This document shows positions 1-64,000 of a DNA stretch of 64,000 nucleotides, piece after piece. The notes below the pieces were generated by a model that did not search any database, had not been told where the DNA came from, and saw only the letters and a list, made by a program, of their open reading frames with translations. Position numbers and translations under genes: made by a program. Origin of the DNA: a virus. The stretch is from the IMG/VR virus record IMGVR_UViG_3300020122_000503, positions 1-64,000 of that record. The stretch is one strand, 5' to 3'. Every line of letters starts with the position of its first letter. Position 1 is the stretch's first letter.

Positions 1-2
1 CC

Positions 3-122
3 TGGTCGATCTGGTGCCGGCTGTTCGGACACAACTGGCAGGACTGGGAGTACAGCTACCCCGGCGAAGTCGTGATTAGCCGGCGCTGTACGAGGTGTTC
101 AAGAAAGGGGCCGCACTCGTGA
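3..122 (+). CDS. Partial small Cys/Trp protein, DUF1660-like (3' end)
   Basis: The 5' end lies outside the window. The visible 39 residues contain WCRLFGHNW followed by a CTRC pair. This spacing resembles the small phage DUF1660 family, in which a CRLFGHxW segment and a later CxxC probably bind one zinc ion. The stop overlaps a GTG start in the next frame (GTGA). The function of the family is unknown, and the assignment rests on the short motif alone. Confidence 0.55.
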   Translation, partial: WSIWCRLFGHNWQDWEYSYPGEVVISRRCTRCSRKGPHS

Positions 123-205
123 AGCATTTGAAAGAAGTAATCGGCGCGGTATTGAATCCGACGTTCTGGACATGCCTGGGCCTTTCCTTGCGGTGGCCAA
201 GGTGA
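119..205 (+). CDS. Possible 28-residue peptide
   Basis: A GTG overlaps the preceding stop as GTGA and opens a 28-codon frame whose own TGA overlaps a GTG (position 202) of the next gene. The double coupling is the typical junction style of this genome. The peptide has a hydrophobic stretch (FWTCLGLSL) but resembles nothing I know. It would overlap the longer form of the next gene by 34 bases, so it may be spurious. Confidence 0.25.
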   Translation: MKHLKEVIGAVLNPTFWTCLGLSLRWPR

Positions 206-450
206 GCCACGTGAAGCAACCCGACACGACAACTCTCGCGGTGTCGTTTGGTGCGACACCTACGAAGAAGCCCACGAAGACGTACCACCAGTGCCAAACG
301 TGCAAGGCGATCTCGGAGCGCTACGACGACGGAACCGGTGTCGAGCGGCACGAACCGCTCTGCGAAGAAGTGCGCCGCCTTTCTAGTCGCCTCACGGAGT
401 TGGAAGACATGCTCGTGCTCGCGGGGATTCTTGCGGAGTTTCGCCCTTGA
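172..450 (+). CDS. Small cysteine-containing hypothetical protein
   Basis: This encodes 92 residues. A CQTC pair and a second Cys about 20 residues on, in HEPLCEEV, suggest a small metal-binding unit, followed by a helical segment (EEVRRLSSRLTELEDMLVLA). A GTG at 202 overlaps the stop of the upstream 28-codon frame and may be the real start, giving 82 residues; neither start has a strong Shine-Dalgarno. The stop lies 7 bases before the sulfotransferase-like gene, so the two are probably cotranscribed. I do not recognise the family. Confidence 0.5.
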   Translation: MPGPFLAVAKVSHVKQPDTTTLAVSFGATPTKKPTKTYHQCQTCKAISERYDDGTGVERHEPLCEEVRRLSSRLTELEDMLVLAGILAEFRP

Positions 451-457
451 GGCCCCG

Positions 458-1078
458 ATGACCGTTCCTCACAACAGAAGGTCTAGATCGGACGGCCACA
501 TCCTGATCTCCGGCACCGGCCGCGCGGGAACCACGCTCCTCGTCCGGTACTTCACGGCGCTCAGTTTCGACACTGGGTTTTCCGTGAACGCGCCCGTCGA
601 CGAGATTGCGAACGCCGGTCTCGAGCGAACTCCCGAGCAAGGCCCCTTACACTACGTGGCGAAGTCGCCGTTCTATGGCGAGATGATCGACAAAATTCGA
701 GTGAAGTGCTGCATCGTTCCGATGCGACGTTTGCTCGACGTGGCGGACAGTCGCAGGCGTGTCTACCGAGAGGCGAAACGACGCGGACTCAACGCTTCGG
801 CACATCCAGGTTCGATTTCAACCAAGGACCCAGCCGGCGAAGAAGTCGCGCTCGCGCTCCGGTTTCATAACCTGATCGAAGCGCTTGCTCGTGGTGGGAC
901 TCCTGTGCATCTCTTGCATTTCCCTGAATTCGCCGAATCGTCGGGCGTGCTCTATACGGGCTTGAGATCAGTTCTCGATGAGCATGGGGTCTCGAGAGAA
1001 GAATCTGACGCGGCGCATAGGGCTACGGTCGACCTCGGGTTGATCCACAAATTCGGGGAAGGAAAACGCGCCGGCTGA
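458..1078 (+). CDS. P-loop sulfotransferase-like protein
   Basis: The 206-residue product begins with a short basic leader and then ILISGTGRAGTTLLVRYF, a P-loop of the type that binds the 5'-phosphosulfate of PAPS in sulfotransferases. The later segment VKCCIVPMRRLLDVADSRRRV fits the 3'-phosphate-binding Arg region. The family transfers sulfate to sugars or other hydroxyls. It lies upstream of a lipoprotein and two glycosyltransferases, so modification of a surface glycan is a reasonable inference. ATG 458 is chosen because GAGG precedes it by about six bases and the upstream in-frame sequence is an Arg/Ser shadow of the previous gene. A nucleotide kinase-like role cannot be excluded. Confidence 0.72.
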   Translation: MTVPHNRRSRSDGHILISGTGRAGTTLLVRYFTALSFDTGFSVNAPVDEIANAGLERTPEQGPLHYVAKSPFYGEMIDKIRVKCCIVPMRRLLDVADSRRRVYREAKRRGLNASAHPGSISTKDPAGEEVALALRFHNLIEALARGGTPVHLLHFPEFAESSGVLYTGLRSVLDEHGVSREESDAAHRATVDLGLIHKFGEGKRAG

Positions 1079-1106
1079 CGTAGTCCTATAAGGAGAGTGA
1101 GCGATC

Positions 1107-1850
1107 ATGTTTTTCAGGTTCGTTGTAATTTCGATGCTTCTTGCCGGCTGCGGCGAGCCGTTCACGTCGCAGGTGTTTTCGGACACGCCGGGCGACGGAG
1201 GCGCGGTGCCGTTCGGCTCGGGTGGCTCGGGCGGTGAGGCGGAAGACGCGGGGCCCGGCACCGGCGGGCGTGTCGGCCTGCACGCGGGTGGCGCGCCCGG
1301 CACGGGCGGCGCCGGTACAGGTGGCTCGCCGTCGACCGGCGGCGTCGTCGGCTCAGGTGGATCTTCGGCGACTGGCGGCGCAGTTGGTCCTGGCGGAGCG
1401 CCCTCGAGCGGCGGCGCTGGCACTGGCGGTAGCACAGGTGGTGCTCCTGGTTCGGGCGGATCACCCGGTACCGGTGGCGGATCGGGTGGCGCGCCGAATT
1501 CGGGCGGCACACCCGGTTCCGGTGGTGTTGTCGACGCTTGCACGCCCGTCACGCACGACAATGGTCTCGGTCAGACGTGGCAGGACTGCGTGCCGCTCGG
1601 TACTTACAATCAGAGCCAAGCAGTGAAAGCGTGCAAGGCATCGTTTGCCGACTTGTGCGCTCCTGACGCTGACCCTCAATATTCTTGTCAAGGCGTTGGA
1701 GGGGTGGGTGTAATCGTAAACGGTCAGGTGCATCAGTGGGTCTATGTGATCCGACCTGGTGCCGGGGTACAAGCAGGCGACATACTCGAATTTGCGCAAG
1801 GATCGTTTGTGTGCCCTAGTTTTCCTGGCGCAACAGGGCGCTGGCGCTGA
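1107..1850 (+). CDS. Secreted lipoprotein with Gly-Ser/Thr repeats, myxobacterial style
   Basis: The 247-residue protein starts with a short signal peptide ending in a lipobox (MLLAGC, Cys at about residue 14). About 120 residues of imperfect GTGG/GSGG/APGTGG repeats follow. The last 100 residues form a compact domain with six cysteines (CTPVTH, WQDCVP, KACKASFADLCAPD, YSCQG, SFVCPS), probably disulfide-bonded. Long Gly-Thr/Ser linkers after a lipobox are common in lipoproteins of Myxococcota, which suggests host-derived cargo. A good AAGGAG site precedes ATG 1107. Possible roles are receptor masking or exclusion of other phages, or a virion surface protein. Confidence 0.7.
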   Translation: MFFRFVVISMLLAGCGEPFTSQVFSDTPGDGGAVPFGSGGSGGEAEDAGPGTGGRVGLHAGGAPGTGGAGTGGSPSTGGVVGSGGSSATGGAVGPGGAPSSGGAGTGGSTGGAPGSGGSPGTGGGSGGAPNSGGTPGSGGVVDACTPVTHDNGLGQTWQDCVPLGTYNQSQAVKACKASFADLCAPDADPQYSCQGVGGVGVIVNGQVHQWVYVIRPGAGVQAGDILEFAQGSFVCPSFPGATGRWR

Positions 1851-1851
1851 G

Positions 1852-2541
1852 ATGCGCATCACGATCGGCTCCCCCATCTACGAGCGCCCCGAGCCGGCGT
1901 TCGTGGTGTCCCTCATCGCTCTTCTTGACGAGCTCCGAGAGCGCGGGCACGACGCGGACTGGCGCTACGCGAGCGGCGTGGTCCACTGGGCTCGAAATTA
2001 CGTGATGAACGACATGATGCGGGAAGGGCCTGACGTGCTCGTCCAACTCGACGTCGATCATCAGTTCGAGGCGGAGGACGTCGCCGAAGCGATCGAGCTC
2101 GTAGGCGGCGGGCACGTTCCGATGGTCGGTTTCGCGTGCCTCGGACGGAAACCGAAGAACGCGCACGAGCCCCCGCCGTGGGCGACACCGGTCGTGCGAC
2201 ATCCGATTCGGTCTAGTTTCGAGTACCGAGGTCGGAGATACATCGAGGTCGATGCGGTCGGTGGAGGGCTCCTCGTCTGCTCACGCGGCGCTATCGAGCT
2301 ACTTAGCGCCGACGCTCCACGCCAAAGTTTTGGCGACGCGCCGGTGCTCTTCGATTTTCGCGTCAACGTTTCGGAAGACACGTTCTTCTGCGACAGGTGG
2401 CGCGAGATGGGCGGGAAGATCTACTGCGACATGACGTCGCTCACCGGACACATTGGATCGCGCGTCTATGCGATGAATCCGCAGCACTTGCTCTCGTCGC
2501 TTGAGTTCGAAGAGAACGCCGAATACCAGGTACTCGAGTGA
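1852..2541 (+). CDS. Glycosyltransferase, GT-A/GT2-like
   Basis: The 229-residue product begins RITIGSPIYERPEPAFVVSL, a typical first strand and helix of GT-A enzymes. A QLDVDHQF segment around residue 65 provides the DxD motif that holds the metal and nucleotide sugar. A later FLVNVSEDTFFC-like region, read here as FRVNVSEDTFFCDRW, corresponds to the acceptor-side ED motif. ATG 1852 follows the lipoprotein stop by one base, and the stop overlaps the next gene as GTGA. With the second glycosyltransferase and the sulfotransferase-like gene it forms a surface-sugar cassette. The donor sugar and acceptor are unknown. Confidence 0.72.
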   Translation: MRITIGSPIYERPEPAFVVSLIALLDELRERGHDADWRYASGVVHWARNYVMNDMMREGPDVLVQLDVDHQFEAEDVAEAIELVGGGHVPMVGFACLGRKPKNAHEPPPWATPVVRHPIRSSFEYRGRRYIEVDAVGGGLLVCSRGAIELLSADAPRQSFGDAPVLFDFRVNVSEDTFFCDRWREMGGKIYCDMTSLTGHIGSRVYAMNPQHLLSSLEFEENAEYQVLE

Positions 2542-3350
2542 AAATCGCAGTCGTCGTTCCTCGCCCGAAGAGCTACACCCATAGCGCCGCGCTTCTCGAT
2601 CTTGCGGTGCCGCTCGCCGAGGGGCTCAAGGAGCACGGGTTCGACGCCGAGATCACAAGCCAGCCCAGCCGCGATCGCTCGGTCATCGTGGGTCCGCATC
2701 TTCTCAGCCAGATGCCGCCCGAAAACGCGATCCTCTACAACACGGAGCAAATCTCGGCCGAGTCGCCGTGGTTCAGTGGGCCTCTCCTTGATCTCTACCG
2801 ACAGCATCGAGTTTGGGACTACGACCCGATGAACACGACGGCGCTCAAGGCTCTCGGAGTCAACGCCGTGACGGTGCCTCCTGGGTACGCGCCATGTCTA
2901 ACCTGCGTCGAGCGCAAGGCTGACCCGGACATCGACGTGCTCTTCTTCGGTAGCGTGAACGTGCGACGTGCGACGGTTCTGAACGAGCTCGGAAGGAATT
3001 TCAAAATCGCATATGCGTCCGATCTCTACGGCTCCGACCGAGATCGGATGGTCGCTCGCGCCAAGATCGTTCTCAACGTGCATTACTACCAAGCCGCGAT
3101 CTTCGAAGCGGCTCGTGTTTCGTACCTGCTCGCAAATCGAGCGTTCGTCGTCTCCGAGAAGTCGACGCACATGCCGTGGCGCGTTGGCTACGTCGCCATG
3201 CCCTACGACAAGCTGATCGACACGTGCGCCGACTACCTCACGACGCCTGAAGAGCGAGCGCGCATCGCCGAGCTCGGTTTCGAAACGTTTTCGGGGAGCT
3301 CCGCGGCGGAGATGGTGCGCCCGGTTGTGGACGAGCTAGGGACCTGTTAA
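2538..3350 (+). CDS. Glycosyltransferase-like protein (GT-B type)
   Basis: The 270-residue protein starts with MKIAVVVPRP, a Rossmann-type beta strand, and has a second half beginning DIDVLFFGSVNVRRATVLNEL. It then has KIVLNVHYYQAAIFEAARVSYLLAN, the pattern seen in the C-terminal half of small GT-B glycosyltransferases (the E-x7-E-like sugar-binding region). The GTG start overlaps the previous stop, so it is translationally coupled to the GT-A enzyme. It probably acts on the same glycan. Length is short for a full GT-B fold, so the N-terminal acceptor domain may be reduced. Confidence 0.62.
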   Translation: MKIAVVVPRPKSYTHSAALLDLAVPLAEGLKEHGFDAEITSQPSRDRSVIVGPHLLSQMPPENAILYNTEQISAESPWFSGPLLDLYRQHRVWDYDPMNTTALKALGVNAVTVPPGYAPCLTCVERKADPDIDVLFFGSVNVRRATVLNELGRNFKIAYASDLYGSDRDRMVARAKIVLNVHYYQAAIFEAARVSYLLANRAFVVSEKSTHMPWRVGYVAMPYDKLIDTCADYLTTPEERARIAELGFETFSGSSAAEMVRPVVDELGTC

Positions 3351-3360
3351 GTTCTGGCGC

Positions 3361-4353
3361 GTGACATCCACCAATCCGCACACCGGTAAGCCCATCAAGT
3401 TCGGCCGTCTGCCTCGAAAGCCCGGTCTCGTTCATCTTCACTTCTCGGACTTCGTACAGCATGTGAAAATGCCGGCGATCCCGGCGACCTTCGACTACTG
3501 GACGAAGGCGAACGCGGCGCTCCGAGATCTGTACGTAAATGACGAGTTAGGCTGCTGTGGCATCTCCATGATGTTCCACGGTGCGGCAACGTTCACTGGC
3601 AACGCCACGGGCACACCATTCCACGCGACGCGGGACCAAATCATCGCTGCCTACTCGAGCGTTGGCGGGTATGTTCCCGGCGACTCGAGCACCGACAACG
3701 GCTGCGTGCTGACGGACGTGTTCGACTACTGGAAGAAGACGGGCCTACCGAATGGAGAGAAGATCCTCGGGTACGTGTCGATCAACGCTTCTAGTTTCAG
3801 AGACGTGCTCGCGGCGAACTACCTCTTCGAAAACCTCTGCTTCGGCATGGGTCTTCCCGATGCATGGGTGAACCCATTCCCGTCCGACGGCGGGACATGG
3901 GATGCGTCGGGGCCTTCGAACCCGAACAACGGTCACGCCGTTCTTGGATGCTCCGGGAACGCCTCGGGCCCGAATGTCGGAATCTGGGTCGACACGTGGG
4001 GCGAGCGCGTTCGAATCACGCCGGCCGCGATCTCGGGTTACGCCGGAAGCGCGAACGGTGGCGAGCTCTGGGCGGTCATCACACCCGATATTCTCGCCAA
4101 GGGACAACAGAAGGCTCCGAATGGCGTCGCCTGGGGCGATCTCATCGCGGCGTTCAATTCGTTCGGTGGCAACGTGCCGGCGCCACTTCCGCCACCGATT
4201 CCACCGTCGCCCTCGAGCGGCGTCACGCTCTCCGCGGCAGAGGCCGCCGTGCGGCAAGCGTTCGCAAGCGGGCCGTCGTGGTTTTTCGGCTCTGGCAAAG
4301 CCACTTCGATTGCGGTGAAAGCGCTCGAAAGCCTCACAGGCTGGTCGAAATAG
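3361..4353 (+). CDS. Papain-like fold protein
   Basis: In the 330-residue product, NDELGCCGISM (Cys65/Cys66) lies before a helix and NNGHAVLGCSG (His192) is followed by VGIWVDTWG, the order of Cys, His and Asn/Asp in papain-like (C1-fold) proteases and amidases. A proline-rich linker at about 270-285 leads to a C-terminal helical tail. It could be a virion-associated peptidase or an inactive fold. The GTG start lies 10 bases after the glycosyltransferase stop. The Cys pair makes it unclear which residue would be the nucleophile. Confidence 0.55.
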   Translation: MTSTNPHTGKPIKFGRLPRKPGLVHLHFSDFVQHVKMPAIPATFDYWTKANAALRDLYVNDELGCCGISMMFHGAATFTGNATGTPFHATRDQIIAAYSSVGGYVPGDSSTDNGCVLTDVFDYWKKTGLPNGEKILGYVSINASSFRDVLAANYLFENLCFGMGLPDAWVNPFPSDGGTWDASGPSNPNNGHAVLGCSGNASGPNVGIWVDTWGERVRITPAAISGYAGSANGGELWAVITPDILAKGQQKAPNGVAWGDLIAAFNSFGGNVPAPLPPPIPPSPSSGVTLSAAEAAVRQAFASGPSWFFGSGKATSIAVKALESLTGWSK

Positions 4354-4377
4354 CCGTTCCCTGGTAGCCTGAGTCCT

Positions 4378-4770
4378 ATGCTCAAGACGGGGCTCGAGTT
4401 CGCACCCGGGACGACCGACGACTGCAAACGGCTTATCGGGCGGATGTTCAAGCCCGTCGACTTGCTCGAGGCGTACCGAACGGCGCGGGAAGAGTTCGGT
4501 AACAGCGACATCGTGCTCGCAGCGTCCGATCAGGTTGAGGGGATTCAGTACACCCCTCGCCTCACTTACGTGGAGATGCTTCGACAACGGCTCGGCCCTC
4601 GCGCGTCCGAGTTCAAGATGTGGGCGAACTCCGCGCAGAGCGTCGTGAGGATGCCGATCGATTCGAACGCCTTCTGGCTCGTGATCGATCTCAAGGGAGC
4701 CGACTTTCCGATTATGTGCGTGATTTTCGCGGTCTCGTACACGGTCGAGCAACCCGCGGCGGTGAACTGA
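4378..4770 (+). CDS. Hypothetical protein
   Basis: This encodes 130 residues, soluble and mixed alpha/beta, with an N-terminal helix-rich part and a C-terminal hydrophobic strand pair (AFWLVIDLKGADFPIMCVIFAVSYTV). The start lies 24 bases after the papain-like gene and the stop overlaps the next ATG by one base (TGATG). No family is recognised. The context (between a papain-like and a glycine-zipper protein) suggests a virion or entry-related role, but only weakly. Confidence 0.6.
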   Translation: MLKTGLEFAPGTTDDCKRLIGRMFKPVDLLEAYRTAREEFGNSDIVLAASDQVEGIQYTPRLTYVEMLRQRLGPRASEFKMWANSAQSVVRMPIDSNAFWLVIDLKGADFPIMCVIFAVSYTVEQPAAVN

Positions 4771-5021
4771 TGTCGAACGCCAAAACCGGAGTTCTGAGCG
4801 CGCTAGGTGCAGCCGTCGGAGGCGCGTTGGGCGCTGCTGCCGGCTACTACGCCGCGCAGTACCGCCCGCGTCTGAAATACGGCTCGGGCCGGCGCATGCA
4901 CGCTCGAGGCGAGCAAGAGATCGAAGACGCGATGGTGATCGGTGGAGCGACCGGGGCTGTGGTAGGCGCGTTCGTCGGCGGCACAGTGGGCGGAGAAGAT
5001 CCGCCGCAGCTCAAGCGCTAG
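4770..5021 (+). CDS. Small glycine-zipper membrane protein
   Basis: The 83-residue product has two hydrophobic segments rich in GxxxG spacing, GALGAAAGYYAA (about 16-30) and GGATGAVVGAFVGGTVGG (about 58-78), separated by a basic loop. It belongs to the same general type as the small membrane proteins at 21.4-23.5 kb. ATG 4770 is chosen because it overlaps the upstream stop. Its TAG stop shares the palindrome CTAG with the TAG stop of the convergent gene. Likely in the host or virion membrane. Confidence 0.7.
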   Translation: MSNAKTGVLSALGAAVGGALGAAAGYYAAQYRPRLKYGSGRRMHARGEQEIEDAMVIGGATGAVVGAFVGGTVGGEDPPQLKR

Positions 5022-5323
5022 CGCGATGGCAGTCTGAGCTTGAGGGTCTGAAGCTCGTTCTTGATCTCGTTGTGCTTCTTCTGAAGTTCTTCGATGTCCC
5101 GACTGTGCTGGTTGATGCGTTTCTCGTGGTCGTCGCTACGTAGGTGAAGCTTATGGTTATCCTCGAGAAGATCTGAAACGGTTTTTTGGATGAGCTTGAG
5201 GACGTTCTCGTCTCGCTCATCGATCCTCTTGAGGAGCCCTTCCTGAAAATGAGCGAACACTTCGAGCACGTCGGCGGCGGTCGGCGGCTTGAGCGGTTGC
5301 GTCTTTCCAAATTTTTCCGTCAT
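5018..5323 (-). CDS. Coiled-coil protein at the end of the lysis block
   Basis: About 101 residues are mostly helical, with heptad-like charge patterns from EVFAHFQEGLLKRIDERDENVLKLIQKTVSDLL to the C-terminus, so a coiled coil is likely. An alternative ATG at 5401 would add 26 residues but overlap the upstream gene by 74 bases, so ATG 5323 is preferred. It is last in a minus-strand run of lysozyme, TM/coiled-coil protein and this gene, which suggests a role in lysis or an attachment complex. No family is recognised. Confidence 0.55.
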   Translation of the reverse strand: MTEKFGKTQPLKPPTAADVLEVFAHFQEGLLKRIDERDENVLKLIQKTVSDLLEDNHKLHLRSDDHEKRINQHSRDIEELQKKHNEIKNELQTLKLRLPSR

Positions 5324-5327
5324 GACG

Positions 5328-5906
5328 TCATCTTTTTTTCGGTCCGGGCCGTGGCGCTGGGAATCGCTGCGGGGGGATTGAAGAATCGGCGTCGTTGACA
5401 TATTTCTCGAGTTCCTCGCGGGTTCTAGAGTCTAACCCGTTCGAGGTTTCCGGATTCAATTTTCGATATTCCCTTTCTCGTTCGCGGGCTTCGAACCAGG
5501 CCCTGTCGGCGGCCGAGTCCACGAAAAACCTACCGGTGTGCTCCTCTTCAATCGGAGGAGGCGGGATCGAGATAGGGTGCCCCACCTCGACCGCTTCCTC
5601 TTGCCGGCGAGCAATTCTGAGAGCGGCGGTCGTCGCTTTGAACTCGCCCTTGAGCCTCGAGTAATGATTCTGGGCTTCCGCTTCACGCTCTTCGGCCCTG
5701 TCGGCACGGTGCTCGGCGGTCGTCGCTCGAAGCTCATTCGCTTCGGCGAGTTTCTTGTCCTTCTCCTTCGCCCACGACCAGATCGCTTTGAACGCGGCGA
5801 CGAGAACGACCGCCGTCGCGCCCACGGCGCTCAGCACCCACGGAACGATCACCGCCCACGGTACGCCGTGGTTCTCAGCGGCGGCGGTGGTTTGAGCGAG
5901 GATCAT
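5328..5906 (-). CDS. Membrane-anchored coiled-coil protein, holin/spanin candidate
   Basis: The 192-residue protein has one N-terminal transmembrane helix (VIVPWVLSAVGATAVVLVAAF, about 18-40). A long charged helix KEKDKKLAEANELRATTAEHRADRAEE.. follows, then a proline-rich region (ISIPPPPIEEEH) and a basic tail. Its start overlaps the lysozyme stop (ATGA). A single N-terminal helix plus periplasmic coiled coil resembles an inner-membrane spanin, and its position right after a lysozyme supports a lysis function. No sequence family is recognised. Confidence 0.6.
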   Translation of the reverse strand: MILAQTTAAAENHGVPWAVIVPWVLSAVGATAVVLVAAFKAIWSWAKEKDKKLAEANELRATTAEHRADRAEEREAEAQNHYSRLKGEFKATTAALRIARRQEEAVEVGHPISIPPPPIEEEHTGRFFVDSAADRAWFEAREREREYRKLNPETSNGLDSRTREELEKYVNDADSSIPPQRFPAPRPGPKKR

Positions 5907-6658
5907 GCGAGACGTGGGGTTACGGGATCAAGCTCTTCAATATCAGGCTCTTCGACCACGCGTCTTAGATTCTCGGCGACGAGCGCGCGTACGCGGGCCT
6001 GATCGTCTTCCGTCGGTCGATATCCGACGAGAGGTAACGGAAGCAGTAACAAATTTTGATCGATAGTACCCGGCGGGGGAGGTTCTGGTGCGCCTCCCAG
6101 ACCGTAAGGTTCGAAAACATTTACACGGTGTTGGTGGATTGTTGCAGGCATGCCGGCGGGGGTTGAGGGAGGCCCGTCGTGATAACGGGCGCACCAGAGC
6201 GGGCGATGCAGAACCCATTCGGGTTTTCCGAGCATGTCCCAACCGCGTTGTGTGATGTACACGAGACAGTCACCAAAATCGGCGACAGCTCGATTAGCGA
6301 AAGATTCACACGGAGCGCTCCACGTCGGAGAAACGGCTACGTGACCGATTTCATCATCTTCGATGTCCAACGCCGGTACGATGTCACCCGTACCGATGCC
6401 GCAACTTTCAATTGCTCGGGTAAGCGCTACGTATTGATCTTCAGGATTTTGCTCGTGCCTGAAGTAGATGTAGAGCCCAACCTTGGCGCCGATCGCGCGA
6501 GCGTGTTGAACGTGCTCGTAGGCGCGTTTGTCGAGCGTCACACCATATGCGGCTCGAACTATTACAAAATCGACGTGGTTTCGAAACGACTCCCACGGGA
6601 GTGTTTCCGGATTTTGATGGCTAGAAACGTCAATGCCGTAACCCAAGGGTGCGGTCAT
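5903..6658 (-). CDS. GH25 muramidase (endolysin)
   Basis: The 251-residue protein starts with the GH25 signature GYGIDVSSHQ (Asp10). It continues with VDFVIVRAAYG, KVGLYIYFRHEQNPEDQ and IVPALDIEDDE (Asp98, Glu100), the acidic residues expected for N-acetylmuramidase catalysis in a TIM barrel. There is no signal peptide, so release would need a holin or membrane partner, matching the TM protein encoded next. The C-terminal 40 residues are Pro/Glu-rich and unfamiliar. The ATG overlaps the TGA of an antisense reading frame at the inserted HNH gene. The enzyme would cleave host peptidoglycan at lysis or, if packaged, at entry. Confidence 0.85.
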   Translation of the reverse strand: MTAPLGYGIDVSSHQNPETLPWESFRNHVDFVIVRAAYGVTLDKRAYEHVQHARAIGAKVGLYIYFRHEQNPEDQYVALTRAIESCGIGTGDIVPALDIEDDEIGHVAVSPTWSAPCESFANRAVADFGDCLVYITQRGWDMLGKPEWVLHRPLWCARYHDGPPSTPAGMPATIHQHRVNVFEPYGLGGAPEPPPPGTIDQNLLLLPLPLVGYRPTEDDQARVRALVAENLRRVVEEPDIEELDPVTPRLA

Positions 6659-6734
6659 GCTACGCTCCGAAACGCGCCCGGCGTCGCTACTACACGACCC
6701 GGGCGCTGGACGACTCTGAAAGGAGGGCCGTCAA

Positions 6735-7232
6735 ATGGGAAGCCTAATCGATTTGACCGGCAAGCGCTTCGGCCGATTAATAGTACTGCGCCGCGACGGT
6801 ATCGTGCATCGGGTAAGTCCGGCGTGGATGTGTCGCTGCGATTGCGGAAACGAAAAGCGTGTTGCCGGAGATCATCTCCGTAAGGGCGCGATCGTCTCTT
6901 GCGGATGTTATCGACTTGATGTGATGCGCGAACTACTGACCACGCACGGGATGCGCGATAGCCCAGAATGGTCTTCTTGGAATGCGATGCTACGGCGTTG
7001 CACAGACGAAAAGCATCGCTCGTTCCAAAACTACGGCGGTCGAGGCGTTCGTGTCTGTGAGCGATGGCAAAGTTTCGAAAACTTTTTTGCCGATATGGGT
7101 CTGAAACCGACACCGAAACATTCGCTCGACAGGATCGACAACAACGGAAATTACGAGCCGAGCAACTGTCGATGGGCGACAGCGACCGAACAAGCGAACA
7201 ATCGTCGAACAAGACGTTTACGTGCTCGATGA
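6735..7232 (+). CDS. HNH endonuclease with N-terminal Cys-rich finger
   Basis: The 165-residue protein begins [15 protein letters not shown], then a four-cysteine finger ([10 protein letters not shown] and SCGC). It ends with an HNH core, [18 protein letters not shown], the typical arrangement of phage HNH homing enzymes. A strong AAAGGAGG precedes ATG 6735. It is transcribed against the minus-strand lysis block and occupies the gap between two coupled genes, flanked on both sides by TCAT. It is probably a selfish insertion. The reverse strand is open through the whole gene, discussed in the findings. Confidence 0.8.
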
Positions 7233-7235
7233 TGT

Positions 7236-7403
7236 TCATTTCGGTAGTCCCGTCGGCACGCTCGCGGGCGACCTCGAAGGCTCGGCAGAGATTTGCAAGA
7301 CAGGCTCAGGGCGCGGCTTCGTGCAGCGCTCGATCGTGAACACGGTAGCGACCGCTCCGAATACGAAGATCATGACGAGCGTGACGTTGCGCTCCTGATT
7401 CAC
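7236..7403 (-). CDS. Small single-helix membrane protein (55 aa)
   Basis: A GTG start (7403) overlaps the stop of the upstream gene as GTGA and follows an AGGAG site. The peptide has one transmembrane helix (VTLVMIFVFGAVATVFTI) and then a proline-rich tail (PRPEPVLQISAEPSRSPASVP). The single N-terminal helix with a Pro-rich outer part is compatible with a spanin or a virion membrane peptide. Its stop lies 4 bases from the end of the inserted HNH gene. Confidence 0.6.
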   Translation of the reverse strand: MNQERNVTLVMIFVFGAVATVFTIERCTKPRPEPVLQISAEPSRSPASVPTGLPK

Positions 7404-8197
7404 GCTGGGAGTCTCCTGTACTCTGGGCTAGGTGATGCTCGTCGCGGCACGTAGTACGCAATTAGCACACCACCGACGATGACGGCCGTTACGCCCGCCG
7501 CGATGGCAACCCAGTGGACCGTCTTCGGAATGTCGTGCGCCGTGTCGGTGAGTCCGTCCGCGATGGCTTGCCCGACGCTGCCGGCCATCTGAAGCGACTC
7601 ACTCGCGCCGTAGCCGAGGAGCTGCAAGATCCCTTTCGTGGTGGTGTACGCGCCTTCGGTGCGCGCGATGATCTCTTGCTGCAAACTGAACGAAGGAAGA
7701 TCCGGAAGCCTAACAGGGATCTCCCACGCCTTCGAGATTTGAAGGAGCTTGTCCTTGTCGGGACCGCCGACTTGAAGAACCACGCTCTGAAGCCACTTCA
7801 GCATGTCGGGAGCGCCCGCAATAATTTGCGAGCTCGACTTGTTCTGCCAAGCGTTCCACCTAGGGAGGATGCCGTCTTGGTTCGTGGAGCTCGTCTCTAT
7901 GCGAGAAAGAGCGAGCGCCGCGCAAAAGGACTGTGACGTGGTGTCGAGGTCTTTCGGGATTTGCGCGTTGGTGAAGATCCCTGGGGGACACTTCTTCGAG
8001 AACTCGGAAGCTTCGAAGCGACTGTTCACGTCGCGCCAGATCTCGAGGTGCGCAGCGATGAACGGCTCCCACATCTGCCTGTACGCGAAGAGATCGCCGG
8101 CATCTCCCAACCCGAGTCGGATAACGCGTTGACCGCCGAAGTAGATCCCTTCCGGTCTCACGATGGGACAGCCGCCAAGAAAAACTTGTTCGCTCAT
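7400..8197 (-). CDS. Virion-like protein with C-terminal membrane anchor
   Basis: The 265-residue protein has a mixed soluble domain (residues 1-220) and a C-terminal transmembrane helix, VHWVAIAAGVTAVIVGGVLIAYYV, ending in a short basic tail. The C-terminal anchor followed by Arg residues recurs in at least five other proteins here. ATG 8197 (MSEQVF) is preferred over 8203 because it overlaps the upstream stop as ATGA and lies six bases from GGAG. I recognise no family; a membrane-bound virion component is the likeliest role. Confidence 0.65.
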   Translation of the reverse strand: MSEQVFLGGCPIVRPEGIYFGGQRVIRLGLGDAGDLFAYRQMWEPFIAAHLEIWRDVNSRFEASEFSKKCPPGIFTNAQIPKDLDTTSQSFCAALALSRIETSSTNQDGILPRWNAWQNKSSSQIIAGAPDMLKWLQSVVLQVGGPDKDKLLQISKAWEIPVRLPDLPSFSLQQEIIARTEGAYTTTKGILQLLGYGASESLQMAGSVGQAIADGLTDTAHDIPKTVHWVAIAAGVTAVIVGGVLIAYYVPRRASPSPEYRRLPA

Positions 8198-8289
8198 CGC
8201 CATCTCCGCCTATCGATAATTTCTTCGATGAGCCACATGGTTGCAGCTCCCACGAGAATCAGTATCGCGGCGTGCACGATCTCACTCAT
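8194..8289 (-). CDS. Tiny membrane peptide (31 aa)
   Basis: The reading frame from ATG 8289 encodes one hydrophobic helix (EIVHAAILILVGAATMWLIEEII) and an RRRWR basic end. Both ends couple to neighbours by ATGA overlaps, which strongly supports translation despite the length. The acidic N-terminus and basic C-terminus suggest a defined orientation with the C-terminus inside. It resembles the tiny membrane peptides of internal-membrane phages in form, not sequence. Confidence 0.55.
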   Translation of the reverse strand: MSEIVHAAILILVGAATMWLIEEIIDRRRWR

Positions 8290-8456
8290 CGGCGTCGCCT
8301 CTTCTTTCGAATCTTCTTCGCAACCTCTTCGATGCACCACCCGGCAGCGGCGCCGACCACGCTCGTCGCGAGCGCGAGCCCCCATGGCGAAGCCGTTGCG
8401 ACGACGGGGGCTACCGCAACTTGGCCTAGGCCTACGACTGGCTGACCGTTGCGCAT
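8286..8456 (-). CDS. Small membrane protein (56 aa)
   Basis: From ATG 8456 (or 8459, two ATGs in tandem) the frame encodes a hydrophobic Ala/Val/Gly-rich stretch (SPWGLALATSVVGAAAGWCIEEV) and ends KKIRKKRRRR. The stop overlaps the next ATG. An AGAGG lies just upstream. The basic end after one or two helices is the same pattern as in the neighbouring 31-residue peptide, so the two probably share a membrane role. Confidence 0.55.
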   Translation of the reverse strand: MRNGQPVVGLGQVAVAPVVATASPWGLALATSVVGAAAGWCIEEVAKKIRKKRRRR

Positions 8457-8481
8457 CATCCTCTACCTGTGTTCCTTCTCG

Positions 8482-8889
8482 TCACGACTGCTTCCCCCAA
8501 GAGTACAGGGTTGCTGCCGTGCCGACCGCGAGACTCACCGCCGTGAGGATGGCGACGGTTTTATCCCACCCTCCGCCCTTTTCTGGTGTGGTGCTGCCCC
8601 CTTCGGGCAGAAATACCGCGCCCGCTCGAAAGCATCCTTGCACTAGGTTTCCCTTGTCGTCTCGACCCCAAGCGTGCGGCTCGATGCGGATCAAAGTCGT
8701 GACGCCCGGGAGCGGATAACTCTCGGTACTTCCAAGCGGAATGTTAGTGTCGGACGCGAACGCGGTGGCGCGCTTCACGAGCTCATCAGGTACGGGGCCA
8801 TCAGCTTCAGTCCACGCACGATACCCGTCCGGCGACGGTACGCTCGGGCACTGCTGCGAGAGCTCTGGACCGACGCCGAACTGCGTCAT
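8482..8889 (-). CDS. Hypothetical protein with C-terminal transmembrane helix
   Basis: The 135-residue product has a soluble N-terminal region with FGVGPELSQQCPSVPSPDGYRAW and ends with TVAILTAVSLAVGTAATLYSWGKQS, a single C-terminal helix. It is the first gene of the minus-strand block that runs down to the lysozyme, divergent from the ribbon-helix-helix gene. Tail-anchored topology fits a membrane-associated virion protein. No family is recognised. Confidence 0.6.
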   Translation of the reverse strand: MTQFGVGPELSQQCPSVPSPDGYRAWTEADGPVPDELVKRATAFASDTNIPLGSTESYPLPGVTTLIRIEPHAWGRDDKGNLVQGCFRAGAVFLPEGGSTTPEKGGGWDKTVAILTAVSLAVGTAATLYSWGKQS

Positions 8890-8915
8890 CTGGAATGGAG
8901 TCTACGCGGGCGCCC

Positions 8916-8948
8916 TTGACACGTCCACTTCGGCCGAGAGAGGATACT
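8916..8948 (+). promoter_or_regulatory. Possible promoter in the divergent gap 8890-8977
   Basis: TTGACACGTC at 8916-8925 offers a perfect -35 hexamer, but the best -10-like element GATACT (8943-8948) is 21 bases away, longer than normal. The same ten bases TTGACACGTC occur at 16709 before another gene block, so this may be a phage-specific element. The gap must also contain the promoter for the minus-strand block. Confidence 0.3.
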
Positions 8949-8977
8949 CGGAAGGACTACAGGGGCAATACGAACGT

Positions 8978-9163
8978 ATGCACAAGACGAAAGTCAAGAA
9001 CGTCAAGTTCACCCCCGAACAGTACCGCTTGATCGAGCAACGCGCGGAGCGCTGTAAAGTGAGTGTTAGCGTGTGGATGCGGTCGATCTTGCTCCAAGTC
9101 GCCACGCGCCCGGCGCGCGAGGGCTACCATCGTGTTCGTGAGCCCGACGGCGCGCTCACTTAG
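8978..9163 (+). CDS. Ribbon-helix-helix (Arc/CopG-like) DNA-binding protein
   Basis: The 61-residue protein reads VKNVKFTPEQYRLIEQRAERCKVSVSVWMRSILLQVA, a beta strand followed by two helices, as in Arc/MetJ-type repressors; the strand of the dimer would contact DNA. ATG 8978 is the start that leaves just this domain. It is the first gene of the plus-strand block from 9 to 16.5 kb and lies at a divergent promoter, so it may repress its own or the lysis-side transcription. Confidence 0.7.
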   Translation: MHKTKVKNVKFTPEQYRLIEQRAERCKVSVSVWMRSILLQVATRPAREGYHRVREPDGALT

Positions 9164-9177
9164 AGGTGAAGAGAAAA

Positions 9178-9672
9178 ATGTCAACGACACGCCACATGCT
9201 CGGCCTCGATGCGCCCGGCGACCAAAAAGTGTCGGTGCCGGTGCGAAACTGGACCGCCCTTCGGCTCGCGCTCTGGCGGAGCAAAATCGGCTGGGGGATT
9301 GTCGAACGCGCGGCAATCGAGGTGCTCATGCGGTGTCTTCACACCGAAAACTGCCCCGGGGCTGGCGTGGAGACCGAGCCGTGCTTACCGAGTTGTCCAG
9401 ACCGTGAGCTTCGCATGGACGCCCTCGTCATTTTGAACGCCGCTCGAACGTGCGCGCCTAGGGTCGCACGACAGCCGAACGAGCCGTACTTCGCACCGAG
9501 TCGCGAATACTTCAGCGAGGTGCTCACCGAGCTCGAGACGACGAAGATCGAACTCGAGGCGATGCATGAAGCGCTCCGGCGCGCAGGTGTCGCGACGCCA
9601 GCGCCTCCGCCTGAGGAGGCATCCGTTCTTCCGACACGAGCGCCGGCACAACTAGAGGAGAAGTCCCCGTGA
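9178..9672 (+). CDS. Hypothetical protein with C-terminal helix
   Basis: The 164-residue product contains a Cys cluster (MRCLHTENCPGAGVETEPCLPSCPD, four to five Cys) of possible metal-binding character. Then comes a helix SEVLTELETTKIELEAMHEALRRA and a Pro/Ala-rich end. ATG 9178 is chosen because GAAGAG lies about ten bases upstream; a GTG at 9166 is an alternative. The stop overlaps the GroES-like gene as GTGA. No family is recognised. Confidence 0.6.
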   Translation: MSTTRHMLGLDAPGDQKVSVPVRNWTALRLALWRSKIGWGIVERAAIEVLMRCLHTENCPGAGVETEPCLPSCPDRELRMDALVILNAARTCAPRVARQPNEPYFAPSREYFSEVLTELETTKIELEAMHEALRRAGVATPAPPPEEASVLPTRAPAQLEEKSP

Positions 9673-10076
9673 AATTTGAACCAAGGAACAACCAGCTCAT
9701 TGGCCGCATGACCATCCGAAGGTCGGAATCGAAGATCATCGTCTCCGATCCGACGAAGGTCACGAAGTACCTACTCGTAGATGCGGTCGGTCCGGGCGCA
9801 GCCGCGGCGGGCATCAAGGTCGGCGATTACGTGGTCGTGACATCGATCAGGCACATCGTGCAAGATGCCGGCAGAGTTTTTATTCCGTTCTCCGAAGAGA
9901 AAGACGTCGCGCTCTTTGCAACAGACATCGGTCCCAACGAGCTCTTGATGCAGACGCTCAGCGGCAAAGAGTTCGTCGCGTTCGATTCGCCAGAAGCGGC
10001 GCCTTCGTTCGGGGCGTCGTCTGTCGAGCACAAATCGAACGGCGAGCAGCAACACCCAACGGAAGCACAAGCCTGA
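9669..10076 (+). CDS. GroES-like co-chaperonin
   Basis: The 135-residue protein has LIGRMTIRRSESKIIVSD and LLVDAVGPGAAAAGIKVGDYVVV, matching the Cpn10 beta-barrel pattern (G-x-G-x3-G-hydrophobic-x2-GD-x-V). GroES-like proteins of phages help the host GroEL fold the capsid protein. No GroEL-like gene is visible here. The tail after residue 105 (SFGASSVEHKSNGEQQ) is low-complexity. It is coupled on both sides to neighbours by overlaps. Confidence 0.65.
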   Translation: MKFEPRNNQLIGRMTIRRSESKIIVSDPTKVTKYLLVDAVGPGAAAAGIKVGDYVVVTSIRHIVQDAGRVFIPFSEEKDVALFATDIGPNELLMQTLSGKEFVAFDSPEAAPSFGASSVEHKSNGEQQHPTEAQA

Positions 10077-10723
10077 TGCTTCGCTCTCGTCCGAATCCAA
10101 TGATCAGAACCGCTGCTCGCTCGCCGTGTGAGTGCCGAGAGCGACCGGTCGCACCGGCCGCTCGGGCACGCCGGAATCCGTTCCTGCGAACACCGGTGCG
10201 TGTCGCGGCGCGTCGGTCAGCGCCACGCGAGGTCGAGCTCGACAACGGATCAGGCACGACGTGTCGTCCGTTTCTCAGAGTGGAGAAGGATGCCGAAGCT
10301 TTCGCGGCGTGCAACGCGCTAGCCGACGAAATCGGGCCGCTCAACGATCCGAAAAAGGTCGCCGAATTTCTCTTCGAATATCTCGGGGGCACGAACGAGG
10401 AAGTCTTCGGGGTTCTGACCGTCGACATCCACGGTCGCTTGAAGGGATACACTGAAACTGGTCGGGGCGAGGCGTCGAGTGTGATGGCGCCGGTGATCCC
10501 GACACTGAGAGCCGCACTGATGAGCGGAGGCGGAGGCGGGATCCTCTGGCACGTGCATCCTTCTGGAGTTGAAGCCGAGCCGAGCAAAGCCGACAAAGAC
10601 ACGACGAAGGCGTTCAACAAAGCATTCGAGGCGATCGGGATGCCGCTTATCGACCACGTGATCGTGGCAGGAAGTATCGAAAGCCCGAGTTATTATTCGT
10701 TCAAAGAGGACGGTCTGTTGTGA
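10076..10723 (+). CDS. RadC/JAB-domain (MPN+) protein
   Basis: The 215-residue protein contains a full JAMM metal site: Glu109 (NEEVFG), then HVHPSG (His159 and His161) and Ser170/Asp173 (PSKADKDT). It then has AIGMPLIDHVIVAG, the usual RadC ending. The N-terminal 60 residues are Arg-rich and lack the helix-hairpin-helix of bacterial RadC. Phage and mobile-element versions are common; roles proposed include repair or anti-defence deubiquitinase-like action. The start overlaps the preceding stop, and the end overlaps the HNH-AP2 gene. Confidence 0.75.
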   Translation: MLRSRPNPMIRTAARSPCECRERPVAPAARARRNPFLRTPVRVAARRSAPREVELDNGSGTTCRPFLRVEKDAEAFAACNALADEIGPLNDPKKVAEFLFEYLGGTNEEVFGVLTVDIHGRLKGYTETGRGEASSVMAPVIPTLRAALMSGGGGGILWHVHPSGVEAEPSKADKDTTKAFNKAFEAIGMPLIDHVIVAGSIESPSYYSFKEDGLL

Positions 10724-11406
10724 AACTGGAACTAGTATGCGTTCGTTGCGGAGATCATTTCTTTCGTGAAAAATCGAAAGAAAATTTTCGTATCAAACGT
10801 GGATGCTCCGGACCGTACTGTTCTACTTCTTGTGCCGCGCGATTGGATGATCCGCGTGCGCATAAAGAGCCCGATCCGGTACCTGGCGCACGATGGTTAC
10901 GTTTAACGTTCGGGAAATTCGCTCTGGTAGACGAAGATCTCTTTGCCGAATTGAATCGGCGGCAGTGGTATTGGATGAAAGGCGGGGGCACGAGCGTCGG
11001 TCACGCGGGTAGCGATAACGGCAGGTCATTCGTGTTGCTGCACCGTGTAATACTTGGTGTAAGTGCACGAGTATTCGTCGACCATCGGAACAACAACGGA
11101 CTCGACTGTAGACGAGAAAACCTTCGTGCGGCCAGCAGGCAAGGAAATGGTGCGAACCGAGGTAAGTTCGTTGGCCGTAAAGGTCGAACGTTCACGTCAC
11201 GATATAAAGGCGTTATCGATCGATCTCGCCATCTCTCTTCAAGTGCAGATCCGTGGCTCGCTCGCATCCGAGTCGACGGTCGACTTATTCATCTTGGAAG
11301 ATACGCCACCGAACACGAAGCCGCGCTCGCTTACGATCGTGCGGCGCTTCAACATTTCGGCGAGTTCGCTCGTCTCAACTTTTCAGCGCAGGACGGTGCT
11401 CTTTGA
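10720..11406 (+). CDS. HNH homing endonuclease with AP2 DNA-binding domain
   Basis: The 228-residue protein has an N-terminal Cys pair region (CVRCGDHF and YCSTSC). A central HNH-like core follows (LLHRVILG, VFVDHRNNNGLDCRRENLR), then a C-terminal AP2 domain (YKGVIDRS, PWLARIRVDGRLIHLGRY, EAALAYDRAALQHFGEFARLNF). HNH plus AP2 is a well-known layout of free-standing homing enzymes. The base composition is lower in GC than neighbours and GTG overlaps the RadC-like stop, showing precise insertion at a gene junction. Likely selfish. Confidence 0.85.
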   Translation: MKLELVCVRCGDHFFREKSKENFRIKRGCSGPYCSTSCAARLDDPRAHKEPDPVPGARWLRLTFGKFALVDEDLFAELNRRQWYWMKGGGTSVGHAGSDNGRSFVLLHRVILGVSARVFVDHRNNNGLDCRRENLRAASRQGNGANRGKFVGRKGRTFTSRYKGVIDRSRHLSSSADPWLARIRVDGRLIHLGRYATEHEAALAYDRAALQHFGEFARLNFSAQDGAL

Positions 11407-11807
11407 CCACATCCGATCAACTTCCCCAATTGAGCTACCCGAGGATCATGCTCCTCGCCACCGACAGCATCAGCGGGGACAAAGCGATCAACTGGGAAGT
11501 CGGTAAGCCCCATCCATTCGTCTCGACGATGAAGGTCATCGCGATGTACGTGAACGGCGCTCTAGTCGAGATCTACTCGGTATCTATGGAAAGCCGAGAA
11601 GGCATGCGCGATCTCGTACCACTCCACCGCACGCGCATCATCCGTGAGGCGATGCCGATCGAAATCTGGGCGGAAGAACTCGCGGCCGCGGAAGCGGGCC
11701 CGGATGATGATCCGCCCGATCCAGATGATGACGAGCCCGACGACGAACCGGAACCTGGAACAGCCGAAACAGTCCCGCCGCCCGTCAACGGCCAATCGTC
11801 TCCGTGA
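11403..11807 (+). CDS. Hypothetical protein with acidic tail
   Basis: From a TTG overlapping the HNH stop (TTGA) the frame gives 134 residues; ATG 11448 is the alternative. The N-terminal domain (VSTMKVIAMYVNGALVEIYSVSM) looks like a small alpha/beta fold. The C-terminus is strongly acidic and proline-rich (DDDPPDPDDDEPDDEPEP), so it may be a DNA-mimic or a binding tail. Its stop overlaps the start of the Pro/Gln-rich protein. No family is recognised. Confidence 0.5.
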   Translation: MTTSDQLPQLSYPRIMLLATDSISGDKAINWEVGKPHPFVSTMKVIAMYVNGALVEIYSVSMESREGMRDLVPLHRTRIIREAMPIEIWAEELAAAEAGPDDDPPDPDDDEPDDEPEPGTAETVPPPVNGQSSP

Positions 11808-13444
11808 AAACTTCGTCGAGGGAGATCCGAGAACGAATGACAACGAAGCGACGCGCTCCGAGCGAGCAAGATCCAAGCACGCCAATGCTCCAAGACGACG
11901 CTGACATTTTGGAAGAGGCGGAAGCGGAGCGAGACGAGAATGGAAACCTCGTCGTCTCCGAGGAAACGATCCGGGAGCTAGGCGCAGTCGACACCGAGAG
12001 CGTGCGTGAAAATCGCAGGCTCAAAGCCATGGTGAACAAGAAGAGTTCCAACGCAAAGAACGTCACGATCAACACCGGCGACGTGCTTACGACCTACGAC
12101 GTGATCTTGGGGTCTTGGCCGGCGAACACGATCGACATCCATATGAAGCGGACGACGGGCTCTCCGTTTCAAGAGGTGATCACCAGTCGTCCTCGAAACG
12201 GAACCGAACTCCTCGCGGCGCTAAAAGCGATGCACGGGCAGTACGAGGAAGCTCAGTACTTCATTCAGTTCAAAGACAACAGCACCCAGCAGTTTCGAGG
12301 CAGCGGGAAAATCACGATACGAGATAGTAGGCCGCCGCAACAGCAAGTTCCTTACGGGTATCCGCCGCCGAACGGCGCGGTGCCTCCTCAGTACTATCCG
12401 CCGCAGTACGCGCCGCCTCCTCAACCTCCACCGCAACCGACGAACGGGCACGCCCAGTCCCCGCAACCGCCGCCACAAGTCTTCGTGCAGCCGTCACCGG
12501 GGCTCGACATGGCGGCGATGTTCGAGAACTTCAAACAGATGTTCGACATGTTTCAGAACGTGCAACAGCGCTTCGCGCCTCCACCGCCACCGCCACCGCA
12601 AACCGTTGCACCACAGTATCCGCAGCCGCAACTGATGATGCCGCCGCCTCCGTCACCGACAGCGAGCCCCGCTGAGCAGATGGCGTGGATGCGAGAGATA
12701 TTTCAGATGTTCCAAAAGATGCAGTCGACGGTAATGGGGCAACAAACACCCGCGCCAGCGCCGCAGCCTCAACCGCAGCAGCCTCAGATGTCGGCCCCGA
12801 TGGGCCCCGCCGCGCCACCACCACGTGGCTACCAGTGGGTGTGGCGCCCCGATTTCGGCGCGCACGTGCTCATGCCCGAAGCAAGCATCGCACCTCCCTC
12901 GGGTCCAATGTACCGACGATTTCCGCAAGGTGAAGGCGGCGAGCGGCCCTTGTACGCGCAACCCCCAACTCAGCCGCAGCGTCAGCAATCGCCCGCCGAC
13001 CAGGTTCGCGACGCGCTAGGCGTCGTGCGCCAGACGATGCACGCCGTTCGAGAGATGGGCTCCGTGCTCGGGCAGCAAGAGCCTGCCGAAGCACCGATAC
13101 CGATCGAACAAGACGACGACAGCCCGGTCAGAATCGTCGAGGGCAGCGGCAGCGGCAAGCTTGTCTACGACAACAAGGACGGATCGCTTCGTCCTTGGGA
13201 CAGCATCCTCGCCAACTTGCCTAGCATGATGAAGTGGGCCGGCGAACAACGTGAGGCGATTCAAAAAGGCGCCGAAGAGCGACAGCGACGGGAGCAACGA
13301 CGCTCGCAGGAGTACGTCGCGATACCGGTCGAAGAGCAGCGGCTCCCGCCGCCACCCGCCGACGTGCCGCCGCCGATCGAATCCGAAGAGCCTACGGAAG
13401 AAAGTCCGTGGGGCGCGCCGACGACTCCAGGAAACGGAAACTGA
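11804..13444 (+). CDS. Large proline/glutamine-rich protein
   Basis: The 546-residue protein has a folded N-terminal domain (about 80-175, with TYDVILGSWPANTIDIHMKR and EAQYFIQFKDNSTQQFRG). About 250 residues of Pro/Gln-rich low-complexity sequence follow (PPQYYPPQYAPPPQPP, QPQPQQPQ). A helical region near 370-440 contains PADQVRDALGVVRQTMHAVREM. A Pro-Glu-rich C-terminus follows. Similar Pro/Gln tails occur in the Cas4-like and DUF669/SSB-like proteins, so the tail could drive assembly or phase separation. The start overlaps the upstream stop as GTGA. Function unknown. Confidence 0.65.
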   Translation: MKTSSREIRERMTTKRRAPSEQDPSTPMLQDDADILEEAEAERDENGNLVVSEETIRELGAVDTESVRENRRLKAMVNKKSSNAKNVTINTGDVLTTYDVILGSWPANTIDIHMKRTTGSPFQEVITSRPRNGTELLAALKAMHGQYEEAQYFIQFKDNSTQQFRGSGKITIRDSRPPQQQVPYGYPPPNGAVPPQYYPPQYAPPPQPPPQPTNGHAQSPQPPPQVFVQPSPGLDMAAMFENFKQMFDMFQNVQQRFAPPPPPPPQTVAPQYPQPQLMMPPPPSPTASPAEQMAWMREIFQMFQKMQSTVMGQQTPAPAPQPQPQQPQMSAPMGPAAPPPRGYQWVWRPDFGAHVLMPEASIAPPSGPMYRRFPQGEGGERPLYAQPPTQPQRQQSPADQVRDALGVVRQTMHAVREMGSVLGQQEPAEAPIPIEQDDDSPVRIVEGSGSGKLVYDNKDGSLRPWDSILANLPSMMKWAGEQREAIQKGAEERQRREQRRSQEYVAIPVEEQRLPPPPADVPPPIESEEPTEESPWGAPTTPGNGN

Positions 13445-13447
13445 TCG

Positions 13448-13639
13448 ATGCGTTTTCGCGTCACGATGAGCATCACCGTCGATGCGCGTGACGATCGCGA
13501 AGCCTACGAGTACGCCAAGAAGCTAGCGGGGCTCCTCAAGTCGCCGCTCGTGAAGATGGCGGTCGAGGGCGAAGGGATTCGGCTCTCGAACGGCGACGGG
13601 AAACCTGTCGTGCATCAACCACAGCGAGAGTTCGTCTAA
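13448..13639 (+). CDS. Small hypothetical protein
   Basis: The 63-residue product reads MRFRVTMSITVDARDDREAY, then a helix and SPLVKMAVEGEGIRL, a beta-alpha-beta pattern suggesting a small soluble fold. It lies four bases after the Pro/Gln-rich gene and is the last gene before a hairpin and gap. No family is recognised. Confidence 0.6.
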   Translation: MRFRVTMSITVDARDDREAYEYAKKLAGLLKSPLVKMAVEGEGIRLSNGDGKPVVHQPQREFV

Positions 13640-13696
13640 ATCTGCGCCAGGGCTCAGAAATGAGCATACACCAGCGGTAACCAATCCGTCTTGAAA

Positions 13697-13714
13697 GAGG
13701 AGGGAAACCTCCTC
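13697..13714 (+). terminator. GAAA-loop hairpin after the 9-13.6 kb block
   Basis: GAGGAGG-GAAA-CCTCCTC is a seven base pair stem with a stable GAAA tetraloop, inside the 126-base gap between two gene blocks. A short TTTT occurs about ten bases further, so it is not a canonical terminator, and it could instead be an attenuator or mRNA end stabiliser. Confidence 0.4.
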
Positions 13715-13765
13715 CCTGGCTCCTTTTCTGGACGAGTCCCGGGTGACGCGCGTAGTCTATAGGTC

Positions 13766-14854
13766 GTGCGCCCCTACACCGTGCAAGCCGGCGACAGTCC
13801 CGCAGGCCTCGCCGCAACACATGCCGGCTGTCCGAAGTGCGCACGAGACCTCGTCACTGCGAACCCTCACAAACCCACTGTCGTCTATCCGAACGGGTTC
13901 ATCTCGTTCGCAGAATTTCGTGCCGGCGAGAAAATCAATCTTCCCACGAAATGGTTCGACGGCACCCTCGACACTCGTCCTGCAAAATATTTTGCAGCTT
14001 TGCCTTACGCAGACGGTGTCACGCCCTCGACACTCGGTGACGCCGCTGTCGGCATTCTAGGAGACTTTTCAAATCTAGACGCGGCAACGACCGCTGTCAG
14101 TGTGCTCGACACGCTCGACGATGAGACGTTCACGCATGCCGCCGACAATGCGGCGAACCTCATCGACGGCGCCGTATCTGTAGCCGACGGTGACAGCGCC
14201 GCGGCTTCGTCGAGGTACGCGAGGGACACGCACACCGCTACCGCCGTCGCAAGGCAGCGTCTCGTCGACATGCGTGCCGCGCTCGACGTCGGTGATCAGG
14301 CGGGGGCGAAAGACGCTCGCTACGACGTTCGAAGCGCCCTCGTGAGCGCAGTCGGCAGTGCTCGGCTCTCCTTACAGGCGTTCTACGGCGGCTCGACGAC
14401 ACCTGCGCCCCAGCCACCGTCGTCGAATGTTCTAGTTTCGGCGGCACAAGCTGCCGCCAACGCCATCGGCGCGGACACTAGCTACTGCACGTCGGTCGCG
14501 AGCGCGGGAAGCGCGGTCAATTCAGCCGTTCATGCCTTTAAAACCGCCTGGAACGCTTCCGGACAGTCGCCGCTGCCGATCAACACCGGCAACTATGAGC
14601 AATCAGTCGCTAACGCGATCGCGAGCCTCGTCGGCACTGCTCCACCCGGATGCGGCTCGCGCGCAACACCTTCTCCGCAGCCCCAGCAGCCCACGCCGCA
14701 ACCTGTAAACCCGAATCTCGTCGCTGTCACCGTTCCCACGAAGCAGGGTCTCTCTAGAGGAGAGATTTTCGGGCTGAGCCTCATCGGCGCAACAGCTGCT
14801 GGCGGCGCGATCTACCTCGCAACACGAAAACCGAGAAAGCGACGCCGCGGATGA
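13766..14854 (+). CDS. LysM-type virion protein with C-terminal membrane anchor
   Basis: The 362-residue protein opens with YTVQAGDSPAGLAATHAG and KPTVVYPN, a LysM-like fold. A middle helical region follows, then a domain with SYCTSVASAGSAVNSAVHAFKTAW that also occurs in the 24.2 kb protein (NYCTSVSRVGSPVNTAVHNF). The C-terminus is a Pro/Gln linker, then LSRGEIFGLSLIGATAAGGA and a KPRKRRRG tail: a signature, helix and basic end. It probably sits in the virion membrane with LysM binding peptidoglycan. The GTG start is set by the LysM beginning. Its stop overlaps the transglutaminase-like gene. Confidence 0.7.
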   Translation: MRPYTVQAGDSPAGLAATHAGCPKCARDLVTANPHKPTVVYPNGFISFAEFRAGEKINLPTKWFDGTLDTRPAKYFAALPYADGVTPSTLGDAAVGILGDFSNLDAATTAVSVLDTLDDETFTHAADNAANLIDGAVSVADGDSAAASSRYARDTHTATAVARQRLVDMRAALDVGDQAGAKDARYDVRSALVSAVGSARLSLQAFYGGSTTPAPQPPSSNVLVSAAQAAANAIGADTSYCTSVASAGSAVNSAVHAFKTAWNASGQSPLPINTGNYEQSVANAIASLVGTAPPGCGSRATPSPQPQQPTPQPVNPNLVAVTVPTKQGLSRGEIFGLSLIGATAAGGAIYLATRKPRKRRRG

Positions 14855-16503
14855 CGATGATCGATAAGCCCATCTCGGGCGTAAAAGTAGACGCGCGTCC
14901 TCATCCGTCCGGCGGCAAAGGTGCGCGTCTCTCCCTCAAGGAAGTAGCCGAGAGGATTTGGAAAGGTCGCATGAGCCCTCGCGTACGCGCGTGGGCGATG
15001 CAGCAACTCGCCGCATGTGGCGTCTCGACCGGCACGCGCCGCGAGAAGGTGCAATGCCTCCTGAACGCCTTCCGAAAGAAAGTGCCGTTCGTTCCCGATC
15101 CGTATCTTGGCGAGTTCATGGCGACGCCGGAGCAAACGCTTTGTCTCGACGAGAACGGGCTCTGCTTCATGGGCGGTGATTGCTTCCCCGAAGGAACCTT
15201 GCTCCTTCGTAACGACTACGAATTCGTACCGATCGAGCAAATCAAGGTAGGGGACAAGATCTGGGGCAAAGACAAGTGGAGCACAGTCACGCAAAAGTGG
15301 GCTAAGGGGCAACTTCCGGTCGATGCAATCGAGATGAGCAACGGCTCCACGATGTACCTGACCGGAGAGCACAGAGTCTACGCGGGCCGTTGCGAGCACG
15401 GAGCTCAATGCGAGCAAGTAGCGTGTAGAGAGGCTTTCAAGAGGACCGCATCTTTTGATCGGGTACTCGTGCGCGACTTGAAAGAAGGAGACACGCTGCT
15501 TCAACCACAGCGCATCGATTTTGGATCGAACCGTGTGGATCCTGATCGAATGTACGTGGAGGCGCTTGCGCTCGCAGACGGTTGGACGAAGGCCAGCAAG
15601 AACCCAAACTTCCCGCACATTTGTTTCTACGTCGCGGGACGTGACGGAAAACGCAAGGAAGAGCAGAAACACGAAGTCAAAGCGATCTGCGAACGCCTTG
15701 GGATCGAAACCACCTGGCACGCTCGATACATCGCGATCAAAGACCGTGAATGGGCGTCGCGTATCGCGGCTCTAGGTTCCAGAGCGCGATTCAAACGTCT
15801 GGAAACGATCAATCTCGACGAAGTCGGAGCAGTTGCCGCGCTACGTGGTTTGATGGCCGACAGCACACAAAACACGAAAGGAAGCGCGAGAACCTACTCG
15901 ACCACGAGCAGGCAGCTCATGCTTCAGGTACGTGTTCTTCACCGCATGTTCGGCAAGATGACGAGCGTGCGCATGCTCACTCCGGAACAGCACGGGGGAG
16001 CCGGCAAGCATCCACTCTGGCGTGTCGGACAACGCGAAAAAAGAGGACTCAACCTGAGCGTTCAATCGATCGAGCGCGCCGTGCGCAAGGTTTCGTGTTG
16101 GGACATTTCTACCGATGATCACTACGTGTACTTGCCCGAGCACGACGTGACGGTATCGAATTGCGACGACCAGGCGATCGGAATGGGCTCGCTGCTCATG
16201 TCGATCGGCATCCCCGTGAAAGTGGTTGGCTCGAGTCACTCACAACCACTCGACGTGCCGACTCACGTGTTCATCGCATTCGAAGATGACGAGCCCGATG
16301 AATGGGTAAAGGTCGACGCGACGACGCAGCATCCTGTCGGTCAAGTCGCGCCGCACCTTCGTGAGTTCTGGGTTGACCCCGGAGCGAAAGCGAAAGAAGT
16401 GGACGCAGGTGACTTCTTCGGCATGAGCGGACACAGCCCGGGGCTAGGATCGCTCGGCGCGCCGCCGGATGCGTTCAATTTTCGCTATCCCGGGATCCGA
16501 TAG
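14851..16503 (+). CDS. Transglutaminase-like protein interrupted by an intein
   Basis: The precursor is 550 residues; removal of residues 111-437 leaves about 223 residues. The extein starts with MTMIDKPISGVKVDARPHPS and then a segment with KVPFVPDPYLGEF and GGD. After the intein it continues CDDQAIGMGSLLMSIGI, PTHVFIAFED and WVKVDATT. Cys438, His472 and Asp489 form the transglutaminase/NlpC-like triad, so the intein's +1 cysteine is the catalytic nucleophile. The spliced protein may act as a peptidase or cross-linking enzyme in the virion or on host peptidoglycan. The ATG overlaps the LysM protein stop. Confidence 0.85.
   Translation: MTMIDKPISGVKVDARPHPSGGKGARLSLKEVAERIWKGRMSPRVRAWAMQQLAACGVSTGTRREKVQCLLNAFRKKVPFVPDPYLGEFMATPEQTLCLDENGLCFMGGDCFPEGTLLLRNDYEFVPIEQIKVGDKIWGKDKWSTVTQKWAKGQLPVDAIEMSNGSTMYLTGEHRVYAGRCEHGAQCEQVACREAFKRTASFDRVLVRDLKEGDTLLQPQRIDFGSNRVDPDRMYVEALALADGWTKASKNPNFPHICFYVAGRDGKRKEEQKHEVKAICERLGIETTWHARYIAIKDREWASRIAALGSRARFKRLETINLDEVGAVAALRGLMADSTQNTKGSARTYSTTSRQLMLQVRVLHRMFGKMTSVRMLTPEQHGGAGKHPLWRVGQREKRGLNLSVQSIERAVRKVSCWDISTDDHYVYLPEHDVTVSNCDDQAIGMGSLLMSIGIPVKVVGSSHSQPLDVPTHVFIAFEDDEPDEWVKVDATTQHPVGQVAPHLREFWVDPGAKAKEVDAGDFFGMSGHSPGLGSLGAPPDAFNFRYPGIR
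15181..16161 (+). other. Intein with LAGLIDADG endonuclease (327 aa)
   Basis: Block A begins CFPEGTLLLRNDYEFVPIEQ. Block B carries the TxxH motif in MYLTGEHRVYAG. The endonuclease region has two LAGLIDADG-like helices, YVEALALADGWTK (about 235) and ALRGLMADSTQN (about 330). Block F/G ends SCWDISTDDHYVYLPEHDVTVSN, then Cys+1. The residue before the final Asn is Ser, not the usual His. Both LAGLIDADG motifs look intact, so homing could be active. Boundaries are residues 111-437 of the precursor. Confidence 0.88.
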
Positions 16504-16752
16504 TAGGTACGTCGGGGCTCCCGGCGTATGCACGCGCGCTCTGTTTGGTGCTCTAGCGATAGACGCGCTCGAACACTGAAAAGCGTCGACGTTCAATCGA
16601 GCGTAACTAACCGTTCATGTTGCAGTTTCCTGTTGCAACTGCATCAGCGCTAAGAGGCGCCTCGATACGTAACCACTGATCGAGGTCGCGCAACCATTTT
16701 CAGTTTCGTTGACACGTCAAATCCGTATTGAAAGCCTTCCGATTACCCCTTC
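16504..16752. other. Non-coding gap with hairpin and possible promoter
   Basis: About 250 bases without a convincing gene. A seven base pair stem TGCAGTT/AACTGCA lies at 16621-16643, and a palindromic GAGGCGCCTC about ten bases later. TTGACACGTC at 16709 gives a -35-like element 44 bases before the next start, but no good -10 follows. The gap separates the LysM/transglutaminase genes from the arginine-tract protein and the capsid candidates, so it probably holds the promoter of the virion block. Confidence 0.4.
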
Positions 16753-18468
16753 ATGGGTCTTTATGACGATCGGTTGGCAGACCTCAGTGAATCGCGGCGC
16801 AGTCCAAGCGCTCCGCGTCCGATGTTCCGACCGCGTCCGACTCCCGTCGTCACACGCGCTCCGAAGCGCAGAGCGATGCGTCCACAGTCTCTCCTCTTTA
16901 GCCGCAGCGCCGGCTGGACGGAGAACAAAGCCAAGGCGTGGGCGAAATCTCACGGCTTCAAGTCTGGGAAGGTGGACGTCACCGCCCAGAACATCCGAAT
17001 TCGGCAATTCGATCCGAAGGGATCAAAAACGTTTCGAACGGTTCCGTTCGGACAGGGCATTCGAGCCGTCGTGGCTCGAGAAGGATCGAAAACAATGACT
17101 CGAGTCTCAGCAAAACGCAGGCGCCGATCGAAGAAGTCCGCTCCCGCACCCAAGCGTCGTCATCGCAGGCGAGCGCGCAAGGTTCGCGCCGTTCAGACGC
17201 GGCGTCGTCGGCGCCGAGTGCGCGTCGAGGCGAAGGTAGCGACTCGTCGTCGGCGTCGCCGAGTGGCCGCGGCCCCGGTCGTGGCCGTCAGGCGCAGGCG
17301 TCGGCGCAAGGTGAGCGCGTGGCGCGGCGCTTCGAAGAGGCACGGACAAGCCGCTCGCAAGGGTTGGGCTCGCCGGAAGAAGCGTGGCACCGCCACTCGC
17401 AGGCGTCGGCGTCGGCATGTCGGCGCGGTAGCGGAAGCTCCGCGTAGGCGACGTCGCCGCAAGGTCGCGGCCCCTGTCGTGGCAACTCGCCGTCGCAGGC
17501 GCAGGCACAGCCGTCGCCGGACGCACGAAGCTCCGGGCTACGTCATGGAAGCCCGTAGGCATCACCGCCGACGTCGGCACCACATGCGCGCCTCGCGCGG
17601 TGGCGGCATGGGCCCGGCGGAGATGGCGCTCGCGACACTCTTCGGCAGCCTCGGATTCCTCGCTGCCGACGGGCTCGATCGCTTCCTCGCCACTTACGAT
17701 CCGAGCGCCGCCGACAAGCCGAAGGACAAGTTCGTGTCCGACGGTGCCGGTACGCTCGCGAACGTGCTCAACATCGGATCGCGTCCGGGCCTCGTTCGGC
17801 TCGGCGCGGGTGTCGGCGCAGTGGCGGCTCCTGCCATCGGTGCGTCGTTCATCAAGAACCCGATGGCGCGTGCGGCGCTCGAGGGCATGGCGCTCGGCGC
17901 GGGCATCTCGCTCGTCAATACGCTGTGGAGCTCCTTCGTGATGCCGATGATCGTCGGAACGAAGCCCGAGAACACGACGCCGGACAAGTTGCAGAAGAGC
18001 CCCATCGCTCGGATGTATCCGGCAGAAGTCTCGGCTGCGATCAACATGGCGGCGCACAAGGACGCAAGCGGAGCGACGACACCGGGCCCGTACACGGCCG
18101 CGGGCGTGCTCTCGGGACCGGACGTGGGTCCATTCGCGCTCTCGGGCGACAGTCCGTACCCAGACGCGAACGCAGCGCTCAGGCACGCAGCGGGAGTGAG
18201 CGGCGACAGCCCTTATCCCGACGCGAGCCAAGCGATTCGTCACGCGGCAGGTGTTTCGGGCGATAGCCCGTACCCCGACGCGCACTCTGCGCTTCGTAGA
18301 CAAGCCGGCGTGAGCTGGCAGCCGGGTGACGCGAGCGACGTCGGCCCGGGACCGCAAACGGGCGACTCGTGTGGATGCGTCGGCGACGACGGCGCCAAGT
18401 ACGCGGCGTTCCTTGGTGACGGACCGTCACCATCGGACCCGTTCGTCATCCTCCCTGGCGGTGGATGA
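16753..18468 (+). CDS. Arginine-tract, membrane-embedded putative genome-condensing protein
   Basis: The 571-residue protein has three parts. Residues 48-110 (AGWTENKAKAWAKSHGF.. and IRIRQFDPKG) resemble a small domain found in phage capsid-related proteins. Residues 118-280 contain at least six tracts of five to six arginines separated by Ala/Val linkers, as in protamine-like proteins. Residues 287-400 hold hydrophobic stretches (EMALATLFGSLGFLAADGL, LGAGVGAVAAPAIGASF, LVNTLWSSFVMPMIV). The C-terminus has three 19-residue repeats beginning SGDSPYPDA, then a CGCVGDDG segment. It could link a condensed genome to an inner membrane. It directly precedes the capsid candidates. Confidence 0.65.
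   Translation: MGLYDDRLADLSESRRSPSAPRPMFRPRPTPVVTRAPKRRAMRPQSLLFSRSAGWTENKAKAWAKSHGFKSGKVDVTAQNIRIRQFDPKGSKTFRTVPFGQGIRAVVAREGSKTMTRVSAKRRRRSKKSAPAPKRRHRRRARKVRAVQTRRRRRRVRVEAKVATRRRRRRVAAAPVVAVRRRRRRKVSAWRGASKRHGQAARKGWARRKKRGTATRRRRRRHVGAVAEAPRRRRRRKVAAPVVATRRRRRRHSRRRTHEAPGYVMEARRHHRRRRHHMRASRGGGMGPAEMALATLFGSLGFLAADGLDRFLATYDPSAADKPKDKFVSDGAGTLANVLNIGSRPGLVRLGAGVGAVAAPAIGASFIKNPMARAALEGMALGAGISLVNTLWSSFVMPMIVGTKPENTTPDKLQKSPIARMYPAEVSAAINMAAHKDASGATTPGPYTAAGVLSGPDVGPFALSGDSPYPDANAALRHAAGVSGDSPYPDASQAIRHAAGVSGDSPYPDAHSALRRQAGVSWQPGDASDVGPGPQTGDSCGCVGDDGAKYAAFLGDGPSPSDPFVILPGGG
18142..18312 (+). repeat. Three tandem 57-bp coding repeats (SGDSPYPDA..)
   Basis: Three in-frame units of 19 codons (18142-18198, 18199-18255, 18256-18312) encode SGDSPYPDA followed by a variable AALRHAAGV-type ending. 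They form the C-terminal region of the arginine-tract protein. Repeat number may vary between relatives. Confidence 0.9.
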
Positions 18469-18495
18469 GAGAAGAGCGCCCGAGCGCGCTCAAAA

Positions 18496-18532
18496 CCTCA
18501 GCCCCGGTAGGCCTCGAGCCCCGGGATTGAGG
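18496..18532 (+). promoter_or_regulatory. Strong RNA hairpin before the capsid gene
   Basis: CCTCA/TGAGG (outer) and CCCGG/CCGGG (inner) make an interrupted stem in the 124-base gap between the arginine-tract protein and the first capsid candidate. There is no T-run after it, so an intrinsic terminator is unlikely; mRNA processing or stabilisation is more plausible. A palindromic GAGCGCGCTC precedes it. Confidence 0.4.
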
Positions 18533-18592
18533 TGTCAGAAGGATCAGAACCCGCGTCGGGCGTAGGCAACGGCGGGTAGGAGAAGTAACGAA

Positions 18593-19876
18593 ATGGCAAA
18601 GCAGAAGAGCAAAGGCAGCATCGTCGGCAGAGACATCATCACGTGGGGACGCGAGAAGGGTAAGCCCCAGCGCGTCAAGTTCGCCGAAGGTTTCGGCATG
18701 GTCGGCGACCCGAAAGCCGCGGAGAAGTGTCTCCGTTGCGGTTTCGGCAACATCCCCGTGATCGAAGAGGTCGTGTGGACGATTCCTCTCCCGCTCACGG
18801 CCGAGGAAGCACTCGCGACCCTCGGCGACACGGTGAACTTGCTCTCGGGTTCCTCGAGCGTGCCCGGTGTGGCGTCGATCGACTCGACGTTCCTCATCAA
18901 CGGCATTCTCCAGACGGACATCCTCGTGCAAGGCCTCGGCTGCCACATCTTCTGTGAGCCGATGAGCTTCTCGACGATCGGAAACGCCTGGGAGGCGCCT
19001 GCGCAAACGGTTGCGCCCCCGCCCTCGCCGGACGTGTTCACGGAGCTCGACCGCAACAACGGCGCGCTCGGCGCTGCGTTCGAGGGCACCGAACCGACTC
19101 AGACCATGAGCCCGGCGGTGTTCGAGTTCGGTGCACCGGTGTGGCGCGCGGGCTGGAACTTCATCAACGCCTACCAGTTCCAGTGGCGGACCTCGCAGCG
19201 TGAACTCGTTCTGAACGAGCTCGCGGCGGACGTGAGCTACTTCGGTAGCTTCGCGGACGCTCTCGCTGCCGGAACGTCGGAAGTTCCCATCATCGAGTAC
19301 GTCGCGCTCGTCAACGCAACGTACCGGTCGAAAGGATCGGCCACGATCTTCCTGCCTGTGAGCTTCCGGCGCGTGGGCAGCATCGACACTACCCCGGCTT
19401 CGGTGACCACCAACGTGGGCATCTTCCACCCGACGCGCGACTTCGATCTCGCGCCGGTGACCTGGGGCGGCCTCCGGTGGCAGGGCTACGGCTGCAAGGG
19501 CCAGATGTACCGTCCGATCGAGAGCCCGTGCTTCCTCGAGCGCGGTATCCCCATCGGCATGGGCTTCATCGTGCAGGACGCCGTGCACCAGGCGCAGATG
19601 CTCGAAGCGGTCACGATCAACAACGAGCCTCTCGGCGTGAACGTCTCGGTGGACGAGAACCTCTCGGACATCACGGCTACCGGCACGAACGTGATGCTCG
19701 AACAGACGATGGACACGAGCGCTCTCTCCGTCCCGCAGGTGGTCAACACCTCTCGGCAGGTCTTCAAGGGCGGTATCTTGAAGATCGGCATCAAGCTCAA
19801 GGGATGGGAGATGCCTGGTGGGTGGAAGGCGTATTGCATGCAGAACATCGTCTCGAGCCCGACGGCCGCGGGCTGA
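18593..19876 (+). CDS. Candidate major capsid protein (jelly-roll type?)
   Basis: This encodes 427 residues, rich in predicted beta strands and aromatic residues, without a signal peptide or membrane helix. A TAGGAGAAG ribosome site precedes ATG 18593 at good distance. An early Cys pair (CLRCGFGN) and later Cys residues occur. The size and beta-rich content fit a double jelly-roll capsid subunit, and its place between a hairpin and a terminator-like stem suggests high, separately tuned expression. There is no HK97-type prohead protease or scaffold nearby. The assignment is from context and composition; I cannot match it to a named family. Confidence 0.5.
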   Translation: MAKQKSKGSIVGRDIITWGREKGKPQRVKFAEGFGMVGDPKAAEKCLRCGFGNIPVIEEVVWTIPLPLTAEEALATLGDTVNLLSGSSSVPGVASIDSTFLINGILQTDILVQGLGCHIFCEPMSFSTIGNAWEAPAQTVAPPPSPDVFTELDRNNGALGAAFEGTEPTQTMSPAVFEFGAPVWRAGWNFINAYQFQWRTSQRELVLNELAADVSYFGSFADALAAGTSEVPIIEYVALVNATYRSKGSATIFLPVSFRRVGSIDTTPASVTTNVGIFHPTRDFDLAPVTWGGLRWQGYGCKGQMYRPIESPCFLERGIPIGMGFIVQDAVHQAQMLEAVTINNEPLGVNVSVDENLSDITATGTNVMLEQTMDTSALSVPQVVNTSRQVFKGGILKIGIKLKGWEMPGGWKAYCMQNIVSSPTAAG

Positions 19877-19895
19877 TTCGAACGAAACCACATCC

Positions 19896-19937
19896 GAGCG
19901 GCGTGGCCGACCAGCGCCGCGCCGCTCGTTGTGTTTT
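19896..19937 (+). terminator. Partial terminator / attenuator after capsid candidate
   Basis: GAGCGGCG pairs with CGCCGCTC over a 16-base loop (19896-19927), followed by GTTGTGTTTTAG. The stem is strong and the T-run moderate, so some read-through into the next gene (start 19949, with TTAGGAGA ribosome site inside the tail) is expected. Such placement typically raises the ratio of the upstream protein. Confidence 0.55.
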
Positions 19938-19948
19938 AGGAGAACCCA

Positions 19949-20551
19949 ATGCAGCCGAAGACCTATGACGACATCAAGTCGATCGCACTCTGGGCGCCGA
20001 AGATTGCCTTCGGCATGGTGGCGGGCGTCCCGCGCGTGCCGGTCGTTCTCGACATCCCACTCCAGTTCTCGTCGAGCACGGTGGACGCTCCACCGATCAT
20101 CGGGAGCTTCCAAAACAACCTCGCCCAGGACACGTTCATCGAGCGCATCGTGTTCAACCTGTTCCAGCAGAACAGCTACGCGGGCTCGCCGTTCCAGTCG
20201 ACGTACTTCAACCAGCTCAAGCAAAGCGGACAGACCGGCGTCGGCATCCGAATGGACGTCTACGGATCGCCGAAGTACTCGGTGAACGACACTTTCACCG
20301 ATCTCGGCAATCTCGCCGACGTGCTCGCGGTCACGTGGCCGCAAGGCTGGCCGCTCTACAAGCAAGAGAACGTGAAGGTACAAGCGATTCTTTTGCAGAC
20401 GCCCGTGAGCGTTCCCTACAACGTCAACATCTCCTTCCTCGGTTGGCAGTTCAACTCGAAGGATCTCGACGATCTCAGCGATCAAGATTGTCGGGTCCGT
20501 TTGCGAAAGCTCGGAATCGAAACCCCTGACCTCACTCTTCTCCTTGGATGA
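19949..20551 (+). CDS. Candidate small jelly-roll capsid/penton protein
   Basis: The 200-residue protein has strand-like segments VPVVLDIPLQFSSST, TFIERIVFNLFQ, GVGIRMDVYGSPKY and ENVKVQAILLQTPV, ending VPYNVNISFLGWQF, compatible with a single jelly-roll. Size (about 200) and neighbour (302 residues) recall the small/large capsid pair of sphaerolipo-like viruses, though sequence similarity is not evident to me. A good AGGAG precedes ATG 19949. The stop overlaps the next gene as ATGA. Confidence 0.5.
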   Translation: MQPKTYDDIKSIALWAPKIAFGMVAGVPRVPVVLDIPLQFSSSTVDAPPIIGSFQNNLAQDTFIERIVFNLFQQNSYAGSPFQSTYFNQLKQSGQTGVGIRMDVYGSPKYSVNDTFTDLGNLADVLAVTWPQGWPLYKQENVKVQAILLQTPVSVPYNVNISFLGWQFNSKDLDDLSDQDCRVRLRKLGIETPDLTLLLG

Positions 20552-21456
20552 CCAAGCGCGTCGATAACCTCATCCGTCTTCAGACGCACCCGGCGGGTGT
20601 GGGCGGCGCGCTTCGTTCTGTGCTTGCCAGGGGTCGCACCGAGCTCGTCACGAACGGCCCGAACAAAGAGTTCACGTTCATCGGCAGCGACCCGTGGGAT
20701 ACGAACGCCTACACCGGGCTCGTCGTGCCGGCGACGCCGAGCTCGGCGAATAGCGACGCGCGCTATCTCTTCCTTCTTGCGCGAGCAAGCTTTCGCTCCG
20801 GCGAACAGAGCCCGGAGAAGTGCGGCGTGCGTCTAGTCGGAATTCGGCAGTACGCCGAGCTCATCGCGAGGCTCCCGGCGCGCGAGGGCATACTCGATAG
20901 CGAATCGGGGCCTCCGACAGGTGCGACAGTCGTCTTCCGAAAGGAAATCACGACCCCGCTCTGGCATTTCCCCGACGGCAACATCTCGTGGCACGTGGTG
21001 ATCGTCAACGTCGTGTCGCGCGACATGCGGAACCCCGCAAACACGGACGGTTTCAACTACCAGGACTGCAACTCTCCGACGCTCCTCTATCAATCCGGAG
21101 CTCCAAGCGGCGTCGGATACGTTCCTCCGAACGGCGGACGCCCTTGGGGCACTCCTCTTGATGCGAGCCTCGGGAACATCCACGAGCTCCGCTACCCGTG
21201 GCGCTCGAACCAGAGCGAGCGCGCGCTCGACATCCCAATCCCGACGCCGTGTGACGTGCTCCTATTCGCAAGCGTTCGTCAGAACGATCCGGCGACGAAC
21301 CCGACGCTCGACAGCGACGCTGCGGCGAGCTGCGCGATCTTTGGAGCGCTCTCTCCGGAAGATCAGTTCATGGTCGCATTCAACGACTTCGTGCAATACG
21401 GCACGATCGCCGGTGCGCTCGTGTTCGACGAGAACCTCGGGGAGGACGTACCATGA
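20548..21456 (+). CDS. Candidate large capsid-associated protein
   Basis: This encodes 302 residues, beta-rich, with an N-terminal region KEFTFIGSDPWDTNAYTGLV and core strands RYLFLLARASF, ISWHVVIVNVV and ELRYPWRSNQSERALDIPI. It is coupled to the preceding 200-residue protein by ATGA, suggesting the two assemble in a fixed ratio. No membrane helix is present. No family is recognised; a capsid, spike-base or penton role is inferred. Confidence 0.5.
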   Translation: MTKRVDNLIRLQTHPAGVGGALRSVLARGRTELVTNGPNKEFTFIGSDPWDTNAYTGLVVPATPSSANSDARYLFLLARASFRSGEQSPEKCGVRLVGIRQYAELIARLPAREGILDSESGPPTGATVVFRKEITTPLWHFPDGNISWHVVIVNVVSRDMRNPANTDGFNYQDCNSPTLLYQSGAPSGVGYVPPNGGRPWGTPLDASLGNIHELRYPWRSNQSERALDIPIPTPCDVLLFASVRQNDPATNPTLDSDAAASCAIFGALSPEDQFMVAFNDFVQYGTIAGALVFDENLGEDVP

Positions 21457-21689
21457 CGGACGACACCGCGACTCGCATCAGTGCCGGCATGGGAGCTGTC
21501 GCCGGATTCGTAATCGGCGGCATTGTTGGCGGCGTGCTCGGTGCCCCGAGAGACAGCGCAATCACCGGAGTGATGGGCGCGGCGCTTGGTACCGCAGTCG
21601 GTGCGTACCTCGGTGTTCCTTCTGGTACGTGTTTGTCGCCAGAAAAAGCGACTGTCGGCACTAGCGGCCTGCCAATGAGGTTCCCATGA
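21453..21689 (+). CDS. Small glycine-zipper membrane protein (78 aa)
   Basis: Two helices with GxxxG spacing (AGMGAVAGFVIGGIVGGVLG and GVMGAALGTAVGAYLG) are followed by a tail ending GTSGLPMRFP. The RFP end is encoded by the ribosome site and start of the next gene. This is the first of a run of small membrane proteins with alike tails (GTxSGxPPLRFP), probably paralogues made by tandem duplication. A virion-membrane location is inferred. Confidence 0.7.
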   Translation: MTDDTATRISAGMGAVAGFVIGGIVGGVLGAPRDSAITGVMGAALGTAVGAYLGVPSGTCLSPEKATVGTSGLPMRFP

Positions 21690-21910
21690 GTCGTCTCGCA
21701 GTAGGAATTGGCGGCGGTCTCGGAGCCGTAGCCGCCGCTGGCGCAATCGAAGGAAGCCTCGAGAAAGCTTCAAGAACGAACGAAGACTCACTCCTAGGAA
21801 TGCTCGGAATGCTGTTCGGCGGAATCGCTGGCGCCGCTATCGGCGGCGGTTGCCCCGACTGCAAAACATCAGGCACTGTCAGCGGACAGCCGCCACTGAG
21901 GTTTCCATGA
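21686..21910 (+). CDS. Small glycine-zipper membrane protein (74 aa)
   Basis: It starts with VGIGGGLGAVAAAGAIEG and has a second helix LGMLGMLFGGIAGAAIGG, then CPDCKTSGTVSGQPPLRFP. The CxxC is unique among its neighbours and could bind metal or form a disulfide. The ATG overlaps the previous stop, and the terminal LRFP again derives from the next gene's ribosome site and start. Similar in layout to the proteins on both sides. Confidence 0.7.
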   Translation: MSRLAVGIGGGLGAVAAAGAIEGSLEKASRTNEDSLLGMLGMLFGGIAGAAIGGGCPDCKTSGTVSGQPPLRFP

Positions 21911-22569
21911 CTCCCGGTGGTGCGGCGCTTTTGACCGGAGCGGCCAGCGTGTTTGGCGGCTTTCTTGGCGCGTCTATCGGCGAAGAGTTCGAGCGCAGGT
22001 CACGCGGCGTACGCAACGGAGCTGGGTGGGGTGCGGTGATCGGAACGTTCACGTTCGGGGCTCTCGCCGGAGCGAAAGCGGCTACGGACGACTCTAAACC
22101 TACCGGCACTCTCTCGGGCCCGCGTATCGGAGTTCTTGGAGCGACGGCTAAGGCGATGTGGTTCGCTCCCGGTGATGTTTGGTACATCGACTTCGAGTCC
22201 AATCTCCCGGTCACCACAGAACAGTTCTTCAAACTAGTCGGAAGTGTGCAAGCGGAAGCTCCGAAGATAGTCCCGGGAGTTGAAACAGCCACTTGGTTGT
22301 CGTTTCAACCTATCGATCAGCAACACTTCCGAGCGATCGTGAAGTGGGGTGTTGCAGGCAACTACCTCAACAAAGGCGACGCTGAAACAATCGACGGCAT
22401 CAGATTCAGAGTGGCTTCTGCCGGTCCGTACTCCGCGCCAACGGACGAACAGAAAATCTCGACCGGCAAGATCGTTGCCGTGTCGGCAATAAGCGCACTC
22501 GGTCTTGGTGGCATCTTTCTCGCGGCGACAAGCGGGAAGAAAAAGAAGAATCGGAGGCGCTCACGATGA
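21907..22569 (+). CDS. Membrane protein with soluble domain and C-terminal LSTG-type anchor
   Basis: The 220-residue protein has a hydrophobic N-terminal region (GAALLTGAASVFGGFLGAS, GAVIGTFTFGALAG) and KPTGTLSGPRIG, the tail motif of its neighbours. It then has a soluble domain with VWYIDFESNLPVTTEQFFKL and WLSFQPIDQQHFRAIV. The C-terminus is QKISTGKIVAVSAISALGLG, a helix and KKKKNRRRSR: a signature, TM helix and basic cluster. It looks like a fusion of a glycine-zipper unit with a surface domain. Start at 21907 is set by the ATGA overlap. Confidence 0.7.
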   Translation: MTPGGAALLTGAASVFGGFLGASIGEEFERRSRGVRNGAGWGAVIGTFTFGALAGAKAATDDSKPTGTLSGPRIGVLGATAKAMWFAPGDVWYIDFESNLPVTTEQFFKLVGSVQAEAPKIVPGVETATWLSFQPIDQQHFRAIVKWGVAGNYLNKGDAETIDGIRFRVASAGPYSAPTDEQKISTGKIVAVSAISALGLGGIFLAATSGKKKKNRRRSR

Positions 22570-22877
22570 ACGTCGCATGCGGCCTCGCCGACGAGTGCAT
22601 CACGCTTCCGTCTTCGGATGCGGCGGTGACGCTCGTGCGCGGCAACATCGCGTCGGGTCTAGTCGGCGTTGTCGCGAGCACGGTCCTTCGCGCCGGGCTC
22701 ATCGGCGGAGGTCTCTATCTCGTCGGGGAGCGCAAGCACCTCGTCAGGAATGCGCTCGGCGCCGCCGCGGCAATCGAAGCGTTCGTTCTCGCGTGGGTCG
22801 CCGGCAAAAACAACGGTAAGAGTTCGGACAAGAGCACTTCGACACCACAACAAGCAACTCAAGTGAGCTTCCCATGA
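22566..22877 (+). CDS. Small membrane protein (103 aa)
   Basis: Two to three hydrophobic segments (SGLVGVVASTVLRAGLIGGG, NALGAAAAIEAFVLAWVAGK) follow a short Cys-containing N-terminus (NVACGLADECITLP). The tail is polar (GKNNGKSSDKSTSTPQQ) and ends VSFP where the others end RFP, through the same junction (start of the next gene). Probably a virion-membrane protein; no family recognised. Confidence 0.65.
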   Translation: MNVACGLADECITLPSSDAAVTLVRGNIASGLVGVVASTVLRAGLIGGGLYLVGERKHLVRNALGAAAAIEAFVLAWVAGKNNGKSSDKSTSTPQQATQVSFP

Positions 22878-23281
22878 CGAACGGCGAAGCTGCACTAGTA
22901 GGCGCCGCAATCGGAACGGTATTGGGCGGTGCCGCGATGATGATTTGGCAAAAATCTCAGGCACAAAGCTCATCTCTTCCTCCTCCTTCTGCTCCGACTT
23001 ACGACGTAACCAAAGCCATTCACGTATCGCTTGGAGGATCATTTACGGTTCCGGTAGGAGCCAACGTCGTAGTGGACTTGCCACCCAATGTAGATCTTTG
23101 GCGGACAGGCGTCGTAACAAGTAACGCAACATCGCTTGCCCCAAGCTACCCAGCAACAACCAACGGATTCGTCGCAGTTGCGCCCGGAACGGCCACACTT
23201 ACAGGCACTCCGGGCTCCCCATCAGATGGTCAGGCGAGAAGTGTGCAAGTCACGGTCGTACCGCAACTGAGGTTTCCATGA
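22874..23281 (+). CDS. Membrane-anchored beta-rich protein (135 aa)
   Basis: One N-terminal helix (ALVGAAIGTVLGGAAMMIW) is followed by a Pro/Ser linker and a beta-rich domain: IHVSLGGSFTVPVGANVVVD, LWRTGVVTSNATSL and ATLTGTPGSPSDGQ. The domain resembles an Ig-like or bacterial inhibitor-type beta sandwich in general layout. The end is VVPQLRFP. The N-in, domain-out arrangement suits a surface-exposed virion protein. Coupled to both neighbours. Confidence 0.6.
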   Translation: MTNGEAALVGAAIGTVLGGAAMMIWQKSQAQSSSLPPPSAPTYDVTKAIHVSLGGSFTVPVGANVVVDLPPNVDLWRTGVVTSNATSLAPSYPATTNGFVAVAPGTATLTGTPGSPSDGQARSVQVTVVPQLRFP

Positions 23282-23493
23282 ACCAAGTAGTAGCAAGCGG
23301 GCTCGGCGGTTTGGTCGCGGGCGCCATTGGCGCAGCGGTCGCGAACTCGTCCGACAGTTACCCTGTGCTCAAGGGCGCGCTCGTCGTCGGCGCTATTGAC
23401 GCGGTTCTCACGGCCGTAGTGATCGGCGCATCCGAAAAACCAACCGGGACTCTTTCCGGGCCGCCGCGCCCTAGACCGTTGAGGTTTCCATGA
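23278..23493 (+). CDS. Small glycine-zipper membrane protein (71 aa)
   Basis: Two helices (ASGLGGLVAGAIGAAVANS and GALVVGAIDAVLTAVVIGAS) precede KPTGTLSGPPRPRPLRFP, the same tail as in the upstream paralogues. Overlaps the previous stop and ends in the same start-site motif. Part of the paralogous series at 21.4-23.5 kb. Confidence 0.7.
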   Translation: MNQVVASGLGGLVAGAIGAAVANSSDSYPVLKGALVVGAIDAVLTAVVIGASEKPTGTLSGPPRPRPLRFP

Positions 23494-24179
23494 CGACTCC
23501 CGCGCAAGCATACGGTCACCCCGACTTCGTCACGGACGTTCCCGTTCAAGGACCGACCGACGAAGGCATCCGCGCGCATGACTGCTGGTTTCGTCAAAAT
23601 GTGTTACCGGCGCGCCCCGCGTGCGTCGATTGCGAAGGACCAATACCAATGTGGGCTCAAACCAAGGGACTGCTCGGCAACAGTGTTTCGTTCGGTGGGA
23701 GAGGCGCACTCGGCTTCGCGCTCCGAGGCCCGAGCGATCCGGAAATATGGACGAAGCTCTCCGTTGCTCAGCAGCAGTGGATCGTCGACACGCTCACGAA
23801 GCTCGACAGCATCATCCGTCAGCAGACGGGCACGAGCTGCCAGTCGTGGGGCCCATCGATCACCGCTGCCGGCGGATGCTTTCAGATGTGGTTCAACGCG
23901 AACAAAATGGGGCTCACGAAGGCCGACGGGTCGCCGCTCGTCCTTCGCACCGACCGCGTTTGGGACCAAGACTCGCTCGACGCGCTTCGCACTGTCGCAG
24001 CGATGGATCCGAAGGATTTCCCGACCCCGTATCCGGGGACGACGCTCCCCGGTCCTGCAACCGAAGAAAAGAAGAAACTCTCGACCGGCGAAATGGTCGG
24101 GATCGCTACTGCCGGCGCCGCCGTCATCGGCGGGATCGGCTACCTCGCCACTCGCAAGAAGAGTCGAAGGAGACGCTGA
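23490..24179 (+). CDS. Soluble protein with C-terminal LSTG-type membrane anchor
   Basis: The 229-residue protein has an N-terminal domain with Cys residues (HDCWFRQNV, ACVDCEGP), then WTKLSVAQQQWIVDTLTKL and SCQSWGPSITAAGGCFQMWF. The C-terminus reads KKKLSTGEMVGIATAGAAVIGG, a helix, ATRKKSRRRR: a signature, TM and polybasic end. The first gene beyond the glycine-zipper run, it is coupled by the last junction motif. A cell-wall-related role is suggested by the next gene but not shown. Confidence 0.65.
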   Translation: MTTPAQAYGHPDFVTDVPVQGPTDEGIRAHDCWFRQNVLPARPACVDCEGPIPMWAQTKGLLGNSVSFGGRGALGFALRGPSDPEIWTKLSVAQQQWIVDTLTKLDSIIRQQTGTSCQSWGPSITAAGGCFQMWFNANKMGLTKADGSPLVLRTDRVWDQDSLDALRTVAAMDPKDFPTPYPGTTLPGPATEEKKKLSTGEMVGIATAGAAVIGGIGYLATRKKSRRRR

Positions 24180-24182
24180 ACG

Positions 24183-25622
24183 ATGTTGTACCAAATTAAA
24201 AAAGGCGACTCGCCGCGGCAGATCGCTAGGCGATACGGCGTGTCGTTCGATAGGCTCATCGCGGCGAACGCGCACAAGCCTACGACCGTCGTTGCCGGGC
24301 AACGCACTTGGCGATCAATCCTTCCAAGGGAAACGATCGTCGTTCCAGTCGGCGGCACGATCGGCGCACTCGGCGACGCTGCGAGCGACGCCATCAACGC
24401 GCTCATTGCCGCCGGTGGTCCGTGTCTCCAGGCGAACGTCGCTCTCGTTTGCGCCGCTCAGCGAGCTCTCGGGTTCACACCCGGCGCTGGAGTCGACGGA
24501 AAATGGGGCACCAAGGACGAGGCCGCGGCGGCACAAGCCGGTTTCGCCATTCCCGCGTGTAGCCCCCGCCCCTCGTGGTGGGCCCCGAAAGGTTCATCAA
24601 ACTGCGGCACGATGGCGACTTCAGTTCCGAGTCCGTCGGGCGGTGGAGCTCTTGCGGGAGCCGCAGCTGCGGCGCTCGCCGCCCTGAACGCCGATCCGAA
24701 CTACTGCACGAGCGTCAGCCGCGTAGGAAGCCCCGTGAACACGGCCGTGCACAACTTCAAGGCCGCGTGGAACTCGGCGAATCCGTCGAATCCCGTGCCG
24801 ATCGGCACCGGTAAGTACGAGCCGGTCGTCGCGAACGCGCTTTCGACGGCGCTCGGCGGCGTGACGGTGCCGCCGGGATGCGGTGCCGGCGCAGCGCCTC
24901 CAACCCCGTTCAATCCGCCCCCGCCTCCGCCGCCCCCTCCGCCCCCGCCTCCGAATCCGGTGACGCCGTCCGCGCTACCAGCGGCCGTGCAGGCACTTCT
25001 GAGCGCGAACCCGTGCGATCCGGCGAACGTCTCTCTCGTTTGCGCAGCGCAACTCGCTCTCGGTTTCAGACCCGGAGCCGGAGTCGACGGCAAATGGGGT
25101 GACAAGGACGCGGCAGCAACGGGCGGCGCCATTCCGGCGTGCAGCCCTCGCCCGTCTTGGTGGACACCAAAGGGACAGAGCAATTGCACGGGTGGTATGG
25201 CACCTCCGCCGCCTCCGCCACCCCCACCTCCCCCGCCACCGCCCCCGCCTCCAGGGAAAACGTGTCCGGCAGGCACGGTCTACAATCCGATTTCGGGGCA
25301 GTGCGAAACGGGAAAGGCGCCACCTCCGCCGCCTCCACCGCCGCCAGGGAAAACGTGTCCCGCGGGCACGACATACAACCCGACAACGGGACAGTGCGAA
25401 TCCCCCGGCGGACAAATCACTCCGCCCGAAGAGAAGAAGGGCCTCTCAACCGGCGCCATCGTAGCCGGCGCAGTCGGCGCAGCGGCTCTCGTCGGTCTCA
25501 TCGCCGTCGCGATGACCGGCAAGAAAGGGCACCGCGGCTCGCGCGGTAAGCGAGGCCCGAGCGGGCATCGCAAGTCAACGCATCACAAGGCGCACAAGAG
25601 CCACGGGAAGAGAAAGCGGTAA
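24183..25622 (+). CDS. LysM and peptidoglycan-binding repeat protein with C-terminal anchor
   Basis: The 479-residue protein starts with a LysM (LYQIKKGDSPRQIARRYGVS, RETIVVP). It has two copies of a unit with LVCAAQRALGFTPGAGVDGK..W (about 90 and 285), typical of PG-binding-1 (VDGKWG), each with CSPRPSWW. Between them lies the SYCTS-type domain shared with the 13.8 kb protein. Poly-proline linkers with two GKTCPAGTxYNPxxGQCE units follow. It ends KKGLSTGAIVAGAVGAAAL, a helix and a long Lys/Arg/His tail. It is likely a virion spike that binds peptidoglycan at entry. Confidence 0.75.
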   Translation: MLYQIKKGDSPRQIARRYGVSFDRLIAANAHKPTTVVAGQRTWRSILPRETIVVPVGGTIGALGDAASDAINALIAAGGPCLQANVALVCAAQRALGFTPGAGVDGKWGTKDEAAAAQAGFAIPACSPRPSWWAPKGSSNCGTMATSVPSPSGGGALAGAAAAALAALNADPNYCTSVSRVGSPVNTAVHNFKAAWNSANPSNPVPIGTGKYEPVVANALSTALGGVTVPPGCGAGAAPPTPFNPPPPPPPPPPPPPNPVTPSALPAAVQALLSANPCDPANVSLVCAAQLALGFRPGAGVDGKWGDKDAAATGGAIPACSPRPSWWTPKGQSNCTGGMAPPPPPPPPPPPPPPPPPGKTCPAGTVYNPISGQCETGKAPPPPPPPPPGKTCPAGTTYNPTTGQCESPGGQITPPEEKKGLSTGAIVAGAVGAAALVGLIAVAMTGKKGHRGSRGKRGPSGHRKSTHHKAHKSHGKRKR

Positions 25623-25628
25623 CGTTCC

Positions 25629-25901
25629 ATGCAAGTCGTCATCACCAAAGACCAGCTCGAAAAGAGCAGCGCCTGTCTGGTCTATCTCGACTCACCGGAA
25701 TGGGACACGTCACGTCAGGCGCTCGTGTACTCCGATTGGGAGAAAACGGTCGAACGGCTGATGTCGACTCGAGCAGGAACGACGTACTTGGACTTTTTGG
25801 TCGTTCGTAAGCTCGTGCCCATGACAACCGCCGAGCTCGCCCAAAAACGACAAGTCGCTCGACTCGCCGAAATTCAACGCGCGCAATCAGGAGGATCTTG
25901 A
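25629..25901 (+). CDS. Hypothetical protein
   Basis: This encodes 90 residues, mostly helical with a short beta start (MQVVITKDQLEKSSACLVYL). No membrane segment. It lies between the LysM spike and the beta-rich fibre gene, six bases after the former. No family is recognised. Confidence 0.6.
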   Translation: MQVVITKDQLEKSSACLVYLDSPEWDTSRQALVYSDWEKTVERLMSTRAGTTYLDFLVVRKLVPMTTAELAQKRQVARLAEIQRAQSGGS

Positions 25902-25902
25902 A

Positions 25903-26433
25903 ATGTCTGAATTCGTAGGACGTACCGGAGCGCTGCGCGTCTACTCCTATCCGGAGAACCGTCTCCAAGGTTCGTCAGCATCATTCGCTCGAAACTTCGC
26001 GTCTGGGCCTGCTGGGGCTACCGACATCCCGGTCGCTGGAATATTGGTGCCGTGGAGCAGCCCCGATGCAGGAACTCCTGGTACCGACGTACCGATCACT
26101 CCGAGGTCAACCGGGCTCGTTCTCATCACCGGCGTGATCACGGTGAAGAGCACGTCGGGAAATCAAGAAACGGTGACCTTGGAAGTCTTGGTCAACGGAG
26201 TTCCACTGGCGGTTCCGTTCGTCGAGAATCTGACAATTGAACCGGGAGGCGTCATAGCCATCCCGATTCTCACTGAAACAAATTCTCACATCAACGGCGG
26301 TCCTTTGCCGCTTGGAACGACCGCGGACGTCTCGATTTTCCTGTCTGCAAGCGTCGACGATCCGGTCGTGCTTCAGGTGTCCACCGAATCCTCGACACTC
26401 GAGTTGCAAGAGGTACCTGTCGCAACCGGATGA
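25903..26433 (+). CDS. Beta-rich virion protein
   Basis: The 176-residue product consists of alternating short strands and Gly/Pro/Ser loops (GLVLITGVITVKSTSGNQET, TLEVLVNGVPLAVPF, TADVSIFLSASVDDPVVLQV), as in tail-fibre or spike beta sandwiches. AGGAGGATCTTG precedes ATG 25903. The stop overlaps the next ATG. Likely part of the surface structures encoded up to 33.8 kb. Confidence 0.6.
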   Translation: MSEFVGRTGALRVYSYPENRLQGSSASFARNFASGPAGATDIPVAGILVPWSSPDAGTPGTDVPITPRSTGLVLITGVITVKSTSGNQETVTLEVLVNGVPLAVPFVENLTIEPGGVIAIPILTETNSHINGGPLPLGTTADVSIFLSASVDDPVVLQVSTESSTLELQEVPVATG

Positions 26434-26645
26434 AGGAGAAGCACATGCCCAACCTGATCCGAGAAGAAACGCTCATGTGCTGCAACTACAAGCGCTGTCC
26501 GGTCGTCAAGATGTTCGACGACGGCTCGATGGAGATCAGCGACGACGACGCACAGAACGGCTCGTTCGGCACGATCAAACTCGCGCCGGAAGTCGCCGAT
26601 CGCCTGATCGAACTCGCGGCAGAGCGCAAAACAGAACGTCCGTAA
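26430..26645 (+). CDS. Small Cys-containing hypothetical protein
   Basis: The 71-residue product has CCNYKRCP near the N-terminus and a helical end (PEVADRLIELAAERKTE), with the acidic middle MEISDDDAQ. The three Cys might bind metal. The ATG (26430) is chosen for the ATGA overlap, although MPNLIREE five codons later is also possible. Unknown. Confidence 0.55.
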   Translation: MKEKHMPNLIREETLMCCNYKRCPVVKMFDDGSMEISDDDAQNGSFGTIKLAPEVADRLIELAAERKTERP

Positions 26646-26663
26646 AAAAGAGGAAACAGAAAA

Positions 26664-27887
26664 ATGTCGCACATCATCGGTCGTGGTCGGTATCGAGGAG
26701 AAACTTATCCGAGCACCGGATCGAGCAGCGGCTCTCCCTCTGGAATCGTTCCTCTTTCGAGACAGAAGTTCATCGACGGCGACACGGGACAAACTGGTCT
26801 CAACGGATCGGTTGCCGAACCTTTCAAAACCATCGCCGAGTTCATGGCGTCGCGTGGAGACGCATCGACAGACGACGCGGCTTCCAACTACGTCGGCTGG
26901 GTTATGCCTACGCTCGTTGGCTACGTCGAAGACGTTGCATTTCCCCCTTACGTCTCGACGGAACTACGCGCCGCTTCTTTCTCGCTCACCAGAGGTACGA
27001 CAATAACCGGCAACGTGACGTGGGCAAACGTAGCAGGAGTCAACCCTGCTGACGACGCCGTCGTTACGACCCAAAACCTTCGTATTTCTGGAAGCTTCAC
27101 CGTGACTGACGATGCCGGTGCGCCGGACTCGTTCGTGTTCATAGATGCCGATGGGGGTGTAGCAGAAGGCGGGTCTCTAGGAAGTTTTGACTCTAACGGA
27201 GCTACGCATCTTGTCGACGCTCTGTTCTCCAACGTTTCAGTCGGCGAAATCGACGCGGGCACCTCCTCTAGTAGCGCCGCTGTGGGCGTGTTCGACTGTG
27301 TCGTATCTGGAGACATCCTGGCGCGTGTGCTTGCGGCGTCCGACTCAACGATCAACTCCTCGGCAATCACCGTAGAAGCAACATCTCCGGCCACTTTCAT
27401 CGGTTGCACTTTCACTGCGAGCACCGTTCTGGATTGCCAACTCGGAGCCCATTTCGACGGTCGATCGTGGACCAGCTTCGTCGAAAACGGAGGAACGCGC
27501 GCCGCTACCGGTACTGGCACTCCGGTACTGGTTTTCGGCGGCTACAGCGGAGCGGGTGTCGAAGGCGCCGCACTCACCGGAGCCAGCACGAGCGTTTCGC
27601 TCGACGGCACAGGTGCCACCGCCGGCTGGACCGGCCAGAACTCCGGTAACCACTACAGTACATCGAACGGCACTCCGACTACCGTTACGCTAAAAACAGG
27701 CGGCGGCGAACTTCCGGGCGACACGATACTCATCACAAAAACGGATCTAGGCGCCAACGTTCTCGCTGTCAAAAACAACGCGGCAGCCACGATCGGAACG
27801 ATTCCGACAAACAGCCGCGGATTCGTGCTCGCACGATTCGACGGAAGCGACTGGGTCTTCGAAGAAGGCGGATCACTCCTCGCATGA
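26664..27887 (+). CDS. Spike protein with beta-helix-like repeats
   Basis: The 407-residue protein opens MSHIIGRGRYRGETYP, which resembles the start of the collagen-like protein at 28.5 kb ([16 protein letters not shown]), probably a docking peptide. Residues 40-330 show many short strands with regularly spaced Asn/Gly/Thr turns (TTITGNVTWANV, NLRISGSFTV, TFIGCTFTASTVLDC), as in parallel beta-helix spikes. The C-terminal part (VTLKTGGGELPGDTILITK) forms another beta fold. A receptor-binding or depolymerising spike is inferred; no catalytic residues are evident. The stop overlaps the next gene. Confidence 0.6.
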   Translation: MSHIIGRGRYRGETYPSTGSSSGSPSGIVPLSRQKFIDGDTGQTGLNGSVAEPFKTIAEFMASRGDASTDDAASNYVGWVMPTLVGYVEDVAFPPYVSTELRAASFSLTRGTTITGNVTWANVAGVNPADDAVVTTQNLRISGSFTVTDDAGAPDSFVFIDADGGVAEGGSLGSFDSNGATHLVDALFSNVSVGEIDAGTSSSSAAVGVFDCVVSGDILARVLAASDSTINSSAITVEATSPATFIGCTFTASTVLDCQLGAHFDGRSWTSFVENGGTRAATGTGTPVLVFGGYSGAGVEGAALTGASTSVSLDGTGATAGWTGQNSGNHYSTSNGTPTTVTLKTGGGELPGDTILITKTDLGANVLAVKNNAAATIGTIPTNSRGFVLARFDGSDWVFEEGGSLLA

Positions 27888-28204
27888 ACCTAGCCCTGCA
27901 CCTCATCGCTCTCGTCGGCGCGACGCTCATCGTCGTGCGGAGCGCGATTTTCCGTCCGCTGCAAAAGCTCTGGCCTGCGCTTTTTCAGTGCTCCATGTGC
28001 GCCGGCATGTGGGTAGGTGTGGCGGCGGGAGCGAGCGGCCTCGTGCAATCAGGTCACGGACGAGTACTCGATGCGATCGTCGTAGGCGCGGCTGCGAGCT
28101 TCTCGTCCGTGCTCGCCGACGCGGTGCTTTTGAATCTGCTCGGCGATCCGAATGAGACTCCGAAGGATACCCGCGCAACGACTCCGCCAAAAAAGGATCA
28201 GTAA
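27884..28204 (+). CDS. Small membrane protein with CxxC, DUF1360-like
   Basis: The 106-residue protein has three hydrophobic segments (LALHLIALVGATLIVV, MWVGVAAGASGLVQ, VVGAAASFSSVLADAVLL). It also has FQCSMCAGMWVG, resembling the CxxC-x3-WVG motif of phage DUF1360 membrane proteins. It overlaps the spike gene by ATGA and ends in a hydrophilic tail (ETPKDTRATTPPKKDQ). Function unknown. Confidence 0.6.
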   Translation: MNLALHLIALVGATLIVVRSAIFRPLQKLWPALFQCSMCAGMWVGVAAGASGLVQSGHGRVLDAIVVGAAASFSSVLADAVLLNLLGDPNETPKDTRATTPPKKDQ

Positions 28205-28207
28205 CCC

Positions 28208-28447
28208 ATGCGCCGAAAACTCAAAAATCTGAAGAACAAGAACGGTCATTCGGAAAACGGCGCGCCCCGCCAACTCATCGACGAAACGGTGTACCGAGAA
28301 CACGCCAACAATCGAAACGTCTTCTCCAACACCGGCACCGACTCTCCGCATTGGGATCCGCAATACAGCGGATGGTCCAACGCCACTCGCCCGCGCGACC
28401 ACAACATTTTCTTGCGGCCAGTGACGCCGCTAGTAAAGCCAGGATAA
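28208..28447 (+). CDS. Small hypothetical protein
   Basis: The 79-residue product is highly charged and aromatic, with a basic N-terminus (MRRKLKNLKNKNG) and SPHWDPQYSGWSNATRPRDH. No hydrophobic segment. It lies between the DUF1360-like and collagen-like genes and may be a minor virion part. Not recognised. Confidence 0.5.
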   Translation: MRRKLKNLKNKNGHSENGAPRQLIDETVYREHANNRNVFSNTGTDSPHWDPQYSGWSNATRPRDHNIFLRPVTPLVKPG

Positions 28448-28481
28448 CAACCAGATCGATTGACGTCCTAGGAGCGAAAAG

Positions 28482-29672
28482 ATGCCCGGTATCATCGGTT
28501 TTGGGAGAAAAGCGCGCGAGACGTATCCTACCGTTGCGGGCAGATCCGGAACCGGACCGACGGGGCCTTCTGGAACCACAGGCCCCACGGGACCTACCGG
28601 CGTAGCGGGCTCTGCCACTAACACTGGCGCAAGCGGCGCGACTGGGCACACAGGATCAAGCGGACCGACGGGAGCAACGGGCCTTCCCGGATCATCGACG
28701 AACACAGGAGGCACAGGACCGACTGGCAGAACCGGCTCAACAGGACCAACCGGCGCAGCAAGTAACGTCACGGGCCCCACAGGACCCAGCGGATCGACAG
28801 GCTCTAGCGGACCGACGGGACCCGCGGGCGCAGCAAGCACTGTTACGGGCCCCACGGGCGTTGGATCAACAGGAGCCACCGGACCGACAGGAGCGGCGGG
28901 AGTCGCAGGAACAGCAGGCACGGCGAGCACGGGCTCAACGGGATCGACAGGCCCGACAGGAGTCCCTGGATCCGCAACGAACACAGGCGCAACGGGAGAT
29001 ACCGGACCAACCGGTGGACAAGGCCAAATAGGACCCACCGGAAGAACAGGACCGACGGGACCTACAGGACCGACCGGGCTCTCGGGAGCTGCAACGAACA
29101 CCGGAGCAACGGGATCCACTGGACCCACCGGCATCATCGGTCTGACCGGACCAACCGGCTTGTCGGGTTCTGCAACCAACACAGGATCTACCGGAGGCAC
29201 GGGGCCTACAGGACCAACCGGCTTGACAGGCGCTGCTTCCAACACAGGATCCACCGGAGGAACCGGACCCACAGGACCTACAGGTCTTACTGGATCAGCT
29301 TCGAACACCGGCGCTACCGGACCAACGGGTCCGAACCCGTTCGCCACGTTCGTCAGATCAAACAAGAACATGGTGGCGAGCGTCACCGTGCTCGACAACG
29401 ATCTCGCGTGCATCACACCTGTAGCGACAACGCCTACCATCTCTAGCGCGACAGGCGGTTACGTGGGAGTCGATCGAAACGGCGTCGCTCAAATCGTCGG
29501 TGATGGTACCAAGGTGAACGTCTACTGCTACTTCTCCGGTGATGGTGGAGTAACGCCGAGAGCGATGCCTGACATCGTCGCGGGCGATCTCCTCTACTGG
29601 AACGGCAGCATCGCGGGCTCTCAGCTCACGGTGACCGATCGCCTGAACTTCAACTACAACGTCACGACGTAA
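28482..29672 (+). CDS. Collagen-like fibre protein
   Basis: The 396-residue protein starts with the docking-like [18 protein letters not shown]. About 250 residues of Gly-X-Y triplets, chiefly G-P-T and G-X-T ([11 protein letters not shown]..), form a triple-helical stalk. The C-terminal 110 residues ([35 protein letters not shown]) form a beta-rich head. Thr in the third position of GPT is the O-glycosylation site in BclA-type collagen-like proteins. A host-facing fibre is likely. An AGGAGCG site precedes ATG 28482. Confidence 0.85.
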
Positions 29673-29684
29673 GAGAAAAAGAAC

Positions 29685-30860
29685 ATGGCCGACGGACTAG
29701 TCAAAGTCGCGCAAATGGAGCCGGGTGACACCGGCGACGTCCTCGTGTCAGGTGGCGGTGCCGCAGAATGGCAACCCGGAGTCAACGTCGCTCCTATCGT
29801 CTTCGGTGCAGGCGCGGACGGAGCTCTCGCCGCTGGCTTCGGCGCAATAGTTCTCACTCGAAACACTTACTACTCAAACGTCACTTTCCAAGCCGGCGAT
29901 TCGATCAACACGGCCGGTTTCTATCTCGGCATCTCTGGCGTGCTCGACGCTTCCGCGGCCGGCATGGGCGCGACTGACGGCATCTTCTGTCTTGCAGGAA
30001 ATGGCGGAGCGGGCGCCGCCGCGACTACAGGCGGAACTGGCGGCGCTATCAACAACAACGCCGGCCAAACAATGAGCGGCGGTATCGCCGGATCGGCTGG
30101 AGGCACCGGCACCACCACAAACGGAAATCAAGGCGGCGCTGCTTCGAACACCGGTAACTCTGGCGGTGGAGGTGGCGGCACAAGCGGCAAGGGCGGCAAC
30201 GGTTTGTCGGGCACAGGAGGCGCCACTCGAGCAGGAGGTACGGCAACTGGCGCAGGCGGCACGAACGTCTACGCCATGCCCATAGGCGCGCTCTACGCCG
30301 GTGTTGGTGCTGCTAACGCCATGATCGCAACCATCGGCGGTGCGGCAGGAGCCGGCGGTGGTGGTGGCGCGGGTGACGGGACCGCAGGCCCTGGCGGAGG
30401 TGGCGGCGGCACAGGAGGAGGCACAGCAATCGTAGCCGCTAGAGAGTTTCGACGAAGCGCCTCCACGCCTGCCAATTTCATCAGATGCCCAGGTGGTAAC
30501 GGAGGCGTCGGCGGCACCCCTGCCGGAGGTCAACGAGGTGGTGGCGGCGGAGGATCAGGCGGTGGCGGCGGCGTGCTTGTCTTCATCGCGGGCACCGTCA
30601 CCGGAAGCGGCGCAGCAACGAACGTTCTAAGCGCCAACGGCGGCAGCGGCGGTAACGGCGGAGATGGCACTGGCGCTGCCGGCATCGGCGGCAACGGCGG
30701 CAACGGCGGAACTTCCGGCCAATGCATTTACTACAACATGCAGACAGGCTTCTTCGCCGCACAAGGCCCAAAGAACAATCCGGCAAGCGGACCCACCAAT
30801 GGATCCGGCAACACCCACGGTACAGGTGGGCCCGGAGGCCTCGCCCAAATCACGGTGTGA
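29685..30860 (+). CDS. Glycine-rich fibre protein
   Basis: The 391-residue protein starts with MADGLVKVAQMEPGDTGDVL and a module with FGAGADGALAAG, TRNTYYSNVTF and TAGFYLGISGVLDASAA. This module recurs in the collagen-like protein at 31.8 kb and in many phage fibre tips. The remainder is about half glycine (GGGGGG, GGNGGNGG), suggesting a polyglycine-II receptor-binding tip like that of phage S16. Ends with PGGLAQITV. No catalytic motif. Confidence 0.7.
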   Translation: MADGLVKVAQMEPGDTGDVLVSGGGAAEWQPGVNVAPIVFGAGADGALAAGFGAIVLTRNTYYSNVTFQAGDSINTAGFYLGISGVLDASAAGMGATDGIFCLAGNGGAGAAATTGGTGGAINNNAGQTMSGGIAGSAGGTGTTTNGNQGGAASNTGNSGGGGGGTSGKGGNGLSGTGGATRAGGTATGAGGTNVYAMPIGALYAGVGAANAMIATIGGAAGAGGGGGAGDGTAGPGGGGGGTGGGTAIVAAREFRRSASTPANFIRCPGGNGGVGGTPAGGQRGGGGGGSGGGGGVLVFIAGTVTGSGAATNVLSANGGSGGNGGDGTGAAGIGGNGGNGGTSGQCIYYNMQTGFFAAQGPKNNPASGPTNGSGNTHGTGGPGGLAQITV

Positions 30861-30863
30861 GGC

Positions 30864-31760
30864 ATGCAGGTAGGCCCCTTCCCTTGGCTAGGCACGCCGA
30901 CCGTACCCCCCTTGAAGGGTTGCGTAATTCAGACGTTCCCAGGGCCTTACACCGTGGGCGCGCAAACGTTCACGCCTCCGGAGCTTTCAGATCCCGTGTC
31001 GGCCACCTCCATGGCGGCTCTCGGCGCCGCGTGGTTTCTAAATTACCTGCCGAGCTCGTCGATACGAACGACCATCCCGTTCGTTCCGATGATTTTCTCT
31101 CCTTCTTACAAGAGCGCTCAGAACCTTCTAGTCGCTTCCAGATACAAAGTCATTCTCGGGTACAACGAACCGGACAACGGACCGCCTCAAGCGAACACGA
31201 CGGTCGCCCAGGCCTTATCCGACTGGGCGGACTTCGAAGCCGCAGCCGACGCTATTCCGGGTTGTCGATTGGGCGCTCCTGTGATGGCGGTCAACTCCGA
31301 CACACCGGGCAGTTGGCGTTACGATTTCATGAACGGAATCGTTCCGGCAACCGGTAAGCCTCCGAGAGTGGATTTCGTACCCATCCACTTCTACACAAAT
31401 CAATTCACTAACCCTGCTGCTTCCGCGGCAACGCTCCGAAGCATCATCGTTCAAGTCCACGCGGCTTACCAAAAACCTGTGTGGATAACAGAGCTCGGTG
31501 CGACCAAGTTCACCGGATCCGTACCGACTCAGGAGTATCCGACTAGCACTGCCGAGACTTCTGCGATCATACAAGCCTTCATGACCACCATACTTGCCGC
31601 TAATCTCGTCGTTGAACGAGTGTCGTGGTATCCGTACGTGGTCCCCGCCGGCTTTCCTCCGGGAGGCGCAGGGAACGTTGCAAACGTCGGTCTCGCTGAT
31701 CTCACGGGAGCTCTCACGGCACCCGGCATCACCTTTAGAGATTCAGGTAACGTCGGATGA
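30864..31760 (+). CDS. GH128-like glycosyl hydrolase (asl1/Glyco_hydro_cc family)
   Basis: The 298-residue TIM-barrel-like protein has [10 protein letters not shown] (Glu102), then [33 protein letters not shown] and [11 protein letters not shown] (Glu210), the two glutamates expected for a retaining hydrolase of the GH128/asl1 type. Members cleave beta-1,3-glucans. Placed among fibre genes with no signal peptide, it could be a virion depolymerase. It lies four bases after the glycine-rich fibre and overlaps the next gene as ATGA. Confidence 0.75.
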
Positions 31761-33754
31761 TCGGAAACATTTGTGGAGGCTCAACCGGACCGACAGGCCC
31801 TTCTAGTGGTCTGACGGGACCAACGGGCCCAAGCGGCTCCACAGGACCTACCGGGACCCCCGGTAGCGCCGTCAACACCGGAACCACGGGATCGACAGGA
31901 CCCACCGGAATAGCGGGGCCTACAGGATCGACAGGACCTACCGGAATAACAGGGCCCACAGGATCGACAGGGCCCACGGGAATAACGGGACCTACGGGCT
32001 TATCAGGCGGCTCGACGGGCACAGGCGCTACAGGGCCAACCGGTCCTTCCGGAGGCCCTATTGGTCCTACTGGACCGACCGGTAACACAGGCCCAACAGG
32101 AGCAGACGGAGCCCCGTCAACAGTAACAGGACCGACAGGCAACACGGGATCGACTGGACCAACAGGAGCAGCAAGCACTGTCACAGGTCCAACAGGATCA
32201 ACGGGCAACACCGGAGCAACCGGCAACACCGGATCAGTCGGAGCGACGGGAGCACAAGGGCCAACCGGCAACACAGGAAGCACCGGATCGACGGGACCAA
32301 CCGGATCAGTCGGATCGACCGGTAACACCGGATCGACAGGCAACACAGGATCGACGGGGCCAACTGGATCAGTCGGGCCGACTGGCAGCACTAGCAGCAC
32401 AGGCAACACCGGATCAACAGGTAACACTGGCCCGACCGGCAACACCGGAGCCGCGGGCGCGCAAGGTCCAACGGGATCAACAGGAAACACAGGCAGCACC
32501 GGATCGACGGGCAACACAGGGCCCACCGGATCCACCGGAAACACCGGATCGACCGGACCAACTGGAAACACCGGATCGACGGGCAACACCGGTAGCACCG
32601 GATCAACCGGGCCGACCGGACCAACCGGATCAACTGGAAGCAGCGTCACAGGCCCGACCGGGTCTTCGAGCCTCGCCGAAAACGCGATGGTGTTTGCGCT
32701 CTTCGGTGACGGATCAGACGGCGGTCTCACAGCGTCGAGCGGTACGACAACGCTCACGAAAGACACGAACTACTCGTCGATCACGCTTTCCGGCACAGCC
32801 AAAATCGATTGTGCGGGCTATGTGCTCCGATGCTCCGGCACGTGCGATCTCACGAACATGCCCGCTGGAACAATTTTTCGTTCCGTGGTCGCAGGAGGAA
32901 ACGGCGCCGCGGGCGGTGGCGCAGGAAGCGCAGGTACGATCACAGGCAACACCGCCGGCACGACGATCGGCGCGACTGCCACTGCGGGAACTGCTGGCGG
33001 CGCGGGAGGTACCGCAGGCGGCTCACAAGCCGCAGCGCCCAGCGCCACATCGTACTCATCAGGCGGCTCAACCGCGACAAGCGGCGCGGGCGGTTCCGGA
33101 AATAACGGCGCCAACGCAGGCGGTCTAACTCGTGCCGGCATCACCGTCACTCGCGTAGGCGCATCGCTGATCCATTCGTTGCTGTTTGCCTCAGCCTTTT
33201 CAGCGTCCGGGTACATCACTGCGACAGGCTCTGCTAACGAGTTCTACGGCGGAGCAGGCGGCCCCGGAGGCGGCGGCGGAGGTGGCGACGGCTCTGCCGG
33301 AGGCGGAGGCGGAGGCGGAGGCGCGGGAGCGCTCGGAATTTATTTTGCAGCACGAACTTTGGTAGTTACCGGCGCCGCTGCTGGAGTCATTCAAGCTAAA
33401 GGTGGCGCTGGCGGTAACGGCGGCACCCCTGCTGCCGGCAACAGAGGCGGCGGTGGCGGTGGCAGCGGTGGCGGTGGCGGTTTCGTGTGTTGCATCTTTG
33501 GAACGGTTACGGGAACCGTCACCGGAGGCGTGTCGACCGACGGCGGCGACGGCGGCAACGGTGGAAACGCAACAGGCAACGGAGTCGGCGGCAACGGCGG
33601 CGGCGGAGCTGCCGGCGGTCACGTCTACGTCGCGAACCTAAGCGCAAACACTCAATCAACCGCAACGGGAACTACAGGTACTGCGGGCGGTGCGGCATCC
33701 GGAACCACCGGAGGCACCGGTCAAACAGGCGAACAGATCCGAGTGAATCTGTAG
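31757..33754 (+). CDS. Collagen-like fibre protein with glycine-rich head
   Basis: The 665-residue protein opens [18 protein letters not shown] and continues for about 290 residues of Gly-X-Thr/Ser triplets ([13 protein letters not shown]). The fibre-tip module follows ([44 protein letters not shown]), then a glycine-rich domain ([20 protein letters not shown]). The module and Gly-rich domain are homologous to the 29.7 kb fibre. Ends at the convergent boundary with the glycosyltransferase genes, only 7 bases away, without a visible terminator. Confidence 0.85.
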
Positions 33755-33761
33755 CCTCAAG

Positions 33762-35888
33762 CTACTTCATCCACCTGATCTTTTTCGGATCGATCTCACA
33801 CCAGTGCGACTCGCGCTCTTCGGCGCCGTAGGTGATGATCAGGTTCTCGCCATATAACACGGCACCGGCTGCGTACTCGACGCCCTGGTGGTGAAACGTA
33901 AAAGCGCGAGATACGCGCGTCGGGAGCATCGTCGTTCCGTCTAGCTCAATAAACCTGTGTAAGTAGACGTTGTCGTTCTCGCGATGAGCAACCTCATGGA
34001 TCGACATGAGCCAGGTTCCATCCGGCATCGCCACCGGCGCCGTGCCGCCCCTGTAACGTGCCATCCGAAAGGGCATCGTCTCTTTGACTTTCACCCGCCA
34101 CCGCTTCATCGAGCTCGCATCCACCTCGAGCACGGTGAAAGGCTCGTAGCCGTAGATGAGAAATAACCTCCCCCCGAGCGACCAAGGAAGCCAATTCTTC
34201 TCGTACTCTTGCGTCCCTTCATATTCGATCTCGTCAATGTAACCAAGCGAGAGATCTTCTTTTAGCGATCCGATCACGACGCGCGACTTGTCGCCGCCGG
34301 ACGGCGTCTGACACGTCGTTGCTGTGAACCAAACCTTGCCCTCGTGCACGTGCCAGCGTTGATCTTCGAGCCCCCAGATGCCGGGAGATCCATCACCACG
34401 CTTCATGTTCCTAGGCCAGTCTGACGGACAGCGCGCGTTCGAGAGACGCCATTCGACTTCTTCTATGCCGTCCGGTGACCATCGCCCCCAGACGTTCTCG
34501 GTCCGGATAACTTGATCCTTGTGCCTCGCGACGAACCAACGCCCGCGCTCGTGGTCGTAGTTCACGAGACGGACGTTGACGAAAAGCTCATCGCCCACTC
34601 GGACGATGGTGGGCGACGACGTGAGGTATTCGACGAATTGACCGCTCTTAGCCGGAACGTTGCTGCCACTCTCGTCAAACGTCCGAAGCTCTTTCGGCAC
34701 ATCAAATCGTCCGCGCCGAACGACGGCTCCGTACTCTTGCGGCAAATAGAAGAGAAGATTCCGAGCGGAGTTCTCGTAACTCGTCCAAGATAGTCGATTC
34801 GTTCGAAGTATGCTCTCACAGGCTTCGTGCCCCTCGTCCGTTCTGCCTAGGTAGTAGGCCGTGATGCTGACTTCCTCGATAGCTTGAGCACGGATGCTCT
34901 CTTCAACGAAGAGATCCTGGGCCGTCGTCTCGCCGAGCGTCTCGATCGCCGTCTTGGCAAACCCGTAAGCGGCTCGGTTCTTACCGAGCCCTCGAAGGTG
35001 CCGCGCAACCTCGACGAACGGTTCGCCGCGCGTTCCGCTCTTTTCAGCAGCGTCGATCAAGCGCATGAGACCCTCTTCGGGTTTACCAACCCCCATCAGA
35101 GATTTCCCGAGCATGAGCTCGGCGTACCACCGCTCGCCTTCCCATCCGCCGGCAGCTTGACGCATGTCGAAGTACTTGACGGCCATGTAGTAGTAAGTCT
35201 GCGCGAGGTAATACATCGCGCGCACGTTCATCGGATCTTCCGCGAGCCGACGTCGAAGCAGTCGCGCATCCCGTTCATACTTGTCGCCCTTGCTCCCGCC
35301 GTCGTCACGATCGTCGATCCAGAGCGAGAAGAGCTCGGACGCTGGCGCACGATCCGGATTCGGCGCCCAGTACTCGTGCGTGGGCTCGCACGAGACCCAG
35401 TTGAAGTCCATACGCCCGAGCCGTGTGTTCGGGTAAGCAAGCGCGCCTTGCTTTTGGATGAGCCGGTAGTGCGCGTCCCTGAGCATCGATTTCTCGAACG
35501 TTTTCTCGGCGACGAGCACCATGTCGGCATCGAGAAAAAGTAAGTAGGTGTTCTCAGGCTCCCACTCTTTTTGCCCGTGCACCCAAACCTTTGCCGCTTT
35601 CGACGCCCACGTACGCGCTGTGCCGAAGTCGAACTCGTCGTAAGGCCAACGAAATACCTTCTTCCCGTTCTTCTTTGCCGGCGGACACATTCCGCGTTCG
35701 ATGAAGAAAGGTTTCTTAGCTGCCTTCGTCGCTTCCTCGATGATTTTCGTCGTTCCGTCGGAGCTCCCAGTGTCCGAAACGACGACGGCGTCGACGAACG
35801 GCAGCGCCGATTCGAGACAGCGGCCAATGACCTTCGCCTCGTTCTTCACAATCATGTTAAGGACGATGCGCGGGGCTTCCTCTTTCAC
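33762..35888 (-). CDS. Multidomain glycosyltransferase (GT2, TPR-like, beta-propeller)
   Basis: The 708-residue product starts RIVLNMIVKNEAKVIGRCLESA, the GT2 nucleotide-binding strand, and has VVSDTGSSDGT and YLLFLDADMVL (DxD). A helical part resembling TPR repeats follows (RAMYYLAQTYYYMAVKY, LMLGKSLMGVGKPEEG). Residues from about 430 form a propeller-like beta region (WGLEDQRWHVHEGKVWFTA, FLIYGYEPFTVLEVD, GVEYAAGAVLYGENLIITYG) similar to GH43/GH130 hydrolases or phosphorylases. GTG 35888 overlaps the upstream stop; the preceding frame is a shadow. Likely modifies a virion or surface glycan. Confidence 0.75.
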   Translation of the reverse strand: MKEEAPRIVLNMIVKNEAKVIGRCLESALPFVDAVVVSDTGSSDGTTKIIEEATKAAKKPFFIERGMCPPAKKNGKKVFRWPYDEFDFGTARTWASKAAKVWVHGQKEWEPENTYLLFLDADMVLVAEKTFEKSMLRDAHYRLIQKQGALAYPNTRLGRMDFNWVSCEPTHEYWAPNPDRAPASELFSLWIDDRDDGGSKGDKYERDARLLRRRLAEDPMNVRAMYYLAQTYYYMAVKYFDMRQAAGGWEGERWYAELMLGKSLMGVGKPEEGLMRLIDAAEKSGTRGEPFVEVARHLRGLGKNRAAYGFAKTAIETLGETTAQDLFVEESIRAQAIEEVSITAYYLGRTDEGHEACESILRTNRLSWTSYENSARNLLFYLPQEYGAVVRRGRFDVPKELRTFDESGSNVPAKSGQFVEYLTSSPTIVRVGDELFVNVRLVNYDHERGRWFVARHKDQVIRTENVWGRWSPDGIEEVEWRLSNARCPSDWPRNMKRGDGSPGIWGLEDQRWHVHEGKVWFTATTCQTPSGGDKSRVVIGSLKEDLSLGYIDEIEYEGTQEYEKNWLPWSLGGRLFLIYGYEPFTVLEVDASSMKRWRVKVKETMPFRMARYRGGTAPVAMPDGTWLMSIHEVAHRENDNVYLHRFIELDGTTMLPTRVSRAFTFHHQGVEYAAGAVLYGENLIITYGAEERESHWCEIDPKKIRWMK

Positions 35889-37144
35889 AGCGTAAAGCCT
35901 CGCTCGAAGTCTTCGACCGAAACGAGCCCAAGAAGCTCCGACCGACGTGCGACGAGATCTTGCCAGGTGAGATCGAAGAAACCGGGGGGCGGCTCCTTTG
36001 GCAAATAGGCACCGCTCTGCACCGGCAAAACGGCGCAACCGTAGTCGTTGTCGACTGTAATCACACGCGGCCACATCGACCGGATCGCGGCCACGGCCTT
36101 CCAAACGTCTCCCGTCCAGATGCTTTGCATCATGGGGACGATCTGCATCGCCTCTTCGGAAGGATTTGCGTCGTGAAGAACAATGACGCCTCCAGGAACG
36201 AGCACACTGAGCGCGCGGCGCACTTCTTCGTAAACGACAGCCGCTCGGTGATCGGAGTCGATAAAGATCAAATCGAAACCCGGTTGCGGGTAGATCCCCA
36301 GGTCGAAAAAGTCCGAGCTCTTCATCGAGATGAACACGTTCGTGTGTTTCGCTGCCGCCCACTGCGGCGCGGGATCCACGCCCCACTTGGCTGGAACGTT
36401 GACTCTCGCAAGGCACTCGCCGTTCGCGCAACCGATTTCTAGGTAACGCTTGGCGCTCTGCTTGCTGGCGATTCGATTCAAAATATCCCAACGCATGACT
36501 GGACCTCGTAGTGAGCCGCCGTTGAACGGCTCGGTAAATGTTTCCGCACCAGGGGGGCCGCCCCACTTCCGGCAAAAGTAGTCGAGGTTTCGCTCCAACC
36601 AAGCGTGCTCTGGATTCGAGCCAATCGCACGACTCGTCGACCAGCTAAGGTGCTCGACCTTGGAAGAGATTTCGACTCGAGCGACTCCGGCTCGCTTGAG
36701 CCGCACGTCGTAATCACAGTCTTCGTAGTAGGCCGGGAAAAATTCCTCGTCGTAGAAGCCCACCTTCTCCGTACAGAGCGGAGTTTGACCAAAGAGCGCC
36801 CAACCGAGACCGTTGACGACACCGAAGTCGCCCGTACCGAGGAGCCTCACGATCTCTTCGAACGCGCCTGGGCTCAGCACGACGTCATCGTTCGAGATGA
36901 CGACAGCCTCACCTCGCTCGTACGCGTATCTCAAGATCCTGTTCCAGCTCGCGGCTACGCCGATGTTTCGCCCCGGGCGCTGGATCAATAACTTCTCCGG
37001 AAGTCGACCGTCCTTGAGCGGAAGGTATTCGCCGCCGTTGTCGATGATGAAATACTCGGTCGGGCGCACCGTGCCCTGCTCGGCGGAAGCGATGAGCTTC
37101 TCGAGCAGATCGTACCTGTTGAGCGTCGGGATACCCAGGATCAT
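35885..37144 (-). CDS. Glycosyltransferase-methyltransferase fusion
   Basis: The 419-residue product has an N-terminal GT2 domain, MILGIPTLNRYDLLEKLIASAE, with AVVISNDDVVLS (DD metal site) and EEFFPAYYEDCDYDVRLKRAG (ED acceptor site). A C-terminal class I methyltransferase follows (KRYLEIGCANGECLAR, FDLIFIDSDHRAAVVYEEVR, PGGVIVLHDAN). The methyltransferase half resembles family 24 sugar or phenol O-methyltransferases. Start at ATG 37144, which overlaps the upstream stop by one base. It couples addition and methylation of a sugar in one chain; substrates are unknown. Confidence 0.78.
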   Translation of the reverse strand: MILGIPTLNRYDLLEKLIASAEQGTVRPTEYFIIDNGGEYLPLKDGRLPEKLLIQRPGRNIGVAASWNRILRYAYERGEAVVISNDDVVLSPGAFEEIVRLLGTGDFGVVNGLGWALFGQTPLCTEKVGFYDEEFFPAYYEDCDYDVRLKRAGVARVEISSKVEHLSWSTSRAIGSNPEHAWLERNLDYFCRKWGGPPGAETFTEPFNGGSLRGPVMRWDILNRIASKQSAKRYLEIGCANGECLARVNVPAKWGVDPAPQWAAAKHTNVFISMKSSDFFDLGIYPQPGFDLIFIDSDHRAAVVYEEVRRALSVLVPGGVIVLHDANPSEEAMQIVPMMQSIWTGDVWKAVAAIRSMWPRVITVDNDYGCAVLPVQSGAYLPKEPPPGFFDLTWQDLVARRSELLGLVSVEDFERGFTL

Positions 37145-37731
37145 CAGAGCTTCCGAAGAGCGAGCGCATTGATACGCCGATGCACGACTTCGAAACGGTT
37201 TCCGGCGACCGAGCTCCATTCAGAAAACATCGGACTCCCTAGACCAATGTCCTCGATCACGTAGAACCCGCCCTGGACGACCTTGTCCTGAAAATTCACG
37301 AGCGTCGCAAGTTGCGCTTGCCAAGCGTGCAGACCGTCATCGATGACAAGATCGAATGCTCGCTCCCTGAAAGCGAAGAAGAGCGCAACGGCCATCCCGT
37401 CGGTTGAATCGCAAATCCCGGTCTCGATCCTGTCTTCTTGAAACTGCGTGTCCGGTTGAACGTCCAGCCCGAGCACGGTGGCCTTGCGGCAAAAGTCACG
37501 AAACGCTCGAAGACTCCCGCCGGGGCGGTACCCGGGGTCGCAGTACGACACCATCGAGCTCGGAGCGCCAGGTATGAGCGTGCCGATCCCGATCTCGCAA
37601 ATGCGCGCCGGTCGGTCTCGCATCGAGGCGAGAATGTCTTCGTACATCCCGACGTACTCGTTCCGAACTTTGTCGGTACCGTACTTCGTAAAAAGCAAAG
37701 ACAAGGCGGTCGTAGGCTCAGCCAAGGTCAT
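37144..37731 (-). CDS. Class I SAM-dependent methyltransferase
   Basis: The 195-residue protein has RICEIGIGTLIPGAPSSMVSY (glycine-rich SAM loop), TVLGLDVQPDTQFQED and FDLVIDDGLHAWQAQLATLV, then GGFYVIEDIGLGS. This matches Rossmann-fold methyltransferases that act on sugars (cephalosporin hydroxylase-like). It is upstream in the same operon as the two glycosyltransferases, and the stop/start overlaps are tight. Methylation of the glycan made by them is inferred. Confidence 0.75.
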   Translation of the reverse strand: MTLAEPTTALSLLFTKYGTDKVRNEYVGMYEDILASMRDRPARICEIGIGTLIPGAPSSMVSYCDPGYRPGGSLRAFRDFCRKATVLGLDVQPDTQFQEDRIETGICDSTDGMAVALFFAFRERAFDLVIDDGLHAWQAQLATLVNFQDKVVQGGFYVIEDIGLGSPMFSEWSSVAGNRFEVVHRRINALALRKL

Positions 37732-37913
37732 GGCTCACGTTCTCCAATCCAGCTTCGGATCGCGTCGGCAACACCTTCGGCGAGTGACTTTCGTCCCTCC
37801 ACGCAGCGCATTCGAAGCTTGGTCGCGAGATCGGCAGGGATCCGAACGTGAATGCGCTCTAGCCCCTCGTCCGCGGGTGGCGGCTTCTTCTGCTCTTTGC
37901 GACGCGACGCCAT
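37728..37913 (-). CDS. Ribbon-helix-helix DNA-binding protein
   Basis: The 61-residue protein reads MASRRKEQKKPPPADEGLER, then IHVRIPADLATKLRMRCVEG and KSLAEGVADAIRSWI, a CopG/Arc-like ribbon and two helices with a basic flexible N-terminus. The start at 37913 gives exactly this domain; GTGCC/GGCAC half-sites lie directly upstream, fitting autorepression. It heads the minus-strand glycosylation operon. Confidence 0.7.
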   Translation of the reverse strand: MASRRKEQKKPPPADEGLERIHVRIPADLATKLRMRCVEGRKSLAEGVADAIRSWIGEREP

Positions 37914-37914
37914 C

Positions 37915-38005
37915 GTGCCTCTGGCACTATGGCACAAAGACGCCAGCGCCAGCAACACCTGTAAGATCAGCGATATCGCAGGTTTTTCACGGTCGAGTAT
38001 ACTCG
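37915..38005. promoter_or_regulatory. Divergent regulatory region with palindromes
   Basis: GTGCC-TCT-GGCAC-TAT-GGCAC at 37915-37935 gives three half-sites in 8-base register, directly upstream of the ribbon-helix-helix start. Further right are the perfect palindromes GCGATATCGC (37970-37979) and CGAGTATACTCG (37994-38005), the latter six bases before the SGNH hydrolase GTG. Both divergent transcripts could be controlled here. Confidence 0.5.
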
Positions 38006-38010
38006 AAGAT

Positions 38011-38550
38011 GTGAAACGCCCATGGAAAGCCGTCGCAATCGGTAGCGCTGTGCTCGGGGCGATCGGGATCGGAGTGCTCGCAAGACGAAAGCCCGCGCCG
38101 CCTAAGCGCGTGGCACTCATCGGCGACTCCTACGCTGTCGGGCTCGGGCCCGAGCTCGACAAGCTCATTCCCGACTTTCGCGCAGAGGGGCACGTGGGCA
38201 CGACCACCTGGCAGTGGGCTAACCACAACGACGAGTGCGGCACGTGCGGCGACTGGCTCACGGCGTTCAAGCCAAACATCGTCCTAGTGAGCCTTGGCGT
38301 GAACGACGGAACAGCGCCGAACCTAGGGCACTACCAAACCATCGTGCGCGGGCTTCAAGGGATCGGCGCGCGTGTCATATGGATCGAGCCGCCAGCAGCG
38401 GTGAGCGCTCCTGCCGCGCGCAGAGCCATCGCCTCGCTCGGCGTACAAACGGTGCCGGCGACGACGACCCCGCTCGCGTCCGACGGACTACACCCGAAAA
38501 GCTACGGGCCATGGAGCCAGGAAATAGCCGGTGTGGTGCGCAATGCCTGA
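38011..38550 (+). CDS. SGNH hydrolase-like protein with N-terminal membrane helix
   Basis: From GTG 38011 the 179-residue protein has a short N-terminal helix (WKAVAIGSAVLGAIGIGVLA). An SGNH fold follows: VALIGDSYAVGLG (Ser nucleophile in GDS), VLVSLGVNDGT (the N in block III) and SDGLHPKSYGPW (Asp/His of block V). Such enzymes remove acyl or acetyl groups from polysaccharides. It may act on capsule or peptidoglycan at entry. It overlaps the lysozyme-like gene. Confidence 0.75.
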   Translation: MKRPWKAVAIGSAVLGAIGIGVLARRKPAPPKRVALIGDSYAVGLGPELDKLIPDFRAEGHVGTTTWQWANHNDECGTCGDWLTAFKPNIVLVSLGVNDGTAPNLGHYQTIVRGLQGIGARVIWIEPPAAVSAPAARRAIASLGVQTVPATTTPLASDGLHPKSYGPWSQEIAGVVRNA

Positions 38551-39196
38551 CTCCTGCGCGCTCAACGTCGCCTGCACGCCGAACGCATCGGTTGCGTACA
38601 ACTACTTCATCGGCAAGGGCCTGCGCGACTATCAGGCCGCAGCCGTAGTCGGAAACCTCCAACAGGAATCATTTCCGGAGATCAACACGCGGCTTGAGGT
38701 GCTCGAAAAGAAGAACCAGAAGATGAGCCGCGGCATCGCCATGTGGCAGCCGACTCGTTGGCAGAACCTTCTCACGTTCGCCGGCACGCGAGATCCGTGG
38801 GCACTTGGAACCCAACTCGACTTTCTCTGGTACGAGCTCGAATCCTCCTCGATGCTCGCGGCGCTTCAGGCGTCGCCGTCGCTCGAAGACGCGGTTTTGA
38901 TGTTCCAAAACCAATTCGAGCGACCGGATCCGGTATGGGCTGCAACCGATCGGCGCATTTGCTACGCGAGGAACGCGCTTCAGTTTTGCGCGCTCGTCAC
39001 GCCGCCCGAACCGGCGTCTAAACGTGGCGGCGTCGTTGTCGCCACCGTGGGCGTCTTAGCGTTCGTCACTGCCGCAGGCTATGGCGCGTACAAGTTACTC
39101 TCTCGCACGCCTCGCCCGATCCCGCGACGGTTACCTCCAGAACCCGAGCCTGAACCTGTCTACTACCCACCGCCGAACCCGATGAGGCGATTTTGA
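38543..39196 (+). CDS. Phage-type lysozyme with C-terminal membrane helix
   Basis: The 217-residue protein begins with an N-terminal catalytic domain: AYNYFIGKGLRDYQAAAVVG, NLQQESF (Glu), GIAMWQPTRWQNLLTFAG and TQLDFLWYEL. It matches the phage tail-lysozyme family (phage_lysozyme2). After a linker, RGGVVVATVGVLAFVTAAGY is a TM helix, then a Pro-rich basic tail. Membrane anchorage of a muralytic enzyme fits a virion entry device. ATG 38543 overlaps the SGNH stop. Confidence 0.75.
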   Translation: MPDSCALNVACTPNASVAYNYFIGKGLRDYQAAAVVGNLQQESFPEINTRLEVLEKKNQKMSRGIAMWQPTRWQNLLTFAGTRDPWALGTQLDFLWYELESSSMLAALQASPSLEDAVLMFQNQFERPDPVWAATDRRICYARNALQFCALVTPPEPASKRGGVVVATVGVLAFVTAAGYGAYKLLSRTPRPIPRRLPPEPEPEPVYYPPPNPMRRF

Positions 39197-39588
39197 AACC
39201 GCTCGCTTGGGCAATGATCGCCGGAGCGGCGACGGCGATCGGACTCAGTCTCGTCACACGAAAAGCAAAGGCGCAAACAATGCCGGCACCTGGATTCGAT
39301 CCGACGAAAACCTACGGAGAGACCACACTAGTCCCCCTCGCGGTCCCGAGCGGCTGGCGCCGTGCGACGGGCACAGAGGTCGCGACGCTCCCCGAGCTAG
39401 GCGTCGCTGCGAACGCGCTCCGCAACACGCCAGGCTTCACGAGCATGCAATACGGCACGCTCTCGTCGTTCGTAGCGAGCGACGGAAACACGTACGCAAC
39501 CTGGGTCGAGCAGCACTACCACGATCCTGGCGGCTCGATTAAGCCGTGGGGCTACCACCACGGCGTCACAATCTTGGCGGCGACGTGA
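39193..39588 (+). CDS. Secreted/anchored hypothetical protein
   Basis: The 131-residue product has a signal-anchor (LAWAMIAGAATAIGLSLVTRKAKAQ) and a soluble domain (VPLAVPSGWRRATGTEVATL, ATWVEQHYHDPGGS). The TTG start overlaps the previous stop (TTGA). No enzymatic motif is recognised. Part of a chain of small coupled genes from 38 to 42 kb. Confidence 0.6.
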   Translation: MKPLAWAMIAGAATAIGLSLVTRKAKAQTMPAPGFDPTKTYGETTLVPLAVPSGWRRATGTEVATLPELGVAANALRNTPGFTSMQYGTLSSFVASDGNTYATWVEQHYHDPGGSIKPWGYHHGVTILAAT

Positions 39589-39821
39589 AACGTTATTTCA
39601 TTTGGTGGGTGGAGCGCCCGGGTCAGCCGAACGGCGGACAGTGGTACGGTTGGCGTTATCTCACCGACTACGAAGCGTTTCAAGAGCAGCTCTCGATCAA
39701 CACATCGACCCCTGACGTCTCGAAGCTCTACCGCTGGATTTGGGACGGCTCCGAATGGCAGTACGACGCTCGGCCCGACGGAGATCTAGTGACGAGCGGC
39801 GTACATTTCGCTTGGCTTTAA
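39585..39821 (+). CDS. Small aromatic-rich protein
   Basis: This encodes 78 residues (GTG 39585, GTGA overlap) with many Trp/Tyr (RYFIWWVERPGQPNGGQWYG, LYRWIWDGSEWQYD). The 57-residue product of 41516 has similar YxWxG spacing, so both may be small carbohydrate- or protein-contact modules. No known family. Confidence 0.55.
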   Translation: MKRYFIWWVERPGQPNGGQWYGWRYLTDYEAFQEQLSINTSTPDVSKLYRWIWDGSEWQYDARPDGDLVTSGVHFAWL

Positions 39822-39877
39822 TGCGGAATTCACAGCACATTTCAACCGACTCCGGAATGGTGATACGCTCTTAGCCC

Positions 39878-41509
39878 ATGGACGTCGGCTTGGGCGGTAG
39901 CCCCACACGGAGGTTCGGTCCGTACCCGGGCACTCTCGGCTTCGTCGGCGCCCCCGCAGTGAAGTACGTGGGCGACAAGCTCTGGCCGAACCAGAGCCTT
40001 CACATCAACGAAGGTCTCAAATCTCGGAACGGTCGCGTCCGAGTCGTTCTTCAAAGCGACGGCAACTGCGTCCTCTATGGCGACAACCAACCGCTCTGGT
40101 GGACCGGCGCGCGCCCTGACGTAAAAATCGCCACGATGCAAGGGGACGGTAACTTCGTCCTCAACCCTGGCGCCGTGTGGGCTTCCGATACATCGGGCCA
40201 CCCTGGCGGCTACCTCTTCTTGCAAGACGACGCGAACCTCGTTCTCTATTGGCGTGTCGGCGGGAGCGCGCTCTGGTCGAGTCAGACTGCCGGCTTCAGT
40301 TACTACGGCGGCCCCGGGAAACCGATCACGCTCGACGACGTGCTAGAGGTTGCGAGCGATGTGGTGTCCGCCGCAGAGGTGGTGGTTTCGTTCGTTCCAG
40401 TCATCGGCACCGGCATCAACGCAGCCATCGCTGCCGGCGTCGCGCTCGCCAAGGGCGCGAACATCGACGACGCCTTCATCGAAGGAGCGAAGAACGCGCT
40501 CCCGGGCGGTCCCGTCGCAGCGCAGGCCCTCGACGCCGGCATCGCCGCAGTCAAAGCAATCGCACAAGGCAAAAGCATCGGCGACATTGGACTCGCCGCA
40601 GCACGCGAGGCAATCCCGAGCGACGTGGGAAAGAAGGCCTTCGACGTGGGCGTCGCACTCGCACACGGTCAGAACGTGCAGCAGGCGATCATCAGCGGCG
40701 CCGCAAGTCTCGCGGCGAACGCGCTTGCGCCCCTCGCGTTGCCAGACTCTTTGCAAAACATCGCCAAATCTCTCCCACCGGAGACGACTCGTGTCGCGAC
40801 GGCGATCTTCAACCGGCCCGAGCTCCAAGGGAAGAGCGTCACGGAAATCGCCGCCGCAACGAAATCGGATCCGGCAACGGTCACGCAAGCCACCCAGGCC
40901 GTCGGATCTGCCTGGCAAGCGCTCGCATCGCTCACTCCCGCGCAGCAGAAAGCGCTCGCCGGCTGGGCTACGCTCTCGAAGCTCTCCCCCGATCAGCAAA
41001 AGGCGCTCGTCGCGCTCGCCAAAAAGAAGCCTCCGACCCTCCACGAGGCGAAGGCCGTGGCCGTGGCAGCCAAACCCAAACCCAAAACCAAGGCGCCGGT
41101 ATTGGTCGCCTCGAACACGCCCAAGAAGCCCACAGGAGCCACCATGAAAGCGTTCGGACCTTACCCGAAGTCAACCGGAGCGGTCAGCGCCCCACCGCCA
41201 CACGGCGGGCACCACGGCGGCGGAGGCCACCACGACGGCGGACACGGCGGAAGGGTCTTCCGTGGCGGCCGGCGCGTCCCCGGCTGGGGTTGGGGCGAGC
41301 AGTGGGCTACCGAGCTCGTCGTCACCGAGACCTGTCAGACGTGGAGCGATCCCGTCTCGATGCCGATTTCGATGCAGACAGCGGCGAAGGTCGCGGTCGG
41401 CGCTTCGGGCGGTCGCCCGACGACGCTCCGGGGCGACGACGGCAGGCTCTACCAACTCGAGCTCGTGAGAGGCGTCATCATCGCGCGTGTGTGCGTCGCG
41501 TCCGCTTGA
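39878..41509 (+). CDS. Large virion protein with bulb-type lectin domain
   Basis: The 543-residue protein has an N-terminal B-lectin (mannose-binding GNA-like) domain with three characteristic repeats (LQSDGNCVLYGDNQPLWW, MQGDGNFVLN, LQDDANLVLYWR). An amphipathic/hydrophobic helical region (FVPVIGTGINAAIAAGVALAKG) and a long helical part follow, with LASLTPAQQKALAGWATLSK repeats. A His/Gly-rich linker (GGHHGGGGHHDGGHGG) and a C-terminal domain (ELVVTETCQTW) close it. The lectin may bind host glycans. The hydrophobic part could insert in membranes. Confidence 0.65.
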   Translation: MDVGLGGSPTRRFGPYPGTLGFVGAPAVKYVGDKLWPNQSLHINEGLKSRNGRVRVVLQSDGNCVLYGDNQPLWWTGARPDVKIATMQGDGNFVLNPGAVWASDTSGHPGGYLFLQDDANLVLYWRVGGSALWSSQTAGFSYYGGPGKPITLDDVLEVASDVVSAAEVVVSFVPVIGTGINAAIAAGVALAKGANIDDAFIEGAKNALPGGPVAAQALDAGIAAVKAIAQGKSIGDIGLAAAREAIPSDVGKKAFDVGVALAHGQNVQQAIISGAASLAANALAPLALPDSLQNIAKSLPPETTRVATAIFNRPELQGKSVTEIAAATKSDPATVTQATQAVGSAWQALASLTPAQQKALAGWATLSKLSPDQQKALVALAKKKPPTLHEAKAVAVAAKPKPKTKAPVLVASNTPKKPTGATMKAFGPYPKSTGAVSAPPPHGGHHGGGGHHDGGHGGRVFRGGRRVPGWGWGEQWATELVVTETCQTWSDPVSMPISMQTAAKVAVGASGGRPTTLRGDDGRLYQLELVRGVIIARVCVASA

Positions 41510-41515
41510 GGACGC

Positions 41516-41689
41516 ATGCTCTACTACGTGTACGGGCTAATCGACGGCGAGTGGCAGCCGATAGACGGAAAATGGCTTGAGCTCGGCGAGTCGCAAATAT
41601 CGACGAGCCTCGCTTACCAAAGAGGCGCCAAAACGGTCGGCATGTACACCTGGAACGGCACTAACATGACGTGGAGCACAGGCATATGA
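41516..41689 (+). CDS. Small aromatic-rich protein (57 aa)
   Basis: A 57-codon frame starts six bases after the lectin protein's stop and ends overlapping the next ATG (ATGA), which supports translation. It has YYVYGLIDGEWQPIDGKW and GMYTWNGTNMTWS, echoing the 39585 protein. No function can be assigned. Confidence 0.55.
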   Translation: MLYYVYGLIDGEWQPIDGKWLELGESQISTSLAYQRGAKTVGMYTWNGTNMTWSTGI

Positions 41690-42006
41690 GCCGAAAGAAG
41701 CACCTCCCCGGCTGGTTTCCGTTCGCGCTCGGCGCCGCGGCCGTGACGGCGCTCTTCGCGGGCGCAAGATCGGGCTGGAGGCTCTCGAGCTCGAAACCGG
41801 CACCCACACCGCCTACGCCCCAGACCGGCGTACTCGGCGCCTGGGGGCCCGTCATCACGCGCATGTCGCGTGACATGGATCACGCAGGACGATCTGCGGT
41901 TCACGGCTCAGGCGGTCGACCTCGGAAGGTGCTCGCGCCGGACGGCACTACGTACCTTTTCGCGATCGAAAACGGCACACTAACCGCACGGCCCCAAGTC
42001 GCTTGA
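41686..42006 (+). CDS. Membrane-anchored hypothetical protein
   Basis: The 106-residue protein starts at ATG 41686 (overlap with previous stop), with a TM helix (WFPFALGAAAVTALFAGARSG) and then a Pro-rich linker and a beta-hairpin-like end (KVLAPDGTTYLFAIENGTLTA). It is last in the plus-strand block, and its 3' end overlaps a small minus-strand frame. Confidence 0.6.
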   Translation: MSRKKHLPGWFPFALGAAAVTALFAGARSGWRLSSSKPAPTPPTPQTGVLGAWGPVITRMSRDMDHAGRSAVHGSGGRPRKVLAPDGTTYLFAIENGTLTARPQVA

Positions 42007-42082
42007 ACTGCCAAACGGTGTAGAGCGCGAAGATCGATAAGGCGAGAGCGCCTACGGCTTCTTGGACGCGGCGAACGATCAC
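41948..42082 (-). CDS. Putative small membrane peptide (44 aa)
   Basis: GTG 42082 overlaps the stop of the upstream gene (GTGA) and the peptide has one helix (VGALALSIFALYTVWQFKR) followed by a basic tail. It overlaps the plus-strand gene by 59 bases, which weakens the case, but the coupling is of the kind seen at nearly every real junction here. Confidence 0.4.
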   Translation of the reverse strand: MIVRRVQEAVGALALSIFALYTVWQFKRLGAVRLVCRFRSRKGT

Positions 42083-42456
42083 GAGAAGAGTGCCTTAGCT
42101 AGAAGCTTCTCCAATTCGCCAAGCGCTTCTTCGTGATTTTTTCCGGCCGCTTCCGGGCCGTCGTCTTCAGGATCGTCACTCGAGGCTCGCGCGTGCACCA
42201 TGCCGTCTTCGCCGAGCTCGGTGATGATGAAGCGCACGGTAGGCGGCTTTCCGGCAAGCCAAGCGTCTACGGCTTTGGGGCGTCGAAGTATCTGTAGTTC
42301 TGCGGCGAGCTTTGTGCACCGCACGCACATACACGGCTGGTTTGGACAAATGCGGACCATCTCTCGACGCACGTCCTCATCCGAGTGCGCTCCGGTCCAA
42401 CCGTTTTCCGCGGAATAAAAAGGCGGATCGCTCCAGTCAGTCTTTACTTCTCCCAC
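42079..42456 (-). CDS. Hypothetical protein with Cys pair
   Basis: The 125-residue protein contains CPNQPCMCVRCTK, four Cys in ten residues, of the kind that binds zinc, followed by a mixed alpha/beta region (AVDAWLAGKPPTVRFIITEL). Its stop overlaps the small membrane peptide and its start overlaps the next gene by 13 bases. No family is recognised. Confidence 0.55.
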   Translation of the reverse strand: MGEVKTDWSDPPFYSAENGWTGAHSDEDVRREMVRICPNQPCMCVRCTKLAAELQILRRPKAVDAWLAGKPPTVRFIITELGEDGMVHARASSDDPEDDGPEAAGKNHEEALGELEKLLAKALFS

Positions 42457-42791
42457 GGCAAAATCCCCTTCGCCTTCTCGCGCATCTCCGCCTGACGCTC
42501 CGGCGAGAGCTTCGAAAAGAGGTTCTCGACCTTCTCGTCTGGCGCTGCGCGCTTTCGAAGATCGGCCGTCTGCCAGATGTCTTTGATCTTCGCGCGCTGC
42601 TTCTCGGTGAACTCGAGCGTGTCGTCGTGCTGCTGCCGCACGCTCTTGATGAAGTTCTTCTCCCAGTCAGAAAAGTGAATACCACCTCGCTCGGGCGGCA
42701 CATCGACGAGCTCTTCGAGATCGGCGAGTTGCTTCAACGCTACGGTGTCTTTGCGGAGCTCGAGGACGGTCGGGTGGTTGTCGATGGTCAT
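42444..42791 (-). CDS. Hypothetical helical protein
   Basis: This encodes 115 residues, charged and helical, with a conserved-looking middle (HFSDWEKNFIKSVRQQHDDT, FTEKQRAKIKDIWQ). It is typical of small phage DNA-metabolism proteins of the kind found with helicases. ATG 42791 overlaps the stop of the HerA-like ATPase (ATGA). Role unknown. Confidence 0.55.
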   Translation of the reverse strand: MTIDNHPTVLELRKDTVALKQLADLEELVDVPPERGGIHFSDWEKNFIKSVRQQHDDTLEFTEKQRAKIKDIWQTADLRKRAAPDEKVENLFSKLSPERQAEMREKAKGILPWEK

Positions 42792-44522
42792 TCTGAAAGC
42801 TCCTCTGAAAGCCGAAGCTCCCCACGCCCTTCGACGAGCTCCAACGTTCGAAGTCTCGACAGGTACGTCGAGAACGTTCCGCTCCTGTGACTGATCCCTG
42901 CGGCTTCTCCGAGTTCTTCGTTCGTTAGCGGTCCTTGTACGTCGGCAAGAACGGCGAGCATGCGACTCGCCCCGCCCTTGAGCTCACGAAGCCAGTACTC
43001 GACCAGGTCTCGCCCTTCTGGGAGCGGGTTCCAGTGTCCGAGCGCCAAGAGCCCCGCATCCGTTATCGACCGCTTCTCTCCAACGTCGACGATCCATCCT
43101 TCTGAGCGCCCACGCGACAGGTACGTCGAGAAAGTACCCGAACGCGACGACAGGCCTGCGCGTACGCCGAGCTGTCGATTGGTGAGACCCTGCGGGCGCT
43201 GCGCGAGCGCGATCATCATCCGACGAAGGCCACCGCCTACGGGCGACGCACCGTTCGTCGTACCGTTCGACTTCTGGTATTCGGTAATCGCCGCCTGAGT
43301 CTTAGGCCCAACAATCACCGGCTTGGCAGGCACGCCTACGACGCGCTGGAACGTAGACACGGCCGAGCTACTTTTGGCTTTCGCCAGCGTCTTCCTCAAG
43401 TCTTCGTTGTGAATTACCTCTTCGTCGACGAGCACGTTGATTGCTGCCTCTTCCGTGGCACGGAACGCACGCTTCAACTCGTCGGACAGACGGCGGCGTA
43501 TGCGTTTCCAATCAACACGCGCCGGCACCTCGTGGATCTTGTTTTTAACGACGATCACTTGTTTGGCTGCGGTCTTCTTCGCTAGCCCCTTCTCGAGCTC
43601 GGCGATCCGCTTTCGAAGTTCCTTCGGGTCTTCAGCCTTCGAGCGCTCGATGGTTGCGGCCATCTCCTTCTCGAGCCCTCTCAGATCAATCGGTCGGAGC
43701 GCCTTCCGTTTGAACTTCTTGTCCCCGACCTTCGGCGTTCGCGACGTGTCGAGGCTCTCGATCGGCAAGATGTGCACGACCTTCGAGACCTTTAGCCACT
43801 GCGGGCTCCACACGTGCGGCGCACCGACCTCGAGCCGAGGAAGAATGTCCTCGAGCTTCTCTTCGGCACCCTTGTCGTTGAGCCAGTACTGAAGCGCCTT
43901 CCGCTCGTGCGGGCCGTTCATCTGAAACGCGAAGACGCACTCGGCTTGGTTGAGCGCCTTCTTCGAGATCTCCTGCGGACGCTGTGAAATGAAGCTCATT
44001 CCGATGCCGTGAGGACGCCCCTGCTTCGCGAGCCGCTGAAAACTCGTGAAGCATTTGCTCTTCGCCTCGTTGCTGGTTTTCGGGGACGAAGTCCTGGCAC
44101 TCCTCGAGCACCAGGTGCACGGCGCTCGGCGAGCTCTTCTTTCGAAAGAAGAACCGCTCTGCAAACGCTGTCGCGAACCGCGTGCGTTCGGCGTCGCGCA
44201 TCTGGCTCACATCGAGCACCACGCTCGTTCGCTTGTCGACGATCACGTCGGCAACGAGAGCGCCGCCCGTAGGCTCGAGAGGGATGTCGCCGTAAAGACC
44301 TCCGAACACAGGGATGTTGAACGCCTTCTTCCCGAGTCGGAGACCCGCCCACGCACACGAGCCGTCGAGGATCACGACCTGCACGTTCGCATGGAGCATC
44401 TGCTCGACGAAACGTTTGCAACCGAAAGTCTTTCCGCTCCCCGTCCGACCGAGCCACGTGATCTTCTGTGTGACGGCATCTAGCGGCAGGTTGAGCTCAC
44501 GGGCGATTCGAAACGATCTCAT
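42788..44522 (-). CDS. HerA/FtsK-type ATPase with tandem winged-helix domains (frameshifted)
   Basis: The product is about 577 residues if joined. The N-terminal half has a Walker A (LGRTGSGKTF), then VVLDVSQM and a Walker B (VHLVLEECQDF). The frame continues after 44043 with FQRLAKQGRPHGIGMSFISQRP (sensor) and ECVFAFQMNGPHERKAL, so the two halves are one gene separated by one extra T in a T-run (44040-44043). The C-terminus has two copies of a winged-helix unit with SSRSGTFSTYLSR/SHRSGTFSTYLSR. HerA-type ATPases package DNA in internal-membrane viruses; translocase or helicase roles are also possible. Confidence 0.75.
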
Positions 44523-44956
44523 GATGCGTCTTTCTTTTCTGTTTGTCTGCGAGCCATCTCTTGAGCAGCCAAGTCGGTGATGGCTCCGAGCGGATCCGCC
44601 AAGAGCCCGAGTATTGTCTTCGTCGCGTCGGGCAAGTCACTCGCATAGAGCTCCCTTCGAAATCGGCGGCGTTCTTCGAGCTCCGTCAGAAGCGCCGTGC
44701 CGCGTGCTATCAGCTTGTCGAAGCGCCGCGCTTGACGAGCCTTCATCCTGGCTTTGCGTACGCGCTTGGCGCGGCTCACGGGACCGCCTTCCAGGTCACG
44801 TACACGTTGCGATCGTCGAAGGTGACGGTCGCACACCGGGAGCTCTTTCTTCAGCGCGCGCCAAAGCTGCTTCGGCTTTGGGTGGTTGATGGTGACCTTC
44901 GGCTGCGTCGCGAGGGCGATGCGGACTTGGGTAGTGAGATCGCGGAGGGAGATCAT
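44519..44956 (-). CDS. Hypothetical basic protein
   Basis: The 145-residue protein has an N-terminal helix, an Arg/Lys-rich middle (SRAKRVRKARMKARQARRFD) and a helical C-terminus (TKTILGLLADPLGAITDLAAQ). The basic patch suggests nucleic-acid binding. It is coupled to the ATPase gene by ATGA, so it may be its partner. No family is recognised. Confidence 0.55.
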   Translation of the reverse strand: MISLRDLTTQVRIALATQPKVTINHPKPKQLWRALKKELPVCDRHLRRSQRVRDLEGGPVSRAKRVRKARMKARQARRFDKLIARGTALLTELEERRRFRRELYASDLPDATKTILGLLADPLGAITDLAAQEMARRQTEKKDAS

Positions 44957-45309
44957 CGAGGCGCCTTTTGCGCATCACGACTCGACTGCGCCACGCGCAC
45001 ATTCAATTCAGCCGCTCTATTGTCGCCACCAGGACTGTCGTCGGGATGCCAAGTCGCCGCTAATCCCCACTTGATGAAAAGATCCTCCAGCGTAAATTCG
45101 CCGTTCTGTCTCACGTGAGCGACATCGACAAGAAATTCGCTCGCCTCACGATCCATTCCCTTGAGTTGATTGACACGCAAGTAATCACGCGCCGTGGACA
45201 ACGGACGACGATGATCCAGAAAACGACCTCGAAGCACAGTCGAGTAAAGACGGAACCAGAGGTGTCGAAAAAACTCCTCTTCCTCCTGAGCGTTGAGACG
45301 TTTTTTCAT
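44953..45309 (-). CDS. Hypothetical protein
   Basis: The 118-residue product (MKKRLNAQEEEEFFRHLWFR) is helical, with FLVDVAHVRQNGEFTLEDLF later. Its ATG (45309) overlaps the recombinase stop. The reading frame continues upstream but that part is a shadow of the recombinase. Function unknown; its genes-in-chain position suggests cotranscription with the recombinase. Confidence 0.55.
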   Translation of the reverse strand: MKKRLNAQEEEEFFRHLWFRLYSTVLRGRFLDHRRPLSTARDYLRVNQLKGMDREASEFLVDVAHVRQNGEFTLEDLFIKWGLAATWHPDDSPGGDNRAAELNVRVAQSSRDAQKAPR

Positions 45310-46415
45310 TTCGGTTCTTCCTTCTTTTTCGCTAACCCTTTCGTCGGATTGTTCTCGAACGGCGTCGCGTGCTCGATGTAGCCGCGCGCCACTTTCTCGC
45401 TCACCCAACCGCCCTGACGCATGATGTCTCGTTGTGCCGTACCTTTCTGAGCGAACGTGGTAGCGGCTCCTCGACGCAAACTGTGGCTGGCGAAACGACG
45501 CACCAAGAGCACACACGACTCGCATTCAGAAATCTCGCGCATCGACTTGTGTCCGTGGTCCGGATTCGCTGCGAGACGTTTGACGAGCCGCGAGACAGTG
45601 CGTTCACTGATCGGAAAAATCAGATCGTCGGGCTTGAACCGGTTGAGCCGAAAGTGCTCTTGGAGCGCCTTCATCGGGCAAACCACCTCGTCCTCCTGCG
45701 CGTAGCTGACCGCGTCGCGCCCCTCTTTGATCTGGTCCGTCTTGCTGCTCGGGAGATAAACCATGATCCCGTTCGAGCGCTCATGATCCTCGACCCAGGA
45801 TCCGTCTTCTTCGACCTTTACGAACCTGACGTGCTCTCGTCGAATGGCGACCAGGTTGGCGCTCCGGAGCGCACAGAACCATCCGACGGTCAGCATCGCT
45901 CGGTTTCGAACGCCCTCGGCATCGGCTCCTAGACGCGCGCAGACGTCGATCAGTACCTTGATTCCGAGCGGCGCCTTCTTGGTTTGCTTCACCCCCACCG
46001 TGTTCCTGATCCCCTTGAGCGTCTGACGCACGACCCGGGCGTTCCGTACGAAATCGAGGCCGGCCTCATCGTGGTAGTGCCCGGCGGCCGAGAGAAAGCG
46101 CGATATGCTCGAAACGCTGTAGCCCTCGGCAGCGAGCCAGCTCAGGTGGGCCGCCACGACCTCCGGTGGCGCAGGGAGGAAAGGGGCCCGGTTGGCCGTC
46201 GCCCAGGCTTGGAAGCGCGCCCAATCGCCTGCGTAGCCCCTCCGGGTGTTGTTGGCCCTGGACTGCCGCTGGAACTCCTGGGAGCGCCGGAGGTCCGCCA
46301 CGAGGCCGGGAGACAGCCCGTCCGGCTGGGCAACGACGAGATCGGCGGTGAACGCCTTCGGTTCGTCATCGTTTTTTCCAGTGTCGCCGTTACCCGCCAC
46401 GGTTTGTCCGATCAT
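45306..46415 (-). CDS. Tyrosine recombinase / integrase
   Basis: The 369-residue protein has a SAM-like core-binding domain (about 45-140, RANNTRRGYAGDWARFQAW) and a catalytic domain with Arg184 (CALRSANLV), Lys225 (SKTDQ), His311/Arg314 (HSLRRG), Trp337 in GGW and Tyr346 (GYIEHA). All catalytic residues are present. It is XerC/D-like rather than lambda-like in size. A lox-like inverted repeat spans its start codon and direct repeats lie beyond. Integration into the host chromosome or resolution of genome multimers is expected. Confidence 0.9.
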   Translation of the reverse strand: MIGQTVAGNGDTGKNDDEPKAFTADLVVAQPDGLSPGLVADLRRSQEFQRQSRANNTRRGYAGDWARFQAWATANRAPFLPAPPEVVAAHLSWLAAEGYSVSSISRFLSAAGHYHDEAGLDFVRNARVVRQTLKGIRNTVGVKQTKKAPLGIKVLIDVCARLGADAEGVRNRAMLTVGWFCALRSANLVAIRREHVRFVKVEEDGSWVEDHERSNGIMVYLPSSKTDQIKEGRDAVSYAQEDEVVCPMKALQEHFRLNRFKPDDLIFPISERTVSRLVKRLAANPDHGHKSMREISECESCVLLVRRFASHSLRRGAATTFAQKGTAQRDIMRQGGWVSEKVARGYIEHATPFENNPTKGLAKKKEEPK

Positions 46416-46433
46416 AAACCATTATCGGACAAA
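46403..46433. promoter_or_regulatory. Inverted repeat over the recombinase start (possible core site)
   Basis: TTTGTCCGAT and ATCGGACAAA form a 10-base perfect inverted repeat around 11 bases; with one mismatch the arms extend to 13 bases around a 5-base centre. The ATG of the recombinase (46415-46413) lies in this centre. It has the layout of a recombination core or an operator. Confidence 0.55.
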
Positions 46434-46495
46434 GCCTGCGCCGTCCAGAGCTTCGTATTCGAGCTGCAATCGCACTACGCCCGCGGCCCCATGCC

Positions 46496-46546
46496 CGGCT
46501 TTTCGGGTGGCTCTGATCCGGCTCTGGTGCGGCTTTTCGGGTGGCT
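46496..46546 (+). repeat. 17-bp direct repeats near the recombinase
   Basis: CGGCTTTTCGGGTGGCT occurs at 46496-46512 and 46530-46546, and a shorter variant GGCTTTCCGGGTGG overlaps the second. They lie in the 180-base gap between the recombinase and the next gene and could be arm sites for recombinase or an accessory factor. The region may also hold a promoter for the plus-strand gene, but I see no clear one. Confidence 0.5.
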
Positions 46547-46595
46547 TTCCGGGTGGACGTGTTACTCGACCACGATCGGGCGTACTCTCTGGGGC

Positions 46596-48134
46596 ATGTC
46601 GGATCAGCTAATTCTCGCGTGGACCGTCGACGTCGCAGGCAGCTCTTTCGGGCCAATTGAAGCGGCAACCGCGCTCGCAGCCGTTCCGCTCTACGTCGAT
46701 GCGACGACGGACCCCGTTCTAGGTCAGTACTTCGGGCTCACCGTCGAGAACGATGCGACGACGAACGACACGACGAGCGCGACGCGCACGCTGACCCTCA
46801 ACATGACGAGCGCGAACAGGCCCGAGGCGCCACCCCCGTTCCCCTGTCATCCGATCACGTCGACCCCGCCGACGCTCCCGTATCCGCTCCGTGCGAGAAA
46901 GGCGCTTCCCGGATCGTTCTTCGTGCAGACGGGCTCGGCGATTGTCGCGACGTCGGCAACGCAGCTTCCGTCACTGGTCGATGACGACGAGCTCGTCACT
47001 ATCCAGTTTCTTTCACAAGTAGGTGTGCCCTACGAAGCCGAAATCGTTGCGAGCGCGACGCAAATAGAAATCGATCCCCCGTTCACCGGCACGTCGGGGG
47101 AGACGGGTGCGTTCAAAGAATTCGCCGCGCCGTGTCCTCTCAACCGCGCGGCCGCCTACTCGAGCTCCGAGCTCGACACCGCCGGAGTTGCAACGATACC
47201 GCCGATCCCAGCGGGAGCGGGCGCACGAACAGTCGAGCTCACCTACAACGACTCGGCGGGGAACGGCCCCTTCACCGCGACCGCAACGCTCACGGGCAAA
47301 CGCCCCGCTCTCTTCAACTTCGGAGAGTCGTTCGGCTTGGACATCGCTGAGATCGTGAACCTCGTCGTCACGAGCACCGGTGGGTTCAACAACAGCATCG
47401 GGGAAATTACAGTCGTCGAACTATCGGACGCGCTCCCCGTTCTTCCACCGAACCTCCCGCTCGGAACGGGCGTCGGCGCCGCCGAGACGACGCGCGGCAA
47501 AGTCGGCGCCGTGCCCCCGCGTACGTTCAAGACGATGACCGACGACGCGCAGCTTCTCATCCTACGGCATCTCGCATACCTGCCGCCGAGCTTCTTTGCA
47601 CTCGCACAGCAGCAAGTATCAGCCCCTCAGCTCGAGGGCGATTTCATTGTCACGACCAAGTCCGTCGAGGTGTTCACGACGGTCGATCAGACAGGAGTTC
47701 TCAGCGAGGGCGACTTCATCGAGTTCGCGATACAGCCCGGCACGCTCTACCAGATCGCGGAGCTCACCGATCGGATCCTCACGCTCACGAGCGAGTTTTT
47801 GGGCATCGACACCAACAACACGGGGCTACTCAACACGCCGATGAACAACAGCGCTCAAACGAAGGGCAACATCGGAACGATCATCAACAGCCAGCCGACG
47901 GGCGCGCGGTCGCCGGCAATCGCAGGAACCCCGAGCAACGATCAACTCTCGGGACCGCTTGGAGGGTTCGTGGCGCCTGGAGTTGCTGAGCCGCCACCGA
48001 ACCCGCCACTCGCTCCGGCGACAATGACGCCGCCAACCACTGCTCCGGCATTCCTCTCGGACCTATTCACGCGAACGATTCAGCTCGCGCTCGCCGGGGT
48101 GCCAATCAAGGCGCAACCGATCACGTTCGCATGA
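46596..48134 (+). CDS. Large beta-rich virion-like protein
   Basis: The 512-residue protein from ATG 46596 is beta-rich (DQLILAWTVDVAGSSFGPIE, ATRTLTLNMTSANRPEAPPP), with several Pro/Ser loops. It has repeated strand pairs such as FIVTTKSVEVFTTVDQTGVL and no membrane segment. No catalytic motif is visible. The frame extends upstream into the recombinase region; the chosen ATG is the first that gives a natural N-terminus. Possibly a spike or baseplate-like structure. Confidence 0.6.
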   Translation: MSDQLILAWTVDVAGSSFGPIEAATALAAVPLYVDATTDPVLGQYFGLTVENDATTNDTTSATRTLTLNMTSANRPEAPPPFPCHPITSTPPTLPYPLRARKALPGSFFVQTGSAIVATSATQLPSLVDDDELVTIQFLSQVGVPYEAEIVASATQIEIDPPFTGTSGETGAFKEFAAPCPLNRAAAYSSSELDTAGVATIPPIPAGAGARTVELTYNDSAGNGPFTATATLTGKRPALFNFGESFGLDIAEIVNLVVTSTGGFNNSIGEITVVELSDALPVLPPNLPLGTGVGAAETTRGKVGAVPPRTFKTMTDDAQLLILRHLAYLPPSFFALAQQQVSAPQLEGDFIVTTKSVEVFTTVDQTGVLSEGDFIEFAIQPGTLYQIAELTDRILTLTSEFLGIDTNNTGLLNTPMNNSAQTKGNIGTIINSQPTGARSPAIAGTPSNDQLSGPLGGFVAPGVAEPPPNPPLAPATMTPPTTAPAFLSDLFTRTIQLALAGVPIKAQPITFA

Positions 48135-48316
48135 AAGAGCGACTCAGCCGGATGCTCGAAGCGGCGCACCGTATGCGCTTCGACGCGCCGCCTAGAGAGT
48201 TCTGGGCCGCGCTCGACGCTAATTCACTCCGGGCGGGGTCGGCTTCACAAGCGGCACGAGCTCGCGCGTCTTCTTGTAAGTGTCACGAGCAAGTAGAACG
48301 AACTCGTCCTCGGTAG
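48131..48316 (+). CDS. Possible small protein (61 aa)
   Basis: It begins with ATGA coupling and MKERLSRMLEAAHRMRFDAP, which looks natural, but from codon 36 on it overlaps the 3' end of a minus-strand gene. The last 25 residues are Arg/Ser/Ala-rich and probably unselected. Translation is plausible, function unknown. Confidence 0.4.
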   Translation: MKERLSRMLEAAHRMRFDAPPREFWAALDANSLRAGSASQAARARASSCKCHEQVERTRPR

Positions 48317-48464
48317 CTCTCCGTTCGGTGTGCATGACGCAAAAAGCGTCGGCTAGCGCGACCGCGGACGTGAGCAAAACTTTCGCTCGAACGGGCGCAC
48401 CTAGATCTTGGAATTCATCTAAGAGTTCTAGGACGCGCTTCATGTAATCGTCTTCTCGTTTCAC
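48219..48464 (-). CDS. Hypothetical protein (81 aa)
   Basis: The GTG start (48464) overlaps the ThyX stop. The product is helical (MKRVLELLDEFQDLG, KVLLTSAVALADAFCVMH), and ends TRELVPLVKPTPPGVN. No family is recognised. It is the last gene of the nucleotide-metabolism block. Confidence 0.6.
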   Translation of the reverse strand: MKREDDYMKRVLELLDEFQDLGAPVRAKVLLTSAVALADAFCVMHTERRATEDEFVLLARDTYKKTRELVPLVKPTPPGVN

Positions 48465-49366
48465 GTCACACCTCGATGACCTAAGATGTCGTGCTCGCCG
48501 GGGACGAGCTTCCGGAGCTGGATCCACCCATTAAAGTTGCCACAATAGTGGCCAGTACCGACACGAACCCAACCCTCAGCCCATTCGTAACGATCCACCC
48601 GAAACCGATCCAACTCCGACGGCGTCATAGGTCGCGCGGGATGTTCGAGCGGGCTCAAGTGACCAGGCCCAATGAGCCTGTCGTAGAGCGCCAAGTCTTC
48701 CTTCGGATCTCGTTTGCCGTCTTGTGTGAGGTACGAGACGCGAGCGCAGCGCGCGGCGGAGATATTCGCTGGGAAGCCTTCACCGAGCACCTCAAGATTG
48801 AACCCCTCGTCGGCCTCGACGTAGGGCGTGTGCCAATCGCCGTAGTTCACAGGATGCGGCTCGCTTTCTCGTTTGAGCCGCATCATCCACTCCGCGGCCT
48901 TTTGAAACTCGCCCTGTGCCGCCGGGTTCACGCGAAGGTGTTCGAAGTTGTCCCAATCGGTCGCCGTAATCACGGCCGTGTGCCACGAGAACGGCTCGAG
49001 GAGACGGTTCGCGAGCTGCTTGTGGACGCCAAGCTTGGACATTCCACGGCCGTTCTCGATCGCACTGTTCATGACGTTGAACCACATCGTGCGTGCATCG
49101 GCCGCGTCTGCGCCATCGAGCACCTCATCGTGCTGCATCCCCTTTTTGTTCTTGCCAAACTGCTCTGGCACGAACGGATCGGCCTCGACGGCGGCGATGC
49201 GCTTCTCGACCGGGATCGCACGCGAGCTCGCGCTGTTGCGTGAAAGCATCCGGTGCGTATTCACTTCGGCGAGCACAATGCGCGGGAAAGTCACCTCAAA
49301 GCTCGTGAGCCGGTGGCCGGCGGGTGAGATCGAATCTGCGAGAATCTTTGCGTTGTAAGCCATCAT
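48461..49366 (-). CDS. thyX: FAD-dependent thymidylate synthase ThyX
   Basis: The 301-residue protein has the ThyX motif in modified form: THRMLSRNSASSRAIP (His38 to Arg49), then SWHTAVITATDWDNFEHLRV and GHLSPLEH. It would convert dUMP to dTMP using methylene-THF, NADPH and FAD. It ends with the basic RLGGI-like region replaced by VGTGHYCGNFNGWIQLRKLV. Start: two adjacent ATGs at 49366 and 49363 follow TAGGAG. Grouped with dNMP kinase and MazG-like genes for phage DNA precursor supply. Confidence 0.9.
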   Translation of the reverse strand: MMAYNAKILADSISPAGHRLTSFEVTFPRIVLAEVNTHRMLSRNSASSRAIPVEKRIAAVEADPFVPEQFGKNKKGMQHDEVLDGADAADARTMWFNVMNSAIENGRGMSKLGVHKQLANRLLEPFSWHTAVITATDWDNFEHLRVNPAAQGEFQKAAEWMMRLKRESEPHPVNYGDWHTPYVEADEGFNLEVLGEGFPANISAARCARVSYLTQDGKRDPKEDLALYDRLIGPGHLSPLEHPARPMTPSELDRFRVDRYEWAEGWVRVGTGHYCGNFNGWIQLRKLVPGEHDILGHRGVT

Positions 49367-49821
49367 TTTCTCCTATCGCTCGGCGTCCAGCCGAGGTTCG
49401 CTGCAACGGTAATGCGCTCGTGTTCGACTTGAGGCACCCAATGTAGACGTCGACCGTCAAACACGACGAGCTGTCCTGCCTGATCCGGCACGACGACATC
49501 AGGCTCTAGGTGCAACGCCCCGCTACCGACGATGCACCACACCGCCACGGTCGCGTGCCCGGTGTGATTGTGCGGTGCGTACTTGGCCCCGGGCGGCAGC
49601 ACGGTCGCCCAACAGACGTCTTTTTTGGTGGCGACAATCTTCTCGTGCTCTAACCGACCGAGCATAGCTTCGCCGAGCCAACCTTGACCGACTCGAAACC
49701 GCGACGTGTGTCGACCGTTGATCGAATGCATGCTGGATTGCGGCCACGCCTCGCGACGGATCCGATCGGCAAGATCGTCGAGGGCGCACTCGTTCGGCGC
49801 AAAAATGATCAAACCCTTCAC
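49363..49821 (-). CDS. Cupin-fold protein
   Basis: The 152-residue protein from GTG 49821 ends with a double-stranded beta-helix: CWATVLPPGAKYAPHNHTGH (His-x-His), VAVWCIVGSGALHLEPDVVV and GQLVVFDGRRLHWV. These supply two to three His for metal. It may be a metal-dependent oxygenase, an isomerase or a hydroxylase. Start overlaps the next gene upstream; the shorter reading frame in other phases is a shadow. Confidence 0.65.
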   Translation of the reverse strand: MKGLIIFAPNECALDDLADRIRREAWPQSSMHSINGRHTSRFRVGQGWLGEAMLGRLEHEKIVATKKDVCWATVLPPGAKYAPHNHTGHATVAVWCIVGSGALHLEPDVVVPDQAGQLVVFDGRRLHWVPQVEHERITVAANLGWTPSDRRK

Positions 49822-50075
49822 GGATTTTCGATTCCTTGATCCATCCCCCACACATCGGTGCCCACGAAAGTCACCGACTGCGAGCCAGGAGGCTTTGGAA
49901 AATGAAAAGGCTTCGGAAAGTAAAAATAACCCGGACGCAACGAACGCACCGGAAGGATCAAGTTTCCCGCCTCTGATACGACGGGGCTCTTCGAACACGA
50001 AAACGGCGCTTCGATCATCACCTCCGCGTCCGGCGGAAGTTGTTGAAGGAGCTCGATGGCTCTGCGAACGTTCAT
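49818..50075 (-). CDS. Small hypothetical protein
   Basis: The 85-residue protein begins MNVRRAIELLQQLPPDAEVM, a common start in small phage proteins of unknown function, and ends with aromatic LRPGYFYFPKPFHFPKPP. ATG 50075 overlaps the kinase stop (ATGA). No family identified. Confidence 0.6.
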   Translation of the reverse strand: MNVRRAIELLQQLPPDAEVMIEAPFSCSKSPVVSEAGNLILPVRSLRPGYFYFPKPFHFPKPPGSQSVTFVGTDVWGMDQGIENP

Positions 50076-50818
50076 TTGTCGATCCAATCCGCAACCAGAT
50101 CGTCGACGGCTTTACCGAGCCAATCGAGCCCCTTGTTGTTGAGTATTATTCCGTCGAAAAGCTCGTCTTGCATCGACGTCTGCTCGGTCTCGCTCCGATG
50201 CTGCCCGGCGCCTCCTTTCAAACCCGCGTTTTGACGAACGATGCGGATGAGTTTGCCACCGTGAGCGCGAATGGCCTCGAGCTCGTTCTTGAAGCGGACG
50301 TCGGGGATGACGACGCTCGTCTGCCAGTTCTCATCGCCCGGACGCCAAACGTGTTCGAGCCCGTGGATCTGGGTGTAGTTGTAACCGCCCTCCACGTTGA
50401 GCTTCTTCGCCACGTTGAGCGCGTAGTCGACCCAAGTGTTCGGATAGCAGACGCGGCCCCATTCGCTCCCTAGCTGTTGAAGCGCGAACCTGGGCGTGAG
50501 AAAGCACGGGCGTTTTCGGGATTCTTCTTGGAAAGAGGGCAACGACCGCCAAGCTTCCCCTCCGAAGTCGACACCGCAGCACGCGCATCGATCTGATCTA
50601 AACGGGCCGTGCTCGCGCGGATACCGCTCGTCGGGCGCGTTCCTCGCTTCGCTAGGACCCCACATCTGATCGAACGAGAAGCCGTAGACGTCTCGCGCGA
50701 TCCGTTTCATGGGGTCCGCGAAACTCACTTTCGTGAAGTTGAAGTCGTAGTTTCGCACGAGTAAGTCCGCACACGTGTCCTTGCCGCTCCCCGCCAAACC
50801 AGAAATGCCGATCAACAA
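50072..50818 (-). CDS. Deoxynucleoside monophosphate kinase
   Basis: The 248-residue protein has a P-loop GISGLAGSGKDTCADLLV and a DxxFxxPMKRIA-like segment (KVSFADPMKRIARDVYGFS). Later it has SVVIPDVRFKNELEAIRAHGG, matching phage dNMP kinases (T4 gene 1 family). It phosphorylates dNMPs to dNDPs. A Cys-rich insert (CACCGVDFGGEAW) near residue 80 is not typical and may hold zinc. The stop overlaps the next gene. Confidence 0.82.
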   Translation of the reverse strand: MLIGISGLAGSGKDTCADLLVRNYDFNFTKVSFADPMKRIARDVYGFSFDQMWGPSEARNAPDERYPREHGPFRSDRCACCGVDFGGEAWRSLPSFQEESRKRPCFLTPRFALQQLGSEWGRVCYPNTWVDYALNVAKKLNVEGGYNYTQIHGLEHVWRPGDENWQTSVVIPDVRFKNELEAIRAHGGKLIRIVRQNAGLKGGAGQHRSETEQTSMQDELFDGIILNNKGLDWLGKAVDDLVADWIDK

Positions 50819-51150
50819 GATGAACCTCCTTCCGGCGGCGTAGCCGGCACGTAATCGTGCCCCTCGCCGAGATCGGTCGAGTGTCTGCCCTCGCGTGCGG
50901 ACTTGCCGCAGACGGCGCAGGGCGGCCAGGAGTCGGTGGGATCTACGCCCGGCGTCCCGCCTTGCTCTTCACGCCACGCGATGTACGCGGCGTTCTCCTC
51001 GAGCACGGCCTGAGCGACTCCTTCAATGACGAGCTTCTGCCCTCTGTCCGGTTGCACGAGCAGCGAGCCGTCAGTGCGAAGGACAGCGATCCCGTTCGGA
51101 GCACCGCCGGTGTAGGTCGTCGTGAAAGCGCGTTCGCTCTTGAGCATCAC
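50812..51150 (-). CDS. Hypothetical protein with C-terminal CxxC
   Basis: The 112-residue protein starts at a GTG-ATG pair (51150/51147) and has a beta-rich N-terminus (AFTTTYTGGAPNGIAVLRTDG), a helical middle and WPPCAVCGKSAREGRHSTDL. One CxxC and a final Cys might form a site for metal. It overlaps the upstream stop. No family recognised. Confidence 0.55.
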   Translation of the reverse strand: MMLKSERAFTTTYTGGAPNGIAVLRTDGSLLVQPDRGQKLVIEGVAQAVLEENAAYIAWREEQGGTPGVDPTDSWPPCAVCGKSAREGRHSTDLGEGHDYVPATPPEGGSSC

Positions 51151-51407
51151 CGCACCTTCGGAGCAAGTCCGGCGAGCGCTTTCACTACGGCCGCGTCACG
51201 CCGAAACAGATACTGATCACCGTAGGAGTAGTCCAAGGAATGTTCTGCTGATCGAAAGATGGCTCGGGACGCCATCTCGAGTGCCGCGATCGCAACGAGC
51301 GGTGCTCTGTCCGTCTTTTGCTCTAGTAGTTGGATGAGCTGTGGAACGAGCTGCGCTGCTTCGGTCAGAACTCGCTCGACCTCTACTTCGACTTCGTCGC
51401 TGCTCAT
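51147..51407 (-). CDS. Hypothetical helical protein
   Basis: This encodes 86 residues, highly helical (ERVLTEAAQLVPQLIQLLEQ, LVAIAALEMASRAIFRSAEH), beginning MSSDEVEVEV. The start at 51407 overlaps the MazG-like stop (ATGA); the upstream in-frame part is a shadow. Unknown function. Confidence 0.6.
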   Translation of the reverse strand: MSSDEVEVEVERVLTEAAQLVPQLIQLLEQKTDRAPLVAIAALEMASRAIFRSAEHSLDYSYGDQYLFRRDAAVVKALAGLAPKVR

Positions 51408-51784
51408 CGCGGCTTCCCCGACGTCGCCTCGCGCTTCTCGGCTTGCCGCCGACGAACGCGCTCGATGACTTCCGGTTGGTGAATGCGCACGAGCTCCTTC
51501 GCGAAGGCGTGCTCCACATCGACGCCGACCGACGACGCGACGCCGTAGAGCGTCACCATGCAGCCAGCGATCTCTCGCTGCACTTCGCCGACGGGGCGGC
51601 TGAAAACGTAGTCGACGAGGCGGTGCAGCTCGTCGGCGCCGACGCCGAGCACTTGCGCGAGCTCGACAGATTCCTCGACGAGGCGGAGCGATCGCTCCGG
51701 ACCGTTCGCCGCGGACTCTTCGCCGAGCGCTTGTCGAATCCACTCGGCGACGAGCTTTTGGTGGTTCAGGTGGTTCAGATTCAT
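51404..51784 (-). CDS. MazG-like nucleotide pyrophosphohydrolase
   Basis: The 126-residue protein has SLRLVEESVELAQVLG (the E-x2-E metal-binding helix) and REIAGCMVTLYGVASSVGVDVEHAF with the second acidic region. These are features of MazG/iMazG-type proteins that hydrolyse NTPs, (p)ppGpp or dNTPs. It may keep precursors or stress alarmones in check. It overlaps both neighbours. Confidence 0.7.
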   Translation of the reverse strand: MNLNHLNHQKLVAEWIRQALGEESAANGPERSLRLVEESVELAQVLGVGADELHRLVDYVFSRPVGEVQREIAGCMVTLYGVASSVGVDVEHAFAKELVRIHQPEVIERVRRRQAEKREATSGKPR

Positions 51785-52164
51785 CGAGGCCTCCCGCTGT
51801 TCGCGAACTTCTCCTGCGCATCGATCGCAAGGTCGAGACACTCGAGCACGTCGAGGCCGAGGTCGTCGATCCAGCGAAGGGTCGAGAAGATAATGTTGCC
51901 GAGCTCTTTCTTGAGCTCGTTGTTGACCGTTATCGCAACAGCCCCGTGGCTGAGGTTCAAAGGAATAGGTCCGTGGTCGCGTGCAAGCCGCGCAATATCC
52001 CCGACACCAACCACGAGCCGCACGACTATCTGTGGAAGCGTGAGTCCGTCGCTGACGGGGCCCCAGATCTGCCGCGCTTGCACTTTGAGCGCCAAGAGCC
52101 CCGTGCGCACGTCCGCGCGGATCTGCGGGTGCTTTCGAATATCGATTTCCATTCTGTCGTTCAT
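51781..52164 (-). CDS. MazG-like protein (second copy)
   Basis: The 127-residue protein ends with ITVNNELKKELGNIIFSTLRW and LGLDVLECLDLAIDAQEKFA, the all-alpha layout of MazG-like proteins, but with fewer conserved acidic residues in the first helix. It is coupled to the first MazG-like protein by ATGA. The two could pair as a heteromer. Assigned by pattern, so moderate certainty. Confidence 0.55.
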   Translation of the reverse strand: MNDRMEIDIRKHPQIRADVRTGLLALKVQARQIWGPVSDGLTLPQIVVRLVVGVGDIARLARDHGPIPLNLSHGAVAITVNNELKKELGNIIFSTLRWIDDLGLDVLECLDLAIDAQEKFANSGRPR

Positions 52165-52472
52165 AGATCGTTGTCCTTTGCGTATTTTTCCCACCCCGGA
52201 GGCACCGGCGTCGGAAGCCCAGGCTTCGGTAAAAGCCGCCAAGTAGGGCGGCCAAGCGGATTGGAACTCAACTCCCAAAAAGTTCCGTCATCGCACGCAC
52301 AAAAAAGCCGCTCACCCGCCGGGATCAGTTGAAGGATGTTCCGCGGCTGTTGGGCTTCTTCAATTGTCATGCCGGTGGCGCTCGGGATCTTGGCGCGCGC
52401 CTTCCGAATGACCGCGACTGGGATCGTGTACTCTTCGGCGCACTCGTCACCGCGGAAACGACGGATCGTCAC
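52161..52472 (-). CDS. Hypothetical protein
   Basis: From GTG 52472, which overlaps the upstream frame (GTGA), the 103-residue protein has TIRRFRGDECAEEYTIPVAV and RLFCACDDGTFWELSSNP, a beta-rich small fold. No family is recognised. The region upstream of the GTG is the inserted nuclease gene on the other strand. Confidence 0.5.
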   Translation of the reverse strand: MTIRRFRGDECAEEYTIPVAVIRKARAKIPSATGMTIEEAQQPRNILQLIPAGERLFCACDDGTFWELSSNPLGRPTWRLLPKPGLPTPVPPGWEKYAKDNDL

Positions 52473-53113
52473 GTCGCCGCAGACTCGACGCACAAATGAA
52501 AAAAGTCGTTCTTGCCGTACAGCGTCGAAAACGATGCGCGATTTGCAAACGAACGGCACAAGAGGCAGGTACAAAGCAGAGTTTGCACATCGACCACGAC
52601 CATCGCCGTCAGACGTTCCGAGATTTGATTTGCGGTCCGTGCAATACCGGTCTCGGCCAATTCGGCGACAACCCGAAGCGGCTGATCCGCGCCGCTGAGT
52701 ATTTGCTCAAACACCGAGGCGCTCCCAACAAGAAGAACCCATCCCCCGTGAAATCGACAAGGGGTCCGTAAGTCTTCTTCCGCACGCCCCACGGCGCTCG
52801 GAGCGTCTTCGGAGATGCGACTCTTCTTACCGTGCACGAACCTCTGACCTTCGAAGATGCAGCCAAGGTACGTGTAGTCGCCGTCGTTGTTTGAACCGGT
52901 GAGCACCGACACGAAGTGCGGAGGCGCTCGGTCGTCGCCCTGGCGAGCTTCGGCAAGCGGCACGCGGTAGGTGAATCGAGTGCCCGTGCGGCGCGATTGG
53001 AAGGTCACGTGGGCGTTGCCGGCGAGCAAAAATTTGACCGTCGCGGCAGGGTCGACAAGCTCGGCTCGGGGGCCCGAACCCTCGTCTGTATTTTCTTGAA
53101 AAGTTGTCGTCAT
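52469..53113 (-). pseudogene. Conserved phage protein truncated by nuclease insertion
   Basis: The first 110 residues (MTTTFQENTDEGSGP.., FLLAGNAHVTFQSRRTGTRF, HFVSVLTGSNNDGDYTYLGC and FVHGKKSRISEDAPS) belong to a protein family I know from many phages, usually with a C-terminal Cys-rich end. From about residue 120 on, the frame is the reverse strand of the inserted endonuclease VII gene, and that Cys-rich end is absent. The frame nevertheless stays open up to the stop that overlaps the next gene. The truncated N-terminal domain may still be produced. Confidence 0.6.
52496..52771 (+). CDS. Recombination endonuclease VII-like HNH nuclease
   Basis: The 91-residue protein has CAICKRTAQEAG, HIDHDHRRQTFRDLICGPC and NTGLGQFGDNPKRLIRAAEY, matching the T4 endonuclease VII/HNH core with two CxxC pairs. 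It lies antisense inside a minus-strand operon and has no clear ribosome site. A second member is at 63.0 kb. It is probably a selfish element rather than a resolvase for packaging. Confidence 0.75.
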   Translation: MKKVVLAVQRRKRCAICKRTAQEAGTKQSLHIDHDHRRQTFRDLICGPCNTGLGQFGDNPKRLIRAAEYLLKHRGAPNKKNPSPVKSTRGP

Positions 53114-53126
53114 GTTTGCGTTGGAC

Positions 53127-53367
53127 GGAGGGATTTATTTTATTAATTGGTTAAATCGAGACTGGAACTATTAGGCCGCTACTGGAAATAAGTGACGATG
53201 GTGACGCAAATGACGATGAAACGGTCGTAGGCGCCAAAAAATAGTGGTGACGATGGTGACGATAACCCCCCTCAATTCTACACGTAGGAGATTTTATTTT
53301 GGTGAGGGGGGTCCGAAAAATTTGGGGCCGACGGCCTTTTCATCGTCATTTGCGTCACCATCGTCAC
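53127..53367. other. Candidate origin region: AT-rich stretch and 9-bp iterons
   Basis: The 264-base gap 53114-53377 holds an AT-rich stretch (53127-53157, TTTATTTTATTAATTGG). Five direct copies of the 9-mer TGACGATGG or close variants lie at 53193, 53202, 53211, 53248 and 53257. A reverse set sits at 53338-53367, so 53192-53221 and 53338-53367 form a 30-base perfect inverted repeat. Two weaker G/C-rich blocks (CCCCCCTC and GAGGGGGG) lie between. It sits beside the primase-polymerase gene. Origin of replication or complex operator. Confidence 0.6.
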
Positions 53368-53377
53368 CTGACCCCTC

Positions 53378-55768
53378 TCACCACGAGATGCGGCCGACGA
53401 ACCACGGGGTGCCGCCCCCTTGCTTGGGTTTGTGGTCGAACCGTCGCCCCCCGACGTTCTTCTTTCGGTACTTCCGGAGCTGCATGCTGACGAGCTTCGT
53501 CGTGAGCTTGTCGGGCGTGCATTCGCAGAGCTCAGCGAGCGCTTCTTTGAGTGCGGCGTGGGCGAACGCCCCGACGTGCATCTCTGAGAGCACGTCGGAA
53601 ACGAGCATGGGTTTGCCGAGTTTCTCCCATTCGATGAGCACGCGCTCTAGAACCCCCAGCTCCGAGTCGCCGCTCTCGACGAGCTCTTTGCGGCCCTCGA
53701 TCGGATCCGGCATGCCCGCCCACACGAGCGCGCCCCTCACGATTCGGCTCCATTGCTCGAAGGAGCCCCACGACGTCAGATTTTGGTTGGGACAACCTGC
53801 GGCGAAGTATCCGCGAAGCACGGTGAGGACGGCGCTCGCGAGCTTCGGTCGTTCGCGGTGTACGTGTGGAAGGATCGGATCGTATTTGAAACCGGTTCGA
53901 TGCTCGGGGTGCTCGAGTGTGGTCTCTAGTTGAACGTGAAGCGCGCGACCGACGAGCTCGTTCGACAAGATGAGGTTTTGCGCTGTCACGAGCCAGAGTG
54001 CTCGCATCGGCATCGCCACCATTTCGCTGACTCCGAGTCGGCGTTCTAGAACGGCCATGCTCGTGATTACGCCTGCTAGCGCTGAAGAATCGAGAGCTCC
54101 TTCGACGTTGTCGAGAAGGACGATAGGGTCGCCGCTGATTGCGAGCGACAAGATCCGTTTTCGCATCTCTTCTTCGTTCGTTTTCGCCGTTCTAGGAAGA
54201 GATCTACCGGAATAAATTTCTCCGATGATGTCTGCGAGATAGGTTGCTCCGACTCGGCGCGCGTTCTTGTCGAGAACACCGAACGGCACGCAGCCGTCGA
54301 TTGTCGGGCGAGCGAACGGTGTAAAGAGCAAAGCCATCCACGCGGAGAAGTGTTCCGAGCTCACAAATGGAAAATCTTGAACGACGTCGTACAAAGTCGC
54401 GATGGCCGTCGTCGCGTCGTCCAAAGTAGGATTGGACGGGATTGGTGGAAAGTTGACGTTCGGTTCGTAGAAAAGTCCCGTCGTGCGATCGTAGCCGGGT
54501 GTGTCGAGCACTGTTCCGTCTGGACGAAGCACCGGGCACTCGGTGATGCCTTCCAAAAACTTGACCCCGGGCCATTCTCCGCGGCAATGAAGCTCCGAGA
54601 GAGGATCGTCCGGAACCCCGCACGAGACTAAAGAGGAATCACCGGTGCTCGTCGTTTTCCAACGCTGAAACGCGCAAGCGTGCGAGATGAGCCCTCTGGT
54701 TCTCGCTTTCGACATCTCGGAGATGATTGGAGCGTTTGCTTCTCGGCGGATCTCGTCCTCTTCTTTGCTCTTATTGGGGTCGCGAAGGATCTGCACGAGC
54801 TTCCAGCCTCTGTTGAACACGTTCGGCAAAGCCGCAAGCGCCGGGAGCATCTGATCTGCGACTTCGAGCTCGTCGAAGCCGACGATGACGGCTACGCGGT
54901 CGCCCGTCGGTTCTTTTCTGGCCGGGAGCCATTTGCGAGCGCGTGTGATGAGCTTCTTCCCGCCGACGCCGCCCCCGAGCGGCCGATCGGCGATGAGTTC
55001 GATGACGCGGTTCCAGCCGGTGACAGGTTCGCCCGAGTCGAGCTTTTCTTTCGTTCCACGAACGGTCGCGGCGCGTTTCTGGGCGGCGTCCGAGCCACCA
55101 ACCCATGCCACGAGAAGAACGAATAGCTCGGTGTGTTCGACGGGCCATCCGTCTCGAAGAAGTCCGCCCCCGAGCGCGAGGCAGAAGTCGTGACGTCCTT
55201 TTTTGGGGAAGTACCGAGCAAGAAGACACGCCGCTGCGAGTACGCCAACGGCGGCTTCTAAGACGGTTCGTTCGATGCGCGGGATCTGCTCGGGGTTGGC
55301 GCCGTCTTCGAAGTCGATGAATTCGCCGCTGACGTGGTGGCTTCCAGGGAACACGGTCTGAACGCCGCCCGTCCGGAGCTCGACGATCGTTTTGCCGGCG
55401 CCGTCGATGTTCGGATCTTCGTACTTGATGTGCTTCGGGACGTCAGAGAAATAGAGCCAGTGCGACGCGCGCTTCGATGCGCGTCCGAACCGCCCCGGTG
55501 TTGGCGGTAAAAGATGCGGTGCGAGGTAGAGCGCTTCGGGACAATCGATGTCGACGTCGCAAAGGCCTTTCGATGGTTCGCCGAGAATGATCCCGATGTT
55601 TTGAGGGACGCCGTTGAAGTAGTGCGGCGCGGTCTCGTGCGTGATCCGTAGGTTCTTCCAGTCCGGGATCGTCGGTCCTTTTTCTCGATACGGAACGGGG
55701 ATTGGGCACAGCCCTAGGTTGATGTAGTCGATCGCGAGATCGAAAACCGAGGGCGGTGATGACGACAC
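53378..55768 (-). CDS. Primase-polymerase with degenerate helicase domain
   Basis: The 796-residue protein starts with a primase-polymerase domain (about 10-190): LGLCPIPVPYREKGPTIPDW, CDVDIDCPEAL (two acidic metal ligands), RASKRASHWLYFS and IVELRTGGVQTVFPGSHH. From about 420 a helicase-like part has PTLDDATTAIATLYD and a P-loop region DKNARRVGATYLADIIG, then LLDNVEGAL (Walker B). The Walker A lysine is Ala here (codon at 54245-54247), so ATP hydrolysis may be lost. The C-terminus carries helicase-type helical bundles. It starts DNA synthesis for the phage genome. Confidence 0.8.
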   Translation of the reverse strand: MSSSPPSVFDLAIDYINLGLCPIPVPYREKGPTIPDWKNLRITHETAPHYFNGVPQNIGIILGEPSKGLCDVDIDCPEALYLAPHLLPPTPGRFGRASKRASHWLYFSDVPKHIKYEDPNIDGAGKTIVELRTGGVQTVFPGSHHVSGEFIDFEDGANPEQIPRIERTVLEAAVGVLAAACLLARYFPKKGRHDFCLALGGGLLRDGWPVEHTELFVLLVAWVGGSDAAQKRAATVRGTKEKLDSGEPVTGWNRVIELIADRPLGGGVGGKKLITRARKWLPARKEPTGDRVAVIVGFDELEVADQMLPALAALPNVFNRGWKLVQILRDPNKSKEEDEIRREANAPIISEMSKARTRGLISHACAFQRWKTTSTGDSSLVSCGVPDDPLSELHCRGEWPGVKFLEGITECPVLRPDGTVLDTPGYDRTTGLFYEPNVNFPPIPSNPTLDDATTAIATLYDVVQDFPFVSSEHFSAWMALLFTPFARPTIDGCVPFGVLDKNARRVGATYLADIIGEIYSGRSLPRTAKTNEEEMRKRILSLAISGDPIVLLDNVEGALDSSALAGVITSMAVLERRLGVSEMVAMPMRALWLVTAQNLILSNELVGRALHVQLETTLEHPEHRTGFKYDPILPHVHRERPKLASAVLTVLRGYFAAGCPNQNLTSWGSFEQWSRIVRGALVWAGMPDPIEGRKELVESGDSELGVLERVLIEWEKLGKPMLVSDVLSEMHVGAFAHAALKEALAELCECTPDKLTTKLVSMQLRKYRKKNVGGRRFDHKPKQGGGTPWFVGRISW

Positions 55769-55873
55769 GCGGGGAGGGCCTCCAAGAACGTGATCGGTCG
55801 AGGATTCGCGAAGGCGCGAAAATCTCGGAACACGGACCCTAGACCTTTCGTTCCGTCCTCGTCAAGAGGGGGT

Positions 55874-55902
55874 TTGCAACGTCCGTAAACATTTGTTATG
55901 GT
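55874..55902 (+). promoter_or_regulatory. Sigma70-like promoter for the 56-62 kb block
   Basis: TTGCAA (55874-55879), 17 bases, TATGGT (55897-55902) with an upstream TG, fits an extended -10 promoter. The start would fall near 55909, only a few bases before ATG 55912, so the first mRNA would be nearly leaderless. It lies in the divergent gap 55769-55911 between the primase and this block. Confidence 0.6.
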
Positions 55903-55911
55903 CTGCCTTCG

Positions 55912-56094
55912 ATGGCCCGAGAAAAAGAAACCGACGTCATGGTTGCCACGCGAGTGAGCAAGTCGCTCTACGTCAAGATCTTGAAACGCCAACGGGAGTT
56001 GAAGAAGCTCACCGGCATCGAACCCAGCGTTAGTGCCGTCTTACGCGCGATGATTGCAGAAGCGGCGTCTGGTCGTCGTCATCAGGCGGCGTGA
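55912..56094 (+). CDS. Ribbon-helix-helix DNA-binding protein
   Basis: The 60-residue protein has TDVMVATRVSKSLYVKILKR and GIEPSVSAVLRAMIAEAASG, the ribbon and two helices of CopG-type repressors. It is the first gene after a near-leaderless promoter and might repress it or the divergent replication promoter. The stop overlaps the next gene (GTGA). Confidence 0.75.
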   Translation: MAREKETDVMVATRVSKSLYVKILKRQRELKKLTGIEPSVSAVLRAMIAEAASGRRHQAA

Positions 56095-56546
56095 ACGTGA
56101 AGCGAAAAAGTATTTACTTTATTCAACGAGGCGTCGACGGACCAATCAAAATAGGAGTCGCTGCCGATCCTTATGAACGTCTTTCGTCACTTCAGACAGC
56201 TTCTCCGGAGAAGTTGATTTTGCTTGGGTGTGTTCGTGGTTCCGAGACCGGTATGCATCAAAAATTTCGAAAGCACCGCATTTCTGGAGAGTGGTTCAAG
56301 CCGCACAAAGACGTTCTTCGATTTGTCCGTTTGCGTACTTTTGTGCCATCGCGCCGACGTGCTGGCACAATAATCAAGGTTCTGGTTCCGGATCATCTTC
56401 AGGATCCTATTGAACAAGAACGCAAACGTATGAGTTTTGCGAGAGAAAAAGAAACTAAGGCGAGTGCGGTCGTCCGAGCGTGTCTCGAGGAGTGCCTGCT
56501 CGGTAAACCCCGGCCTGTTCTCTCTGTCTCTAGAGAAAAAACTTGA
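56091..56546 (+). CDS. T5orf172/GIY-YIG-type nuclease with C-terminal helices
   Basis: The 151-residue protein starts IYFIQRGVDGPIKIGVAADP and YERLSSLQTASPEKLILLG, then GMHQKFRKHRISGEWFKP, a T5orf172 (GIY-YIG) pattern. The C-terminus MSFAREKETKASAVVRACLE resembles the helical half of a ribbon-helix-helix protein. Probably a DNA-binding homing-type nuclease. GTG 56091 overlaps the previous stop; a GTG two codons later is the alternative. Confidence 0.7.
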   Translation: MNVKRKSIYFIQRGVDGPIKIGVAADPYERLSSLQTASPEKLILLGCVRGSETGMHQKFRKHRISGEWFKPHKDVLRFVRLRTFVPSRRRAGTIIKVLVPDHLQDPIEQERKRMSFAREKETKASAVVRACLEECLLGKPRPVLSVSREKT

Positions 56547-56579
56547 CGGTTTGATTGGTGTGAGCGAGATTGCTGCGAG

Positions 56580-58040
56580 ATGGGTGCGCTCTTCGTTTCG
56601 GCGTCCGAGATTGAGCTGTACGACCTGTGCCCCAGGAAATGGGCGTTTGCATATTTAGAAGGGCTGCGCCCGCCTCCGAACGAGTCCGCTGCTCTCGGCA
56701 CGCGCGTGCACAAGATTCTAGAGCAGTGGCTCAAGGACGGAACGGCTCCTGACCTACTAACGAACGAAGGCGAGATCGCTGCGAGCGGTCTTCATCTTCT
56801 GCCGCCGCCTCGGACGCCGACGCTTGTTACTGAGGAGCAGTTCAGCTTCACCTCTAGAAGGGCTTGGTATTCGGGATACAAAGATTTTCGATACCGCGAC
56901 GCAAACGGGCTCCTACACGTGGGGGATCACAAAACTACAAAATCTGCCACTTGGATGAAGACGACGGACGAGATTCTGGCTCACCCCCAAGCTTTGATCT
57001 ACAGCGTCGATGAGTTCTTTCGAAACCCGCAGGACGATCGTCTGTCGCTCGATTGGATCTACTATAAGACGACCGGCTCACGAAAAGCCGAACCTCGTTT
57101 TCAGATCGTGACCAAGCAAACGGTCGCTGAGATGTTTTTCGAGCACGTCGATCCAGTCGCCGGGCAGATCACGGCGCTCCACGACACGCCGCCTGGCACG
57201 TCCGCGCTCGAGTTCCCTCCCGACTTCCGAGCCTGTGAGGCTTTCGGAGGTTGCGCGTTCCTTTCGATTTGTAACCCAACCCCAACCCAGAGAATTCAAG
57301 CAACCATGACCCAAGCCGGACTTTCCCTCACTGACAAACTTAAGGCGATGAAGAACAACCGAGCTCCGAGCCCGATCCATCCCCCGGAGGCGTTTCAGGC
57401 GCCGGCCCCGGCGGTGGCAGCTCAGATGCCTCAGATGCCCGCAATGGCGCCTCAGGCTTCGCCGATGCAATTCACCCTTCCGACGCCTCAGGGCGCGCCC
57501 GTGGCGCCGCAGGCGGTCGTGCCGGTGCAGCAACAGTTCTATCCTCCTGTCGAGGCTCAGGCGGCGCCACAGGTGCCCTTTCAGCCTGTGGCAGGGCCAG
57601 GGATGGCTCCTCAGGTGCCTTTCCAACCTGTGCCCCAACCCCCGCCCGCACCGGCAGCCACGCCCGAGCCCCCGGCCGCTCCCAAGAAGGCGCGAGGACG
57701 CCCTAAGGGTTCGACGGCCGAGGCCGCCTTGAGCAACGGCGGTTTCATACTCTACGTCGGCTGCGCACCGATCGGTTGCAACGTGACGAACGCTCTCGAG
57801 TACGTGAACGCTGCGCACGATCAGTTGAGAGCAGCGCGTGGTGTTACTCACTACCGGGAAATGGAATTCGGCAAAGGACCGGGCGAGCTCTGTGCGGCGC
57901 TCGAGGCGCTCCTCGCGCTCTGTGAAGGAACGCCGAACGCGCCCACGGGTGACGTCGTGCTCGGCGGCGCGCAGATCGAGGAAGACACGGCGTCGGTTTG
58001 GTTCTCGAAGGCGGCAAAAATCGTGAGAGCGTTTCGATGA
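56580..58040 (+). CDS. Cas4/RecB-type PD-(D/E)XK nuclease with Pro/Gln-rich tail
   Basis: The 486-residue protein has SASEIELYDLCPRKWAFAYL (Cys18), GTRVHKILEQWL, GDHKTTKS (DxK) and later ACEAFGGCAFLSIC (three Cys), so four Cys could hold an iron-sulfur cluster as in Cas4/AddB. A Pro/Gln-rich linker (about 245-360) follows, then KKARGRPKGST (an AT-hook) and a C-terminal helical domain (NALEYVNAAHDQLRAARG). Such exonucleases make single-strand ends for recombination. It is the first large gene of the block. Confidence 0.75.
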   Translation: MGALFVSASEIELYDLCPRKWAFAYLEGLRPPPNESAALGTRVHKILEQWLKDGTAPDLLTNEGEIAASGLHLLPPPRTPTLVTEEQFSFTSRRAWYSGYKDFRYRDANGLLHVGDHKTTKSATWMKTTDEILAHPQALIYSVDEFFRNPQDDRLSLDWIYYKTTGSRKAEPRFQIVTKQTVAEMFFEHVDPVAGQITALHDTPPGTSALEFPPDFRACEAFGGCAFLSICNPTPTQRIQATMTQAGLSLTDKLKAMKNNRAPSPIHPPEAFQAPAPAVAAQMPQMPAMAPQASPMQFTLPTPQGAPVAPQAVVPVQQQFYPPVEAQAAPQVPFQPVAGPGMAPQVPFQPVPQPPPAPAATPEPPAAPKKARGRPKGSTAEAALSNGGFILYVGCAPIGCNVTNALEYVNAAHDQLRAARGVTHYREMEFGKGPGELCAALEALLALCEGTPNAPTGDVVLGGAQIEEDTASVWFSKAAKIVRAFR

Positions 58041-58106
58041 ATTGAAACATCGGACGTTCGTCGAACAGTCGGATGCACGAGCATCAATCAAAAAGGAAAA
58101 AGGTAA

Positions 58107-58760
58107 ATGGGAAAAGTAGCTTTAAAACCAGCGGAGACCACGAAGGTTCCCGCGCTGATCGAAGTTCCGGATATCGAAACGCAGATCGTACCCTTTTACT
58201 TGAAGGGGTTGAGCCCACTCTTGGTCAACAACTTCAGCGAGAAGAGCAAGGCTCAGCTCGAAGGGGAGAGCACTGGCAAAATCAACAAGGGAAAACTTGG
58301 TGCCAAAGGAAAGCCTCCTCGCGATCCGGAAGCGGAGTTTCAAGCTGCTCGCGTCTTAAACGACGATGGCCGCGATTGCATCCCGGCGCGGTGGATTAAG
58401 CAAGCATTGGTCACTGCCGCCGGCATGTCCGACGTCAACATCGATCAGAAGGTCGTGCAGCGTACATTGTTCGTTCGAGGGGACTTGATCCCCATCGAAT
58501 GCAAAAAGGGTCCGAGGATGCGTACCGACTGGGTACGACGAGGCCGGTGGAACGCAAAGGTGCCGATGCAGTGCTACCGAGCGGAGTTCGTCGACTGGTC
58601 GATCAAGATTCAGATCGAGTTCGAACCTAAGCTCATTTCGCATGCTTGGTTGGTTTTCTTGGTGCGCCGCGCTGGGCTCTCGGTTGGGCTCTGTGAGTGG
58701 CGTCCCGAGAAGAAAGGCGAGATGGGCCGGTTCGACATTGTGATGTCTCCGGCGAAGTAA
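58107..58760 (+). CDS. Phage recombination-associated protein of unknown function
   Basis: The 217-residue protein ends LVFLVRRAGLSVGLCEWRPE and GEMGRFDIVM, a sequence style I have seen in phage genes next to Cas4-like nucleases. Other parts: IVPFYLKGLSPLLVNNFSEK and DCIPARWIKQALVTAAGM. A role in recombination is inferred from position only. The 66-base gap before it holds no clear element. Confidence 0.55.
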   Translation: MGKVALKPAETTKVPALIEVPDIETQIVPFYLKGLSPLLVNNFSEKSKAQLEGESTGKINKGKLGAKGKPPRDPEAEFQAARVLNDDGRDCIPARWIKQALVTAAGMSDVNIDQKVVQRTLFVRGDLIPIECKKGPRMRTDWVRRGRWNAKVPMQCYRAEFVDWSIKIQIEFEPKLISHAWLVFLVRRAGLSVGLCEWRPEKKGEMGRFDIVMSPAK

Positions 58761-58764
58761 ACGA

Positions 58765-59111
58765 GCAGTAGCCGATGCGAGCTGAGACGACATCGAGACG
58801 AGCCGATGCGACTAGATGCGAAACGAATCGCGGTAGTCGACCTGAGCCGAGCCGAGAGGCGACGACCCGAGACGAATCGACACGAGACGAACCGCAGTAA
58901 CCGATTCGACCCGAGCCGAACTGATGCGAGCCGACACGACTGGACTCGAGGCGAAACGAGTCGCAGTAACCGAATCGAGCCGAGCTGATGCGAGCTGAGG
59001 TGAGCCGATCTGAACCGAAGCGAGAGGCAGTAACCGATACGAGGCGACTCGAACCGAGCCGACACGAACCGATTCGACTCGATACGATTCGAACGGCAGT
59101 ACACGAACCGA
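58765..59111 (+). repeat. Degenerate pentanucleotide array with GCAGTAACCGA punctuation
   Basis: About 350 bases between two genes consist of degenerate 5-mers of form NNCGA (ACCGA, GCCGA, TTCGA, TACGA and so on). The recurring element GCAGTAACCGAT (or a variant) starts at 58765, 58832, 58894, 58963, 59027 and 59096, every 62-69 bases. The sequence reads open in several frames in both directions, but these are Arg/Ser-rich by-products. The next gene starts 16 bases after it. Confidence 0.85.
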
Positions 59112-59126
59112 GCCGCAGGAGAAAAA

Positions 59127-59693
59127 ATGACAGCAACCGCGCCGACTGTACGCGAATTTGTGATCGGAAACCGCGACGGTTTTCGTGGCGTCAATAAAAA
59201 AGACGTCGCGCCTTTCGTGGCGGTTCTGTCTGACATCGCCAAAAAGATAGGACCGCCAGGAGAGATCCCTGCTTTCGAATGGCGCAAAGAGCTTCTGGCT
59301 AGAGCTAAACCTAAAGACAGCCCGATACACAACAAGTTCACGTGGGACGACAACATCGCGGGGGAGAAGTATCGCCATCACCAGGCGGCTTACTACATTC
59401 GCGCTTTCGACTTTCAGTACGTGGACGAGCGTGGGAAAGCCGCCAAGAAGGTTCGGTGGCTCCAAACGATCAAACTAGTGAAATCAGACGGGCAAGCGCA
59501 GCAAAGAGCGCCGATGACCATGCCGGACGTGCTCTCGGACGAGCGCGCTCTTGAAAACGTAGTCGAAACAGCATTGGGCGAAATGCAGTCTTGGGTTCGT
59601 AGATACGAAGCTTTGGAAAGCGTCGCCAAGCTCGCGCCGATCTTCCGCGCCGCAAGGAAAGTGCTGGCTAAGACTGTTGTGCTAAAAAAGTAA
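59127..59693 (+). CDS. Conserved-type phage hypothetical protein
   Basis: The 188-residue protein has FRGVNKKDVAPFVAVLSDIA, HNKFTWDDNIAGEKYRHHQA, AYYIRAFDFQYVDERGKAAK and a helical C-terminus. Similar short proteins with FTWDDxxA.. often lie near recombination genes in phages. GGAGAAAAA precedes the ATG. Function unknown. Confidence 0.6.
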   Translation: MTATAPTVREFVIGNRDGFRGVNKKDVAPFVAVLSDIAKKIGPPGEIPAFEWRKELLARAKPKDSPIHNKFTWDDNIAGEKYRHHQAAYYIRAFDFQYVDERGKAAKKVRWLQTIKLVKSDGQAQQRAPMTMPDVLSDERALENVVETALGEMQSWVRRYEALESVAKLAPIFRAARKVLAKTVVLKK

Positions 59694-59699
59694 AAATTC

Positions 59700-61484
59700 G
59701 TGTCTGACCCCATCGACCTCTCCAACATCTTCGCCGCCGTTGCCGAAGCAACCAACGGCGCGAGGCGAGGCACCGCTCTCGGTAAGATCCGAGAAGCCGA
59801 AGGCGTGCGGCACACGCCCGAGCTCGACAGGATCATCATGATCCCACGGCGCGTGCCGCTCACGCCCGACGAGGAAGCGGAACGGATCGATCTGCTCACG
59901 AACCATCTCCGCACGCCGGGCGGAACGATGCGGCTCCGCTCGGTGCAGGCCCAAGCTCTCTGCGAGATGCACGACTACCAAGGGCTCTTCGGACCGATTC
60001 GAGTCTCCGGTGGGAAGACCCTCATCTCCTTGCTAGCGCCGCTCGTACTCGAATCTCCACGGCCGATGCTTATCACCCCAGCGGCGCTCATCGAAAAAAC
60101 AAGAACCGAAGCTAGGAAGTACGCTCAGCACTGGCAGCTCCCGCCGCTCCTTCACATGGCGAGCTACCAGGCTCTCGGTCGCGTCTCCGGCGCGGAGACG
60201 CTAGAGAAGGCGAACCCTGACCTCATCATCTGTGACGAGGCGCACAAGCTCAAGAACAAGCGCGCCGCCGTCACGAAGCGCGTCGCGAGGTACATGCACG
60301 ACCACCCAGAGACGCGCATGGTCATCTTGACCGGCACGATTTCGAAGCGAAGCTTGCACGACTTCGCGCACCTCTTGCTCTGGTCCTTGAAGCTCCGGAC
60401 GCCGCTTCCACGACACTGGACCGAGCTAGAGGCGTGGGCGCTTGCGATCGACGAGCGACCGAACGCGATCGTTCCGCCTCTTCACCCAGGGGCGATCTTG
60501 ATGCTTGCGACCGAGGAAGACACCGGTGACGTGACGCAACGCGCTCGCATCGCCGTTCGTAGGCGGATCAACGACACGCCTGGTGTCGTGACGGCTTCGG
60601 GTGAGGGTTGCAACGTCAGCCTTCGTGTTCAAGGTCATGTTGTCGAAACGACGGAAGTGACGACCGCTGCGTTCGAAAGACTCCGTGATCGGTGGGAAAC
60701 GCCCGACGGCTGGCCCTTGAGCGACGGGTTTGCGATCTGGCGTCACGCTCGCGAGCTCGCGCTCGGTTTCTTCTACAGATGGGAGATTCGACCGCCTGAC
60801 GAGTGGCTCGAAGCGAAGAAGGCATGGTCCGCGTTCTGTCGCAAGATCCTGAAGACTAATCAACGCCGGCTCGACTCCGAGATGCAGGTCGCACTCGCGT
60901 GCAAGGACCATCCCGAGTGGTATGGCGACCAGGAATACAAGGCGTGGGTCGCGATTCGGGATTCGTTCAAGCCGAAGACCGTCGCGGTGCCGTTCGACGA
61001 CTCCGTTCTCGAGTACGTGACGAAGTGGGCCGAGAAGCACGGTGGTCTCGTTTGGTGTGAGCACATTGACTTCGCTGAGCGTTTGTCGGCGAACACGGGG
61101 CTACCTTACTTTGCGGGCGAGGGCTTAGACGCGAATGGAAATTCGGTTGAGAGCTTCGACGGCACGTGCGCTATTCTTTCGATCGAGGCAAACCGAGAGG
61201 GGCGGAACCTGCAACGCTTCTCGCATAGCCTCGTTGCCTCGCCGATGCAGCAGGGTGACCGGTGGCAGCAGCTTCTCGCGCGTACGCACCGCGACGGGCA
61301 AGAGGCGGATGAAGTGATCTGTGATGTCGTGATTTCGTGTGCCGAACACGTAGACGCGATGCGCATCATACAGAGCGACGCCCAGTACCAAGAGGACATC
61401 ACCGGGGACCGGCAGAAACTTCAGCTCGCGGACATCATTGTCCCGAACACGATGCACTTGAAAGGAGCGGTTTGGAACAGATGA
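59700..61484 (+). CDS. SF2 SNF2-like DNA helicase
   Basis: The 594-residue protein has motif I RVSGGKTLIS (101-110), Ia ITPAALIEKTRTEAR, II IICDEAHKLKN (DEAH, 179-182), III VILTGTISKRS, and later SIEANREGRNLQRFSH and LARTHRDGQEAD (motif V/VI). Motif I lacks the usual GxGKT by one residue (SGGKT) but keeps the Lys-Thr. It could remodel DNA or clear proteins for replication. The GTG start is seven bases after the upstream stop. Confidence 0.78.
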   Translation: MSDPIDLSNIFAAVAEATNGARRGTALGKIREAEGVRHTPELDRIIMIPRRVPLTPDEEAERIDLLTNHLRTPGGTMRLRSVQAQALCEMHDYQGLFGPIRVSGGKTLISLLAPLVLESPRPMLITPAALIEKTRTEARKYAQHWQLPPLLHMASYQALGRVSGAETLEKANPDLIICDEAHKLKNKRAAVTKRVARYMHDHPETRMVILTGTISKRSLHDFAHLLLWSLKLRTPLPRHWTELEAWALAIDERPNAIVPPLHPGAILMLATEEDTGDVTQRARIAVRRRINDTPGVVTASGEGCNVSLRVQGHVVETTEVTTAAFERLRDRWETPDGWPLSDGFAIWRHARELALGFFYRWEIRPPDEWLEAKKAWSAFCRKILKTNQRRLDSEMQVALACKDHPEWYGDQEYKAWVAIRDSFKPKTVAVPFDDSVLEYVTKWAEKHGGLVWCEHIDFAERLSANTGLPYFAGEGLDANGNSVESFDGTCAILSIEANREGRNLQRFSHSLVASPMQQGDRWQQLLARTHRDGQEADEVICDVVISCAEHVDAMRIIQSDAQYQEDITGDRQKLQLADIIVPNTMHLKGAVWNR

Positions 61485-61693
61485 AAGCAGCGATGCTCTA
61501 TCACAGCACGGACGATTGGTGTCACCTTTGCGGGGAGCGTACAGCACCTACAGTAGACATTTGGTACCCGGATAATGCTGAACACGACAGTCCGGTGGAG
61601 CCAGGACCGCTTCATAGTGGACGTCATTACATTCGGATTTGCAGCACGTGTGCGTGTCGCATACAAAACGTAGCTGCTAAGCCGACTCGTTGA
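61481..61693 (+). CDS. Zinc-ribbon-like small protein
   Basis: The 70-residue protein has DDWCHLCGERTA and YIRICSTCACRI, two Cys-x2-Cys pairs about 40 residues apart, as in a zinc ribbon. Starts at ATG 61481 overlapping the helicase stop. The sequence composition is less GC-rich. Possibly DNA binding. Confidence 0.65.
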   Translation: MKAAMLYHSTDDWCHLCGERTAPTVDIWYPDNAEHDSPVEPGPLHSGRHYIRICSTCACRIQNVAAKPTR

Positions 61694-61700
61694 GGACAAC

Positions 61701-62099
61701 ATGACGTTCCCGATAATGACTCCAGCACAAATATCTGAATGTGGATGTCTGCCTTGTTCGCCAAGAGGCTGTTACTGCGCAGAGTGTCGTGCCGGAAAAG
61801 CTTGCACAATCGAACCAGATCAGGTGGAGACGTGTCGTGAATGGCTTCGGTTGTACGCCAAGCCTCTTTCGTATTTTCCAAAAAACGGACGACGTATCGG
61901 AAGTTACGGTTACAAGCACGATGTGGAGAACTGGAGCAGTGCGCGCGGTAAGCACAAGTACATTGCAAACGGAGCGTTTATCCTTGCTGCGTTTCGTGAA
62001 GGATTTTGGGTGAAAGCAACGGGCATCAATGCAGTGTTCAATTTTTCGGTACCGAAGCAGTTGACGAAAAAGTCATGTGGTCAAGAGAAGGAAACCTGA
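61701..62099 (+). CDS. Cysteine-rich protein with conserved C-terminal motif
   Basis: The 132-residue protein has CGCLPCSPRGCYCAECRAGK, five to six Cys in twenty residues, then VETCREWLRLYAKPLS. It ends RRIGSYGYKHDVENWSSARG, KYIANGAFILAAFREGF and NAVFNFSVP, a pattern I have seen in other phage and plasmid proteins of unknown role. A DNA-binding metal site is plausible. Confidence 0.6.
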   Translation: MTFPIMTPAQISECGCLPCSPRGCYCAECRAGKACTIEPDQVETCREWLRLYAKPLSYFPKNGRRIGSYGYKHDVENWSSARGKHKYIANGAFILAAFREGFWVKATGINAVFNFSVPKQLTKKSCGQEKET

Positions 62100-62100
62100 T

Positions 62101-62161
62101 CGCGAACGACACACGATGCTTGTCGCCAAGAGTTTCTGGCCTGGCTCGTGTGTCGTTCGCG
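62101..62161 (+). terminator. 16-bp perfect hairpin before the DUF669/SSB-like gene
   Basis: CGCGAACGACACACGA pairs perfectly with TCGTGTGTCGTTCGCG across a 29-base loop, followed by GGAATTTTTCCC. It starts two bases after the preceding stop and 34 bases before the next ATG. It may be a terminator/attenuator or an mRNA element. Confidence 0.55.
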
Positions 62162-62194
62162 GGAATTTTTCCCGTCTACGAAAAGGAATATCAA

Positions 62195-62968
62195 ATGCCC
62201 CCCATCGATTGGTCTCAAATTGGAAATGCACCGATTTTCGAACGTGGAAACTATTTCAACCCAGGAAGGTACAAGCTCCGCTTGCTCCGGTGTCTGAGCA
62301 AGCAGACGCAAAAAGTTGGAGTGGCGTTCATAGCCGAATTCGAAGTCTTGGAGAGTGACAACCCCGCGCACCCGATCGGGAGCAAGGGGACGTACTTCGT
62401 CAAGATGGCTCAACAGCAGCAAGCGTTTTCCAACATCCTCGAGATGATGGCGGCGCTTCTCGGGTTCGACATCACGAACAAAGAACACGTTATGCAAATC
62501 GATCAGCAACTGAGGCCCCAGCTTGCGGGGCTCATGACGGCGCTCGAGACGCAGGGCACGGCCGTGCTCGGCGGACGCGAGACGATTTCCGTCGAGTGTC
62601 GGATCACGCTGACCAAGCAGCAGAGGGAGTTCACGCTTCACGTGTGGACGCCGTGGACACCTCCGTCTGGTTGGCAGCCGGTTCCGACGCCGGCAGTGGC
62701 GCAGATGCCTCAGAGGACAGCGGTGCAACCCGCGGCTGCTCCCCAGGGGTATCCGGCTGCGTACGCCCCACCGGCGTTCGCGCAGCCTGCGCTAGTACAG
62801 CCCACATGGCCTCAGACACAACCTGCGCAACAGGCACCGGCCTACGCGCCGCAGCCGCAGGCACAGCCGGCGTTCCAGGCACCGGCACCTCAGCAAGGGC
62901 AAGCCCCTTACGGGACGCCTGGCATGCCCCCGGCGGGTACGTTGCCTCCGTGGATGACCCCTAGGTGA
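62195..62968 (+). CDS. Phage DUF669/SSB-like protein with Pro/Gln-rich tail
   Basis: The 257-residue protein from ATG 62195 has a folded N-terminal domain (MPPIDWSQIGNAPIFERGNY, YKLRLLRCLSKQTQKVGVAF, KGTYFVKMAQ) of the sort seen in phage DUF669 or single-strand binding proteins. A 90-residue Pro/Gln/Ala-rich tail follows (PTPAVAQMPQRTAVQPAAAP). A short basic end (MTPR) closes it. Between the helicase and DNA polymerase, an SSB-like role is reasonable. AAAAGGAA precedes the start. Confidence 0.6.
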   Translation: MPPIDWSQIGNAPIFERGNYFNPGRYKLRLLRCLSKQTQKVGVAFIAEFEVLESDNPAHPIGSKGTYFVKMAQQQQAFSNILEMMAALLGFDITNKEHVMQIDQQLRPQLAGLMTALETQGTAVLGGRETISVECRITLTKQQREFTLHVWTPWTPPSGWQPVPTPAVAQMPQRTAVQPAAAPQGYPAAYAPPAFAQPALVQPTWPQTQPAQQAPAYAPQPQAQPAFQAPAPQQGQAPYGTPGMPPAGTLPPWMTPR

Positions 62969-62978
62969 AGTGAAAGAG

Positions 62979-63003
62979 CCCGCCCTGGTGAACCTAGGGC
63001 GGG
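62979..63003 (+). promoter_or_regulatory. GC-rich hairpin after the DUF669/SSB-like gene
   Basis: CCCGCCCT pairs with AGGGCGGG over a nine-base loop, 11 bases after the stop. It has no T-run, so it may protect the mRNA 3' end rather than terminate. The next gene, an endonuclease VII, follows 12 bases later. Confidence 0.4.
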
Positions 63004-63015
63004 GCGAAGTTCCGG

Positions 63016-63549
63016 ATGAAAAACTCCACCCACACCCGCCTGGAACGAGAACGTTATCGTGATCGTAAACGCGCAGGGATTTGTGTGCGTTGTGGCAAAG
63101 TTCCGCCCGAACAGGGGCGAGCACAGTGTGCCCAATGCCGAACTCGTCGATTAGGGGAAGGCAAGAAGTGGCGCGCCGCTAATCTGGAAAAAGCGAGAAA
63201 TTATCACAAACAAAATCCAGAAAGACACAAAGCAAGAGCAGCAGCTTGGAGAGCGAGAAACCCGGAAAGAATCAAAAAGATTTTGCAAAACGCAAAACTC
63301 AAAAGGTACGGAATTTCTTTTGAGCAGTACACGAAAAGGTCAGTTGCTCAAAACGGTGTTTGCGCCATTTGCAGAAAACCAGAAACTTGGATTGTTAAAG
63401 GCACGTTGGCGTTGTTGTCGGTAGATCATGATCACGAAACAGGTAGAGTTCGTGGATTGCTTTGCCACTCGTGCAACCTAGGGCTGGGACATTTTAAAGA
63501 CGATGCGTTGATGCTTCGTGCGGCTGCAAACTATTTGGAGGCGGTTTAG
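63016..63549 (+). CDS. Recombination endonuclease VII-like HNH nuclease (long form)
   Basis: The 177-residue protein has an N-terminal Cys-rich part (ICVRCGKVPPEQGRAQCAQC), then a basic helical region (KARAAAWRARNPERIKKILQ). The endonuclease VII core follows: NGVCAICRKPE, SVDHDHETGRVRGLLCHSCN and LGLGHFKDDALMLRAAANYL. It is larger than the 52.5 kb copy. The codon use is AT-richer than neighbours. It lies between the SSB-like and DNA polymerase genes and is probably a homing nuclease. Confidence 0.8.
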   Translation: MKNSTHTRLERERYRDRKRAGICVRCGKVPPEQGRAQCAQCRTRRLGEGKKWRAANLEKARNYHKQNPERHKARAAAWRARNPERIKKILQNAKLKRYGISFEQYTKRSVAQNGVCAICRKPETWIVKGTLALLSVDHDHETGRVRGLLCHSCNLGLGHFKDDALMLRAAANYLEAV

Positions 63550-63550
63550 G

Positions 63551-64000
63551 GTGCAGTCGTTCGATTGCGAAACCTTTAGGATTGCCGAGGGCAACCTTGC
63601 CCCGGATCTCGTGTGCATTTCTTTTGCCGGACCGGACTACAACGCCGAGCTCTATCACGCGATCGACGGCTCTCCGACGTTCCGAGCGATGGCCGACGTC
63701 GCGCTCAACAGAAACACGCCGGTGATCGGTGCGAACACTGCTTACGACATGGGCGTCATGTTAGCGCACGATCCGTCGCTCGCTGATCGGATTTGGACGC
63801 TCTACGACCGTGGGCTCGTGCGCGACGTGATCATGCGCCAGAAGATGATCGACATCGCGAGGGGTTGTTACAGCGGTTTCAGGCGCGGCGAAGACGGCAA
63901 GGTGTACAAGATCGGCTACAGCCTCGCCGAGCTCTTGAAACGACACACCGGCCAAGAACTCTCTAAAGGCGAAGACACCTGGCGTCTCAGATATTCCGAG
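63551..64000 (+). CDS. Family A DNA polymerase (5' part)
   Basis: The reading frame runs off the window after 150 codons. It has FDCETFRI (Asp5/Glu7, exonuclease motif I), VIGANTAYDMGVML (exo II) and RDVIMRQKMIDIARG, then SLAELLKRHTGQELSKGEDT. These match the N-terminal 3'-5' exonuclease region of phage PolA-type polymerases. GTG 63551 follows the endonuclease VII stop by one base. The polymerase domain lies beyond the window. Confidence 0.75.
   Translation, partial: MQSFDCETFRIAEGNLAPDLVCISFAGPDYNAELYHAIDGSPTFRAMADVALNRNTPVIGANTAYDMGVMLAHDPSLADRIWTLYDRGLVRDVIMRQKMIDIARGCYSGFRRGEDGKVYKIGYSLAELLKRHTGQELSKGEDTWRLRYSE

Follow-up and report, generated by a model that had tools for sequence, protein, structure and literature searches.

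Protamine-like virion proteins, which are Arg-rich and have a putative role in genome condensation, occur in the Adenoviridae, Baculoviridae and Asfarviridae (PMC3281028). These are small proteins of eukaryotic viruses and carry no membrane domain. For packaged phage DNA, the accepted view is neutralisation by ions and polyamines instead of basic proteins, and evidence for a sizeable contribution of basic proteins in phages with dsDNA genomes is lacking (PMC3281028). In SH1-type viruses (Sphaerolipoviridae, Halopanivirales), VP12 is a major virion membrane protein with two TM helices and a pI of 10.4 in PH1 (PMC3622292, PMC6414509), and its gene lies directly before two major capsid genes. Small membrane-type virion proteins of 34-138 aa that lack a protamine-like region are also found in PM2 (P7 and P4, both K/R-rich), PRD1 (P20) and P23-77 (VP15), with P7, P20 and VP15 likewise encoded directly before the capsid gene(s). 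Finally, the T7 and P22 ejection proteins (gp14-gp16) are virion proteins that join DNA binding to membrane-inserting helices (PMC8954989).

Here we describe P0001, a 571-aa protein in which a protamine-like region and a membrane-type domain occur together. It is this combination that is new; each kind is already known. The gene (16753..18468, open from the ATG at 16753) lies in a window of 64,000 nucleotides, positions 1 to 64,000 of the 73,506-base IMG/VR virus record IMGVR_UViG_3300020122_000503; coordinates below are those of the window, in which P0001, its promoter-like element, the three candidate structural genes and the gene at 24183..25622 are on the plus strand. P0001 resembles VP12 in being basic and in its place before candidate capsid genes, whereas VP12 has only 94 aa and neither an Arg-rich region nor an N-terminal domain. 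More generally, P0001 is 4 to 17 times longer than the small membrane-type proteins of SH1, PM2, PRD1 and P23-77, and hhalign comparisons with the VP12/P7/P20-type proteins gave probabilities of ~1% or less, with no sequence similarity. The T7 and P22 ejection proteins belong to tailed viruses and have no sequence or fold match to P0001; we know of no polyarginine region in them. With protamine-like condensing proteins P0001 appears, from composition and structure prediction, to share an Arg-rich, largely disordered chain with clustered Arg, but it is not a small protein made of little but a basic chain, as it has extra domains and its hydrophobic domain is conserved.

Using the 427-aa protein encoded downstream of P0001 as a query, we retrieved 27 further viral records from IMG/VR at 66-75% identity; the records derive from environmental DNA and are mostly 54-125 kb in size. 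Separate searches with a neighbouring 200-aa protein (27 loci) and with the P0001 hydrophobic domain (26 loci) returned the same virus set. A P0001 homologue lies immediately 5' of the 427-aa gene in all 26 relatives with sequence there, followed by genes for the 200-aa protein and a 302-aa protein; the one record without a P0001 match begins at the candidate capsid gene. The earlier note, made from the letters of the window, had proposed looking for the same domain order in other genomes, and these 26 relatives display it, which also led us to reject a spurious ORF. P0001 and the cluster proteins had no relative among 50,697 phage records, 72,556 plasmids and GTDB genomes, and no match in Pfam, PHROGs or PDB. 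For P0001, no homologue of known function was found, the fold had no Foldseek match with E < 0.1 in PDB or BFVD, and the searches run (Pfam, PHROGs, PDB, hhalign, Foldseek) established membership in no named family. Literature searches found no description of the lineage and a search for hosts via proviruses in GTDB genomes found none; the hosts are probably bacteria. P0001 marks a virus lineage (the 27 IMG/VR records and the window's own) whose structural-type proteins match nothing in the searched libraries, and this unclassified lineage is of as much interest as the single protein.

The 427-aa protein (18593..19876) is the most conserved product of the cluster (65-77% identity in 22 aligned relatives), and 'candidate major capsid protein' is a putative label, given because no other gene of this conserved cluster, structural in appearance, is conserved so well. 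Its AlphaFold model had a pLDDT of 36, profile searches returned no PDB, phage or GTDB match, and the candidate capsid proteins had no hhalign match to proteins of SH1, PM2, PRD1 or P23-77, so that each of these routes to a capsid identification was negative, also for a single or double jelly roll of the Varidnaviria kind; PF09018 gave no match either, in a profile run without a positive control. The second and third candidate structural proteins, of 200 aa (19949..20551; 61-75% identity) and 302 aa (20548..21456; 46-72%), are present in 27/27 relatives, and the 200-aa protein had no match outside the lineage. The earlier note's placing of the gene immediately before capsid candidates is borne out as to position (26/26 relatives with sequence there); 'capsid' and 'virion' are still putative.

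Homologues of P0001 range from 442 to 1205 aa, and the family alignment reads, in order, N-terminal MGLYDDRLADLSE, a 68-aa domain, the polycationic region with a helix motif, and the hydrophobic domain. After these come an LYPAEV motif, a repeat tail rich in Pro and Gly and, at the C-terminus, a CGC whose two Cys are invariant. The 68-aa domain (residues 45-112, 16885..17088) is optional: it is missing from L003, L006, L015, L022 and L028, and where present it has a mean identity of 72% and the pattern QSLLFxR..WTxxKAKAWAKSHGY..VDVTDQYIRIRQFDPKG..RT..FGxGIRAVVARE. An AlphaFold model of P0001 built with 20 sequences weakly predicts a small alpha/beta domain here (pLDDT ~59-73), and confidence is low outside this domain and the helices described below. 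No match to residues 45-112 was found in the databases searched; Pfam Ish1 was dropped at E = 0.03-0.19, below cut-off, and a presumed likeness to a domain of tailed-phage head proteins was unsupported, with E = 0.3 or worse. Beyond the hydrophobic domain come the conserved (L/M)YPAEVxAxIN motif (18013..18045), a tail of 69-623 aa in the relatives, which in P0001 holds three 19-residue repeats SGDSPYPDAxxAxRxxAGV (18142..18312, starting at residues 464, 483 and 502), and a CGCxGDxxxxxxFLG-type end (residues 540-571, 18370..18468) in which both Cys are invariant across 20 aligned sequences. Much of this layout had been read from the window beforehand, namely at least six runs of five to six Arg in residues 118-280, hydrophobic stretches at 287-400 and a repeat tail, and each of these was recovered: six R6 runs, helices spanning 288-402 and the three copies from residue 464. 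The 68-aa domain and the helix motif between the Arg blocks had escaped that reading.

The polycationic region (residues 113-284, 17089..17604) carries a net charge of +75. Its six R6 runs lie at residues 150-155, 165-170, 180-185, 216-221, 231-236 and 246-251, that is, in two blocks of three with a spacing of exactly 15 residues within each block, and R4 runs are found at 122-125 and 272-275. Within residues 118-280 there are 64 Arg and 12 Lys but only 4 acidic residues, and when this segment was shuffled 20,000 times the mean was 0.85 runs of R>=5 and six were never reached. The runs are encoded by mixed Arg codons, and at aligned Arg-Arg positions in the relatives the codon differs in 490/695 cases, which argues that Arg is maintained at the protein level and rules out a simple-sequence or DNA microsatellite artefact. 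Sequence and run length drift nonetheless: aligned homologues keep 38-50% K+R over 124-266 residues, yet L013, L016/17/26, L020, L021 and L025 have no run of R>=4, and the conserved feature is thus the K+R content, not the long Arg runs. Between the two Arg blocks sits a motif, AWxGxxxGHxxAAKKGWxRRK (residues 189-209, 17317..17379), present in nearly all homologues; the remaining ORF families of these genomes lack it, and it had no match among the phage records. AlphaFold predicts helices in the region only at 145-168 and, over this motif, at 194-213; pLDDT is otherwise mostly <50, and the Arg region is predicted to be disordered. In composition, this region is of protamine type, and it would most likely bind nucleic acid. 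By calculation, the charge on ~400-800 copies of P0001 would balance 25-50% of the phosphates in the 73.5-kb record.

The hydrophobic domain (residues 285-405, 121 residues, 17605..17967) differs from the polycationic region in being of fixed length, 117-120 aa across aligned members. Three helices are predicted with confidence at 288-314, 347-366 and 370-402 (pLDDT ~80-92); they are Gly/Ala-rich, 20-33 residues long and poor in charges, and an invariant set of residues (D, R, Y, P, F, G, G, N, N, P, R) surrounds the loop between helices 1 and 2. No recognisable soluble fold emerged for residues 287-400, a finding that would have spoken against the earlier note. Its call for TM prediction met a mixed outcome: the helices are confident but the insertion energies are marginal, with calculated dG values mostly between +0.6 and +2.9 kcal/mol, none <+1.0 in the window's P0001; the formula used was checked on a single TM and a single soluble control, with sensible results for both. 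Kyte-Doolittle peaks reach ~1.1-1.9. On these predictions, membrane insertion of the domain is possible, and the domain most likely contacts a membrane.

A promoter-like element, TTGAC-N17/18-RARYCT (16709..16737), lies before the P0001 gene, where a regulatory gap had been suspected. TTGAC is conserved at -41 to -61 in 15/21 sequences (null mean 0.8, maximum 5), and 3 more of the 21 have TGGACG at its position. A generic sigma-70 scan did not call the element. A Shine-Dalgarno site was seen in only 1/21 sequences and not before the window's gene. The leader between element and start is short, and the full pattern has one other match in the window, at 60327.

Membrane-type features also recur in the surrounding module. 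Up to four further proteins per genome have a membrane anchor at the C-terminus that finishes in a polybasic stretch, a unit that consists of LSTGxI, ~20 hydrophobic residues and YLATRKxRRRR and that occurs in at least eight genomes (1-4 proteins each); in the window, such proteins are encoded at 13766-14854, 21850-22569, 23490-24179 and 24183-25622. The last of these has a LysM-like N-terminus and places a membrane helix beside a 36-residue, histone-like basic tail (LSTGAI-TM-GKKGHRGSRGKRG...HGKRKR). Because these LSTGxI-TM-RKxRRRR anchors recur in the neighbours, a membrane helix joined to a basic tail appears to be a theme of the module, and the TM segments are clearer in these proteins than in P0001. 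The LSTGxI unit looks like a tail anchor or sorting signal, and these viruses could use it as a membrane-targeting tag of their own.

With respect to particle type, profiles for the terminase, portal and HK97-fold capsid expected of Caudoviricetes (PF03237, PF04860 and PF05065) found nothing in 22 records, with positive controls; this negative covers those three profiles, and other terminase or portal families and very divergent versions lie outside it. PF04665 gave no match either (controls positive), nor did a Walker A pattern find a packaging ATPase with a P-loop common to all the genomes. A HerA/DUF87 ATPase, of the FtsK/HerA class that serves for packaging in Varidnaviria, is present in 8/22 records. 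We rejected it as proof of a tailless virus, both for this limited occurrence and because a similar HerA occurs in the tailed phage MW202482 beside that phage's own terminase and portal. In the window, the HerA-type gene (42788-44636, minus strand) is divided between frames, with Walker A GRTGSGKT in the N-terminal half and the C-terminal half in another frame; in L032 and L033 it forms a single intact frame.

From the features, conservation, gene order and promoter element observed, and from the predicted helices and Arg-region disorder, we infer that P0001 binds DNA, associates with a membrane, is present in the virion and acts as a linker. It is best read as an assembly or core protein specific to this lineage that associates with a membrane and binds nucleic acid. 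It would be a structural or assembly protein found in this lineage alone and transcribed first in a capsid-type gene cluster. Its disordered half, in which Arg clusters recur at 15-residue intervals on both sides of a single conserved helix, may bind a polyanion as protamines do, most likely the viral DNA, and its Gly/Ala-rich three-helix domain would sit in or against a lipid membrane, or insert at some stage. In assembly, packaging or entry, P0001 could thereby connect nucleic acid with the surface of a membrane or shell. We favour a linker of nucleic acid to membrane or shell as the best single reading, tentatively and with slightly less than even confidence. It is favoured because K+R content is kept while the hydrophobic domain keeps its length and invariant residues, and because the hydrophobic domain, the 427-aa protein and the 200-aa protein, searched independently, co-occur in constant order. 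The TTGAC element, the confident helices, the basic-tail anchor theme and the failure of the terminase, portal and HK97 profiles to find a match point the same way, as do the small membrane-type protein genes placed before the capsid genes of SH1, PM2, PRD1 and P23-77, the net charge of +91 N-terminal to the first hydrophobic helix, and the copy number computed above.

Several observations count against such a linker: the marginal insertion energies, the failure to find a homologue of known function or a fold for the candidate capsid protein, the presence of the HerA-type ATPase, a pointer to a tailless virus, in only 8/22 records and in a tailed phage as well, and the positive-inside rule, which would put the Arg region on the wrong side of a PRD1-type vesicle. 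With +91 ahead of the first helix the N-terminus should stay cytosolic, and the cytosolic face of the membrane would become the capsid-facing side of the vesicle in PRD1-type assembly, so that the Arg region of P0001 would lie on the capsid side and not on the DNA side. In that pathway, viral membrane proteins first go into the host cytoplasmic membrane, and capsid proteins then assemble along the viral membrane (PMC4267777). The genome-to-inner-membrane tether envisaged in the earlier note has the protamine-like composition, the three helices, the strict gene position and the anchored basic proteins of the module in its favour, but the topology opposes a tether on the lumen side; it would fit better with outward budding, or if insertion of the helices were delayed until packaging is over or the virus enters a cell.

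The topology problem is avoided if P0001 is an ejection (pilot) protein, packaged with the DNA via its basic region, whose helices insert into the host envelope after adsorption and form or line a DNA entry path, like the internal proteins of T7 and P22. Marginal hydrophobicity would suit a protein that stays soluble inside the particle until its later insertion. In T7, several TM helices are predicted for gp14-like proteins, while gp16 both enters membranes and binds DNA of any sequence (PMC8954989). These genomes also encode peptidoglycan-active and LysM-type proteins, among them a phage tail lysozyme domain at 38531-39196 (E = 1.6e-21). However, neither in sequence nor in fold did P0001 match an ejection protein, portal and terminase were not found by the profiles in the 22 records, and a lead position before capsid candidates is not diagnostic; we regard this explanation as unlikely, though well worth weighing.

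To the same low degree, the topology can be taken at face value, with P0001 acting as a cement or scaffold between capsid and membrane: inserted in the host membrane with its basic N-terminus cytosolic, it would have acidic capsid surfaces or anionic lipid heads, not DNA, as the target of its Arg clusters, and would bring shell and membrane together. By the positive-inside rule, the N-terminus would face the capsid in PRD1-type assembly, the P0001 gene comes first before the capsid candidates, and in HCIV-1 and HHIV-2 the capsomers are positioned by the membrane and membrane-proximal proteins, VP12 being a major two-TM membrane protein (PMC6414509). Yet ~170 residues with a net charge of +75 exceed the need of a docking site, and an internal membrane is only hypothetical here.

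The marginal TM energies, the Gly/Ala-rich helices and the polar loop that joins helices 1 and 2 and is highly conserved would also be compatible with a soluble, oligomerising hydrophobic core, making P0001 a DNA-condensing core or scaffold protein of a lipid-free virus. We consider this improbable, given helices of 20-33 residues with few charges and the clearer TM segments of the neighbours. A non-structural host-takeover protein acting early on the host nucleoid or membrane, for which one could cite the gene's own promoter element and the ability of polycationic proteins to compact nucleoids, is very hard to credit, as every relative keeps the gene strictly linked to the best-conserved genes of structural type.

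If the linker reading is confirmed, a P0001-type protein would be an exception to the neutralisation of phage genomes without basic proteins and would offer a handle on genome-membrane contact. A bolder and doubtful extension is that these are large viruses of prokaryotes without a tail but with lipid, a lineage not described before, and that they build protamine-like polycations into membrane proteins. The membrane itself would then carry the charge-neutralising coat of the genome, through P0001 and the LSTG-anchored proteins with their basic tails. We know of no prokaryotic virus with polycations built into its membrane proteins.

Outside the structural cluster, a replication module (prim-pol, helicase, exonuclease/polymerase; 53378-64000 and L029) is mostly 65-89% identical to that of the relatives G001 and G021 and is unlike or missing in most others; since the structural cluster is common to all relatives and the replication module to few, this suggests modular exchange of replication genes. 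Finally, a transglutaminase-like protein encoded upstream of P0001 (14851-16503) is split by a Hint/LAGLIDADG intein, across which L004, L005, L014 and L027 match, while most other relatives match the flanks only.
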